Shown here piece after piece: positions 1 to 64,000 of a DNA stretch of 64,000 bases. The notes under the pieces are model-generated. The model was not told the origin of the DNA. It saw nothing but the letters and a program-made list of their open reading frames with translations, and searched no databases. The stretch spans positions 248,001-312,000 of the forward strand of contig JAJEKV010000297.1 of the NCBI GenBank assembly GCA_021234155.1, written 5' to 3'. The stretch is from Isoetes taiwanensis. Taxonomy: Eukaryota > Streptophyta > Lycopodiopsida > Isoetales > Isoetaceae. Numbering within the stretch: the first letter of the stretch is position 1; every line of letters begins with the position of its first letter. The translations under genes were made by a program, and so were the position numbers.

Positions 1-650
1 TGCTTTGGGTCTGTAGTATTCAGTGGCTGCATCAAAAACAAGAAGGTTAAAAGAAAGGAAAGTGCAGGAACTCAAATTTTAAGAAACACGTGCGTGAAAT
101 TCAAATTTACAAAACACATTTTGTGCTTCTTTTGTGCTTCTTCTTCCAGCTTCTTGCTTGATCCATGGCTTCCCCTTTCATCCATTCATGATACAGATGT
201 GATCTTTCGATTGTATTCGTAATTGCGTGAGCAGATATACCATAGTTGCTGATTCCAGAATATAATTTGCACATTTCGGTATAGAAATTCATTTTTTTTC
301 TGTGTGGCGCTTTTGCTATTTCTCTGTTGGCTCTTTTGCTAGTTCAAGGCTTCATTCCCTCTATGTGCCTTACGAATCCAGCAATGCTGATCTCTATTCC
401 AATTACAAGATGCCATACCCAGGGCTCTTCTTGAGAAAGAGATACATACAGCAAAAGAAAGAGAAACAGATACAACAAAAGAAATTGAGAGAAGCATAAC
501 TTACCATTTTTCTGACATGCTTGTGTCGATGCCAGGGGAAAATGGAGAAGAAAAATTTTTCGTGAGCTGCTTTTTTTATAAAGGAGGTAAAGAAAAAAGG
601 GAGAATAATTTTTTGAATGTGGGCGGCTATGGCAGACTGCTATAAGCATG
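1..650. other. No gene seen
   Basis: Low-complexity, AT-rich sequence with only short open frames in conflicting phases. None shows a recognisable domain, splice signal or conserved motif. I see no repeat longer than a homopolymer run. Confidence 0.5.
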
Positions 651-1000
651 GATAGAAAAAATAGCAGACAGAATGGCCGATTGAGCAGGCAGAGCGGTCG
701 AATTTGGCAATGGCAGCTCCTCTTGATGGCGCCTATCTTTTTGCTCTAGGTGCCATCTATCTGCTTGGAGATGCAGCTATAGATGGCGGTGACTATGGCA
801 TGCAGCTCTAATACTTCTTTCTTTTCTTCTCAGTCTCATCTGTTCACTTCTGTTTCTTGCTTGCAGATGACGTTGGCTATGGCAGAAGATGGCAATGGCA
901 AGATTGATGCAGTGGCACAAGACGACTATGGCAAGATGGCGATGGCAAGATTGATGTAGTGGCAAGATTGATGCCAGATTGATGGCAGATGGAGGCACGC
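651..1000. repeat. Degenerate GATGGC / CAAGATTGATG repeat
   Basis: Short words such as GATGGC, ATGGCA and CAAGATTGATG recur many times at irregular spacing, most densely from about 860 to 990. It resembles a decayed minisatellite. A related GCTCGATGGC repeat is found at 4270-4370. Reading frames across it are by-products of the repeat. Confidence 0.55.
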
Positions 1001-1150
1001 GTTTATTCTTACCTTGCGTTTTTTTTTAAGCTTTCCTCCGAGTTTTTTTTTTAGAGCTTTCTTATGAGTTTTTCTCTTTATGTCCTATTTTTGCCTTACA
1101 ATTTCTTCCGTTCCATGACCTCCTTGTCAAGCATAAGAGGGAATTTAGGA

Positions 1151-1520
1151 CACGCTAAGCGTGATTTTCAGAAGAGTGAATATCTTAAATCACGCCAAGC
1201 GTGCATTGGTCTATAGCAAAGTGGATCCTAAACCAAATATTAGCACCTAAGCAATAAAAAACCAATTCCCTAGTGCTAAAACTACTTGCCTGGAACTTAC
1301 AATGGTGTTGATATATAAGGTATATCCTCAACTTCACTTTTACAATATTATTGTGCTCGCTAATACATGCTAGGCGTGATTTGTTTTGTTCCATATTAGA
1401 TTTCCTCTAGAATATTATGCTTGCTAATACAGGCTTGGTGTGATTTTTTTTGTTTCATAACTAGGTTTCCTTTACAATACACGGCTTGGCGTCATTTGTT
1501 TTATTCCATAACTAGGTTTC
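1151..1520. repeat. CACGC-GCGTG near-palindromes followed by a threefold degenerate repeat
   Basis: Two 13-base near-palindromes, CACGCTAAGCGTG (1151-1163) and CACGCCAAGCGTG (1191-1203), share the arms CACGC/GCGTG. Further on, three diverged copies of a roughly 50-65-bp unit begin near 1366, 1431 and 1482. Each contains a GGCGTGATTTGTTTTGTTCCAT-like stretch and an ACTAGGTTTC-like stretch. The centre word of the palindromes (CTTGGCGTG) is also the start of each unit, so the two patterns probably have one origin. Function unknown; possibly a relic of a transposon end. Confidence 0.5.
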
Positions 1521-2057
1521 AGTTGTTGAAATAATTAGAGGAATGTGATGACGAGTTTGAACTTGAAGGGGTAACAACCACAACACAATCACCGAATCAA
1601 ATAATGCACAAGGGCAGGGAACTCTAAGAGTAGCTTGGAAAATAATTATAAAGGACTTGGCTAAGAGGTATAGTCATCTTTCCCTTACCTTGCTGTTAGC
1701 TGGAGAATCTCTAGTATGAATCTCATTTCTCTATTGGATAATATTAAGTTTCCTTGTCCACATGAAAAATGTGACATACTTGTTATATACTTGTTATTTT
1801 ATATCTTTCTTACTTTTCCATTACAAGATATGATGTTATTAATGCTAAGAAGTTTGCCTCTTTTATAATATCTCGTGTGCTTCTACCATCAAACTCAAGC
1901 TCAGAATCCATCATCTTATGATCCAAACAACTTTGCAATAGATGAGTTCGTTGTCCAATTTATAGCTATTGTGAATAATTTGGCTAGGGGGATGACAGTT
2001 TGTGGAGTGTTAGAATCGCATCCAGAACTAGACAGGGCAACTAACATGGAAGATGAT

Positions 2058-2297
2058 CTTGTTTCTTATGTGGGAAAATATGGATTGATTCCTTAATTGG
2101 AATATCATTGTTTTTATTGATAGTTGTTTGATATGTCCATATTTTTAAGGTTGTTCTTGCCCAAAAAAAAAACCACCTTGTTAAATATGTGGAAAAACAT
2201 GGATTGATCTTTTAATGTTTTATTTGAATATATGATTGTTTTTAATGATATTTGTTTCATGTATCCATAATTTCGGGGTTGCTCTTGCCCCGAAAAT
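2058..2297. repeat. Two-copy diverged tandem duplication (~110-120 bp units)
   Basis: Unit 1 (about 2058-2165) and unit 2 (about 2176-2297) share, in order, CTTGTT, TATGTGG-AAA-ATGGATTGAT, ATTGTTTTTA-TGATA-TTGTTT, and a GGTTG-TCTTGCCC stretch. Substitutions and small indels separate them. The 73-codon open frame just upstream (1875-2096) has no recognisable motif and ends inside unit 1, so I do not call it a gene. Confidence 0.5.
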
Positions 2298-2395
2298 AAT
2301 GTCATCTGTTATCAAATTACATATTATTTTCGTCCCAATGTTCTTGGATTTTGATGTCATGAACTTAAACAAGTTGCCCTTCTGTTTTGCATATT

Positions 2396-4162
2396 TCAAG
2401 TCGAATCTAAAACGACTTCATGGGAACTGCAACATTTATGTAATTTATCAAGTAAAAAAAAAGATAAAAACAAAAAAAACAAAAACCCCCTAGAAAACAA
2501 CTGCAGGTTGGCGTGATTTTGGAATTGACATTGATGATGGTTGTAAGGACAAGCATGAGTAGTCTTACCAGCACCATGCTTCATTCTGTACATGCATTTT
2601 ATTGTCTTCAAATCTGCAGCAAGATGCCATTCAACCTCGTCCAGGAACTGCAAGTTTTTCTCCAATTCCATGAGAGGCAATCATTGTGGGGATGGGTGTT
2701 TGATCAAAAACCCATTTCAGTATACTGTGATTTTCCTCTGGTACCTGAAATAAACCAAGCCACCAAATGTGATCTTCAGACTGGACGGAAAACTTACCAT
2801 CTAGATTTGACTCTTCATTCCCTGTATTCAAAGCTCTGTTCATTAGACAGTGAAACCCTCTCGTACTTCTCGCCTTTCACCAATTCCATTTCATCCAGCT
2901 TCAAAACAATTCTTAGTTTGCCAACGCACTCTTCTACCTTCGTATCATAAAATCGAACCAAAAGCTGAAGCATTCTACTTAAGTCTATCCAGCAATTGTT
3001 ATTTTCATTAAGGCAGAAAGTATCACCAAACTTCGACTTCGTCTTACCTTTGGTATAGGATGGCAATGTATCCAAATTGACAACTGGTCGGTGACCGATA
3101 CATATCACCAAGAAGCTCTTGCTTATGCGTTTCTCAATGACCTACAAGTCCTCACGCTAGTCATCCTTGGTAGTAGAATAGTTTTGGTAATGCCTTGTTG
3201 TTTAAGGCCATCCACGCAAGCATCTAAACAAAGCAATATAAGCTTGCCTACTTATTAGACATTGTCACAGTTCTTCTTAATCGATTACGAGGTTTGATTT
3301 GTTCCCCAACTCTGCGGCGATTCTTTGTACTACACGACTTTCCTAAGTTGAATCTTTGCCGGGGAAGCTTTAACATTCTCAATACATCATCTTTAGTAAC
3401 TAATTTCTTTAATAAACGGGCAATATTAGCAGGTTTTCTCTTATTTTCTTCTGCAAGATTTGGATCAACAAGCTTTTTAATAGCCATGACCCTTTTTTTT
3501 GAACCTCCACCCCCAGGGGCTAATGTATTTATGGGCTTCAGATTTCTTGCCCTCTCCCTGATCCCCAGTGGAGTTGTTTTCATTCGTTTGACTCGCTTGT
3601 GAAGGGAATCATTTTCTTGTGCAACCCTCTTCATTCCTTACTGCAGTGATTTCATCTCCGTCACCAATTTTTTATTTTCTACCTCCAATTCATTGAGCTT
3701 GCGGCATTGTTGAGACAGCAAGTAGTTCGCCTTTTGGAGCTGATTAACATCTGATAAAACTTTGCAATTGAATCCATACAAGTAGTTATACGTGGCACGC
3801 AAATTTGGATCAGTATTACCATTAACCAAATTATTACAGTAACCTAGTAACCCTTGTTGTCCCTTACAAGCAAATGCAATAAGACTGGATGCAGAGTGGA
3901 AGTTTGGATGGGCTCGAGCGAAAGGATCACAAGGACACAGTTGGCCTTTAGACCAGAGGTCTATATTCATGGCTCCAGAAGCTCGCAATGCATCTTCATC
4001 TATTGGTTGCTTCCAAGTGAACTTATTCTTGTAAGGCAGGCATCCTTTTGGCACTTGCACTCGAAATTGACCCTCGGAATTAGTTTGATCCTGAAACAGA
4101 AGTATTAGAACCAATAACACTCAAAGGAATGCAATGACAACTCGGAAACCAAATACTTTTGC
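2396..4162 (-). pseudogene. Decayed uncharacterised transposon-type protein gene
   Basis: Minus-strand coding sequence in several frames. The first part (about 4095-3248) is one frame, broken only by a TAA at 3635-3637. It has an N-terminal Cys/Trp-containing region, a heptad-like coiled coil (LNELEVENKKLVTEMKSL) and a very basic tail (many KR pairs). An apparent 3' splice site (TTCTGTTTCAG) lies just upstream at about 4096, and a short methionine-led upstream exon near 4162-4110 is possible. The second part (about 3236-2396) continues in shifted frames and includes the segment WHLAADLKTIKCMYRMK followed by a Cys/His-rich stretch. I recall such a segment from uncharacterised, repetitive plant and animal proteins that look transposase-related. 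I cannot name the family from the sequence. At least three frameshifts and a stop make it a pseudogene. Confidence 0.5.
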
Positions 4163-4269
4163 CATTGACATTGCAAAATACTGAGAACCGAAGCGGAGCT
4201 TAGAATTAGGAAGATTCTTGCCAACAAACACTGGCAAGAATCCGCCATAATTCAAATTCAAACAATGCT

Positions 4270-4372
4270 TGGGCGCGATGGCAAGGTCATTCGCGCTCGA
4301 TGGCGCGATGGCAAGCTCGATAGCAAGCTCGATGGTGCTGAAGCTCGATGGCTGAAGCTCGATGGTGGGAAA
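4270..4372. repeat. Degenerate GCTCGATGGC minisatellite
   Basis: The words GCTCGATGGC, GCGATGGCAAG and AAGCTCGATGG occur about eight times in 100 bp at irregular spacing. No coding function is apparent. The stretch from here to 4655 holds nothing else I recognise apart from a G-rich patch around 4450-4510. Confidence 0.5.
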
Positions 4373-4655
4373 ATGAAAATCTTAGATGTAATCATCAAAT
4401 TTTGAGGTCGTTAGGAAATAATGATTGCAAGTTACGTATGAGGTTAGGTTTGGAGGGGGGGAAGTTAGGTTAGGGGAGAGTGATAGTTGGGTATGGAGGG
4501 GGGAAAGGTAGGTTCGGGATCCTACGTGGCAGCCCTCCCAAAATACTCTTACAAGGCCCTTAATTGACCTCAAAAAAACTCTAATGTGCTTTTGCGACCT
4601 CGATCTCTGTGTTCTTTCTTGCTAATGAGAATATATGGTTTTATTTTATGAGCAG

Positions 4656-4882
4656 ACGAAGTATCCTAGCACCCTCTCAATGGTTGAGAAACTGAGACGA
4701 AGAAAATAGCATTATTTTGGACTACGATGGGACCTTGTCACCAATAGTTGAAGATCTAGAGTGGGCCTTCATGTCAGATGCAGTAAGCTGGCTTTTAGCT
4801 CTTAACTGCATTTTCTTGCACAATTAAATATAAACCATGTACTTTCCAGATGCGTGCTGCTATGAAAGAGGCTTTTTTTTGC
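4656..4882 (+). pseudogene. Trehalose-6-phosphate phosphatase fragment with one intron
   Basis: Two exon pieces of a plant trehalose-6-phosphate phosphatase (HAD superfamily; removes phosphate from trehalose 6-phosphate in the cytosol or plastid). Exon 1 (4656-4782) follows a 3' splice site (TTTATGAGCAG). It reads KYPSTLSMVEKL, then after a frameshift near 4705 ILDYDGTLSPIVEDLEWAF, which is HAD motif I with the catalytic DYDGT. A 67-bp GT-AG intron (4783-4849) follows, and exon 2 begins MRAAMKEAF before dissolving. All downstream HAD motifs are missing. Because the intron is retained, this scrap arose from a genomic copy rather than a cDNA. It is certainly non-functional; the family call rests on motif I plus the flanking residues. 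Confidence 0.8.
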
Positions 4883-5424
4883 ATCCGATCTTGCTTGATA
4901 TAGTGTTGAATCTGCATTTGGGGTTTGTATTTATTTTTGCTCTGATGACTTGCCCTCGTCTGGGCACAAGGGGTCGACTAGACGATCTTGTTTCTTCAGT
5001 GCCTAGCCATGCCTCAGCGCCTCCGTTTCATGTAAGACAAAAGGCTTTTGCTTACAGATTGTTCCATAAAAGCAATTGGTGCTTCTAATGTTGCAATCTG
5101 TGCTTCCTTTGCAATGGGGCTCATGGCTTGTGAAGACAGTAGCTAGAAGGTCTGTGGCAATCCAAGTAAACTCTTATTGTTGAAGAATCAGTCCCCTATC
5201 GTTGGGTGTCATAGTTTATAGCTGGTGAAGGCATAAGTGCTTGTGCCTGCGCTCATATTTTAGATCTGAATTGGATATAGATTATTTAAGCACAATTTCA
5301 TTATTTTTGGACAATACCTGAATTTGTGAACTTTTTTTGGAAATCTTGCTTCGATGATAGTTTTCATACACTAACAATAGCGTCCCCAGCGAGTGTTGCA
5401 TATGCTTCAACAACAAGCACTAGA
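4883..5424. other. No gene seen
   Basis: AT-rich sequence downstream of the phosphatase scrap. Open frames are short and unconserved. The sequence next to 5425 is the insertion site of the MITE that follows. Confidence 0.45.
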
Positions 5425-5432
5425 ATCTTGAC

Positions 5433-5946
5433 CAGTGTAGGAATTTGACACCCCAGAGGGTGTCAAAAGCAAAAAAAAGTGTCAAAGAGACATTTTCCGT
5501 AGAGAAAATATGTCAAAAGAGAATATATAGTTTGATAAAATGCGTCAAAAGAGACTTTAAAAATTTTTAAATGTGTCATTTGACACACTTAAGAATATTA
5601 AGTGTGTCAAAAAAAATTAGAGCCCCAAATACACAAGAGTTGTCTGTACAAGGCTTAATGTATGTGTATACTTAATAATGCAAGAAGAATTAATATTCAA
5701 TAGAATTTTTTATTTTCCTTATATTTATATAAACTTATCTTTCATAGCAAAATTCATATTGTAATCTTTTCGTTGTAGAATTTCAAATTATTTTCTCTAT
5801 TTGATAAACGTAAAAAAAAGTGTGTCAATGGTGTTCACAACGCGTCAAATGAGACATAAAAAATTTGGAAGTGTGTCAATTGACACATTCAATTTTAAAA
5901 AGCGTGTCATAAGAAATACAATAAATAAGTTGAATTTCCCACACTG
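5433..5946. mobile_element. Non-autonomous hAT-type MITE, 514 bp, 8-bp target duplication
   Basis: The ends are imperfect inverted repeats: CAGTGTAGGAATTTGACA on the left and, reading inward on the other strand, CAGTGTGGGAAATTCAAC on the right. The element is flanked by identical octamers ATCTTGAC (5425-5432 and 5947-5954). An 8-bp duplication with a CA-starting terminal repeat is the hallmark of hAT transposons. The interior is non-coding and full of GTGTCAAA-type words and short palindromes, such as the perfect TGTGTCAATTGACACA near 5873-5888 and TGTGTCATTTGACACA near 5572. These look like repeated subterminal transposase-binding sites. Confidence 0.85.
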
Positions 5947-6192
5947 ATCTTGACAGTGTTGAATAGCTTCTTCTTATTGGAAGAAGCCCAAGCATAATTG
6001 AGAGTCTCTATCTCACTGTGGGTTACCAGCAGTCGTTAGCCTCCATCTCTTCTTTGAACAATTGACCTAATTGGACAGGCTCCCAATAAGGCACTTGTAT
6101 AGTCTCAGAGTTCTTTTTCTTATCATCCATTTAGGGCTCTTCAGTAGCATACCCTGCCCATGTCAAACACAAGTTATCATTAGGACGTGCCA

Positions 6193-7013
6193 CTATAAAC
6201 ATAACCTTTTTTTATCTTTGAATGGATTGAATTCCGGTATAGGTTTATCCGTCCACGGACCAACATTCCTTGCGGTGATGGCTTGACGCTTTGTGGTACA
6301 TGATGGGCCATTCTCAAACTCCAAAACTAGAGGCCCAATGTGCCCTATCAATCTCTCATCATCATCAGAGATGTGCACATATTTATAGAAAGACTATAAA
6401 AGATATGAAATCACATACCTATTTCTGTTTTGTACAAATGAAGCGTCCAGTTGCAAGAGAAATTTCACTGTAAGACCTTCATAGATGGATCGATCAAATG
6501 GACCTTCATGTTCTTACAACGAGTCCAATGGTATACTGAGAATAGATAGTGCCAATTTCGATAAAAGTGCCTTCTTGTCAAAAAGTGTAGTAGCTCAGGT
6601 CTGGGATGGCACATACAGCTTTGGCATTATAGTAGTCCATATATAATGAAATAGTCCAAAAATGAAAGTTGAGATTGATAGATAGATAGAACCCTTGGGT
6701 ATCGAACACACCAATAATGTTCAATCCTAGAAATTGGTCAAAGACTGTAATATCCCCATCTGTAAAAGTATATGAGACTATTACCGAAGATATTGTGATG
6801 CCTTGCCTGCCAGATGTTACATTCTAATTATTCAAGGTATACCTGGTTAATGGTGTTGCCCCATTGCATCTTCCACCTGCCTTTCTTTGGAGTTTGAAGG
6901 TGCTGGCTCAATGTCAATCTGATGCGCAACATCATGGTTCCAGAGTCTTTAGGCTCCCCTAGTGTATCTGCACCCTCCATGGGCAAGAAACCCTTTGGCA
7001 ACCAGACGTCCAC
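6193..7013 (-). pseudogene. Possible decayed multi-exon coding region, unidentified
   Basis: On the minus strand, several protein-like stretches follow one another. One is near 6980-6830 (GEPKDSGTMMLRIRLTLSQH). A second, around 6520-6420, reads HEGPFDRSIYEGLTVKFLLQ. A third, 6378-6196, contains DDDERLIGHIGPLVLEFENG. A potential 5' splice site (GGTATGTGA) lies between the last two. Composition is protein-like, but I do not recognise a family, and stops and frame changes are present. It may be an old gene fragment or part of a transposon. Confidence 0.3.
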
Positions 7014-7092
7014 CTTTGAATGTCAGGAACCCTTTGGTTATAGATTCAATCCTAGAAATTGGACACACACGACGAAAGATATATCATTACAA

Positions 7093-7345
7093 ATTGGGCA
7101 GCGGCCTCAGCCCAAATTGGGATTTGGTATGTCTCAAATTGGGCACCTTGAGGGCAAAGAAAAAATTTCTTCTTTTTCCTTCAACCCTCAAATTGGGCAG
7201 ACCAAATTGGGCGTCCGCCCAATTTGAGGGCCTTTTTTTTTTTTTTTTTTTGGCCCTTAAATTGGGCGCTCGCCCAATTTGGGCCTACAAAATTGAATGC
7301 CCGCCTTATTTAGGCTCTCCAAATTGGCCGTCCGCCCTATTTCAG
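7093..7345. repeat. Cluster of palindromic AAATTGGGC motifs
   Basis: About ten copies of AAATTGGGC or its complement GCCCAATTT lie in 250 bp, often back to back around GCG-CGC centres. The core is a large inverted repeat: 7204-7232 and 7252-7280, separated by a run of about 19 T. Each arm itself contains the small palindrome AATTGGGCG-N-CGCCCAATT. The same motif forms the long inverted repeat at 9.7-10.07 kb. Non-coding; probably an unclassified fold-back repeat. Confidence 0.7.
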
Positions 7346-7839
7346 TGGATACGATTCGGCCTTATATGTACAAAATTGAGCGCATCCGATTTTGTTGCAC
7401 GAGATTTCGTCTTCAGCATGCTGTGCCTGCACATCTTTCATTCAAACTCTACCACAACTAGCTATGTGATTTCAGATAAAAGTGTGTATCTCTTCTTGAA
7501 GCCTAAGTCTCATCATCTCATCATGAGTGTGGCAATGCATAATGTAACTCTCAGCTAAGAGCACTAATCAAAGGAGATCAACGCACCATTAAACATTTAA
7601 ATTACAACTACTCTAGAATAGCAATAAGATTATAACTTCAAAAGTAAACTACAAAAGTAGTAGCGCATTACACTAGCACATGCTATGTGCGAATAAGAAA
7701 GACAAAATCTATCCAGTACCATTGAGAACTTAGCATTCCAAAGACAACAATACATTTTGTGCTGCTCGAAACACAAACACAATAAGACAAACATAGCAAG
7801 TGGTAAGCATGTAGACATGGAGAAGGATTACTGAATCAG

Positions 7840-8862
7840 TTGAACTGAATCCATATCCACAAGACAAGCAACCAGCAAAAGTTGTTGTCTTGCATTCACC
7901 ACGTGGCATCTCTTGAAATGATGGCTGCAGATTCAAAGGTGAACAAGACTCCATGAACTTGAGAAGCCCCTCAATTCTACTACTGCATCTTTCTTCAACA
8001 ATTATCTTTCTTTTTCTTTGCAATTTGACCATCAAGATCAGTCAATTTTGTCTTTGCATTCTTTATAGATTCCTTAAGCTTGTTATGTTTCCTGGACTTA
8101 TCTCTCAAAGCATCATCTACCTTTGATCTTAAGGTAGATACATCTACCTTTCCACCATTATCTGCCCGAGAAACCATTTCTTATGCCTCTTTCAATTCAC
8201 CCTCTATGAATACTATATCCTCCTCATGTCTTCCTTTCTTCCTTCAAGTTTTAGTATTTGTTCTTCCACCTGCCTCTTTTGAACAATCAAACTATCCACT
8301 ATTGTAACGAGCTGATCTAATAATTTACAACTGTCATCCAAGACATCTTGGACTGTTTTTATCTCTTCATTGGAATCGCAAGCTGGCTGGCTCACACCTT
8401 TATGACTCTTACATTTTGAAGCAGCAATGTCTTCTGTCAAGGAGAAATCCTTGCGTCCAGATTTGGATAGATTCTTAGCTAAAACCTTGAAGTTGTCCCA
8501 ATTAATATGTCTTCTATGTAAACCCAAGGCAAAAGCTCGGGCAAAATACTCTGGTACATGCCTTCCCAAAAACCGTCTCATACGTATCATAAAAGGCCTT
8601 GTTCCAAAATGGCTTCACAAAATGTTCTTTAAATCCCCGTTTGTTTTTTGGTCCCTACTCTAATTCCATCAATTCTTTAAAATCTTTAAAAGTGTATTCA
8701 GCACCTTTGCCTCTAACATGTTGGGCATACACAAATTCAGAATTTTCTGCTAACAGGCGCCTTTTAGAACTTGAAATGATCTCAGTTGCTACCTTCCTCT
8801 TGTTTTTGTCATCAAAAGTCAAATTGGCCTTGTGGTAGCAAAACGGCTAGTCAAGAGCGACA
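7840..8862 (-). pseudogene. Coiled-coil protein pseudogene, unidentified family
   Basis: Minus-strand coding sequence readable with two stops and about three frameshifts. The N-terminal part (about 8855-8560) has a KNKRKVATEIISSSKRRLL stretch, then FKDFKELMELE, an in-frame TAG, then FVKPFWNKAFYDTYETVFGK. The reading then shifts to HVPEYFARAFALGLHRRHIN (from about 8560). A long acidic/basic coiled coil (LLDQLVTIVDSLIVQKRQVE) follows, then a second coiled coil after an in-frame TAA (8180-8182), and a C-terminal Cys-containing end (AGCLSCGYGF near 7860). I do not recognise the family. Its basic, coiled-coil character recalls accessory proteins of plant DNA transposons, but that is inference. Confidence 0.45.
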
Positions 8863-9454
8863 ATGATAGATGGCAAGATGCCGAGAACATAGAATAGGTA
8901 GTAAGAGCTTTTGGCAATATTGAGTCGAAGGGGAAAAATTCAAATTTGAATTTTGAATTTCAATAACCACATACGTGGCAATTTTATTTTAAATTTTAAA
9001 TAATCATAAAAAGGGGGTTTATTTTACGCCTTATGGGGCCCACCAAATATGCCCAGGATCTTTCCTTATGATGCCACGTGCCATCCTGCATGCAACCTTT
9101 GTCCATCTGCTTTTCAAATATTAGGACATCATTTTAGAGCTACAAGGTGGTTGTTTTCTTCCTCCTCCATTGTGCTCGTCCAAGACGGTGCCCATCTTTT
9201 AGAAGACTTTTTGAAGCATTTTTGCATGTCCAAGACCGTGAAAGGTTAGCGCATCTCATTTTCATTGCTTTTATTCTTTTTATATAGTTTTGTCCTCCCT
9301 ACATGCTCTACATGCGCACATAGAATATTGTTCCCTTACTTTTTGACATGGATGACCCTTCCTTTTCTTTCTTTTGGTGGGGATACATGTCCTTGCTTTT
9401 CTCTTATCTTGCTATTGACGTGCACTCAGAACACGCATTCCAACGAGCTAATGC
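8863..9454. other. No gene seen
   Basis: AT-rich stretch with short frames lacking conserved motifs. It borders the AAATTGGGC-type repeat block on the right. Confidence 0.45.
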
Positions 9455-10130
9455 ATGCCTAAAATAGAGTCCAAAACCAAAAGTTATGTTGAGAAACCTA
9501 CACTGCCACCCTTGAGCCCCCTCAAATTGGGCGCCCACCTAATTTTACGAGCCCATTTCTATAAATAGTATGCTTGATTAGTACCTCTATCGAAGCCCTC
9601 TAAACAAGCTTTCTAATGAGATAAAAAAATGCCAAAATCAGAGTCTGTATGCATAAATTATGTCAAAAAATGTATTTTGCCACCCCGAAGCCCCCCAAAT
9701 TGGGCGCCGCCCAATTTGAGCCTAATTTACGAGCCCATTTCTGTGTAAATATAATGCCCGATTAGATATTTTTATCAAAGCTCTCTGAATAAGCTTTCTA
9801 ACGAGCTAAAGAACGTCGAAAATAGAGTCCAGAGTTGAAAGTTATACTGAAAAGCCTATTCTATCAGCCTGGAACCTGCAAATTGGGCGCCCGCCCATTT
9901 AAGGGGTTCCAGGATGGCAGAATAGAACTTTTGGTATAACTTTTGCATTTGGACTCGATTTTCTATGTTATTTAGTTCGTTAGAAAGCTTGTTTAGAGGG
10001 CTTTAATAAACATAAAGCATAATATTTATACAAGTGGGCTCCAAATTTGGCTCAAATTGGGCCGCCCAGTGTGCAAGGCAACACCATCCAGGGCAAATTG
10101 GGCGCCCACCCAGTTTGGCCCTTGGGGAAA
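9455..10130. repeat. Fold-back repeat: one direct unit plus a ~365-bp inverted repeat
   Basis: A roughly 180-bp unit is present three times. Unit 1 (about 9465-9630) and unit 2 (about 9634-9815) are direct repeats: a GAGTC word, GTTATGT, CCCCCCAAATTGGGCG, ACGAGCCCATTTCT, and AAGCTTTCTAA-GAG. The unit is then repeated in inverted orientation, so that 9702-9886 pairs with about 9894-10067 around a centre near 9890 (GGGCGCCCGCCC). Arms differ by scattered substitutions. A transcript would fold into a very long hairpin. No coding potential. Confidence 0.75.
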
Positions 10131-10842
10131 AACTTTTTGCCATGCCCACTTTGGACCTTGGGACATAATCTTTCGTTCTAACCAAACTTTTATTGTTGTG
10201 CAGAATCAGTGGCTACGAGAGTCTTGACAAATCGAGAAGTCGACTCCACATGAGGTAGAAGAGGAGGGAAATAAGTCACTGAGCTTCCAAGAATTCATGG
10301 AGAGAATGGAAGGTTTGAAGCTGCCCCCAGCAAGCTCAAGCACAAATTGAAGAACTTAAGAAAAGTCTGCCAGATGAAGAGCAACATGACTCTTGAGAAT
10401 TATGCGATTATCTATTCGACTATTTTGGCATATAAGTAGCTCCAAACTTGGCACCTACCCAATTTCAGGATGTATTACTGTACATTTAATCATAATGCTA
10501 TAGGCTCCATAATATGATGACGAACCAGACTGGAGATTGATGTATTCCTTCTATTTTTCTTGATGGCTCTGAAATTTCTTGAAGTAGAGGATACAGACGG
10601 GGATGCATCTGTCTTGGAGCCTTATATTTCAGCCCAAGCTCCATGTTTCCTTCTGGCATATCTTCAGCTATGAAGAATGTAGCTTCCTATTATGAAGATT
10701 TGGTACAAATTATTTAAAAGCATGTGCGTGCATTGGAATCATAAACAAGGGCCGAGAATTACATTTCCAGGTGGTACACAACCGGTTTGATAATATTCAC
10801 AATGTTGGAAATATAGCTTAGTTGACATGTATCAGAAATAGA
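10131..10842. other. No gene seen
   Basis: A weak protein-like stretch (KSLSFQEFMERMEGLKLPPA on the plus strand, about 10277-10336) has no extended frame. The rest is unremarkable. Confidence 0.4.
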
Positions 10843-12185
10843 ATAGGTTTTTTTGCGTCCACGGAGACCAATTGGTCTATGGGACCCAAACAAAAAAGAG
10901 AGCAACAATCGTACCCCTGCCTCGAAGGGTTTTCGAGGGAAAACCCTTAGTAGTAATAAATATACTGGCACGCTGTACAATTGTATAGGATAGTTCAATA
11001 CTACCGGAGGACACAACTGAGTCCGTGCATCTATAACCTCCTGGAGGTATGACCCCAACAAACCCACTGATGTCGTAGTCAATAACTGATGCAACAGCTG
11101 GCCAGGCACTAGTAATCTAGCATATCGCTCTCGGATATGGGCAAATGCTGGGCAGATCTGGAGGGCATGACATTCATCCTCAATGGCGCCCTGGTGGCAA
11201 CACTGGCAAAGCCTTTGCTCTCGTGCCTCCCGAGCCCAACGTCCTGTTTCAATGCGGAGACGATGTGCACCCGTGCGAATGGAAGCTATAAGTCTGCGCT
11301 TCTTCATGGGCAGCTGGGTGTACAAGTACTGGTGTGGGCCTCTCGTGAGCCTAGGATTGACTTGCTGCTGATAGTGTGCCAGCTTAATATGCGTCATAGC
11401 ATCTGCATCCCAGAGCTTGCGAAGGAAAGTAGCATCTAGGTACAGCTTAAGTGCCTTGTGATCTTTCTTTGTCCTTACACGCACTCATCTGTTTGCCTGT
11501 ACGCCCCAGCGTGAGATCCATTGAGCTTGCTTGTCCTTCCAGCAGGATTTCAGGCATTGGGCACCCATCGCCATGGCCAAAGCAAGGTTGGGCAAACGTG
11601 TATCAGCCATAGCAACCACCTTCTGGAAGTAAATGATAGGGCATTCCAATGCAGCCCGTTGAAGGGTAGAAAGCCTGTCTCCTGGAGTAGGATCTGGTAT
11701 GGAACTGTGGACTTCACCCCAAGGGCTCGTGCCAAGAAGGCCTTCTGCACCTGCTCGAGGTCATTCCAGGTATTGAGGGATATCACCGGACCCCACACTT
11801 CTGCCCCATACAAAAGGACCGGCTCGACCAAGGCCCGAAACAAGTGTGACTGATGGCCCCAGGCATACAACTCTGCCTTGTGGCTGTTGTTCTGCATGGC
11901 ATATAGTGTTTTCCAACCTGCCGTGGCCCGCAACCTGATGGCAGCATCCCAATGGGTGGTAGTTGAGAACTCGATCCCCAAGTACTTGTAGGTCGGGGCC
12001 ACCTCTACATCTTGTCCCTGGTAAGTGAATGAGGGAAGCCTTGGCTGACGGGATGATGAAACTAGAAGCACCCTAGTTTTGGCCAAGTTAACTCGCATGC
12101 CAGTGAATCGGCAAAAAATGTCAAGAGCATCCAGGTGACGTTGCATGTCCTCTGGAGTATAGGCCAGGAGGCCAGGAGGAATGAA
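10843..12185 (-). mobile_element. LINE family A, 5'-truncated copy (ORF2 C-terminal half)
   Basis: Minus-strand non-LTR retrotransposon. The coding part runs from about 12165 to 10900. It starts just after the polymerase active site, continues through the YKYLG and KTLYAMQNN region typical of plant LINE reverse transcriptases, shifts frame near 11560, and ends with the C-terminal zinc knuckle CQCCHQGAIEDECHALQIC. The 3' untranslated region has two hairpins: one at 10921-10937 and the terminal AGACC-AATT-GGTCT at 10865-10878. A short A/T-rich tail with TATTCTATTTC completes it. The 5' end is lost, as expected from aborted target-primed reverse transcription. One frameshift shows it is dead. 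Confidence 0.85.
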
Positions 12186-12269
12186 AGGTCTTTCACAGGC
12201 TACCAGTTCAAGATGTCATACCCTGGAATGCCATGATAGAGGATATGAGATAAAATATGTGAGTGACAA

Positions 12270-12549
12270 GGCTATGTAATATTTTCTGTACATTCATATG
12301 CCTTCTCACAGCCTGCAGTCATTCTTGCATGATACTAAAAAGCCAAAAAAGCTTCAAAATGATGAGAGAAGGCTACCAACTATAGATCATTATAGTTGTA
12401 TGATTGACAGTCTTGCATGTTCAGGACACATGTATGCAGCGAAGAAACTTCTTAGCACAACCCCAATTTATCAAATGAAGAAACATACATGCATAGCATT
12501 GCCTAGTGCTTGTAAAACATATGGAAAAATAGATGTGGCATTGAGATAA
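12270..12549 (+). pseudogene. PPR protein fragment (C-terminal E-type region)
   Basis: An open frame ending at 12549 reads TIDHYSCMIDSLACSGHMYA, then AAKKLLSTTPI and ALPSACKTYGKIDVA. This is the pattern of the last PPR and E motifs of plant organellar RNA-editing PPR proteins. Only about 80 residues remain, with no preceding PPR array and no DYW domain. The match is to the family pattern; substitutions (for example SDLLARSG-type positions changed to SLACSG) suggest relaxed constraint. Confidence 0.65.
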
Positions 12550-12607
12550 CAATTGGTGTTAGATTAATCCACGAAATGCTATCTCATATGTGCTCATGGG
12601 AAGCATT

Positions 12608-12678
12608 TATGCAAATCGCTTTGCATTGGTATTGGTCCTGTCATTTCATGGCAGGGGGTTCAAATCCCCAATTGCATG
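12608..12678 (+). other. Degenerate tRNA-like sequence
   Basis: A 71-nt stretch has a 7-bp potential acceptor stem (TATGCAA with TTGCATG) and a clear T-arm with B-box character (GGGGGTTCAAATCCCC). A stem around TTTCA stands where the anticodon arm should be. The D-arm cannot be paired and the anticodon loop is not canonical, so this is a tRNA-derived relic or SINE head rather than a tRNA gene. Confidence 0.35.
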
Positions 12679-13925
12679 CCCGTTGGCATGTGGATTGATA
12701 TTCATAGCGGTGATTCTTCATTGTGAACTATAGCTTCTTGCTTCATTGTTAATTGTAACCTTCCTCATGGACCAAATTACAGAAGAAATACTTGGAGAAA
12801 AGCTCCGCTTTGGGATTTTAACGGAAACTCATAGGGTTTAGTTCTAGCATTTTTTTTCCATTTGATTATTGTGAAGCGGGCGCGCATTGCAGATACAGGC
12901 ATACAAGTAGATAGTATGGTCAGCAGCAGCTATGGCTATAGAAGCTCTTCTGGCCTGGTTGGGAACCTGATAACTAATACAACTTCTACAACTTTGTATC
13001 AAATTCAAGCACTTATGCAGGAAAAAAAAATTTAAATCTTTGTTTTGGTGTGTTATGGGACATGTGTTATTTTCTAATGGTCTATATACCGTTCATGGTG
13101 TTTTTTAAATTTTTATTTTTTTTCCAACTAAAAAAACAAGATCTCCCATAACACACTAAAACAAAAGATTTATATGTTTTTTTTCATATAAAGTCAATTG
13201 TACAAATTCTTACTAAACCCTTCCTGCATATATATATATAGCAATTATGTTGCACAAAAAAAATAGTTAATACTATATATACCTTCGATATTAATAGTTA
13301 TGGGGTCACTCCACTTTGCTTCATATTTATGTAAACCTGTCTCAATAAAAAGGAAATTTGATTTTTTTTGCTGTGATGGTATTATTCTATAAAAGTAAGG
13401 ATGAATGTAGAAACAAACCTTCCAATTTGAACTCATGGAAGGAAAATATAGTCAATCAATCATGAGAGGGTCAAAAATACTTTTGCATTTTGTGGAATAA
13501 TAATGATTCCTAGAAGGTTGTTCCGATTAAGATTCTACAACTTTCTGCATGAAAATGATTTCTGACTTCAAATTTGGTATTTAACTAGTTGACAATCACT
13601 TCATACATAAAATATATTTGTTGACCTATAATTTGATGTTTTGGCTTTGATCTATAGTCACAATTCCAACATTTAATTGTTGCCTATCTTGTTAAAGAAG
13701 AAGTATTGAATTAGTGCACACTAGAGAATCATATGTGAATGCTTGTATGGATATGAGATCAATGCAAAAATAGGTACATTAAAAGAGCAAAAGACATGAT
13801 CATAATAAATCGAGAAAGGTTCTTGTACCTAGGACCAAAACTGATCCATATGTTCATTTTAAATCAATAATTCCCTCAAAAACACTTTGGGGCAAAGGCT
13901 TAATATGTTTGTTATGCTGTCTAAT
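12679..13925. other. No gene seen
   Basis: AT-rich intergenic DNA. An approximate inverted repeat near 13029-13180 pairs an AAATCTTTGTTTTGGTGTGT-type word with its diverged complement, suggesting an old MITE. No coding features. Confidence 0.4.
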
Positions 13926-13998
13926 TGGGTCCCATAGGTTAATGGGTCTTCGTGGATAATAAAATTCACTTCAATTCAATTCACTTCACCAAATAAAA
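13926..13998 (+). mobile_element. LINE family A, extreme 3' end fragment
   Basis: Plus-strand GGGTCCCATAGGTTAATGGG followed by TCTTCGTGGATAATAAAA matches the 3' terminus of LINE family A. It ends in a tail of TTCAA/TTCACTTC repeats. Only about 70 bp remain, so this is an extremely 5'-truncated insertion. Confidence 0.6.
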
Positions 13999-14315
13999 TT
14001 AATGCTAGGTTAGGGCTATTACTTTTAGTATCAATTTCAAGTTATCTCCATTTTTTTCCCTGTTTGATCTCTAAACTTATACCTTGAGAATGAACTTAAA
14101 AAATCATATTTCTTAATATCCCAAAGTTATAAAAGCAATGCAAAATGAAACAAAAAAACGTATAGAAATCTATGATTATAGGAGATCAAGATAGACTACT
14201 ATCTCAATGTCAATTATTGGTCCACATGACTTCTTATTTAAAAGTCAAGGATGTTACTCATCTTAATCAATTCTTTAGAATATAGCCCACGTATACAGCT
14301 TTCTATATGATAAAA

Positions 14316-14480
14316 TGCCATCAATCCGGGCCATCAGATTGGGATTCTAGAATGGGCGCCATCGGATTGGGAAGATCATTGTTTCTTGCAGGGTTCTTCA
14401 TCGGCTTCTCATCGGCTCTTTCTCATCTCTCAGTAGTACCCTTGGTATTCTCATTTCTTTGAAACTATATAGGAGATGGC
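14316..14480 (+). repeat. LINE A 5' module, copy 1 (partial)
   Basis: The segment starting AAAATGCCATCAATCCGGGC, with ATTCTAGAATGGGCGC, GGTTCTTCATCGGC-TCTCATCG and TCTCAG-AGTACCC in order, recurs at 14652-14694 plus 15048-15178. It recurs again, inverted, at about 23160-23345. In both other copies it precedes LINE sequence. It is best read as the 5' untranslated module of that LINE, here present alone. Confidence 0.55.
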
Positions 14481-14694
14481 CTTCTCCCTGCCTGGCTTGA
14501 TCATTTTGGTGTCTCTCTCTTTTTCTAGCTTGTTCTTTCTCGGTCTTGTTTTTTTTTTGGACAATTCCTTTGACGTTTGCCCTCGACCTCATTTTATGAT
14601 GGTTGTTCTCTTTTTGTCGGGAGCTTTGTCGGTTTCATGCCAGTCCAATTCTAAAATGCCATCGATCCGAGCCATCGGATCGAGATTCTAGAAT

Positions 14695-15047
14695 AGAATA
14701 GAATAGAATAGAATATGATTTTATCGTCCACGGAGACCAACTGGCCTATGGGACCCAAGTACAAAGAGAGAGCAGCAGGCGTATTACTACCAGGATTAAA
14801 AAACCCCCGCCCCGAAGGGTTTTCGGGGGAAAAACCTTAGTAGCAATAAGGATGCTGACATACTGCACAGTTATATACATAATCACAAGTACAGCTGAGG
14901 TTAATGTCGGACAGGGGGGCATAACTGAGTCCGCGTATCCATTACCTCCTGGAGGTACGATCCCAACAAGCCTACAGAGGCCGTGCTCAGTAGCTCATGC
15001 AAGGCCTGATGGGGCATAACTAACCGAGCATACCGAGCCCGGATTAG
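14695..15047 (-). mobile_element. LINE family A, 3' fragment inserted in another LINE's 5' module
   Basis: Minus-strand sequence encoding the C-terminus of ORF2 (RARYARLVMPHQALHELLST, then VGLLGSYLQEVMDTRTQLCP). It continues into the 3' untranslated region with hairpin CCCCGAA-GGGTT-TTCGGGG (14810-14828 in plus coordinates) and the terminal stem (14734-14747). The tail is (TTCTA)n. The insertion split a 5' module: the left part ends GATTCTAGAA and the right part resumes TAGAATGGGCGC, giving a TAGAA target duplication that merges with the tail. Confidence 0.8.
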
Positions 15048-17100
15048 AATGGGCGCGCATGCATTTTCTAGACCTCTGATTCACTAGGGAGGTCGCTATT
15101 TCTTATAGGTTCTTCATCAGCCTCTCATCGATGCTTTCTCATCTCTTAGCAGTACCCTTAATTCCCACCCCCTCTCTCTCTCTCTCTTCCGTAATTGTTG
15201 TATATTCATGTAATATTGTTTTATCATATGGCACACATGATCAGCCCCTCGCCTTTTGAGGTTTTATGGCTTGGCACGCCTGAACAGACCCTCGCTTTTT
15301 GAGGTTATTATTTTCTTATCATTGTGTTCTAGTACTGGTGATGTGCAGGTGCAGTGGGATGCGCGACTCTGGTTTCTTCTTGCAAATGATCATTGAGCTA
15401 GATACATGTCATAATGCCATCAAGAATTATAAGTTTGTGTTGAAATGCAAGGAGGCGCGCCTTGTTGCTGAGCATCAGGAGCAAATGTTTGAATTGTTGC
15501 TATGTGAACTTCAGACCTCCTGGCGCAAAATATTATATCAATCAGATCCTACTCTTGGACAAATTCCTATGCAGCAATGGGATGAGCGATTAGTCTGTAT
15601 GATCAGGATTCTTAATTTTGCGCCTTCTTTGGTAGGTAATATTCTTCAATTCATAGAAGAGGAAGTCAAAGAAGGTATGTGACATCTAGCCAATGGAAAA
15701 TCTCTTGATCTTCAAGGTTTGCAAGCAGAATTGCTTAAATGGGGGGGTCCGCTATTGCTTCCAATCATTATTTCTCTTTTAAATCAAGCTTTGCAAGAAG
15801 GATTTCCAGAAACTTGAGTTATTAGTAAAGTCATACCAATTCACAAAGCAGGTGATAAAAATGACCTTTTGAATCATCGCATGATCATGGTTAGTTCCAT
15901 ATTTTTCAAGCTCCTAGCCAGTATTAATGAGAAGCAGTTGATATCATGGGCAGAACATACTGGTGTATGTGCTGTAGGATGAGCAAGCTTTCGTCTAAGC
16001 CATTCTACGATAGACCATATTTTCACATTGCACATGCTTATTGAACATAGTCGAAGCTTGAAACAAGACCTCTACATATGCTTTGTGGATTTTACTTCTG
16101 CCTTTGATACAATACCCCGCGAGCTTTTTTGGCAGCACTTGCAATCACTTGGGGTTCCACAAGGCCTTCAAAATGCATTTTATCAGCTCTATGAAATGGT
16201 CTTTGCTAAGTTTCCAGCATCCCAAATCACTAGCAATATCGGAGTATGTCAGGGTTGCCCTCTATCTTCTACACTCTTTGGCTTGTACATTGATCAATTG
16301 GAAGAATGGCTTGATCACCATGGCGGAGGCCCACATTTAGCACATTATATCTTCAGGCAACTTATGTATGCCGATGATGTTTCGCTTATGGCACATACCG
16401 CTGCTAGTATGCAACAAGATTTACATGCTTTATACCATTTTTGTGAGAACACATGCCTGCCTGTTAATCTCCGAAAGACCAAGCTCTTGGTAGTTCAATC
16501 TTCTTGGCATACTCTTTTAACTTTGCACTATGATAGCCACAAAGTTGAAGTTGTAGATAGCTACAAGTATCTTGGTGTAGAGTTCTTTAAGAATACACTT
16601 TGGGAACAATGTATTACCAAGCATGTGACTGCGGGCTGGAGAGCACTCTATGTGATGCAAAACAATTGTTTTCGCGCAGAGATTTATGATCGGTCATGGA
16701 AAGCCTATTTGTTTTAGGCTTTGATAGAACCCGTTTTACATATGATTCTGAAGTATGGGGACCTGCCATTAGTGCTAGTGCTTGGGAGAGCTTGGAATGG
16801 GTGCAAAAGTCCTTTCTCATTTACATCCTAGGAGTCAAATCTAGGTGCCCTATGTTATTCTTTTACAAGAGACAGGTTTTTAGCCTCTTCAATATTTTGC
16901 CATAAAGCGCTATCTCCACTATATCAACAATGTGCATCACATGGATGATGATAGGTATCCTCTTCTTGGCTTGCACATGACTTCAAGGACTTCTTCATGC
17001 TCATACATGGTGGCAATGTGAAGACAATTGAAGAGGATAAACTTGGACAGGAAAGGGAAAGTAAAGCTTTATAGACAAAGATTTACAAACAAGCTAGATA
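15048..17100 (+). mobile_element. LINE family A copy, 5' module and broken ORF2 with reverse transcriptase
   Basis: The 5' module (its first 43 bp at 14652-14694, then 15048-15378) is followed by ORF2 sequence. The region 15380-15682 encodes a linker with repeated Leu/Glu helices. After a stop come LQAELLKWGGPLLLPIIISL and SKVIPIHKAGDKND, which mark the start of the reverse transcriptase. At 16028-16717 are FVDFTSAFDTI, GVCQGCPLSSTLFGLYIDQL and the active site MYADDVSLM, then VDSYKYLGVEF. Decayed sequence continues to about 17050. Several stops and frameshifts are present and no zinc knuckle or 3' tail is found, so the 3' end is lost. LINE of the L1-like plant type with an active-site YADD. 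Confidence 0.85.
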
Positions 17101-18483
17101 ACAATGAAATGCTATCAAAAATTAAAAAAAAGAGCACTTATATCAATTATTCTGCTCCTTATTATTTGGTACTAAAACTTGTAGACATCTCATCTCGCTT
17201 GCCTCTTTCGAGATTTTTTTATTGTAGATAGAAAACCGTGGTTCCAAAACTAGAAGTCTACATCTTAAGAATGAAAAATCTATAATTCAGTTACTCCTTC
17301 TTTTCTTACCTTTGGTCCATTCCTCCATCATATAGCTAGCTTCCAACATTTGTCATGAGAGGGAAAACTATTAATGAGTCGAGAAAAAGCACGGATGGAT
17401 CCATACATAGATTACCTTGGCTTTTCTTGTTTGAAAGTGAAAGGCTTGTGATGGGGCAGAATCCATCTGGGTATGTTGTGAGTTGTCCCATAAGCTACAC
17501 CTTCTCATTGATGTTAAAATACCATCCATCCATCTTATTTCTTGAACTTTTTCTTGCATATCCTTGACAAGTGAATGTATTAGAAATTAGGTCAATTTTT
17601 ATTGGAGACCATCAAACAAAATATAAGCAGTGTTCCATTACCTAGGAATCCTCGCCATATTTTCTCCAAAAGAGTAACTGATGGCTTAAATTATGGAAGA
17701 GAATGGTGACGAGTGCTCCATTTTATTGCTTCCCTTTTATCCCAATTTGGCTTCCAATTGTCATTGTTGTGATCCACTTCCATATAAGAGTGACCCCTCC
17801 CCATCTTTGCATAATTTGTGAATATAAGCCCGAGATAATCCCTTTCTTCTTGCATTTAGCTCAATTTACTTATTGTAGTGCAAACCATGTTGCCTAAGTG
17901 AAGTTAATATTTTTCTCCTAAATTTGCCAATTAGAGATGAGTTGGTTCATGCACTTGTTTCATAGAGGAGGAGGGTGTCGTGGCTTATAATTCCATTGTT
18001 TCTATGAAACGCATGAATGCCACTCTTTGGACACTTACCCTATATAACTAAATTGAATATGAAAATTTCCTTCTATAATTTTCAAATACACATGATGAAG
18101 CAACTATAGCATTTTACACTTAATTGGTTCTATTGGCATGACATATTGAAGATCGCTTAATAGTAATAATATGTTAACTGGGACATGAACTTTACAAGGT
18201 ATTTTGCCAAAATCTACCATGCATTAGAACAATAAAAGGATGGTTGGTTTGTCACGTCAAGAATCTCTTCAATAATGGCAACAATAATTTTCTCTTTCTA
18301 ATTTGAGAGAAAAGATAATCCATGTTTTGCAAAAGAAGGTAGCACAACATGCAACATTATCTTCTTATATTATAAAAGTTAAATATGTCATGAATCAAAC
18401 CCTAATTTAGATGGTTGAGATCATCTGATTGCATCGGAAGGCCGAGATTTATCGCTCGACTTCCCACTATCGTGATTGGTCAT
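17101..18483. other. No gene seen
   Basis: AT-rich intergenic DNA. Open frames of 60-70 codons have no recognisable features. Confidence 0.45.
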
Positions 18484-19630
18484 GCTTTAGTCTCTTAAGA
18501 GGAAAGATAAAAGGAAAAGGGAAAAGTGAAGGGCAAAAATGCACGAGAAAAATGGAAGGGAAAAGGCAAAGGAAGAGGAAGGGGGAAAAGGCACCGAAAA
18601 AAGGGGAAGAGGGAAATGGTGAGGAATGGAGGAAGAGGGAAGGGAAAGAAAGGGAAGAGGAAAAGGGTGGGTAGAAGGGAAGGGAAAAGGGCATGGGAAA
18701 GGGAAAGAGGGAAAGAGTATGGATAGGAAGAAAGGGGAAGCGAAAAAAGGACATGGTAAGAGGGGAAAGAGAAAAAAGGAGAGGAGACGGGAAGGGAAAA
18801 AGGGAAAGGGAGGGGAAAGGGAGAAACGAAAGGAAAAAATGGCAGGGGAAAAAAGGGAAGAGGGAAGGGGGAAAAGAGAACGGAAGAGGGAAAGGGTGAG
18901 GAAAGGGGAGAAGGGAAGGCGTGGGGAAAAAAAAAAGGAAAAAGAACAAAGGAGAAAAGGGACGGAAAATGAGTACGTGAAAAATAGGAAGAGGGAAAGG
19001 GTGGGAAAAGAGGGGGAGAAAGGGCACTGGAAAAAGGGGAAGAGAAAGGAAGGAAAAAGGGAAACGGGAGGAGGGGGGAGGGGAGGGAAGGCGAGAAAAG
19101 TAAAATGGAAAGAGGTAAAAGAAAAAAAAGGGAAGGCGAAAAAGAGAGGGGGGAAAAGGGGAAGGGGAAATAGAAAATGAGAAAAGGGAAAAGCCGGGAG
19201 TGGGAAAAAAGAAAAAAGAAATGTGAAAAAAAAGGGGAAAAGAAAAAGGAGGATTGAAAAAAATAAAGCGCGGGGAAGGGCAAACAAGAAAAGGGAAAGA
19301 ATAAAGGTAAAAAGGGAAAATAAAAGGGAGAGGAACAAAAAGGAAGAGCAAAATAGAAAAAGGAAAAAACACGGAATGGAAAGGGGAAAAAGAAAAGAAA
19401 AGAAAAGAGAAATGGAGGGAAAGGGGGGGGGAAATGAAAAGGAAAGAGCGAATAGAAATGGAAGAAAATAGAAGGAAAAATGGGTAAAAGAAAATAAAAA
19501 AGGGAAAAGGGGAAGGGGAGAAATGGGATAGTGAAAGAAAAAGGGTAAATATGAAAACAAAAAAGGGAAAGGGGGAATAAAAACGAAAACCGGGGAACAA
19601 GAGACAAAAGGGAAAGGGAAAGAAGAAGGG
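18484..19630. repeat. 1.1-kb homopurine tract (GGGAAA-type)
   Basis: For about 1,140 bp the plus strand is almost entirely A and G, built of irregular GGGAAA, GGAAAAGG and GAGGGAAA words with rare C or T. Long open frames exist on both strands (Lys/Arg/Gly/Glu on plus; Phe/Pro/Ser/Leu on minus). They are by-products of composition: every frame stays open because stop codons on the minus strand need purines. The tract could adopt triplex (H-DNA) structure. Confidence 0.9.
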
Positions 19631-22600
19631 GAAGTGGGAAATGTGGTCGAATGCTATTAATTGTGTAATTTTAAAAATGTAAATTCGTTTAACAATTGCT
19701 CAAGTGTACCATTTATAGTTTCTACCTATGCTCAGCAATGTTGGGCTTCATTTCTAGTATGTGAAGAAAAAAAGGAAAAAATGATATATCCACACTCACT
19801 ACGTTGATTATTGTTGACACATATATGACGTCAAAGAAATAGCCTACTTTGGTGGCTAACTATATAGAATGTGACATACTTTGTGTTGAGCCGCATATGT
19901 GACACCATATAGCTGATCTTTTGGGGAGAGGGGGTGTTGGGGGTGGGGGGCAGTGGAAGGGAGGGAAGGAGACCACTAACCCAATATGGTGTTCAAATCG
20001 AGCTGGACTTGTTAGTTTCTTTTTCTTGCCCATTTTACATATCTGCAATCTAAAGCACTAAGGGGGTTCACATTTCTCACCGTACAATATGCCTATATGA
20101 ACTTTATGAAGGTTCTTTTGACCAATTTCCTTATGTATACAGAAGACAAAAGGGTACTTTTTTAGGAGTGTTTTCATATTTGTCATAAATAGCATACAGA
20201 GGGGTTCTAAATCTGTAGTTGAAAATTCCTGTACTAGGGGTGTCCTTTGCTACCCTACAAATGCAGGCGGTATTATCAATTTATATATAAGTACATCGTC
20301 TTAGGGTGCTTGAGCCTTCATCCTGTATCATAGAAACATTATGCACATGCAACACTAGCAAGCAAAAACTACTTGGGCTATCTATTTCTATCTCGAGACG
20401 GGTATATATGAAAATTTCTAAAAATATAAAGTGGGCAACCAAGGTCATCATAATTGCTGCACATGCTCTAGACATGCTGTAAAAATATGAGATTGGTCAC
20501 CGAAAAAGGGCAATGAAACACATACATATAAACCAAAATACATTTGCAGATGCAAATACAAAGTAAAATATCACCACCCGAGATCGTGGGTTAAACATGG
20601 CCAGTCTAGTAATGGAGGCATTAAAAATCCATTGTCTCGAGGTCAAGGGTTCAAATACGACCAAACGGTCCTATGGTGGAAACCTTAAACCTGCCATACA
20701 TACTAGATAATCACATGCAAAGCAGCTTCTAGCATATCGCCTCGTAGTGGATTGGCTTCCATGTGATATGTGGACTGTACTCATGATGTGATGATGAATG
20801 CAAATGATGTCCTTCAATAAAAAAAAAAAGGAAAAAGAAAAAAAACTTAGCAATATCTTCTTGGAACTAGCTGTTTTGCTGCTGCATACCCAAAGAATTG
20901 AACATTCTTTGGAGAATATAAGAACATGCATCACTTTTAGAATGATGCACAAAGAATCATTTTGCATTACGAGGAGCTTGGAAGATATTGTAAGAATCCT
21001 TCTTGAAAGCATAATAATTAGACTGCAACTCAAAGTGCCTGAACTGCAATTTCATTTCTAAATAAAAGTTCCGTTGTAATGCAAAAGTCCTTGACTTAAT
21101 GAAGTAATGAGCAAGAGCTCATCAAAACTAATTGTGCAAGAGCCCACAATGAATCCAGGGCATCCGGAATTGGAGCAAAGGGTATCATTGCAAGAAGAAA
21201 CTGGCACCTTGAAAGACCATTTGGCAATGCTGAATCTCCTCAACATCTGAAACAATGTTGGAAAGAGACTTGTAATGCATGCTTTACCTGCTGGTCTGTG
21301 AAACTGGAACATTGCATGGTGCTTGCTAGTCCTGATCCTAAGCTTTTGCAACAATATCTCGATGGTCGTTTTTCTCAGAAGATGTAGGATGCAGTTACCT
21401 TAGCCCAAGTTAAAACTAGTCATTATCATTTGCATATAAATCCCACTTTGGCACTAGGACCATAAGCTTATTTGCTTGCTTCCTTGTCCAGGAAAAATCT
21501 TATAGCTATTGCCTCAAATCACATAGAGCCTCTCCCATGGCATTCCAATGGCCTCAATGGCTCATAACTTTTTTCTTGTGTTTTTTCCTCACATCTTGGA
21601 GTTGATATGCAAATGTCTTGCTGTTAGTTTCTAGGGTTTTTCTTGTTTTCCTAAGTTTGCCCTAGCTTTTGCTTTCAAGATTCACAATGCCATGGCATGG
21701 CTGCAGAATTCACGACGTCAGGCATGGCATGCCCTCATAGTTTATAATCAGTACCGGGCATGGCTGCAGGAAGGAAATAGAGTAGCCTCGTGGGCAAGGC
21801 TTATGTGGTGTAGGGCTTCGAATCCAGTTTAGTCTTCAAGGTATGGCTTAGGTGCCGTTGATTTGAATTACAGCCCAGCTAAATCAAAGTTTCACCTTCT
21901 TTTTGACCGTGGAATCTAGGTTCTACCACCCAATTAGAGAAAGACAATGATTTAGAAGTTTTGTAATTGCTGGTAGCCATAATCAACCTCCTGATTTTCT
22001 TAGCCGGTTTAGCTTACAGTTCAAGGAAGTGTCTGGAGAATGAATCTGTTTATTGGGCATTGTTTCTTGTTCTGATCTCTGCAGAAAGTGATTGTTAGCG
22101 AAATGACAAAAACCACAAAGGCCACGTCCTCATATCTTTCTATTTGCTATTGTTCTTAAAACATGTTTTCTAAACAATGTGCAACACTGAACATGCAAAA
22201 CCATGATAAATTTTTCATTTTCTGCATCTCTATAAATATTGGAGTGATTAATATATCTGATGTATACCATGAATTTATTAATGAGAAAGGGACCAATCCT
22301 AACCAACAGTTCGATGCAAAAATTATAACAGCAGGTTTCAAAAATTATAACAGCAGGTTTTCTTGTTTGATTCCTATTTCCAAAGCTATCTTTCTATTTC
22401 CATTTATCTATTTCAAAATGGGACATTAAGGAAATTGTTTGTTCCATAAAGTTAAAGAAGTAATTTCTGTAAACATGGGATGATTAGTATATCTGATGCA
22501 TGTGTGATGTTTATAGCTACATAGGATGACAAAGATATGCATGCCCACATTGTGGAACATGAAATGGAGCTCGATTTAGATGCATTAAACAAGGAAGGTT

Positions 22601-22785
22601 TATTATCTATTCCGAGAGAAAGATTTGGTATCCTGAAATGCTATGATTGCAGTTATAGATAGATAGGCTTCTCATTCATCTCAACAGATTTTCTACAATG
22701 GTGAATAGTGGGTAGCCGCACACATGCGAACTACCCACGAAAAAAAAAAGGGGAATGTCCAATTATACAACTTGGACCCCAAAAA
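19631..22785. other. No gene; two weak tRNA-derived (SINE-like) patches
   Basis: No convincing coding sequence. Around 20600-20680 a B-box-like GGGTTCAAATACGACC follows an A-box-like TGGCCAGTCTAGTAATGG at about 58 bp. Around 21790-21835 TAGCCTCGTGGGCAAGG and GGGCTTCGAATCCAG have similar spacing. These are the promoter boxes of tRNA-derived SINEs. No cloverleaf can be drawn and no second copy is visible here, so both are tentative. Confidence 0.3.
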
Positions 22786-23345
22786 TTACAATGCTAATAG
22801 ATGTTTGGTTTGTGTACCTGTCGAAAGCTTATCACCTGGATTAAAAAACCCCGCCCTTTCAGGTTTTCGAGGAAAAACCCTAGTGATAAGCCTTCGGTAA
22901 GGGGCTTGGACAAACGTAAGGCTGAAAAATTGCTCCCAAAAAACCCACAAATGGAGAAGTCGAAACTGTTGTTGCTTGCCAACCTGTACCTGCACATCAC
23001 CAACACTAGAACAAATGTGTGAAAAAACAAATCTCCCAAAGTTGAGGGGCTGATCACGCGTGCCACGCGACAACAAAAGAAAAACCTCTTCAAATAGAGG
23101 GGCTGGTCACGTGTGCCAGGCGACAAATACATTAAACAATTAAAGGGGAGGGGGGGGGGAGGGTGGGTTTTAAAGAATAGAGAAAGGTACTGCTGAGAGA
23201 GAAGAGGAAGCGCCGATGAGATGTTGATGAAGAACCTTGCCTAATATAACGATCTCCCAACCAGAGAAAGCATGCAATGCACGCATGCGAGACATGCATG
23301 CTCGCCCTCTCTAGAATCTCGATCCGATGGCTCGGATCGATATAA
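22786..23345 (-). mobile_element. Internally deleted LINE A derivative (5' module joined to 3' end)
   Basis: Reading on the minus strand from 23345, the sequence has the same 5' module as at 15048 (CGATCCGAGCCATCGGATCG..., CATCAACATCTCATCG, CAGCAGTACC). It continues through two CAGCCCCTC words and TGTTCTAGTG-TGGTGATGTGC. It then passes almost directly to the LINE A 3' region (RVFPRKPERAGF coding remnant, a GGTTTTC-GAAAACC hairpin and AATCC). ORF2 is missing, so the element is a 560-bp non-autonomous derivative. Confidence 0.6.
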
Positions 23346-24192
23346 TTGCAGGCATTCTAGTTTGGTAGATGGCGGATGTCACTATTTTTCTCTTCTGCTC
23401 CATATTCTAAACAAGGTGCACCTTGGACTACCACAGTCGTCGAATCCATCGATCCTATGGCCCAGATCGTATGTTCACCTCCTGGCACCTCTCCGTTCGC
23501 CTTATGGTCATTTATGATTGGGGGCACCTATGATTTTAAAGTATAAAATATGAGTTCGCCTAAGGTTTTGATAGAATATCGAGCTTCTATACGGCTTTGC
23601 CTAAGGTTTAGAATATGAAATATGGGAGCTTGAATAACTCAGTGTTCTAATGAGACTATTTTGACAAACATAACCAATAAGCTAACATGATTATTTTTTA
23701 TTTTAAATCTTTTTTTTTTTTAATTTTAAATCTTTTTTTTTTTTTTATAACAATCCACTCAATTGTTTTTGAAAAATGGTCTATGGTTTCAGGAATTGTC
23801 ATTTTTACATCCATATCAAATCCCCTTAGAACCCCCTATTATTGTCCTACATATTAATACTAGCACTAGAACACTATAATGTTGTAAGTAACACCCTCCC
23901 TCAAGTATAAGGCTTGACATGATATGATATAATATGATAAACCAGATGCAATGTGATGAAAAACATTGGTCGTTGCAACAAAATGGCTATTTGCTATTTG
24001 AATAGTAAGAATGCAGGGCAAGTCTTAATGACAGATTCACATCACGTTGGAATTTACATACTTGTACAAAATATTTATGCTGCATAGAATTATGTATGTT
24101 ATCTGAATATATAGGGACTTAGATATACAAACTCCTACAAGTATTGCATTCATTAGCTTTGTTTAATGGGGCATGTTGTTTATGGTGACATA
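23346..24192. other. No gene seen
   Basis: AT-rich, with two T-runs near 23707-23745 and a short repeated GCCTAAGGTTT...AGAATAT word pair at 23550-23620. Nothing coding recognised. Confidence 0.45.
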
Positions 24193-24195
24193 TTA

Positions 24196-24566
24196 GGCTG
24201 AGATTCCACTGCCGGAAGCGGTAATTAACTCTGTGGCATCAAATGCCATAAACCTAAACTACCATAGCCAGATACATATGATTCCACTACGGCAAAGGCA
24301 ATTGTTGCACAAAAAATCTCTTCCGTTAGTCTGATTCGTGGCAAGATCTGGAGAGGGGTAACTGTTTCTGGTGCAAAAGGCCGGGAGGATTCCCCTGACA
24401 GTTAATCGAATTTTTATAGTGTACACATCATCTTCCAAAGCAAAACCCAATGCTTAATTGCCGATGTTAGTGGAATCAGAGAAAACAACGGAAGTTTTAA
24501 ATCATTCAACTGGATTGGTCAGCTTCTAACTTCCAGTCATCAATTGACGCCAGTGGAATCTCACCC
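24196..24566. mobile_element. Tourist-like (PIF/Harbinger) MITE, 371 bp, TTA target duplication
   Basis: Terminal inverted repeats GGCTGAGATTCCACTGCCG (24196-24214) and, inverted, GGGTGAGATTCCACTGGCG (24548-24566) are flanked by TTA on both sides (24193-24195 and 24567-24569). A TWA triplet duplication and a GGG-starting inverted repeat define Tourist-like MITEs mobilised by PIF/Harbinger transposases. The word GATTCCACT also recurs inside. No coding capacity. Confidence 0.8.
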
Positions 24567-24750
24567 TTAGTTTTGCTTTTGCTTTTTTTAAAACATAAAG
24601 ATAAAGCCCATTGCATCCAAAATATTGCAAGTGCACTTACCAAGTTTTCATAATGTCATATACAGTCACACTTGTTTTTTATTTTTTTAATAACACAAAC
24701 CATTACATCTAACACTTTTATCATTACCCCTCCCTGGAAACCCCCTTTGG

Positions 24751-25027
24751 TTTGGGTGCATATTCATACGGGAGGTGACATAGGGCAGCCCTTTTTGTAC
24801 TCACTAAAATAATATAATACATGTATCAAGTCAATACCATTTAGTACATTTTTTGAAACCTTATAGTATTTTGCAAGCCTCCCTATACAGTATACCCCAA
24901 CTTGTACGAGCATACCCCACAAACGAGAATTGCTATCTGTGGTCTAGATCGAGGAATAACTTGCAAATATTCCCATCTAATAGCTCTCAATGTCCGGAGT
25001 CATCCCCCATATGAATATGCATCCAAA
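24751..25027. mobile_element. MITE-like inverted-repeat element, 277 bp
   Basis: Left arm 24751-24780 (TTTGGGTGCATATTCATACG...) is complementary, with a few mismatches, to the right arm 24999-25027, which reads inward TTTGGATGCATATTCATATG. No convincing target duplication is visible, so the superfamily is open. The inside is non-coding. Confidence 0.6.
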
Positions 25028-25244
25028 TAAAAATGGATTTTAGAGAGAATTATTATGTTGTATGACTCTGTTGTTATAAAAAAATCGATCCATATTGGGC
25101 CTTAAATAAGGCATTGAAAATACAACTATAACAAATATAATGTGTGAATTAGCAATTTATTAACAATAGAAAATATTTAGGGCATAAACCTAGTCTACAA
25201 GTCTATGTTCTTCCCATAAGATCTTCGTCTGCTATTTTTTGCCA

Positions 25245-25386
25245 AGGCTTTCTTGTTATGGTGTATCACTGCACTTCAACAATAGGACCAGACATGTCTA
25301 GCCAGTGATTCAATAAGGCTTTCTTGTTATGGTGTATCACTACACTTCAACAATAGGACTATACATGCCTAGCCAATGGTTAAATA
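25245..25386. repeat. Tandem duplication of a ~70-bp unit
   Basis: The unit starting AAGGCTTTCTTGTTATGGTG occurs twice, at about 25245 and 25315, with roughly 10% differences. No function apparent. Confidence 0.75.
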
Positions 25387-25489
25387 GCTTGTGAAAAGAT
25401 ATTTTCCCATAATTAGGTATTAGTGAATGTGGATGCATGTAATCACTAAATATAAAGCCAATGTGAGTGATTGCAATACCTTACTAATA

Positions 25490-25635
25490 ATAGAATAGAA
25501 TAGAATAGAATAGAATAGAATAGAATAGAATAGAATAGAATAGAATAGAATAGAATAGAATAGAATAGAATAGAATAGAATAGAATAGAATAGAATAGAA
25601 TAGAATAGAATAGAATAGAATAGAATAGAATAGAA
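25490..25635. repeat. (TAGAA)n microsatellite, the expanded tail of a LINE A insertion
   Basis: About 29 perfect TAGAA pentamers. The array directly abuts the 3' terminus of a minus-strand LINE A fragment, so on the LINE's strand it is its (TTCTA)n tail. The open frame across it is repeat-encoded. Confidence 0.9.
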
Positions 25636-26150
25636 CAGAGTTTCTATCGTCCATGGAGACCAATTGGCCTATGGTACCCAAACAAGAGGCACAACAAGCG
25701 TATTACCGTCCGGTTTAAAAAAAACCCCTCCCTGCCCTAAAGGGTTGTTTGGGGAAAAAACTGTGACAGGAATAGGTTTGCTGTCAAACTGTACAAATAC
25801 AAATACAAATATATATCATGGGGGGCAGAAATATGTACATGTATCAAGTAAGTGCTCGAGGACCAAGCTTATCTCGTTGATCCATGATCTCTTGAATGTA
25901 TGAGCCCAACCTCCAACCGAGCTCGTGCTCAGCATCTCATGCAGGGGCTGGCCAAGACGGACCAACTCAGCATAGCATATCTGAATGTCATCATATGTCG
26001 AACAACTCTGAAGGGTATGGCATTCGTCTTCCACAGCTCCAACCTGGCAGACTGATGCAGCTCCCCAATCCATCTCCCTGTATCATGGGACAACAATCCG
26101 AAGAATTTGTATGCTTAGGTTCTCGCTTGGCAGATAATTTTCTCCATTGA
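25636..26150 (-). mobile_element. LINE family A, 3' fragment
   Basis: Minus-strand C-terminal ORF2 remnant containing the zinc-knuckle SVCQVGAVEDECHTLQSC, then the LVRLGQPLHEMLSTSSVG segment shared with the other A copies. The 3' untranslated region follows, with the terminal stem at 25657-25670 and the (TTCTA)n tail. The 5' end is truncated near 26110-26150. Confidence 0.8.
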
Positions 26151-26289
26151 AAATTTCCATGTCATGGAGGCAGGAGAGTATTCTAATCTTCTTGTTGGTG
26201 AAAGAACTGCAAGGGGGAATTTAGCTTTGATACTAACAATGGTAATATCTTGAATGACTGACCAATTGCTTGCAAACAATGATGGCTAA

Positions 26290-27740
26290 CCAGTGAACCT
26301 GATTTTGCAAATGATTGTGAGGCTAATAGTCAATTCGAACCAGCGGAGAATTGGAATCTTTTTGTTGATGAAAGAACTACAAAATTGTGAAGAGGAATTT
26401 CGATTTAACACTCGGTTTAATGTTTGTAATGCTACCAGTGAATCAGAACCACCAAAGAAATCCAATCTTGAAGAAAGATGTGATAATTTTGAGGCAGCTT
26501 GTAATTTACTTACAGCTTTTAATAAGTGCTTTAAAACTGCTTTTTCATGTTATACATTCTTGAACCTCTGGAATGCTAATTGTTTTAAAGGTGGTGTTAT
26601 CTAACTTTGTTAATGCTTATTTATTTACTTTACCATGCTTATAATGCTTCTGATTTTAATGCAGGTTTCATTTTATGAGAGATTTTGAAGAGAGTATCCA
26701 AAATTTGAAGTCTCTTTTTCAGTTTTCCATGCACTGAAATCTAGCTTTGTAAGGAATTTGAAGGATAGGAGATGTATTGCTGTGTTTATCACATGAGGTT
26801 AGATTATGTTAGACATGCAATTACCAAGATGAGGTTGGATAAAAAGATTCATGGAACAGAATGTAATTGTATGTGTGTTGTATATGGTCCTGGCCTTAAA
26901 TATGAAGCCAAATTGATGACATATAACTCATCAAGTGATATGTGGAGGTCATTGGTTTGTGCCAAGGACATATCAGACAAATGGTATCAACATAATTGCA
27001 TACTACTGAAATGCAATTCTTGTGCTCCTTCCAAATTGCCTATCTGTTCAAAAGAATTGAATAGACATGCTGCTCACACAGTTGACTGGAAGACATTTGA
27101 TAGAGTAAACACCTGTTGTATTATCTACTTTAGTATGCTATTGTATTTCAGATTATTTCATACTCAATACTAAATAAGTTTTATGGAAAATTACAAGTGT
27201 TTGAACCATCTAATGAACCTAATGGAAAAGGAGGTTTGAAAGTAGTACCAAAACCAATTGTTAAGATCGTGTACAAGACAAGTACTACTATTGATGTCTT
27301 GGAGCATGCAAAGAACGTGCTGACAGATTTTTCTCCCACAATTATGAAGCTAGATGGTGGGCTAAACAATTTAGGGACTGCTTAGCCACTTTTCCAAAAG
27401 GCACAGTTGTATCAGTAATAGACTTTACTGAGAATTACACATTAAAAATACAGCAAGAGATCCAAAGTTTGCGTTGGACGAATGATCAATGCACAATACT
27501 GGTGCACATCACATACAGACATGCAACTGCTGCATAGGTTCAAGAGAATTGTGTAAGTAAATGTGAGAGGAACATAATCAAGGAGACTCACTTCTATGTT
27601 TCAGATGACAAAGAACATGATACTCTTTTTGTCCAACATTGCCTTAATAAGCATGCTCAGTTTCTATCCAACATTGCCTTAATAAGCATGCTCAGTTTCT
27701 ATCCAACATTGCCTTAATAAGCATGCTTAGTTTTTGTAAA
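26290..27740 (+). pseudogene. Uncharacterised transposase-like gene, copy 1 (decayed)
   Basis: Plus-strand protein pieces in order. An acidic N-terminal part comes first (to 26604). A possible 3' splice site (TTTTAATGCAG, about 26664) precedes FYERF-REYPKFEVSFSVFHAL. At 26772-27110 a Cys/His-rich domain contains CCVYHMRLDYVRHAI, CNCMC, MWRSLVCAKD, WYQHNCILLKCNSC and VDWKTFDRV. A linker (27197-27385) follows, then VIDFTENYTLKIQQEIQSL and THFYVSDDKEHDTLFVQHC (about 27405-27650). The last two segments align with VVDF/ENYTFKEQEEVQS and THYYVSDDREHDTL in the transposon at 34.8-35.1 kb. The Cys residues suggest a zinc-binding DNA-recognition domain and the conserved acidic residues a DDE-type nuclease; both are inference. 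Stops, frameshifts and an internal 35-bp triplication show it is dead. I find no terminal repeats for this copy. Confidence 0.6.
27632..27736. repeat. 35-bp tandem repeat, three copies
   Basis: The unit beginning TCCAACATTGCCTTAATAAG occurs at 27632, 27667 and 27702, nearly identical (one or two changes in the last copy). It amplifies transposase coding sequence in a non-multiple of three, so it wrecks the frame and postdates loss of function. Confidence 0.9.
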
Positions 27741-28617
27741 GCCTTTCTTTCCTCTTCATCTTCAACAAGATTTTAAGAGTAGCCAAACGAGGATCAAATT
27801 TACAATGATGATGTCGATCTTGGTGAGAATAGAGGATATCAATATAACGGGTCTAACGGGTGGTTAAGGTATCAATATAATTAGTCTTGCCTTATAAGTA
27901 TGACGGCACAAGTCATATTGGGATGGCAACATCATTGTCCATTTCAACAGTGGTATTTTTAAGAGCTAGAGAGGATCTAGAAAATGAGCAATGTTATTAT
28001 ACCACTAGTTAGATGTGACTCGTTAGATAGTGTAAGAACAAAGACAAAAGGGTATTATGAAAGTGGGGATAGAGATGGGGCTATCTATAGCCTAATTAAA
28101 AACAAATTAGTGAAAGATGGTCCAAACAGAAACAAACAACAAGTGTTGTGAGTGAGACAAAGGAAAGATTATATGTCTTGATAGATGTGAAAGGTCATAT
28201 GTGATCAGGGCCACAATGTTAGACAAATGGCACACTCTATTCTGATTTTACTAAAAATCACCATGGAGGAGCAGGTGAGGAATTAGACGAAGAGAACTGA
28301 GCAGGATCAGAAGAAAGTGCAGTTTGTTTGATATGTAGAATGAGACATGCAATCAGAGCTAAAAGAGCAAAACATAGGCTTGTCCAAATGAGGTGTTTTT
28401 GCATGTAGAGTCTCAAATCTTCTATGGTAAATAAAGGGAAAATGATTTGAAAATCAAAGCCATATATTTTAGAATCTAGCATGTAAAGGAAATTAGGTGG
28501 TCCACAACACACCCTAAATTTTGGACTATATATTTTGGACCCACTAAGTTTTTAAAAGGCAAAACGGGGGTGGTCCAGCCCTAAAGCCGGGGCCCCGGCT
28601 TTGGACATGGGCCGGCT

Positions 28618-28902
28618 ATGGCTATGGCAATGCCGGACTTGAAGAAGAAACAAACGCGGTTTTGGGTGCCAGTTGGGGTCAAAATAGAGCAGAAACTTTC
28701 GAGGCCTAGTTCGCAGGATAAAACGGCACAAAAAACAGGTTCGGAACTAACCATAGATTCTTTTAAATCGCCGAAAGAGGATAAGGGAATGATCCAATCC
28801 AGAGCCATGGATATGGCGGACTTAAGTTTTACGCAAGCGTATTTGATAAGTGGATCGGAGAATTTAGGTAGCAGAAAGCCTCTGACTCTGCGATTCACAT
28901 GA
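28618..28902 (+). CDS. Hypothetical 94-residue open frame
   Basis: An ATG-led open frame with protein-like composition (MAMPDLKKKQTRFWVPVGVK... near the start, many Ser/Lys). No domain recognised. A second open frame in the same orientation (29122-29430) begins with a basic, nuclear-protein-like PPRRSSRLNRRKGRLN. The two could be exons of one unknown gene, but no splice sites can be asserted. May equally be chance. Confidence 0.25.
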   Translation: MAMAMPDLKKKQTRFWVPVGVKIEQKLSRPSSQDKTAQKTGSELTIDSFKSPKEDKGMIQSRAMDMADLSFTQAYLISGSENLGSRKPLTLRFT

Positions 28903-29121
28903 ATCGACCACGCCAATCAAAAAATACAATATTAAAATCAGCTGTTTTCATTCTCAGAGTACTTAAAAAAGAACAGGGTGGGACTTGTTCAGTTCTTGGA
29001 TTAAAAAAATGCTGGTAGAAACTGCCTGGCAATGCAGCGATGCACCCACTTTGTGGGTTTGCTTGGGAAGGAAGTTTTCTCGCATTAATTCAAAGGGGCA
29101 AGGATCGCCCAGAATGGAAAA

Positions 29122-29430
29122 TTGGGCGAAAACGAGAGCCCACCAAGAAGAAGCAGCAGATTAAACCGCCGGAAAGGCAGATTAAACTGGGGATTAAGAG
29201 TCGCAGGTGCGAAGAATGTAAAAATTGGAGACAGGGCATATCCTATTCGTGGCTGTGGGGTCTTCAATCAAGCGGAAAAAGAAACCGGTGTGTCAGGCTC
29301 CGTTCTTGGTTTGCCGGAGACCACGACATTTTTAATCATTGCCCAATGGGCCCATCATGGCCATGCCATGGTATCATGGCCATGCCATGGTTTTCTTTAT
29401 TATTTTTACTTTTATTTCTTTTTAGGGTGA
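29122..29430 (+). CDS. Hypothetical 102-residue open frame with basic start
   Basis: The frame opens with Met-Gly-Glu, then a basic SRLNRRKGR stretch that resembles a nuclear localisation signal. The final third runs over a duplicated CATGGCCATGCCATGG word and into A/T-rich repeat sequence, so the annotated end is doubtful. No family recognised. Confidence 0.25.
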   Translation: MGENESPPRRSSRLNRRKGRLNWGLRVAGAKNVKIGDRAYPIRGCGVFNQAEKETGVSGSVLGLPETTTFLIIAQWAHHGHAMVSWPCHGFLYYFYFYFFLG

Positions 29431-29595
29431 TTTTCCACTAAGAGTTATGTCTCATATTTTAGTCATTTCTATTGGGCCACATGGGCCACATAAGCAAATA
29501 AAAAACAACTGATCAAATGATTTTTTTACTTTTAAAAATAAGACATGTGCATTTAGGTTTAGATAGGTTCGGTTCCTCCTTTTAACGGGAATGAA

Positions 29596-29647
29596 GTCTT
29601 ATTTTATACCGGGGGATTTCCCCGGTACCCCCGGTATAAAATAAGAC
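29596..29647. repeat. Perfect 20-bp inverted repeat (hairpin)
   Basis: Left arm 29596-29615 (GTCTTATTTTATACCGGGGG) is perfectly complementary to 29628-29647, with a 12-nt loop that can itself pair (CCCCGG). The word GTCTTATTTTAT recurs near 29742 and 43944, next to sequences resembling GGGTGATTTTCCACTA terminal repeats preceded by TTA (29425; inverted at 43976). The hairpin is therefore probably part of a Tourist-like MITE family whose full borders I cannot fix. Confidence 0.7.
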
Positions 29648-29962
29648 AGTGTCACATATGTTAAAAAATATCATTAAAATAAGACACGTCCTTTTTTTGG
29701 GGGGGGTTTTCCATTAGCATTTTTGATGGTGTCTTATTTTATGACACCTTATAGTGAAAAACCAACTTCAATTCTATGTGTCGTATTTTTTGGGTTGCCC
29801 CTAAGGGGGCAAATCCTTGTTTATGTGGGTTTATGGCATATTCCAAGTATATGCCAGTATATACATGGGATATGCCAATGACTGCTAAAAACACACTGTT
29901 GGCCGTAAACTAGCGGTCATTTATGTTGCAGGGAAGCCCCTCTCGAAACCGGTTAACTGGTT

Positions 29963-30130
29963 CTAATTTTGGTGTTCTAATCTGTAGCTCCAAAACACTC
30001 CAAAACGTCGGAACATCTCTTCCAGCGCAACAGATTGCTTGTCGTACCTGTTATAGATCCTAAGATCCACCTTCCTCCCAATCGGAACTCCATCCATATA
30101 GACTTTCACATTTAGAATGATCGGCCCTGT
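29963..30130 (-). pseudogene. Aux/IAA-type PB1 domain fragment
   Basis: Minus-strand stretch reading KVYMDGVPIGRKVDLRIYNR, then YDKQSVALEEMFRRFG and a stop. This is the start of the PB1 (domain III) oligomerisation module of plant Aux/IAA transcriptional repressors or auxin response factors: the conserved Lys of KVYMDG, the GR-K-DL turn, and the helix ending LE-MF. About 55 residues only; domains I and II and the acidic half of PB1 are absent. It lies head-to-head with the SMT2 pseudogene, 10 bp away. Non-functional scrap; family call from the domain pattern. Confidence 0.7.
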
Positions 30131-30138
30131 TCTGCAGA

Positions 30139-31115
30139 AACAAAGGGGAAAAGGGCTGTTGATCTTGGTGGTGGATCTCTTGCAAGGGAGCAGGTTGCTG
30201 ATAACTATCGTGAGTATGCAGCTTTCTTTGACAAACCAGCGCAGATCACCATGAAAGAGCGAGTGCCCAAGCTTGTAGATACCTTCTATAATCTGGTAAC
30301 AGATATTTATGAGTGGGGTTGGGGCCAAAGCTTTCATTTTTCTCCGGCAGTATCTGGCAAGTCTCATAAAGAAGAAACACATTTGCATGAAGAAAAGGTT
30401 GCGGATCCGCTAAAACTGAAGCCTGGAATGAACGTGTTGATGCTGATTGTGGCGTCGATGGACCTATGAGGGCGATTGCTAGTCATTCTCGAGCACATGT
30501 GGTGGGGATTACTATCAACGACTACCGGGTAGCAAGAGCTAGAAGTCATAATAAAGGCTCGGTTAGATAACCTCTGTGGCGTTATTTGTGGCAATTTTTG
30601 AGTATGCCTTTCCCGGATAACTCTTTTGATGCGACTTATTCCATAGAGGCAACATGTCATGCACCTCGGCTAAAAAGATGTTTATCTTTGAGATCTATAG
30701 TGGTTTTAAAGCACAGGCATTTGTATGTAACTTATGAATGGGTCACCACTCCTAAGTATAATCTTTTGATGATCTTTGAGCATAGGGAGATCATCCATGG
30801 CATTGAGCACGGTGATGCCTTGCTGTATTAAGGAGCTTCGGTCGGGTTGGTGCTATTGCCAAAGAAGTGGGTTTTGAGGTTACGGAGGGCGAGATTTAGC
30901 TCTCCCCGCTTTGCCATGGTGGAAATATTTGCAAATGGGAAAGCTTTCATATTATAGGAATCATGTGGTAATTGCATTGCTCTCACATCAAGGTGTGGTT
31001 GAAGTTCATGAAATGTTGTTTAAGGCCGCGATTGTATCTTACCCGTGGTGGTGGGCTGGGATATTGATTCAATGCATCTTTTAGTTTGTGCATAAGCTTG
31101 ACACTTGGGAGTTGG
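30139..31115 (+). pseudogene. SMT2: Sterol C-24 methyltransferase (SMT2-type) processed pseudogene
   Basis: Near full-length, intronless remnant of a plant 24-methylenesterol C-methyltransferase (transfers methyl from S-adenosylmethionine to the sterol side chain at the ER). Visible in order: a YAAFF-P region; VDTFYNLVTDIYEWGWGQSF (30280-30339), the signature sterol-binding segment; the SAM-binding motif as CGVDGPMRAIASHSRAHVVG after a frameshift near 30440; the MPFPDNSFDATYSIEATCHA segment (30604-30663); YVTYEWVTTPKYN; and the C-terminal GVVEVHEMLFKA. About five frameshifts or stops break it. The absence of the family's introns suggests an mRNA-derived copy, plausibly made by one of the LINEs here. 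Confidence 0.85.
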
Positions 31116-32909
31116 CGGCACTTTGGGGGGCAATGAGTGGGCTTAAGTGCCTTTGGAACAATGTTATACTTTTACCCCATTGATTGTAGTAGTTCTTTTT
31201 TGCCATTCAAGCCTATGCTTTAGTTTGCATCACATATGCGCATTATATCTCAGTTGTGGAAGGATCTGGAAATTGCCTGAGATTTACTGCTCAATTTCTG
31301 ACCCTGTTAGAGGCAAACTGTGATTGCTCTCATGACCAAACTTCAAAGGAACCAAAGTATCCCTTATCTACAGAAGGGTAAAAGCACGCTGTGGTGTTCC
31401 AATTCGGCTGTCCCCCCAAAATGTGGCGTTGCATCCACCACTTTTGTGGTATAAAAATATAATTATGGCACCGCTCGGCCAAGGATTATTTAAGAATAGA
31501 GTCCCAATTTGTGGGGGAAATTCTAATTTCAAAACTAAAATTCAAATTCAAATTCCTATTCTTTGGCCCCTTCTGTTTTCTTTGCCTACGATCTGTTCTT
31601 TGGCTCCCTCCCTGGCGCAAGCTCCAATCCATTGTGGATATGGATGTCAATGAGGTAATCTGTCCACAAGCCGGCATTCGAGACGAGGGAGAAACGAAGA
31701 AGAACCAAGGAACAAGAAATGTTGAAGAAAAGACGCCGGAGGAAAAGAAGAAGAGAAGAAAAATTGGAGCTTGCAAAATTGGCGTAAGGATTCGGGTTCA
31801 TCAAGAAGTGCAAGCGAAGCGCCGTATTGTCCTTAATTTGCTAACGTCTTTCCATAAGCGGACCAAAAAGAATGGAGGATATACGAAGAAAGAAATTTTA
31901 CTTGATTTTTTTGAGGGATAAAACATTGGAAAAATTCATAGGTGAAGAATTAAAGGATTTGGAAGCCAAGAGCATCGTTATAAAGGAGCTTACGGTACTC
32001 CATGCGGTATCAAACTCTCTACCAGCAATGAGCGCCTAGCGACCAAGAATAAGCTGCCTTGCAATGTCAGTACCATGCCGTCGCGATTCTCGAAACAAGT
32101 GACAAAATCAGCCGGTGAGATCTTGAAAGGTATTAAGTGTTCACCCAAGAAACCCGCAAAAGGCAAAAAAAAAAGAGGGAAGAGATCGATTACAATGGTG
32201 GGAAATGGTTTTTTTTTACAAGAGGGCTAAAAGATTCGATGCAATTTCAGGATGAACATATAGAAAAGATTCAAAAATTTTGGATTGAGAACACCGAGTG
32301 TCTCCTAACACAAAGGATGTTAGAACTAGAAGATTGGAGAGAAATGTAAGAGAAGAACATGCTGCCCACTATCCGGAGGAATCTGAGGTTAGTTTATTTA
32401 CATTATTCATGTTTTCTTAGTTATGGTGCTTAGTGTGGTGGTGCATGTGGTGGTTATTGTGTTTGTACGAGTGATTGTGGTGTCTTGTATGCGATTATGT
32501 GAATTGTGTGTAGTTGACTCTAGTGCGAAATGCAATATTTAATGTTTGGAATATTATTAGAACATGACAAATTGAGTACTCCTTTCTTTGGGTGTGTATG
32601 CAGGTCTAAAAATATTTGAGAATGATAACTAAGCGGTCACGAGATACAAATTTTTGTTGAATAAAGACAATTTTTTGTCAGATTCAAGCACAGCTCTGTT
32701 GGAAAGTATGATATATTAAAAAAAGGATCTTACAAAATTTGGCTTTACAAAATTTGGCTTTCCATTGAAAGCTCTGTACCCGAGAACTAAATTTACATGC
32801 ATGATTTCTAAGCAACAGAAATCTTTGGTATGCCCGGCTCGAACTGGTGCATCCAAAATTATTGTTTTTACGCACTAAAGCATCTAAGCTTTTGCGGTCA
32901 ACCCGTAAT

Positions 32910-33295
32910 TTAACGGGATGAGGTTTGCGGTGCTTCCTGCATCCCCCGATGGTAAGTACGCAATTCTGCCAGTAAAACCCGTTGTTGCAGAGTCAGAGCG
33001 GACAAGTGACAGAGAACAAATATACCAGCTGCCCTTGCAGCAGCATGCAACATAAGCTCATGGACCTTGTCTAAGAGCTCTCTTCCTGTCAATCTGACTT
33101 CAAGCATAGCCATTGAAGGCCCAGCATCCAGTCTGTTGTATGCCTTTAGGTTGGATTCGAAATCAGCAAAGAAGGTGGAGATTTAGGCATATCCACCTTC
33201 AGAGATTGATCACGAGCCCTATTTAACATGTGCCGAATGCCCTCCTCGCTCACCCTACAATAGCCGTAGTGATCTCTGAACATCCCTCCTACCAT
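32910..33295 (-). pseudogene. Small helical protein gene inside the transposon, one frameshift
   Basis: Minus strand, start ATG at 33293-33295 (MVGGMFRDHYGYCRVSEEGI...). The frame holds to about 33148, then a shift of one base joins KAYNRLDAGPSMAMLEVRLT and AGIFVLCHLSALTLQQRVLL, ending at a stop at 32910. About 125 residues, mostly amphipathic helix, with several Leu/Ala-rich segments. No family recognised. It is transcribed against the transposase and lies in the interruption of the transposase coding sequence, so it is either cargo or a nested relic. Confidence 0.45.
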
Positions 33296-33574
33296 GTTGC
33301 CGGAATGAACTTGTTCGAATTGGCGCGAATTGGGAATGAAACGCCAAAAATCGAGGCGTAGGAAAGGATTTAGGACCCGGATCTTTTCTAATGATTAGAA
33401 GAGGAATGTAATTATTATCAGGGTGTACGAATTTCAGAAGTGTTTATGAGAGCAGGCTAGGCAGATTTTTTATGTCAGACGAAATAGGATAAAAGTGATG
33501 TGATGTGATGGTGTGGTGTGGTGTGGGTGTGTGCATGTTAATGTATGATATGTGTGGATTCAATTTTATTTATT

Positions 33575-34050
33575 CTCCCCCCTCACCCCACCACACCCCA
33601 TCTACCCCACCACCATAGACTACCACCACATCTTTTACGGTCACCACATTACCACCATGCACACACATCCCACCACATCCCACGCCACCCCCCCCACCAC
33701 CACCACCCTCCACCACCACCACATCATACCACAATCCACAACACCACACCACACCACCACCACTACACCCCCCACCACACACCACCACGAGCATCACACC
33801 CCACCACCACACTCCACCACACCACATCCATACCACCCACACCACTACACACACCACCACCACCACCCCACCACCGGCCACCACCACCCCCCACCACCAC
33901 TCCACTACACTCCACCACCACCCCCCCACCACCACACCCCACCACCACCACAAACCACTCCACCACCCCCCCACCACCACCACTCCACCACCACCACCCC
34001 CCCACCACCACACTCCACCACCACCACACTCCACCACCCTCCACACTCCA
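33575..34050. repeat. CCACCA-type minisatellite with GGTGTGG flanks
   Basis: For about 470 bp the plus strand is C/A-rich (CCACCA, CCACAC, CCACCACCCC). Immediately left (33495-33540) and right (34055-34120) the bias flips to G/T-rich (GGTGTGGTGTGG). Long frames here (Pro/His/Thr on plus; Gly/Trp/Val on minus) are repeat-encoded. A second tract with the opposite polarity is at 39704-40195. Confidence 0.9.
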
Positions 34051-36107
34051 CCATTTGGTGTATGGTGTGTGGTGAATGGTAATGTGTGTGTGGTGTGGTG
34101 TGGTGTGTGGTAATGGCCAACACTAAGGTGCTGCGTTGCAGTGAATATGATGAGTGTGGGGCATGGTATGGTGCATGGTTTGGTGTGGTATACACATCTA
34201 ACAGTTTAGTGTTCATTTCATGCGAGATGCTATTGTTCAAGAGGTTTACGGACCAACATCCGAGAAATTAAGATTCGATCTTGAGCTTTTGAGAAGCTAA
34301 AACCCTGGTTTGTTGTGAAATTGAAGGACTTCAATAGTTTGTTGCATTGATGCGTGAGGATGCAAATGCTAGTGGATGGACTCAATGGGATGAGAACCAA
34401 ACATCAGAAGAATTGCACTTGCACTTGCGATGTTTGTAGATCACATGAACTTGGTCAATGCGGGGCACACCAGCATAAAATTGCAAGTCTAATGGAAGTT
34501 TGTGGAGATCTATATTGTGTCCAAAGAGTGAATTAGATGAGTTTCACAAGAAGGCGTGCATCCTTGGAAATTGTGAGTGATGTGTGGAATCAAGAAGTTT
34601 CATACCTGTCCCATGGAAGGAAGTGGGTAGGGAAAGTGAAATGGGAGTACATTGACTATGAAAAGACAACGTCTCGAGTTACGGTGGGAGACTAACTCAT
34701 CGGAGATACAATGAGGCGGAACCCAAGGAGCTTACGGATAAACCGAAGAGCGTCTAAAATCTTTCCATTGCATAATTTCGGTACCAATGGCGAGGCAAAA
34801 GCAGTTTAAGGAGCTTCGGAGAATCTCCCAGCAGATGCATGTCTCGGTAGTGGATTTTGAGAGAACTATACATTCAAGGAACAAGAGGAGGTGCAATCGA
34901 TCTTGTTGGGTCAATAACAGATTACCATTTTGGTTCAAATAACATATCGGTATGACTCGAAAGGGTGAGATGAGATTATCAAGGAAACACATTACTATGT
35001 ATCGGATGATAGGGAACACGATACTTTGTTGGGTGCAATACCGCTTCATGAAGCACCACAAATATCTGGGGCGAAAGGAAGGGTTCAAAGAGACATTATG
35101 TGTTTTCGGATGGTGCAAACATCTCAATTCAAGGCTTCTAGACCATTTTACTTTGTGGCTAGGTACACAAAGCGACAATCGGCGTCTATATGATGTGGAA
35201 TTTTTTTGGTTCTAACCACGGGAAAGGTGAACACGATGGCAAAGCTTGAGTTGAAGAGATGGTTAAGACAAGCGCAATTAAAATAATTAAAATTGGGTAA
35301 TGCTCATGAAGTGGTAGAAGTTCTCAGAAGAGATGTTTACTTGTGGAACATCAGGAGTGGATGAACACATCCGAAACCAAAGAAGAGGAAGAATATAAAA
35401 AGGTTCTTTTGGGAAGTCAAGGTGGAGGATATAGATAGAAAGAAAGCATGGGGTGCGAAAGGATTTTGGACACTAAGGCAGATCCATTGTGTACATGCAT
35501 TCAATCTTGAATCTCCATTGCGGTTGCATCTGAGGGAACTTTCATGCTACTGACTCGCTTGGATGGCATGTGGGACGGTTATTGTGAACAAGCACCACGT
35601 TGATGATTGGAAACTTCAAGTTATTGTACCATCCTCCAATGTGCATGCCGACATTGAGGGACCGTAAATCAGCCAGTCCTTGTTCTCCTCCAATCCACGA
35701 TGTTAGCGGAGGCACTTAGAGTTGGTGATAATTTTCTTTGTCGTTGCTCGAAAGGGAATGATGAGGGTTCTGAATTTTGGATTCGATGTGCACAAAACCA
35801 AAATGGATAGTGGAGAAAGACTTCCAACTCAATGGAATATGGTACCTCATAGGTGGCAGTGTCATAGAAGGTATGTATTACAAGAAGGGCCAAGATCAGC
35901 CGTCGGCTATGATCTTTGCGGTAAAGGCGCCTTAGGCACGGTATTCACAACACGGATCTGTGCAATGTCGGACTTCACATGCCACCAACTAAGCGTCAAA
36001 AGCGAGGATTGTATATAATTTTGGATCCTTTAGATGAGGAGAAAATTTTTACGAGAATTTGCGAAGTTCTTTCGATGATGATGAAATGTAAAACCATTAC
36101 GTAGTTT

Positions 36108-37258
36108 TCAGAACTCATGTGAAGTTTTGTGCTTCAATTTGTGAAAATGAGTTTGTCTTGATTTCTTTTGAAGATTTGAATTCTTCACGAGCACTTGATT
36201 CCTTTGTTTGTGAGATGAATTGAATATGAATTTGAATTGAAATGAATCGAGGTTACAATAACAATTATGTACATAAGAAAAGATATCTGATGATTTAAGT
36301 ACGAGGTGACTCATGCACCTACATACTTCCCAATACATATGTTCCTCTCGGTTCCGGCTTTTTGTTGCTTCTAATCTTAAAACTTCAAGCATGAACACTC
36401 TAACATCAACTAGATCACGGTCCGAAATGTCCACAACCTGCGATTAACCACACTTTGTCAATAATAGAGTTTGGTTTGTCTGCTGCATTTAAGTTGACTT
36501 ACTAGATCGGGGCAACAATATATTCCTCCTTTCAAGTACCCCCTCACAAATTTGTGCATAAAGCGAACATCTGGCGAGGAATACATGAATGACCATCGGT
36601 TTGAAGAGGCGTTGGAAATTTTCACAACATCGAGGTTGTAAAGCTGAAATTATTGTGTCCAAGCAATTCCAGGAACCTGCACTCAAAGTTTGTTGTCATT
36701 GTGCCACAACAGCAAAATGCAATGAGCAAGCACTAACCTCTCGAATATATGCATACGCCATGCAAGCCCGAGCTATCAAAGTGATATATCCCCGGTTTAT
36801 ATCTCATGCGAGACGCGTGATAACTTACAATCGAAAAACAGTCGATTGATGTCCATCACAAGCGGTAAAAAAACATGTCTTGGCACTTATCCAGATTCAC
36901 ATGTTTCCTTATTGTTTTGTAACTATTTGTGTCCTTGGACAATGTCGAGTGAAAAAGAGGGTCAAAGAAATGAAAGGGATGATTCCATGTATCTGCAAAC
37001 ATATGCATATCATCTGGCACGATCCTGATAATCACAAATCAGATGAAAGTATCACCTTGAGAAGAGGAGGATCAATTGATCATTGAACCACTGCGTATCG
37101 GCTTCCAAAATTTTGATGTCGGTGGAGCTAATCCACGGCGGTTTCAGTTCCCTCGGCACCACTTCCAAATGTGTATTTGGCTTTAGATAGTCAGGGACTG
37201 CCGAAGCTCTATCATCTCTAGTTCTAAACACACACGAGAACATTTGCTCACAATCCAT
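36108..37258 (-). pseudogene. Minus-strand multi-exon gene remnant in the transposon, unidentified
   Basis: Several protein-like blocks with plausible splice sites. At 37258-37055 is an open frame (VFRTRDDRASAVPDYLKPN...). At about 37010-36880 a block follows a TTATCAG acceptor: FADTWNHPFHFFDPLFHS. At about 36580-36505, PDVRFMHKFVRGYLKGG ends at a GTAAGT donor (36499-36504). After a TCGCAG acceptor, 36434-36300 reads VDISDRDLVDVRVFMLEVLR. The GT-AG intron between the last two (about 36440-36504) is convincing. I recognise no family. It lies directly downstream of the FCP1-type phosphatase on the same strand and may be its 3' continuation or a second cargo gene. Confidence 0.4.
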
Positions 37259-37349
37259 TCAAATATTTTAAATTGAAAAAGTACAACACATATCATAGAA
37301 TTTTTTTTACTTATATTGACTTTCAAAGAGTTTTACAAGATTCATTTAT

Positions 37350-38087
37350 GAAAATACTTGTCGAAGCATTTTCATGCGTTCTTGCGACTCTTCAAAATCC
37401 CACATGTTCCACATTTGATGTTCCTTCACATAGGCGGCACACTTTCTGCACCCGAAGTCCCTCAACCATGGTTTGAGTTGCTCAAAGGAAATTGGAATCC
37501 AACCTGTCGGGGAGCAAAACTATTTGGACATATCATTGTATTAATTTGGTTGGCGAGAACCCTTATATCTCTTTGTCATCTATCAACAATGTTTTTATCA
37601 CCTGGTATCTCCAAAATTTCTGGTACACTTTGAATGAGATCCTTAAGGAAAATTGGCTTATTAACCACTTTTAATTTTGTGTTGGTGCGGTCATCATCGA
37701 TTCCAAATAAAAGAAATCGCCCTTATATTCCTGCAAACAACTTTCTCATCAACAAGTCAACATTACTCTTAGCCATCTTTGGACCACAATGCAATCTCAA
37801 ATTTTGAAAAACACCATTCTAAGAACTCACGTAATCCGGGCACGGAAGCGCTAACTTTTGATTGTTCAATTTACGGGCCGGTCACTTACGGCTCGGCGAT
37901 CGGGGATCCTCTCTTTCAAGTCATAAAACTTGCCTAAAACCCCATTAAAATCCAGAACAAGGAGAATTTGAGTTAACCTCTTGGTTTTCTTGGTTGAGGT
38001 TGTATTGGACTCGTTGAGCAGACGCATCTTGTCCGGGATCGGGGTTTCTTTGTCAACTTCATCACACGTGCATCGCATTTGGCTCAT
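37350..38087 (-). pseudogene. FCP1-type HAD phosphatase, transposon cargo (decayed)
   Basis: Minus strand from an ATG at 38085-38087. After a short basic N-terminus, QILLVLDFNGVLGKF is HAD motif I of the FCP1/SCP (NLI-interacting factor) phosphatases, with DxNxV in place of the usual DxDxT as in many plant members. Shifted frames then give PGLREFLEWCFSKFEIALWS (motif II region, about 37825-37770), SNVDLLMRKLF, GIDDDRTNTKLKVVNKPIFL (about 37710-37650) and LKPWLRDFGCRKCAAYVKEH near 37440. Such proteins dephosphorylate Ser/Thr residues, classically on the RNA polymerase II C-terminal domain. At least three frameshifts and two stops. Being within the transposon's terminal repeats, it is probably captured or resident cargo. 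Confidence 0.75.
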
Positions 38088-38639
38088 ATTGACACCAAAA
38101 CTTTTTACGGTGAAGGACCCCGTCTGAGAATGAATCTCAAGGGAATTAATTCCCCCCTAAATCGGATGCACTAGGAATCTCTTCGTGATGGCTTCTAGTT
38201 GCATTAGCATTTATCTACGCAACATAATTGAAATGAGGAAGACCACGAGAAAAATACAAAAAATAAATCATGTATGTGGCATCGGTACTTATTTGATACG
38301 ACTACATTGATTGACTATCCAAATTTCGTTTTGGAGTCTCCACATCGTCGTATTTGGGATTGACTTAGGAGTATCAAATGGGGTGAATTCTAGGTACAAC
38401 AGGAGGTATCTTGATCTCATAGCGATCGAGGCGTGGATAATTGTTGGATATCCTTGGTCTCAAATTTACGCATTCTGCAAACACTAAGTCAGTAGAACTG
38501 TGACAACATCGGTAAACATTAGTTAAGGCACTTTTTTGCAGCGAATCTATATTGTTTGCGGCCGAACAATATCAAGCACGGTGAGTTGACAACCATTCAA
38601 GAGGGTCACCCACGGGCTTTTTACTATCTTTTCGATGTT

Positions 38640-38716
38640 CTGTTTATATATATCTAAAGTGCCCCTAAAATGAGCGGCGATCTCATCACGAGGGGCACTT
38701 TAGATACAATAAACAG
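38640..38716. repeat. 26-bp-arm hairpin inside the transposon
   Basis: Left arm 38640-38666 (CTGTTTATATATATCTAAAG... ) is complementary to 38691-38716 with only three or so mismatches. The inner 14 bp, TCTAAAGTGCCCCT, are perfect. A 24-nt loop contains TGAGCGGCGATCTCA, itself weakly palindromic. Candidate small-RNA precursor, subterminal structure or tiny MITE. Confidence 0.75.
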
Positions 38717-39600
38717 GACAAACAAAAAGACTAAAGCCGGCCGGGATGGAAGAGACTAAGCCGGGGATGAAAGAGACACGAGTACAAGCATCGAGACTTC
38801 CCAAACCTTGCTTTCAGCCCTCTTTGGACTTACTTGTGTCTATTTGTGGTACCACTCGAACACCAAAAGCCAAAAGCCATGTCTCGATCATAATGTGGGC
38901 ACAAGCGGGGCTGCCGGCCGAGGTTCTAGAGTAATACGCAAAACAAATTCAAAATCAATAGAGTCTTTAGGCGAGGGTTAGAAATGATAATATTTACCTC
39001 AAATGGTGTGATAGACATGGAATGTGATCTTGGTGGATCGCATTACGCTATCTGGCCGGCAACATTTTACCCTCCATTTCAGATAACGTCCACAAAATGG
39101 ACAACCTTCATCACCCTCTTCTTACGCCTCGAGGAAGCATTGGAAGTGCATGATCTAAAGGAGTGTCATGAGCGAGAAAAAATCACAAATCTTTGCATTC
39201 GAGGTAGCAGCTCAGCGATAAGTCTTCACATGCCTTTAGCTCAATTTCGGTTTACGCTAATTCCTTATTTAATTGTTTCAGCCCGAGGCAACAACGTACC
39301 ATTTAGCTCTTCATCCTTTAGTTAAACACAACCTGAACACCCTCTGCTTTGCTTTTCGGTTCTTTGTCATGATTGATTTCCATCATTGCAAATCAGCTCT
39401 AATTCGATGCTTTATGCCCCATCAACTCAATCTTTCTTTTGATATCATTTTTCCTATCCTCGTTTGCTTGCAATCGTTGCTTGCATCTGGCGATGTTTGC
39501 GATCAACCATTCCTTCACAAGAAATACGCCATAGTACGCAAAACAAAACACTACATTATATGTCGACCTCCTAACATAGTAAGCCCGCGTCTTGATGGAA
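38717..39600. other. Transposon interior; one possible Cys-rich coding scrap
   Basis: Short duplicated word AGCCGG-CGGGATGGAAGAGAC / AAGCCGGGGATGAAAGAGAC at 38728-38770. On the minus strand near 39130-39000, EEGDEGCPFCGRYLKWRVKC looks like part of a zinc-binding domain, but the frame is short and stops precede it. Nothing else recognised. Confidence 0.3.
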
Positions 39601-39703
39601 AACCACAATCACACACCACACAACACAAGGTAGTCTCTACACACTACCACATACCACACACCACACAATATCGGTTGCCGCGATTACACACCACACAACA
39701 TTG

Positions 39704-40195
39704 GTGGTGGTGGTGGTGGTGGTGGTGGTGGTGGTGGTGTGTGTGGTGGTGGTGGTGGTGGTGGTGTGTGTGTGTGTGGTGGTGGTGGTGGTGGGGTGTG
39801 TGGTGGTGGTGAGGTGTGGTGGTGGGGTTTGGTGGTGGTGGTGGTGGGGTGTGTGGTGGTGGTCGAGTGTGGTGGTGGAGTGTGGTGTGGGACATGGTGG
39901 AGTGTGGTGATGGGGGTGTGGTGGTGGGGTGGTGGGTGTGGGGTGTGGTGGTGGGGTGTGGTGTGGTTGTGGTGGAGTGTGGTGGTGGTGGATTGTGGTG
40001 TGGGACATGGTGGAGTCGATGGTGTGGTGTGGTGTGGTGTTGTGGTGGTGGGTGTGGTGGTGGTGGTGGAGGAGTGTGGTGCTTTGGTGTGTGTGGTGGT
40101 GGTGGTGGTGGAGTGTGGTGGTGGTGTGTGGTGTGGGGTGTGGCGGTGGGAGATGGTGGGGAGATGGTGAGGTGTGGTGTGGGACATGGTGGATG
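39704..40195. repeat. GGTGGT-type minisatellite with ACCACAC left flank
   Basis: About 490 bp of G/T-rich repeat (GGTGGTGGTG, GTGTGG), preceded at 39600-39695 by C/A-rich sequence (ACCACACAACAC). This is the mirror image of the tract at 33575-34050, whose core is C/A-rich with G/T flanks. Open frames are repeat-encoded. Dense GG runs could form G-quadruplexes. Confidence 0.9.
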
Positions 40196-40419
40196 CCAAC
40201 AACTCACCACCACCACACATACCTCATCTATCATTCTGGTATCCATTGCACGAAATGCCCCACAGATGGCATCATAGAGACACAACATGACAATACAACC
40301 AACATGATGCAAAATGGTAGTAGACATACCTGATTCTTGAAGTGGATTTGATGTTACCTTTTCTGTGTTGATAGAAACAATCTAGATCAAGCTTGAGATT
40401 TTTTTCTGTTGTAACACAA

Positions 40420-41001
40420 CTAATAATTGAACATACCTGCAATGGCATGTTTTGGTCTCAGAACATTGCTCTGCTTTTCTGTTTTGATTGTGAGTTCAGA
40501 TTGAATGTGTAGTCTAGAGGAACCTGATTTGGTTTTTTCCCTATCATCTTCATCATCTCTGTCACTTTTACTATTTTCCTCCTCGTCAGGTTGGATTTGC
40601 CTATGCTTTCTCTTGGGTCTAGAAGAATTGGCCTCTGCTTTCTCATCGGGAGTTTTATAATAATCCGAGAAGCTCTTCCAATTAACGACCTCCCCTTTAT
40701 ATGCGGATAATAAGCCCTTTGCCGGGTTCAGGAGCCATTCCATCCCATGTATGTGGCTTCCCTGTAATTCTTTTGTAAATTTGCATGAACTCTTTGTATT
40801 GTTCATTGCTCGATTCTTCAACTTTGTACAAGAAAAACATATGCCTTAATTTTTCGGTTTGAACAAAACATTTGGGGAAAATACATGTAGCGATTTATTT
40901 GGAACTCTGTCACCCCAAAGCTTCTTTAGATCTTCGTGGGGCACAATCTCTTGTTTGAGGAGAGGTTTCATCGTGTAACGGTGGCGTTCAATTGACTCCA
41001 T
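40420..41001 (-). pseudogene. Basic/acidic protein gene near the right end of the transposon
   Basis: Start ATG at 40999-41001, about 230 bp inside the right terminal repeat. Reads MESIERHRYTMKPLLKQEIV and HEDLKKLWGDRVPNKSLHVF. After a one-base shift comes KLRHMFFLYKVEESSNEQYK and YKRITGKPHTWDGM, then after a second shift near 40715 GEVVNWKSFSDYYKTPDEKA. The C-terminus is highly charged and nuclear-protein-like (RPKRKHRQIQPDEEE, DRDDEDDREK). No family recognised. Reading inward from the terminus, it is probably an accessory gene of the transposon. Confidence 0.5.
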
Positions 41002-41227
41002 TAGGGTTCAATCGGCAAGAAGCGGCAAAAAGCAGAGAAGAGGTGATTATTTCTTAATTCAAAAAGGTGGACAATGGCGTGGCATAACATTCAAAATAAC
41101 CGACGCTCATTAATTCGCACTCCCTTAATCTAAAGCCGGTATGCACCACCCGATTCTACCACAAAGGTGGTGCCAAAATGTGGCGTCAAAATGCACGTTT
41201 TTGATACACCACAACGTGCTTTTACCC

Positions 41228-42009
41228 AGAAACCTATAAGTTCAAGGATTTATGGAATTGTCCAAGAATGCTTTGGTAGACTTGCAGCAAGAAAATTTCA
41301 GTTTGAGGGAGAGTTTTTTCAAACAGAACTTTTCTTCCATTTTGAGGTTGAGAGAGAGTAGATTCTGTATGTTGGTGTGTTCTTGCTTGATAAGAGAAGA
41401 CGGCAAGGCAAAATGCTATGACATGTTAGTGCTATGAGATGTTAGAGTATCGAGGACTTCAAGTTCTTGGTCGGAACTGGACGGCCATCAGCAAATCCGG
41501 AACCGATTGCTCCCCAAACTACACCCTTGGCTATGACTGTAACCTCTGCAACCTCCTTCTTTACAGCGCCGGACTCCTTAATCGATTCCCTGGAACCTGA
41601 AAACTTCTTTCCAAGACCAAGACAGAGCTCCGTCTCCCTAAAGTTGAGATCCAGACATTCTTCTGTTCCATATCCAAGCTATCAACTGGGGCGAGAGATG
41701 AAGTAGCTTCTGATAAGCCAATATAATCGTGAGCCTTCAGTGTGCTGCCGCTTTGCTACTATGTTCGGGCTCAATACAAGATATTTCATCTGAAACATTA
41801 TCCATCATATCTCTCGCCTGACGAACCAATTGGCTCAAGCTATAGGCTGCCAGTGTAATCAGAATTATCAGAGTTAAGCTACTCTTCCAAGTGCACTCTT
41901 AAATTCAAAACACAGATTGATGCAATTGGAACATGTAAAGACAGAGTGGAAACTTGTTTGGACATGAGGAGTCTAAATGTAAAGCTTAATATCTTAGATT
42001 CTATTGCAT
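41228..42009. other. No gene seen
   Basis: Sequence right of the transposon. Two overlapping short frames (41167-41437) and a Ser/Thr-rich one (41467-41706) show no domain. May be host gene debris interrupted by the transposon. Confidence 0.35.
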
Positions 42010-42890
42010 AACATTTGTGTGTTGCAGATATTACCTGCCTCTTGAAAAGATGCAGGAAAGAGAGAAGCTTAGATTATGGAAAGCGTTTGCACATGCATAT
42101 TCTTAATAACGGGCTTGAGATTCATAGATATCTTAGAACCCACATTGGTCCACATGTATGACAAAGGTGGATCTTCTGTAGAGGCACCAGACACTGCCCA
42201 TTAGAAACGTTGTGTTATGCAAAAAATGGATATGGTCATGAAGCACTGAAATGTTTTGAACAAATGAAACAGGAGGGCATTGCTCCAAGTGCCATCATAT
42301 TTGTTTGCACCTCAAAAGCTTGTGGAATCATGGCGAATATTAATAGGGGTCGTGATTTACATAAGCAAATAGGGCGAAGAGGACTCCAAACGGATCCTTT
42401 TGTTGGAAACACTTTAGTTGACACTCCCAAAAGCATAGGAAGTTTTTGACAATATGCGTGTCAGGTCAGGGATGTGGTCTTATGGAATGTGCTAATATCA
42501 GGTTATGCCGAAAATGGGTTGGGACTAGAAGCTCTGAAACGCTATAGAGATATTATTAAATGGGATAGCCCCAAATGCTATAACATTTTCTAGCTCACTC
42601 AAGGCATGTAGCAATGATTTTTCCCTTGAAATGGGTCGAGAAATACATTTAAAAATTGCACAGGAGGGATTGGAGGCTGACATCTCTAACATCTCTACAG
42701 CAATATGTGAATTGTGGCTCTCTTGCAGAGGCACAAGAAGTTTTCAACAAGTGCAGTATTCCACATTTGGTGTCATGGAATACACTAATTACGGGATATA
42801 TCGACTGTTGGGCTTTGTTGGAAAGCATTAAAATGTTATGAACAGATGGAACTTAGGGGGATAACTGGAGATGCCATTACTGTTCCTGCC
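42010..42890 (+). pseudogene. PPR protein pseudogene, about six repeats
   Basis: Plus-strand PPR array of the PLS type. ITCLLKRCRKERSLDYGKRL starts the readable part. After stops, CYAKNGYGHEALKCFEQMKQ and EGIAPSAIIFVCTSKACGIM (42207-42330) follow, then NRGRDLHKQIGRRGLQTDPF. After a frame change there are GYAENGLGLEALKRYR-like, ITFSSSLKACSNDFSLEMGR (shifted) and EADISNISTAICELWLSCRG, SWNTLITGYIDCWALL and YEQMELRGITGDAITVPASV. Such proteins bind organellar RNA for editing or splicing. At least six frameshifts or stops; no DYW domain. The repeat style resembles PPR families greatly expanded in seedless vascular plants. Confidence 0.8.
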
Positions 42891-45110
42891 AGTGTAAATG
42901 GGGAAATTCATTTTGTACTGGTATTTCAATTTGCTAATTACTTTTTACGGGCATTTATAATTCTATTTTATTACGAGCCACTCTTACAAGGGTGGATGTG
43001 GAATTACTGGCATGCCTGGCCTGCCAGCTTCTGTCTTCTACCCCTCTGCCCCACATCAGTGTTGGGGAATGTTTTTGATCTTAATAGGAAAAATTCCTTC
43101 TACTTTTGAGAGCGTTCGAAATTTACAAATTCTAATCGGAAGCTTCCTTCAACCGAAAAATTTCGAATTTGATAAACGAAAATTAAGTTTTATATTGAAC
43201 CCCTTCTGTGATATAACAAAGCATGTAATATGCGGAAACAAGAAAAAAGGGTTGTATTCTTGTTTAAGGCACAATAGAGATAGACAAGATTCTGATCTTT
43301 TGACCTACAAGAGTTGCATATAAGAGCAAACAAAATCTATCTTGTATTCTCAACTGTGCTCTTCCTTTCATGACATTATTTTCTTTCATCCTACAAACGA
43401 GGATTTAATTGATCGGCCATAGCCTGTGGTTGTGATGCTTAAGAAATAACACATATATAAATGTCATCCCCTGCTCTGCAAGGCGGCAAGAATCCGAAAT
43501 CACTCAAAAATTGTGCGGGATGGGTTCCGTTAGGTTTCCATGCCATACTGATAATTATTAATGCTGGACTGTACACCTACCGTCTCCGGGGAACTTCCCC
43601 AATGTTGCCCCACACATCGATAAACTAATGTAAAACATACCCCAATTATTAAGTACTGCCCTTATTTTCTTTTCCTTTCCACACCCACTATTATATCATA
43701 GGTGGTTCATTATTTCTTTCTGCAATACTTCTTCCATGTCGAGCACCAAAGATTTCTTCAAGCCAATTCTCATAAAGTCATGGTATCAAGTATTCTATTG
43801 TCTTGATGTAGCAATTTTAATTGATTCTCAAGACTTTGAACTATTATTTAAGCCACTTCACCCTCCGGCCATGGAGGGCAACCCTCCGTGCGCAGCACCT
43901 TGTTTATTTAGAGTCATAAACGGTGTCATATCTCTATGTGACAGTCTTATTTTATGACTATAGTAGAAAATCACCCTTAGCCTTAAATCATTGTATATCA
44001 TCCCGACTGCCATGTTACAACCAGAGTTACAATATAGAAATAGGGTCGATTTTTTAGTCGTCGGTGCATTTCTAAGTTGATACGTGTCACTGTCAATAAT
44101 CCGGAAAGGCAGTTGGGTGCCCTGATTCCGGGTGACAGGTTGAACCGGTCACTCCATGTTTTTTTCAGTTGTAAATTTCTATATTTTTAAAACAGAATTG
44201 CATTCACTGTCATAATTCAAAAGCAGAGTTACATTCAAAGAACCACTATCATATTCAAATCACATACTAAAATTATGCTTCCATCACAAAATACCTTTCA
44301 GAAAGGTTCTGCAACAAGCATTCAGATCCGTCTGAAACGCTCTTTCCATTTCGGCTCTATCCCATGTTTAATTGAGACCCAAAACCATCAGACGGCATGT
44401 GTCTCCTGAAATCCGGCCCCTTTTTGCAGCTCTCCGACCTTGGTTCTACCATTCTGGCTGCCATACCTCCGTGCAAAGGAAAGACCTTGGTTCTACCATT
44501 CCGGCTGCCATACCTCCGTGCAAAGGAAATACTTACTGTTAATACCTTTTGCTTTTTAACCAATGTAGCATTTCAAATTTATCTGCAACACAAAAAAACA
44601 AGATCGTATCATAAAAATGCTTGCATGCACAAAAAGACAGTAAGTTTATATGCAAGAATCTTACCTAAACACTTAAAAACACCCACAGAGCATGAATCAA
44701 AAGTAAAAGTCGCCGGAATAGATAATGCCTGCCTTCCTAAACCTCTAAGACAAAAAAACTAGTTAAATAATCGCGAAAATGAGCAAAAGGATTGTTAGAA
44801 ATAAACGAAAACCTGTAGCATTTGATATTTTTGCTCCCAACTCTGTTTATACCAGACACTACAAGAAGAATCAGCGAGCAAAGCCTTTACGCCACCGGAA
44901 AACTCTACCAAGATCAAGAAACAAGACAATCGCCTTCAAAAAGCAAGAAATGCAATAATAAGAAAGCGCAGCAAGCAAGCGCCTTCAGCCATGAAGCTCT
45001 GATGCCAGCCTTGGCGCAGCTCTGGTGCCGGCGAAGACCTTGGCGCCTCGACGAAGCTCTGGTGCAAGACAGGAAAAAAGGGGGAGAAAAAAATCTCCCC
45101 TATTTCTATA
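42891..45110. other. No gene; one 47-bp tandem duplication
   Basis: No coding region recognised. At 44436-44529 a 47-bp unit beginning GACCTTGGTTCTACCATTC is duplicated with one mismatch. At 43976 an inverted GGGTGATTTTCTACTATAG end with TTA beside it suggests one border of a Tourist-like MITE. Confidence 0.45.
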
Positions 45111-45114
45111 TTGT

Positions 45115-45229
45115 GGGGGGAAGGACAATTGGTCCTTGATTCCGGTTTCCAGATGACTCGCTCCCCGCTACCGCCGGTCGCGGGACCCCACCTGGAAACC
45201 AGAATCAAGTCCCAATTGCCCTTCCCCCA
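45115..45229. repeat. Hairpin element 1 (38-bp arms)
   Basis: Arms 45115-45152 and 45192-45229 pair with about five mismatches; the left arm contains GGAAGGACAATTGGTCCTTG. The 39-nt centre is G/C-rich: GCTCCCCGCTACCGCCGG followed by GGGACCCC. The whole structure resembles a short fold-back MITE. Confidence 0.7.
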
Positions 45230-45339
45230 TACAACATGGAAACCGGGTAGTTCATTCCGTCCATGGAATGGAAGTCCACCCTATTCATTCCGCTCAACAG
45301 GTAAAAAGTTTCGGTACCACGTAAAATTCCAGTTCCCAT

Positions 45340-45475
45340 GTTGTAGGGGAACTGAGAATGGTCGCAGCATTCCGCAACCTCAGAAGACCTGCTCCCGGCT
45401 GCCGCCAGTTGTAGGACCCCTTCTGAGATTGTGGATTGCTGCTTCCAATCTTCGCTCCCCTATACAGAACAATCA
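45340..45475. repeat. Hairpin element 2, diverged relative of element 1
   Basis: Arms of about 48 bp (about 45340-45387 and 45424-45475) pair with several mismatches. The centre GCTCCCGGCTGCCGCCAG plus GGACCCC matches the centre of element 1. The outer ends, TGTTGTAGGGGA and TCCCCTATACA, also match element 1's TATTGTGGGGGG and CCCCCATACA. So the two are copies of one family, about 225 bp apart. Confidence 0.65.
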
Positions 45476-46640
45476 TGTAACTTCCCCAATGGTATATCTG
45501 CCCAAGTGGCATGTTACAACAAGAAACACCCAGCATATATATATTTTATTTTTATTTTTTTGTGCACCTAGCATTTTGTTTCTTTTGTGCACTTTGGTGA
45601 TTTTTTACAGTGAATCTCTAATTTTAATAAGGTTTAAACATGATCACACCCGATATTTACCTCGCCCCTAGGAGGGCTAAGAGGCGCCTCTAGGAGGAGC
45701 TAAAGGACAGTTTACATGCACCAATATCATCATGACGGTGTCCCGTTTTGCATAGAGAAATCTGAAGAAAAAGTGTTAATGTCACGAATAAGGGCAAGCC
45801 TTTTTCTGTGAATGACTCTCCTCAACGACAGATGTAAATCGCTTTTAAGGGTGCATCCCCATTAGGTCGAATTACGTAGAAATGGCACGTCTTCCTTTGC
45901 AATGTGGCAAACCCAAACAGAAAAACACATATTCCCCAAGTTTCCTTAGATCGGTTTTCTCCTGGGGGCTAGCTTCGAAACTTCTTGTCTACTTCCTAAA
46001 AATTCAAGTTATCTCTCATGCACTTTACTTTATTCTTTTCAGTATACAAAAAAAGTAAAACAAGCTTCCTTTTTTTTTTTTTTCCCTTCCCTTCATCCAT
46101 TTTGTTCATTTGGGCTTCATGCCCTTGTTGATTGTATCCATCGACATTAAAATTTATATCTATCTATCTATGTAACAAATGGCTTCTTGTCCTCTTGATC
46201 TTCCACTTCATAGCAACCAACAAGCTTTAAACACGCCAAAATCCTGGTTGGAATGGGAATGGTGTTCAAGAAGACCCCTTTGATGTGGAAAAAATAGGTT
46301 CTCCTACCTTGACCTCATCCCGCATTGGACAACACTTGTGACCCCCTACTCTGTTCCCAATTTGGATGGAGACACCCATCAAACCCACGCTCAAGCCCAG
46401 ATCCAGGCTCAGACTCAGCCACACTCACAGTCTGATGCCACATTTTATGACAACCTCTGTGACGGTCCTTCGCCCAACACTTGCTGTTACGGAAATACTT
46501 CACACAAAGCCTAAGATCTCATGGGTGCAGAACCTACACGTCGTCCCCAAGTCCCAAGTAATATGTTGCAGTCATCCCCAAGTCTCCCAAGTAATATGTT
46601 GCAGTCTCTAACTCGGGGAAAGACCTTCACCTAGAAGCAA

Positions 46641-46701
46641 CTCGACGTGACCAGCGTCGAGTCCGCACTAGCGAGCTTCGTCAGTGCTTACTCGCTAGTG
46701 C
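46641..46701. repeat. Two small perfect hairpins in tandem
   Basis: CTCGACG-TGACCAG-CGTCGAG (46641-46661) is followed at once by GCACTAGCGAG (46665-46675) pairing perfectly with CTCGCTAGTGC (46691-46701). Just upstream (46551-46605) a CCCAAGTAATATGTTGCAGTC word is tandemly duplicated. No gene recognised nearby. Confidence 0.6.
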
Positions 46702-47024
46702 TGAGTGCTTAACACTCGCGGCCTCAGTTTCTGCTTATTCTCCCCGGAGAGTGTGGGCAGACCAAGGTGCAACTAGGCTAGCAACATGATAAAAGATCAA
46801 GTAATTTAGTCTTCTTGCCGAAATATCCTATAGCCTATTTAATCAATATTTAAGATGGAAATCAATCTTGCAAAAGATAAAACTCTAAGTCAATAACAAG
46901 GATGTTTAAATTGATCTTGCAAAAGAAATATCTAGCAAAACTAGAATGATCCTACATGAACAATTATTGGAGTTTAAGCTAAGCCAAAACGAACTCAAAA
47001 AAAAAACCTAAGTGTTCTACTTGC

Positions 47025-47095
47025 CTAGACTAAGAATTGAACTCCAGTCGCTAGCTTAAAAGGCAAAGGCTTCAACCAATAAACCACCAATGTAA
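47025..47095 (-). other. Degenerate tRNA-Lys-like sequence
   Basis: On the minus strand a B-box-like GAGTTCAATTC, a CTTTTAA loop (UUU anticodon position) and an A-box-like TGGTTTATTGG occur at tRNA spacing. Stems pair poorly and acceptor ends do not match, so this is at best a tRNA pseudogene or SINE head. Confidence 0.3.

Positions 47096-48237
<1,142 letters not shown>

Positions 48238-48305
<68 letters not shown>
48238..48305. repeat. (CT)n microsatellite, ~68 bp
   Basis: CT dinucleotides with one interruption (TCTCCC near 48262). It lies between the tail of one LINE B and the 5' end of the next. Confidence 0.95.
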
Positions 48306-48307
<2 letters not shown>

Positions 48308-48332
48308 CGCACAAAACTAGGGCAAAAAAACA

Positions 48333-49375
48333 TGACGGAGATGGGGGCAAGACAGGTCGAGGTGGGGCATCATCGGCTGCTCCTGATGTGGCTGTAGCAG
48401 CGGCACCTGTAAAGCAAGATTTTAAAAAAGGGGAAATATCTGCAGTGAAAACAACAGGGATAATAGCGGAACAGGGGTCTGTAACTCCGGCTACAACAAT
48501 GGAACAGAGGTCTGTAACTTCGGCAGCTGATCCGGGGGCTGTTGCAGCCAAATCCATAACGGTTGAATCAGGGGGCTCGGAAGAATCAGAATCAGCGGCG
48601 GAGGAAGACATGTGTGTGAAAAAACCCATCAGGCCAGAGCAGCATGACTCCGATCATACCAGGTTTAATGGGCATTGGGCAGTTTCATACCCCAGGAGAG
48701 ATGATCATGGGACAGCTGCTATCAGTTATGATGAAAATTTTAGAGTCAATGGAGCAATCTAGGAGGGAAGCAGAGCGGGCAAGAAGAGATGCAGCAGAAC
48801 ACCAGATACAAATGCTGAAATTATTACAAGGTATGAATGAATCCTTATGTTCATTGAAGCAAGAAAATTCAGTTTTAAAGCAGCAAATGGCAAGCATCTC
48901 GGAGGCACCTCGCCCATTACATGATGAGAGAGGAACAGAAGAATTTCAGGAGGCCATAGGCATACTGAATGAGAAGATGGAGCAGCTCACTGATATGCAT
49001 GAAAGAGAAACCAAAGCAAACAACATCCGCATCTCGGGGCTGCCGGAAGAGGAAAATGAAAACACGATGGCTGCAGTGCAAAACTTCTTGGCTGATAACA
49101 TGCAGGTGCAGGTGGACATATTGGATGCATACAGGGTTGGAAAGAAGGGTGAAGGTACTCGCAACATATTGGTGAAGTGTGCAGGCAAGGAGGCTAAGAC
49201 GAGGATTATGCAGAAGCGATCTTTACTAAGGGGGCAACACATCTGGGTAAATGATGACTTGACTAAAATTCAGTTTCAGCAAAGGAAAGATGACATTCTG
49301 AAGATGAAGGAAGCCCGGGCATCTGGAAAGCGTGCATACTGGAGAGGGGGCAAGGCGGCGATCGAGGATGAATAG
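48333..49375 (+). pseudogene. LINE B ORF1 protein (RNA-binding), one frameshift
   Basis: ORF1p of a LINE, the RNA-binding chaperone partner of the reverse transcriptase. The N-terminal third is Ala/Ser/Glu-rich and disordered. A frameshift between 48640 and 48665 leads to a coiled coil (SMEQSRREAERARRDAAEHQ; then LKLLQGMNESLCSLKQENSV). Next comes an L1 ORF1p-like RNA-recognition domain: NNIRISGLPEEENENTMAAV, DILDAYRVGKKG, RNILVKCAGKEAKTRIMQKR. The C-terminal domain has IWVNDDLTKIQFQQRKDDIL. No start codon in the N-terminal frame is obvious: an ATG at 48332 is in another phase, so the start is uncertain. It ends TAG at 49373-49375, with ORF2 continuing in the same frame. Confidence 0.85.
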
Positions 49376-52300
49376 CAAATATCAACTGTCAGGTTAGCCT
49401 GCTGGAATATAAATACATTAAAAAATAGTAAGATATTTACCATGTCAGAAGTTTTAGATAATGTTGATATAATTTTTTTTCTGGAAACATGTGAACATGA
49501 GGAGAAAGGTTTGCCAGATATTTTTGGTTTTACTTTGTTACATTCTGGTTGGAACAATAAGGGATGGAGGCTTAAAAGTTTTGGAGGTATTGCTTGCTAT
49601 GTGTTTGGGGTCCGGGCACGGGATCGCCTGAGGGACAGATCTCTGTGAGATCCTTGAAGTCCGGCAGGGTAAATCCTGAGACACTCTTGTCACGCGGGAT
49701 TTTTGCTAACAGAGGAAAGAACAAGAAAAACTCAGATAAAACAGCAATTGCAATACACAATGAAACACACAAGACACTTGTGGAGAACACGGCAATCCAT
49801 TGATCAAAACAAGTGTACAATGAAGGCTCAAAAGAGCGCACAACAGGCGACCAGCATGTCTGCTCTGTAGTGACACAAAAGAACACTCTGAACCCTCCCG
49901 AAGGAGCAAAAATGCTACAATATATAGGAACACGGAGTGGCCTACGGGCCTGAATCTGATCCTCATCATGACAACGCGTGCTCCACTACTTGGGCACTCG
50001 AACAGGAATCTGAGCTGTCCGCGGCCGTGCTAACAGACAAGTAGTGGCCCGCCGTGGGTCCTACCTTTGGGTCTTCTGCTTCTTGGAGGAGCTTTGACCC
50101 GCCGTGGCGCCTTGTGGATCCCTCTTCTTGGACACCGTGGCCAGTGGGGCCTCGCCCTCATGCAGCAAGTATAGACCTGTGTGTCTGCCAGGCACAGGGC
50201 TAACACTATGCTAGGAATGAAATTACACATGCAATAGAGGTGCGAAGGCATAAGGCATCACCGCAGAGTATCTGGATTGAGCTAGCTGGTAGAACAGGCA
50301 AAATATATGTTGGTGGTTGTTATTTTCCGCCCAGGGATTCACCGGTGTATGATAAGGGGGACCTTGATAGGGATGACCCGTTTTTCCACTTAGAGCAAGA
50401 TATCCTGGCAATGAGTAGAACAGGGGAAGTCTTGCTATTGGGGGATTTTAATGGACGCACTGGTAATAACCAAGCAGCATTGGTAAGTCCAGATGGGAAT
50501 GAGGAGTGGTTGGAGATGATGGATAGTAGGGAACTTGAGAAAACTGGGTGGAATAGGATATCTGATGATATGGTGAAATGGCCAACTCCGCAAGGCCGAC
50601 ATGTTCTACATATGTGTAGTGGTTTTGACATGGTAATTTTCAATGGCACAACAAGATACCCGAGATCGGGTAAATGCACCTGTAAGAATGCAAGCGTGGT
50701 AGACTATGTCATTGCCAAACCTTCCTTTGGGGAACATATTGTTAGCATATCCATTGGGGACGAGAATGAAAACTCGGACCATGTGCCGATATTTGTTGAA
50801 ATAAGGGTGCAATCGCATGGTAGGCAGCGGGTTGATACCACAAAAAAACAACAGTTGCGATTGAGATATGATAAGGCGGAGGAATACAGTGATATATGCG
50901 AGGAGAAAGTCAAGGCTCTTGTGTGGCCGAACTCATTACAGGAGATAAGTGATATGTTGACCAATATTGTGCTTCAATCAGCGGACAGTTGTTTTGTCTC
51001 TTATCGCCAAAAGATGGGATTGGCCCTGCAATGGCTGGTTTGACATGGAATGCAAGCGACAGCGGGAAAAATTCAAATCATCACATGGAGCAGCTAAGGC
51101 ACATGAAAGAAAGGAGTACACTAAGCTGATAAAAAACAAAAAGAGAGTGTATCTATACAGGAAACATGAGAAGATGGTAAAAGGGTTGTTGGTGGACCCA
51201 AAAAAAATTCGAAGCGACTCAAACCTTTGAAAGCATCGCGGATAATGAATTGCAGTAGAGATGCTTATGGCGATGTCTGCGCAAAACTTTATGATGTGCC
51301 GAGGGGGCAAAAAGATGGCAGATGACACCGATACTATGGCAAGTATGTCGACTTTCAATTGTAGAAGATGTACGAGGGGGCCGAGAGACACTAATGGTAC
51401 AAAACATGGTGATGCTTATGACCGTATGGAAGCGCTTAAATGGGCCGGGGAGACGGTTGAAAATAAGCTGGCAGATATGTTTAATCTAGCTTTGGCAGAT
51501 GGCTTCCCTGGGTCATGGCAAGTTAACAGGGTTGTACCATTGCACAAGTTAGGGGATAAAAAAAGATCCCGCAACCATCGACTATCATGGTGGGCGGCTT
51601 GCCAGTATGCAAAACTGTTTGCATCCATTCCGGAGCAAAGGTAAGTATGTGGGCAGAAGACCATAATGTCAGGGCGGTGGGACAGGCGGGTTTTAGGCCC
51701 AAGAAGTCCACGACCGACCATTTAGTCACTCTTAGGCCCATGATGGACTCAGTAGTGGGGAAAAGGAAACCGTTGTATGCTATTTTTGTGGATTTTAGCA
51801 AGGCTTTCGATATGATGAATAGAGAAAATCTGGGACACAGGATGGTGGATCTTGGTATCCCAAAGGAGCTCAGACATGCGGTGAGGGTACTTTATGATAG
51901 GGTACTTGTGCAACTGTCATTTCCTTTTGTGGAATTTTGTGACGAGGTAGTAGAGAGCAATATGGGTGTGAAACAGGGGTGCCCCTTATCACCTACTCTA
52001 TTTGGGTTATTCATAGACCAGTTGGAAGAATGGATAGGAGCACACGGGGGAGATGGCACACCTCTGTATGGATATGTTCTCAGGCTCTTACTGTATGCTG
52101 ATGATATTGTTCTGCTATCCCGAAGCATACATGGGATGCAAAAACACTTAGATGCATTGGCGACATTACGCGATAATCGTGGTATGCGGTGAATCCCTGG
52201 ATAAGACCAAAGTTGTGGTATTTGGGGGCAAATAAGACCGATCACATTCGGCTACATTATATGGGCAAACATTGGAGGTGGTAGATAACTACAAATATCA

Positions 52301-53311
52301 CGGGGGTGAATGTAGATAAGAGCCCCAAGCTGGAACCAGCGGTTGAGCATAGAGTGAATCACGGGCTTAAAGGCACTATATGCTATGCAAAAAGTGTGCT
52401 GTGAGATATGGAATTTTGAGATGAAGCGCATGTTATACAAAGGTATTGGTGCAAAACTGTTGTGCTATATGGGTGTGAAGTCCGGGACCAGGCCTTGCTA
52501 ATGGCAATTTGGAAAAAAGTAGAAAAGATACAAAAGAAATTTTTTCATACCAGACTAGGTACCAAAATGCAAACTCCATACGATATGATGTTGGTAGAGT
52601 GTGGGATGATGCCACTTGAGGTGAAGGCGCTTTGGAGACTCTTACGCTACATGTGTAAAGGTTCTATATGAGTTGCCAAGCAATAGTCTACGACTTGCTA
52701 TAGAGGAAACAAAAACAAGGGCTGGTATCTGAGACATTTGAGAGATGGCTTATAAAATGGGGATGAGTATTCATGATTTAGAAGTACATAAGGAAAATAT
52801 AGAGGGATGGGTCAGGGATAGCTTTTCGACATAAGTCATGGGTGTGCCATTTGTGAAGAAAGAGTATTACAGATTACATATGAACCCTTCCATGCAAAGG
52901 CTATACCTTGGGGAGTCCATATCGGGTAAAATATAGACAAGCGATTGCCGGGATCCGATTGAGCTCTCATCACCTGGGGGTAGAGATTGGGAGATGGGCA
53001 AATATTGCACATGACATTAGACATTGCAGGGTGTGTGATGGAGGGGTGGTGGAGGACGAGACTCATGTCTTGATTTCCTGTCAGGCATATTCGAATATCA
53101 GACTCAAGCATGGGATTTTGGCTACTTCACTTGGTGATTTCTTCTCATATCCAGGATCATGTATTGGGGGATGTATAGTTGATATTCTTAGATGCAGAGA
53201 GGACCTATATTGAAACAAAGTGCAGTAGAGGAGATAGAGGTAGAGGAGCCCAGTGTATTATTCTCAGAGGATGCACTGGATGATTTGTTTTATGATTTTG
53301 AAGGCAATGTA
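49376..53311 (+). pseudogene. LINE B ORF2: endonuclease, reverse transcriptase, zinc knuckle
   Basis: The polyprotein nicks target DNA and copies LINE RNA onto it. APE-type endonuclease: RLACWNINTLKNSKI at about 49391, FFLETCEHEEKG; interrupted by the LTR at 49602; resumes YARNEITH and IWIELAGRTGKIYVGG, with LLLGDFNGRTGNN (about 50435) and SDHVPIF near 50780. Frameshift near 51010-51030, then a basic linker. Reverse transcriptase at 51650-52190: QAGFRPKKSTTDHL, FVDFSKAFDMM, GVKQGCPLSPTLFGLFIDQL, active site YADDIVLL. Further shifts follow: VDNYKY, MLYGCEVRDQAL, KKFFHTRLGTKMQTPYDMML. The zinc knuckle CRVCDGGVVEDETHVLISC is at about 53027-53083. The end is FSEDALDDLFYDFEGNV. Domains are complete, but at least six breaks remain. 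Confidence 0.9.
49602..50205. mobile_element. Solo LTR, 604 bp, 5-bp CTATG duplication
   Basis: Starts TGTTTGGGGTCC and ends GGGCTAACA, so it has the TG...CA ends and a TGTT/AACA short inverted repeat typical of LTRs. Both sides carry CTATG (49597-49601 and 50206-50210). Outside it, the LINE endonuclease frame resumes without loss. No coding sequence or internal retrotransposon remains, as expected after LTR-LTR recombination. Copia versus Gypsy cannot be told. Confidence 0.88.
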
Positions 53312-53367
53312 TAAACGTCTCATAGACCTGGCGGTCTCGAAGCCGAAATAATAAATTTCATTTCATT

Positions 53368-53488
<121 letters not shown>

Positions 53489-53808
53489 GTTGGGCCACAT
53501 GAAAAAAAATTGTCTGAGCACTATCTGGGAGACCATTTCCACCGTATAAGTGAGAGATGAGATGAGCTTCTCTCGAGGTCTTAGCCGTTTATTTTGTTTC
53601 TCCCTCCCCCTTGGAATTTTTGCCTCCTATTTGTCTCCAGGCTGGCCATCCCATATGGGATATTTCTTTCCTCATTCAATCTTCAAAATGAGTGATATGG
53701 GATATTTCGAGCTCTTCTTCCCGCGTCCCATTTCCATTCGAAATCTCTAAAAAATCCATTCCCCACACCTTCGAGGCAGGAAATCTTCACCGATAGCGTC
53801 ATTCAAGC

Positions 53809-55153
53809 ATGGATCCGGTAATTTTAGGTATGATTGCAATGCTTCTTAGGGCTATTTTGCTAGGTTTAGCAATGCAGAAGTTCTGCTTGGATCTCATTCA
53901 AGAGAACTTAACTGGAAAGATCCTATGGCAATAGTCGAGGAAGAAGATTTGAAGAAGACAATACTAGTTTTCAATGTGCATCTTCAATCTTGCTCTTGCA
54001 ACGTCTCGACTAAGAAGACCACTTAGAAGATTAAAGGGTTGTAAGAGGGAGACCACACAATGGGATAACATTGACAATCATGCTTGGAATTGCCTTCCCT
54101 CATTTGAAGATGATATGTAGCATCAGTTTTACAGAATGAAGAGAAGGTCATTTGAAAAATTGGTTGGCCTGATTGTGCCATACCTGATCAGGCCAGGCCA
54201 GAAGGTTAGGCCCCCTGTAGATCCCAGGAAAGCAGTAACCATGGTACTCTACTTTCTTTCTCATAAAGAGATGCCATTGCATGTTGGCCAAAGGTTTTAT
54301 GTTGGAAAGGCCACAGTCCAATAATACACCAAGAAAGTGACTTTAGTTTTAGCATCCAAGACCATGCTTTACAAAAGATTTATTGCCTTACCCTCGGGTC
54401 AAAGACTACTTAATATCATGAAGGAATTTTGGTCTGCCTAATATTTTTGGTGCTGTTGATGGTTCTCACATATTTCTGTACAGAAAGCCATGGAGAAAAG
54501 ACAAAGGGGATGATTATTACAGCAGACACAAGAGACATTCCTGCCTCATGCAAGGTGTAGTAACACACTCTCGAATATTTGTCAATGTATGTGTTAGTAG
54601 AACAGGTTCTGTGCATGATTCCAATCAGTCCAAGAAGAGCCTATTGTACAAGAGGCTAGCATCAAAACAGATTTTGCAGGAACCTATTGTTTAAATGACA
54701 GGAAAAAAGATTAACAGGAGAGGAGAATTATTGGATGCAGATGTAACAGTTAATATACCTCCAATGCTTTTGGGGGATTCAGCTTATCCAAGCAGAAGGT
54801 TTTTGATTAAGGTTTTTCCAGATGGCACAGGTGCTTCTGGCAAGTTCAACAAGAGGATTTGCAAGGGCAGGGTTTGTGTTGATAATGGATTTGGTATAGT
54901 GAAAGAGGAATTCAGAATTTTGAAAGCTCTGCCTATTCATGTTGGTAGGGCAGCCAAGATTATTCATGCTGCCTGTGTGTTGTGGAATTTCTACATAATG
55001 GAAGACCTGGATTTGGAAATGCTCCCTCTAGAAGCAGAATTGCCAGATATTGCCTACTATGAGACCGAGGACATGAATAAGAAATTGAAGAAGAAAGGGG
55101 ATTTGATAAGACATGTAATTTTTCAGAATAGAGATGGTAGAAATTTAGTATGA
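53809..55153 (+). pseudogene. PIF/Harbinger DDE transposase (HARBI1-type), copy 1
   Basis: Starts at ATG 53809 (MDPVILGMIAMLLRAILLGL). A broken stretch follows, then, from 54136, MKRRSFEKLVGLIVPYLIRP, VDPRKAVTMVLYFLSHKEMP and VGKATVQ followed by an in-frame TAA (54322-54324). The catalytic core begins GAVDGSHIFL (Asp codon 54458-54460) in a shifted frame. The second Asp is in LLGDSAYPSRRFL (54776-54778). The third-acid block is CVDNGFGIVKEEFRILKALP (54875-54934). Here the expected Glu is Asp (54881-54883), whereas copy 2 has Glu. Ends NRDGRNLV at 55153. Three or more shifts plus stops make it inactive. Confidence 0.9.
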
Positions 55154-56024
55154 TTCATTCATTTCCATTCATTTCATGTTGTTTGGGTTGTTCCCATTAA
55201 TAAAATGCATTCTGCCATTTGTGGAGCAGAAATATGCACATTGCACATGAACTGTCCTTGAATTAGTGAAAACAAGTTTGCATTAAGAAGTAAAACAATT
55301 GCAGCACCTAATTACTCAATGTTTTCATTTTGTGCACTTGAGCGAATACAACAGAAACTAAACAATGTTTGTATCTCAAGAATGATAAAGTAAAGAAAGT
55401 CTGCATGCGGTTTGCAGACTTTAAACAATGTTTGCACAATGAAACAATGTTTGCACAATGAAAATAAACAAGTGCAGTACTCAATATTCAATGTTTGCTT
55501 TTCATAAATGAACAGATACAGTAGAAAGTTTGCATCTGATTGAAATGAACAAGATAATGAACAAGATAATGAACAATTATAGAAGATGATGAGCTGCTTT
55601 TATTTCAAAAAACTCAGGTCTGTTACATGAACAAATTTAAAGGAAAATAGACTTGCCACAGAAATTTTTGTGGTCCTTGAAATGCTAATAGACAACAACT
55701 AAACACTCCAAAACTCCATGAACCTCCTCCACTTAACTGTAACAACAGCATTTACGAAAAATGTATTAGTGAAAATGACAAATAAACTCAAGTGAGGAAT
55801 ATGTGTGGAAATCCCAAAACCTGTATTCACATTTCATGGATTTACAAAAATACGACCATTTCATCATGGTCTGAATCCAAAATAAGGCCTATGGCCGGTT
55901 CAGTATCATACATTCTTTCAGAGATTTAAACTAAACAAGAAAAAAAAAAAAAAAGACTGAAATAAAAAAAAGGGGCTGAGTTCCTGAAGAGGCGCAGAAA
56001 AAAAAGGTTCTTCACAACAGCAGG

Positions 56025-56387
56025 CTATTCTTGGCAGTTCTCACATGCAACTGAGGGGATCCGGACCTCCCAAAGGCACCATCTACTATGATGCTTGACG
56101 TGAACCAGCTCAAGATGGGCTCTTTGGCAAAAGGGGGCTTGCTCAGCCCATGCAATTAACTCCGCTTCGACAAAGACTTCTTCCATAGCCATGTAGCCAA
56201 GAATAACTCTTTGACTAACGGATACATGGAAGCTCTTGTGCTGCAGCTCCAAAATCTCGTTGGGCTCGACTGTCATACTGCTTGAGGTACTACTCGCTGC
56301 TACCACCATATCGGATGAGCTTGAGGAAGAATACACAGGGAAATGGCGCCGGACCAAGACCTTGCGCCTTGCCATCTTCGAGCCCAA
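56025..56387 (-). CDS. Conserved third ORF of the Harbinger family, copy 1
   Basis: Intact 120-codon frame between transposase and Myb-like gene, on the minus strand. N-terminal basic MGSKMARRKVLVRRHF, a Ser-rich patch (YSSSSSSDM), then a compact domain: LQHKSFHVSVSQRVILGYMA, LIAWAEQAPFCQRAHLELVH, and WCLWEVRIPSVACENC. The same domain occurs in the same position of element 2 (63343-63948) with about 25-30% visible identity: HK-(I/F)H-S-S, hydrophobic strand, WA, C/H, V-VK, WCL-E(I/V)R, C--C. So it is a real family protein, not a chance frame. Function unknown; the ending C-x2-C and WCL-E motif suggest a small zinc- or partner-binding fold. Confidence 0.7.
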   Translation of the reverse strand: MGSKMARRKVLVRRHFPVYSSSSSSDMVVAASSTSSSMTVEPNEILELQHKSFHVSVSQRVILGYMAMEEVFVEAELIAWAEQAPFCQRAHLELVHVKHHSRWCLWEVRIPSVACENCQE

Positions 56388-56690
56388 AACAATAAAGATT
56401 CTAGCGCTAGAAACGAGACATGCATAATGGAATTTAAAGAGACGTTGTACGAAACCTTTATGGAATTATACTTTAAAACTAGTCAAGATCAGGAATATTA
56501 CTTCATGCTCATTTAAATTCCAATTGAGATCCCCATACTACGTTGAAAGATAAGTTCCAATCATATTAAACACGAACAAAACATACTCTTTTAACTAACT
56601 TCCATAAGCTGAAGAACATAACAGAAACTAAAAAATAAAAAAATTGAAAATGACAGTGCAGGACAAAGGTCCATACCTCTGAATTTCATA

Positions 56691-57873
56691 CTAATTTGTC
56701 TGTTTCGATGCAGCCAACTTAGCAATTTCCAGAAGAGTATCTTTGGTCATTTGACAAATGCTTTCTGTCATTGTAGCCATTGATTGGGCAATTTTCAAAG
56801 TATTGGCAGACCCCATAGACTCCAATTCCCTGATCAGTTCATGTTTTTTAACAGATTCCTCTTTCATGAAATCTAATTTCCTTTTTTCGTTTTCACCAAA
56901 GCTGCTAGCCATGTTTGATATCACTGCTGCAATTTCTTCATCAATATGAACCCGAGATCTCTTTTTAGTTGTTGGCTTACCACTAACCCCTGGCTGATTA
57001 CATGCAGCAGACCGAGGACTTGTGTCAAAAGGATTGAAAGCACTCGGAGTATCTTTGCTAGATTTTTTTTTCATGTGCACTTGAATTGTCTTTGCTACCA
57101 TTTGCTTCATTTGCAATAGGGGACACAGGGTTATCATCTGCAACGTTTACAAAATCTTCTTCCACAAATGAAGCATTTGTTCCAATTGTCTCATAGAATG
57201 CATCAGACATGTAGGTATTTGGAAACATATCAGCATCCTCGAATGCCTCGGCCCCAAATTCCCCATCATCCCCTGCACCTGGAATGTCTCTCTCATTAGT
57301 AACTCCATGTTTCAGATCTTCCATAGCTTCAAACCAAGGCCAGGTAGATGGTTCTGAGCCAGTTCTCTCAGATGTCTCTTTTTCATCTCTGAATTTGATC
57401 TGCAATTTATCCCACTTGTTCCTTAACTGTCTCAAATCTTCAAGCCCATGAACTGTGGGTTGTAATTTCACCATAATCTCTCGCCATTGGCTTGAAGAAA
57501 GATTAATACTACCATTATTGTGAACCTTGTACTCCTTCATCAAAGCAAGCATGGTGGAGATTGCATTGTCCGACCAATCAACCAGAGTTTTCCTTTTCTT
57601 GGCCGGGTTAATAGTATCGTGCACAACTAAGGCTAATTCATTGGGGAGGGGTTCAGATTGAACCTCACGCAATCCATCTTCCTGCTGATCCCTCTTCTTT
57701 CCCCTTGCAATGCAATTGGAAACCCGTGCAGGTTCAGAATTTATCTCAATGGCCACAGATTGGGAAACTGATCCAATCATCCTTTTAGTTCTTCTAGGAG
57801 CCAACTTCTCACTCTTCGGGGGAATGAAAGGCTTCTTAGCAGTCGGCATGGAGGATGTAGTTGCCTTTGTCAT
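56691..57873 (-). pseudogene. Myb/SANT-like DNA-binding protein of Harbinger 1, one frameshift
   Basis: Companion protein that binds the transposon ends and helps the transposase enter the nucleus in PIF/Harbinger systems. N-terminus basic (APRRTKRMIG; ARGKKRDQQED). The Myb/SANT-like domain has its three tryptophan-centred helices: LVDWSDNAISTMLALMKEYK, SSQWREIMVKLQP and LRQLRNKWDKLQIKFRDEK, with PSTWPWFEAMEDL. An acidic linker follows. A run of nine A on the coding strand (plus 57063-57071) shifts the frame at AHEKK. After it the other frame continues SSKDTPSAFNPFDTSPRSAA and a C-terminal helix (KRKLDFMKEESVKKHELIRE) to a stop at 56691. A single-base indel would join both parts, so it may be a recent loss or a sequencing error. 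Confidence 0.88.
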
Positions 57874-58277
57874 GTTCTTGAGACAATTTGTGTCTGATAT
57901 TTCAAGCTATTAGATGCTAACAAAATGCTTATCACCAAAGCAATGAACGAATTGAAGTAAAGTAATTCAAGAAATGCTTACCGGATTGATAAGTGGCTTT
58001 AATGCTGCGCTAGGAGGGAAGGAATTAGGATCTCTCGATTCTTGGAGCCCGCCCACCTAGAGCGAGGCGGAATTAAGGTCGAATTTCCGGCCTCCAAAAG
58101 CGAGCCCTATAATTTTTTTGGTTGAAGCACTTGACCCATTGATTAATAGAAATGCCCTACTTGTTGGGTTAGGCTTAATTTCCCTCTAATTGCGAGTGGA
58201 CTCTCGCATTCCTCTCATTATCTCTCCTCTCATTTTATCTCTCGCATTATCTCTCATGGTCTCTCGGTTCACATGTG

Positions 58278-58280
<3 letters not shown>

Positions 58281-58348
<68 letters not shown>
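58281..58348. repeat. (CT)n microsatellite
   Basis: CT array right of Harbinger 1, separated by 53 bp of C/T-rich sequence from a second array. Confidence 0.95.
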
Positions 58349-58350
<2 letters not shown>

Positions 58351-58399
58351 CGTTTTAATCCCTCTGAGATTCTTTGCCTTCTTCCTCTTTCTCCGTCCT

Positions 58400-58522
<123 letters not shown>

Positions 58523-59076
58523 GACATTTAGAGGATGGATTCTGTAAAGGCACCAAAAACCTATGTTTGCTACTTTTTTGTAGACTTTCTCGTTTGACAT
58601 GGTACAGCGGAACTATCTGTGGCATAGATTAGAGGCACTTGGGGTACCCTCTATTTTGCGCATGGCCATAAAGACTCTCTATGAGAAGGTATTGGTTCAA
58701 CTTTCATTTCCACTATCTCAGGAATGCCCTGATCTAGTGACAAGTAACATTGGGGTTAAACAAGGCTGCCCTCTTTCTCCCACATTATTCGGTCTATTTA
58801 TAGATGAATTGGAGGACTGGATGGCTCAATTTGGCGGAGATGGTGTTGCATTAGAAGGGTATGTTATTAAGCTGCTATTATATGCTGATGATATCGTATT
58901 GATGTCACGAAGTGTGCAAGGGATGCAACAACATTTAGATGCTTTGGCTTCCTTTTGTGATACCAAAGGCATGAAAGTGAATATGGCTAAGACGAAAGTG
59001 ATAGTGTTTGGTGCCAATAAGGTGGATAAATTTGCCTTCTTCTATAAGGGAGATAAGCTAGACATTGTGGATAGTT

Positions 59077-60013
59077 GGGTAAAAGTATGCTGGTGGGTAT
59101 CAAAAGCATGCGTCCGGACGCATGCTTTTAGCACCCCTGCTACCTGCTTTTTTTTGGGTGCTCGTGGGTGCTGGTGGGTTCGTTTTTTTACACTCTTCAT
59201 TTGTTAAGAGGATTCTTCAGCCAAGAATCATGCCACATTGCTCGAATTTTCCATCCGATTAGCATCGATTTCATTAGATTGGGTCGACTAGTGCTTGAGA
59301 AATGATCCAAACTCCAAATTGGCATGTGAATCTCCAATTAGTTGCTCAATCCATCATATCTTTTCATAAAACTTATCCACCAAGGTAGGATTGTCATTTC
59401 GACCATATTCAGCCTAAAAGCCCCATCTAATTTTGCTTAAATTGGGCTGACTTAAGAGATTTCTCACTGTTTTACAAAAAACCTGTTGCAAGAATGATTT
59501 TTCTTTAATTTTTCACTCAATATCCCAAATTAGGTTCTGAAATTTTGCAAGTAGGATATGGGTGCATGGCCGATTATGAAAATCTGAAAAGCCCAACTGA
59601 TTTAGCTTAATTTGGGCTGAATTAAAAATTCTTCCTTTGTACCAAAGCATTTTGCGAAATGGTTTTTCTATAATTTATCACACAATATCCCAAATTAGGT
59701 TCTGAAATTTTGCACGTAGGATATGGGTGCATGGCTGATTATGAAAATCTGAAAAGCCCGTCGATTTAGCTTAATTTGGGCTGAATTAAGAAATTTTTGT
59801 TCTCTTTTTACCAAAATTGCCGAGAAATGGGTTTTCTCTAATTGCTCACTCAATATCCCAAATTAGGCCCTGAAATTTTTCATGTATGATCGAATTGCAT
59901 GGCCGATTATGAAAAACAAGTCTTTGGAAAGTCTTTGGAAAGTCTTTGAAAGTCTTTGGGTGCCGGAGTCTTTGCATCGCGTTTATTTGATACCCACCAG
60001 CATACTTTTGCCC
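59077..60013. mobile_element. 937-bp non-autonomous DNA transposon, 28-bp TIRs, AGTT duplication
   Basis: Terminal inverted repeats of 28 bp (59077-59104 and 59986-60013) differ at one position: GGGTAAAAGTATGCTGGTGG versus GGGCAAAAGTATGCTGGTGG. Flanking tetramers are AGTT (59073-59076, 60014-60017). Removing the element plus one AGTT restores the LINE frame VDS-YKYLG exactly. Just inside the left end is a perfect 28-bp palindrome centred on GCATGCGTCCGGACGCATGC. The interior has about four tandem 165-168-bp repeats. The end sequence GGGTAAAAG-A-GCTG resembles that of the 9.85-kb element, and both make 4-bp duplications, so it is probably mobilised by the same transposase type. Confidence 0.9.
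59339..59910. repeat. ~166-bp tandem repeat inside the 937-bp element
   Basis: The word CAATATCCCAAATTAGG recurs at 59518, 59683 and 59851 (periods 165 and 168). Each is followed by CTGAAATTTT, TAGGATATGGGTGCATGGC, GAAAAGCCC and TTAATTTGGGCTGAATTAA. A more diverged first unit starts near 59345. Satellite-like array. Confidence 0.85.
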
Positions 60014-61451
60014 AGTTATAAATATCTAGGTCTAATAGTGGACAAAAGCCCCTGCTGGAATCAAGCAGTAGAGCAAAAGGTAAATGGAGGATTGAAAGCT
60101 TTATATGCCATGCAGCGTAAATGCCATCAGGCAGAAGTATGGGATTTCAGCCTAAGGAAGATGCTTTTCATTTCCTTGGTACAAACAGTAGTATTGTACG
60201 GTTGTGAAGTTTGGGGTCCAGGATTATCCGTGGAAAGCTGGAAAAAAATCGAGAAGGTACAAAAGAAATTCTTTCATGCAGAATTGGGCACTAAAATACA
60301 AACACCTTATGATATGATGCTCGTGGAGTGTGGAATGTTACCCTTGGAACTTGAAGCCCTAATTAGACTCTTAGTATATTTGCAAAAGCTACAGACACAT
60401 GCAGAACACGCTTGCTTGCCTCACTTGGCTCTTGATAGTAGTCAAGGGAAAGGGTGGTATGCTGACATTGTGCTTTGGCTCAGAAAATGGGGGATGAACA
60501 TTGCGGACTTAGAGTCCAACAAGGATAATATCAAAGGTTGGGTTAGATGGCATGCTATCCACAAAATGTGGAGTGTAAAGGAAGTAAAAAAGAACACACA
60601 GATCATCCGTTATGAACCACGGGTTACGGTGAAGCCGAAGTATTTAAAAAGCCGGGTTATCCGTAAAGCTTAGACATATGATAAGTAGGATGAGGCTCAG
60701 CTCACATCACTTGGGGGTAGAGATTGGACGTTGGGCAAGAATACCACATACACCTTTGTAATCAAAAGTATGTGGATCATCTGAAGTGGAGGATGAGATA
60801 CATGTAATTTTTGAGGTGCGAGCATATCGATACATATGCCGCGAAGTTTGGTATACATGTAACGGACTTAGTGAGCTTCTTTTGATCTATCTCCATTACA
60901 ATTGGCCGGTTTTCTAGTAGAAGTTATGCGGACAAGAGGCGGCAATATTCAAAACATAAAATCTTTGGTAGGAGCTAGTGAGTTTGAGTATGAGGAGGGA
61001 GAGCACTAATATGTTCTTACCAGAACACATATTAGATGATATTATATATGATGTTGATTATGCAAAATGAACGTCTTCTAGGCACGATGGTCTCACGGCG
61101 TAAAAATAAAGATTTCATTTCATTTCTCTCTCGTCGGCCACATGGTCGTAAAAATCCATCTCTCGTCACATACCGGTTCCTCCCCAAAATGTGCGTATTT
61201 TTTGGGAGGAGAGGAGAGACGATTGTCTCGAGGCTTAACAGCCCCCTTATTGGCGTAATTTGAGTCGTTTTGTCGGATTTTCGATCGTGCATCCATTCCG
61301 CCCGACGAGAGAAAATGTGGGATAATTCGATCGAACGTTCAATTCGGCCAAATTGTGGGATATTCAAGCCTGTTTTTCTTGGTTCTGCGGGCTATGTGGG
61401 ATAATTCATTTCTAGTTTTGCCTCCCATTTTTTCGATTCCGCCACTAAACC

Positions 61452-62800
61452 ATGGATCCGGGTCATTCTTGGTATGATTGCCATGCTTTTTCGGGCTTTG
61501 ACACTCGGATTTGCATTACGTGAGATATCGCTTTGCAGACTATTGGAACTCAACGAGCTCAAGACCCAATGACCCCGATTCGATGATGAGGTTTTAGAAG
61601 GATAACAATGGTATGTTTTTTTGCGATCCGCAGCTTTAATGGTTATGGTTCCAGCGAGGGGTTAGAAGACCACCAAGAAGATTTTGATTGCTCCAAGGCA
61701 AAGAACACAATGGGATAATATCGATAACCACGCATGGAATTGTATAGCTTCTTTTTGAAGATGATATGTGGCACCAATTTTACGTGATGAAGAGAGCCAC
61801 ATTTGAGAGATTGGTAGGTTTAATTGTGCCTTATCTTGTCGCCCGGTAATAAAGTAAGGCCCCCGTTGATCCAAGGAAAGCCTGTTGCTATGGTTCTGTA
61901 TTTTCTTGCACACGGGGATATGCCCTTACATGTCGGACAGAGATTTTATGTTGGGAAAGCAACAGTGCAGAAATATACCAAGAAAGTCACGCTTGTATTG
62001 GCTTCGAAGACAATGCTGTACAAACGTTTTGTTGCAATGCCTACAGGTGCAAGATTAATTGGGTGCATTAAGGAATTCCATGATGCAACTGGGTTGCCCA
62101 ATATATATGGTGCAGTTGATGGTTCCCATATTTTTTTATGGAGGAAACCCAAAAAAAGGACAATGGGGAAGACTATTACAGCAGACATAAGAGGCACTCA
62201 TGTCTCATATAAGGAATTGTGACACATAGCGATTTGTTTATAAATGTTTGTGTAACAAGAACGAGTTCATCCATGATTCCAACCAGTTCAAGAAGAGTTC
62301 CATCTATAACAAAATTGCCTCCAAAACAAATTTTGCAAGAACGGTGGTGACTCTTAGTGGCGTAAAATTGAAGAAGGGGCACCCTACCCACCAAGATGTT
62401 CGTGTAACTATTCCACCTCTTCTATTAGGTGATTCACCTATTCTAGCGAGGCCCTTTCTCCTTCAAAGTTTTTCCTCAAAATCGTGGTGCTTATGGTAAG
62501 TTCAACAAAAGGATTTGTAGGGGCAGAGTGTGTGTAGAGAATGGATTTGGCATTGTGAAGGAAAAATTTAATGCTCAAACACTTGTCGTGCATGTCGCCA
62601 AAGCTTCCAAGATCATACACGCATGTTGTATTCTTTGGAACTTTTGTATAATGGAAGACAAGGGCTGGGACATGCCGCCAATTGAAGATGATCCTCCACC
62701 AATATACTACTATGAAACGTAATTGAGGTCCTTAAAAAAACAAGGTGATCAAATGAGGCACGTGTTATTTGAAAATCTGGATGGACATGTGATCCTTTGA
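61452..62800 (+). pseudogene. PIF/Harbinger DDE transposase, copy 2
   Basis: Start ATG at 61452 (MDPG..., shifted to the copy-1-like LGMIAMLFRAL within a few codons). Readable blocks: MKRATFERLVGLIVPYL (61789 on); then, from 61883, GKPVAMVLYFLAHGDMPLHV and VGKATVQKYTKKVTLVLASK, intact where copy 1 has a stop; and IYGAVDGSHIFLWRKPKKR with the first catalytic Asp (about 62118). Shifts follow: DYYSRHKRHSCL; IHDSNQFKKSSIYNKIASK; and LLLGDSP with the second Asp, where the next codons shift. Then GKFNKRICRGRVCVENGFGI with the catalytic Glu (codon 62537-62539), and KASKIIHACCILWNFCIMED, to the stop at 62798-62800. At least five breaks. Confidence 0.88.
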
Positions 62801-63342
62801 ATGTTCTTTTGTAGACAATAAATATTACATTCAAAATTCAATTCTTCTCCATTTCGCTATCTTTAATTATTTGTCATGCATTTCTTACATTATGATGAAT
62901 AAGTGATTGAGTTTAGACCTTCAAAACATTTCATTTGGAAATATTGAACAGCCTGTTACAGAATTTGTGAGTCCAGTGACTTCACAATTAAAGAACATAG
63001 AAGACTAAGAAAAATCATTAGTACACAAACAAGTTTGATAAGAGAAGTTTGTATTCATAAAAAAAAAGATTACATAGGCATATAATGCCCTGTTCAAAAT
63101 ACTTCAGCATTTGAGCTGCCCGAAACATTCTGAGTGAGTCAAATGACTTCACTATACAAAACAAGAAGTCTGCACACCTTCCAATGATAACAGGAAATCT
63201 GCATGAATACATTGAGGCATTTTTTTTCATCTGTCAGTTTCCGAGCAATCATATGAGAAAAAAATGGCAGCCATGCCATTTCACAGAAACAAAGGCATTT
63301 TATAAAAAGAAAATGCATAACAAAAAAAGAAGTGAGGCAAAG

Positions 63343-63948
63343 TCAGACTCGCATAGAAAGGGGACACAGATCACATGGAAAGGTTGCACTACGAATTTCA
63401 TGGAGGCACCACATTTCCTGTAGCTTAACATAGACACACTCCATATGCCCTGTCCGGTTGTTTGCAGAATTTGCTGCCCATTCCAAAATCTCGTCATCCA
63501 CACTAACGCCCATTTCAATAAAAACTGTAATGGTCTCCTTAGAAAAACTGCAATGGATAACCTTGTGAGATATAACTTCAACTTCAGGGTTTGCGGGCTG
63601 GACTGTGGGGGAGGAGAACTGGCTTTCGTTTTGCTCCACTTCGTCCGAAGAGTCTTCATGATTCTCCTGAAAAACATGATTCTCCTGAAAAATATTTTCT
63701 AAACTGACAGGCTAATCACTGAACTGCCGAGAATCCCCACTGCTGTCGGGAAGAACTTCCTCACTGGAAGTAGGCCAGGTATCATGGTCAGAGTAATAGG
63801 GTAACTCAGTGATAGAGGAAGAAGTAGTTGGTAGAGTTTGATAGGATGAGGAGCTCGAAGAGGAGCTCGAAGAAGAGCTCGGGCTTGGAGAGTGTTGGCG
63901 CTTTCTGTTCAGGACTCTCTCCATATTGTCGAAGCGGCTTGCATGCAA
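63343..63948 (-). pseudogene. Conserved third ORF of the Harbinger family, copy 2
   Basis: Minus strand from 63948 (or an internal Met at 63924) through a long Ser run (SPSPSSSSSSSSSSSSY), an in-frame TAG at 63712-63714, then the same frame to 63343. The C-terminal domain reads EVISHKVIHCSFSKETITVF, DEILEWAANSANNRTGHMEC, VYVKLQEMWCLHEIRSATFP and CDLC. It aligns with the product of 56025-56387 over about 75 residues, including HK--H-S-S, EW/AWA, V-VK, MWCLHEIR/RWCLWEVR and C--C. The copy here is about 200 residues if the TAG is ignored or spliced out. Confidence 0.65.
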
Positions 63949-64000
63949 GAATTGGAGGAAGCTTAAGTAGCCTTTACGAATTTGGATGACTGTGACTAGA

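Follow-up and report, generated by a model that had tools for sequence, protein, structure and literature searches.

Positions 31376 to 41227 of the window (the whole 64-kb stretch of Isoetes taiwanensis DNA that was analysed) hold one old, inactive copy of what appears to be a large autonomous DNA transposon, 9852 bp between its outer ends. Likened by its features, it belongs most likely to the Sola superfamily, perhaps to Sola2, and we make this assignment with fair confidence. An initial annotation had proposed that a large DNA transposon making 4-bp duplications lies here, and that it carries a decayed transposase along with other coding sequence; this picture stands, with the duplication length read from one copy. 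The features are as follows.

31372..31375, no strand: left target duplication AGAA (CAGAA possible), read directly, one copy
31376..31397, plus: left terminal inverted repeat, 22 bp, from pattern search and scan
31416..31429, plus: left 14-bp subterminal motif, repeated near the right end in the same orientation
31436..31451, plus: left 16-bp subterminal motif, hairpin-like, recurring in inverted form near the right end (15/16)
32146..32408, plus: transposase, matched N-terminal part (6/6 probes); open frames go on upstream to about 31640
32409..34214, plus: probable intron, approximate boundaries, bridged by 2/6 probes; contains the CCA-rich tract 33664-34037
34215..35917, plus: transposase main part including the putative catalytic core, from tblastn and frameshift-tolerant alignment
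37500..37979, minus: candidate FCP1/NIF-like phosphatase domain, decayed, from frameshift-tolerant alignment and a sub-cut-off Pfam NIF match; low end approximate
39702..40149, no strand: TGG-rich tract, mirror of the left CCA-rich tract, from repeat and composition analysis
40423..40845, minus: open frame directed inward from the right side, without relatives in the searches
41157..41172, minus: right 16-bp subterminal motif, from sequence comparison of the ends
41173..41186, plus: right 14-bp subterminal motif, from sequence comparison of the ends
41206..41227, minus: right terminal inverted repeat, 22 bp, from pattern search and scan
41228..41231, no strand: right target duplication AGAA, read directly
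26692..27681, plus: second partial transposase copy, outside the element, from tblastn and frameshift-tolerant alignment; no recognised ends

Ends and flanking duplication

The left end (GGGTAAAAGCACGCTGTGGTGT, plus strand) and the right end (GGGTAAAAGCACGTTGTGGTGT, minus strand) are identical at 21 of 22 positions in inverted orientation. AGAA lies directly outside both, before the left end and after the right one. No further match to these ends with up to three mismatches occurs in the 64 kb (0.00 expected from 100 shuffles), and a search of viral contigs returned none. The window was also scanned for inverted ends 0.3 to 20 kb apart with an exact flanking repeat of 3, 4, 5, 8 or 9 bp, low-complexity ends and one-letter repeats being removed. 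Eight pairs were found, and the 31376/41227 pair ranked third with a score of 19. In the chance control, 7 of 20 order-2 Markov windows had one qualifying pair, with a top score of 15. The inverted ends and the AGAA on both sides, as first described, are thus borne out. The two higher scores (27 and 25) come from a single 32-bp inverted repeat (14661/23341) and were rejected, since the supposed flanking repeats, TCGA and GATC, are palindromes within it. This perfect repeat (14661-14692 and 23310-23341, 8.7 kb between outer ends) has no clear target duplication except for its internal palindromes.

A C precedes AGAA on both sides, so that the duplication could also be read as 5 bp (CAGAA), provided that the right terminal repeat is taken without its outermost base. 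The 4-bp duplication, its length resting on one copy at one site, is the simpler reading, because it gives symmetric ends and CAGAA would need an unbalanced right repeat. Kolobok and piggyBac elements are described as TTAA-specific (PMC9587614), and with AGAA at this site both were set aside. Further inside, the 14-bp motif CCAAAATGTGGCGT lies in the same orientation at nearly equal distance from each end, and the 16-bp hairpin-like motif CACCACYTTTGTGGTA recurs in inverted form. The 22-bp ends, and perhaps the subterminal motifs too, would have served as binding sites for the transposase, which would have excised the element and joined it to the target with a 4-bp stagger; the repair of this stagger would have left AGAA on both sides.

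The transposase gene and its relatives

A query joined from the reading frames at about 34390-36020 retrieved 12 proteins in a protein search (best E 7.3e-58), and a profile of these 12 gave 298 matches. Statements about named sources rest on the 120 of these matches that were listed; among them the family spans a moss (Ceratodon), a liverwort (Calypogeia), two conifers (Cryptomeria and Taxus) and a streptophyte alga (Klebsormidium). Because frames joined by eye could bias the search, the unaltered window was also searched by tblastn with 122 relatives, and every one of the 122 had a match at E <= 1e-3 in some part of it. For many of them the strongest match lies in the second copy (26.6-27.7 kb), not in the element; among the matches listed, the best one inside the element was that of P0016 (E 3e-47, 34285-35917). 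In a frameshift-tolerant alignment, P0016, which did best among 45 long relatives, scored 819, against a mean of 109 (SD 14, maximum 143) in 20 shuffles, which confirms the earlier suggestion of a decayed transposase-like gene reading inward from the left. The final 50 or so residues of this alignment are scattered over distant places and are meaningless. Confined to 32100-36030, it comprises 504 matched codons, 220 of them identical (about 44%), and the reading frame of the element copy changes 25 times and is interrupted by 6 stops. Judged from its sequence, the transposase copy in the element is dead.

N-terminal probes of six relatives were aligned with 31376-34300, and all six scored above all 60 of their shuffles; the best-fitting one, P0032, reached 111 at 32146-32408 (shuffles 41.8 ± 7.0, maximum 58). 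Two of the six (P0035 and P0106) bridge to the main part across 1839-1842 nt, and the other four end elsewhere or stop. As the probes place the 5' part at a distance, with two of them bridging the gap, the left gene probably carries an intron of about 1.8 kb that encloses the CCA-rich tract. Two of the relatives are unusually built. P0035, from Klebsormidium nitens, is a predicted protein of 1180 aa with leucine-rich repeats ahead of the transposase, either because gene models were joined or because the fusion is genuine, and P0108 (1153 aa) continues beyond the transposase into a stretch that weakly resembles an OTU protease (E 0.045, below the cut-off). The DNA context of the relatives yielded 65 pattern matches in viral contigs and 28 in genome contigs, none of which was confirmed.

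Three aspartates, D205, D290 and D331 in P0016 numbering, are invariant in 48 relatives, and their equivalents in the alignment are retained in the element. A structural model of one relative has an integrase-type, RNase H-like core whose fold resembles that of retroviral integrases, with the three aspartates at the usual positions of such a core. We infer from this model that they form the catalytic D-D-D set. At E <= 0.001 no named transposase family of Pfam was matched by any of the 48 relatives, the sole match being one to DUF6597 below the cut-off, and NCBIfam gave 0 of 48. The Pfam transposase domains of PIF/Harbinger, hAT, MULE, CACTA, Tc1/mariner and piggyBac were found in 0 of the 48, and so was the retroviral-integrase-like rve domain expected of Ginger1 and Ginger2 (E <= 0.001). 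Seven pieces of the element gave no Pfam family at E <= 5; in the control, DDE_Tnp_4 was recognised in a window ORF at 54695-55147. This Harbinger-type ORF (plus strand) and a Myb/SANT ORF (minus strand) together span 54695-57906 and are arranged as in a PIF/Harbinger element. With no transposase model of either library matching any of the 48, annotation based on Pfam or NCBIfam would leave elements of this type unlabelled.

Academ and EnSpm relatives can make duplications of about 4 bp, and it is possible to think of the element as a member of one of these superfamilies, or of Ginger. Ginger1 duplications are given as 4 bp and those of Ginger2 as 4 or 5 bp (PMC10045372), and the modelled core has a fold like that of retroviral integrases. 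However, an integrase-like fold match is common to many DDE/D enzymes, and an rve or CACTA-type Pfam match is missing in 48 of 48 relatives. We consider such an origin very unlikely.

The second, partial transposase copy belongs to the same broad family, has 2 frame changes in its alignment with P0016, and breaks off at a tandem repeat made up of about three copies of a 35-bp unit (27632-27733). In the inverted-end scan of the window, no ends were recognised for it. Its protein is 37% identical to that of the element (90/244), and two copies as different as this within 15 kb hint that the family may be diverse in this genome. As this relic lies 3.7 kb to the left of the element, without recognised ends, such relics do occur here, and one may ask whether the transposase inside the element is also a relic, enclosed by chance in an unrelated element or between two unrelated inverted sequences. 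We hold this to be highly improbable, because the ends and their flanking repeats exceed chance in the scan, the transposase gene starts close to the left end and is directed inward, and the duplication length and the transposase type agree with Sola as it is described in PMC10741241.

A tree of 42 rows combined both transposase copies of the window with 40 relatives taken from the 122; it was midpoint rooted, and this and very long branches limit its reading. The element groups with 12 proteins (13 of 42 rows, 99/96), and no protein with a named source falls within this group. The second window copy has no resolved place. Amphiura and two other proteins separate from the remaining 39 rows (100/95). 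With the plant, algal and other rows apart from these three proteins, and with no relative matching a transposase family in Pfam or NCBIfam, the lineage could be seen as a plant- and alga-centred DDD superfamily of its own that shares only the 4-bp duplication with Sola. We consider this unlikely. A family missing from Pfam is not necessarily missing from repeat libraries, plant genomes have already been annotated with Sola or Sola-2 (PMC11539532, PMC6890710), and the anatomy of the element agrees point by point with the Sola definition as given in PMC10741241. A Sola-type element thus remains the preferred reading.

The surroundings of the element hold several other sequences. An ORF at 29966-30409 (minus strand) matches AUX/IAA (Pfam, E 5.6e-13), which marks the host as a land plant; it adjoins a putative intronless sterol-methyltransferase fragment, recognised by eye on the plus strand, and the two, at 29966-31100, are possibly captured or retrocopied pieces. 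A 1.2-kb tract at 18470-19699 is nearly all purine on the plus strand and open in all three minus frames (GC skew 0.555 and AT skew 0.449 over 18001-20000). ORFs for non-LTR-type reverse transcriptases (RVT_1) lie at 15983-16714 and 51560-52189.

The right-hand half of the element

The phosphatase domain of the protein P0123 can be aligned with the minus strand between 37979 and about 37500 at a score of 141, compared with 69 ± 9 (maximum 106) in 100 shuffles. On unshuffled control sequence the same domain scored 64 on the plus strand of the element and, elsewhere in the window, 117, 104, 93 and 96. The tail of the alignment jumps 4.5 kb and is meaningless. The aligned stretch includes LVLDFNG and L-L/I-DD, which we take to be HAD-type motifs. 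A stitched piece of the right side matched NIF in Pfam with an E value of 0.0046, which is below the cut-off, and had no match in the PDB up to E 1; the homolog search with the stitched query found one protein, P0123 (E 3.5e-3), which itself carries NIF (E 3.7e-19). Taken together, this is moderate evidence for a decayed FCP1/NIF-like phosphatase domain. Several genes reading inward from the right had been proposed; one decayed domain is supported, and the right-hand side may hold one gene or several.

The phosphatase-like domain resembles a host FCP1/NIF protein and, like the transposase, is broken. It was probably captured as cargo and is less likely to have been an accessory protein. One may go further and propose a streptophyte-centred DDD superfamily apart from Sola that protein-family libraries lack; its large elements would carry a second gene which descends from a host FCP1/NIF phosphatase and aids transposition instead of being a passenger. 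To us this is decidedly unlikely. An Ulp1/C48 protease at about 37210-36500 (minus strand) was suspected by eye from the order of its motifs and was rejected, as the frameshift-tolerant test gave z = 0.1 and the stitched pieces had no Pfam match and, in the PDB up to E 10, matched only thioredoxins, a glutamate receptor and an NAD kinase. Pfam on pieces and the homolog search found no relatives of the open frame at 40423-40845. The CCA-rich and TGG-rich tracts occupy mirrored places in the two inward-reading halves. Their longest pairs, of 57-123 nt, show 72-79% complementarity, for which low complexity may suffice as an explanation.

Comparison with Sola and other known systems

Sola elements are described as having a DDD transposase, 4-bp duplications and terminal inverted repeats of 11-1124 bp, and as being mostly 2-9 kb and sometimes more than 15 kb long (PMC10741241). 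They are reported from the moss Physcomitrella (PMC10741241, PMC9033089) and from Capsicum (PMC9033089); 56.7 Mb of Cryptomeria japonica is annotated as DNA/Sola-2 (PMC11539532), and in the fern Ceratopteris 1.57 Mb is assigned to Sola (PMC6890710). The 22-bp terminal repeats and the length of the element fall within the ranges in PMC10741241, its duplication, read from one copy with symmetric ends, is of 4 bp (5 bp being possible), and the three aspartates of the putative catalytic set are kept. Among the matches listed is P0078, encoded by Cryptomeria japonica, and together with the Sola-2 annotation of that genome it provides a circumstantial link to Sola. The initial annotation had left the choice between a Sola-like element with cargo and an undescribed superfamily. 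The former fits better, because of the candidate D-D-D set, the published plant Sola elements and the Sola or Sola-2 annotation in a conifer and a fern, and the evidence does not favour the latter. The element is probably a new member of the Sola type, which would make it an example of a poorly catalogued transposon type, not of a new kind; the open-access literature, as far as its searchable excerpts go, contained no description of this particular element.

Compared with P0016, P0003 and their relatives, the element has a transposase of the same family with the same invariant residues, and whereas most relatives examined are uninterrupted, its own copy is broken. With the plant FCP1/NIF-like phosphatase P0123 it shares the domain, which in the element is decayed and lies inside a transposon, and the rest of P0123 is unmatched. 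With Sola, which includes Sola1 in Physcomitrella and Sola2 in slime moulds and is compared here by published description, it shares the 4-bp duplication, the length of the terminal repeats, the size, the inferred DDD set and the occurrence in plants. Sola2 elements of slime moulds are described with a second gene, Fanzor1, and AT-rich duplications of the form AWWT (PMC3627910), whereas AGAA is not of that form and the second gene of the element is phosphatase-like.
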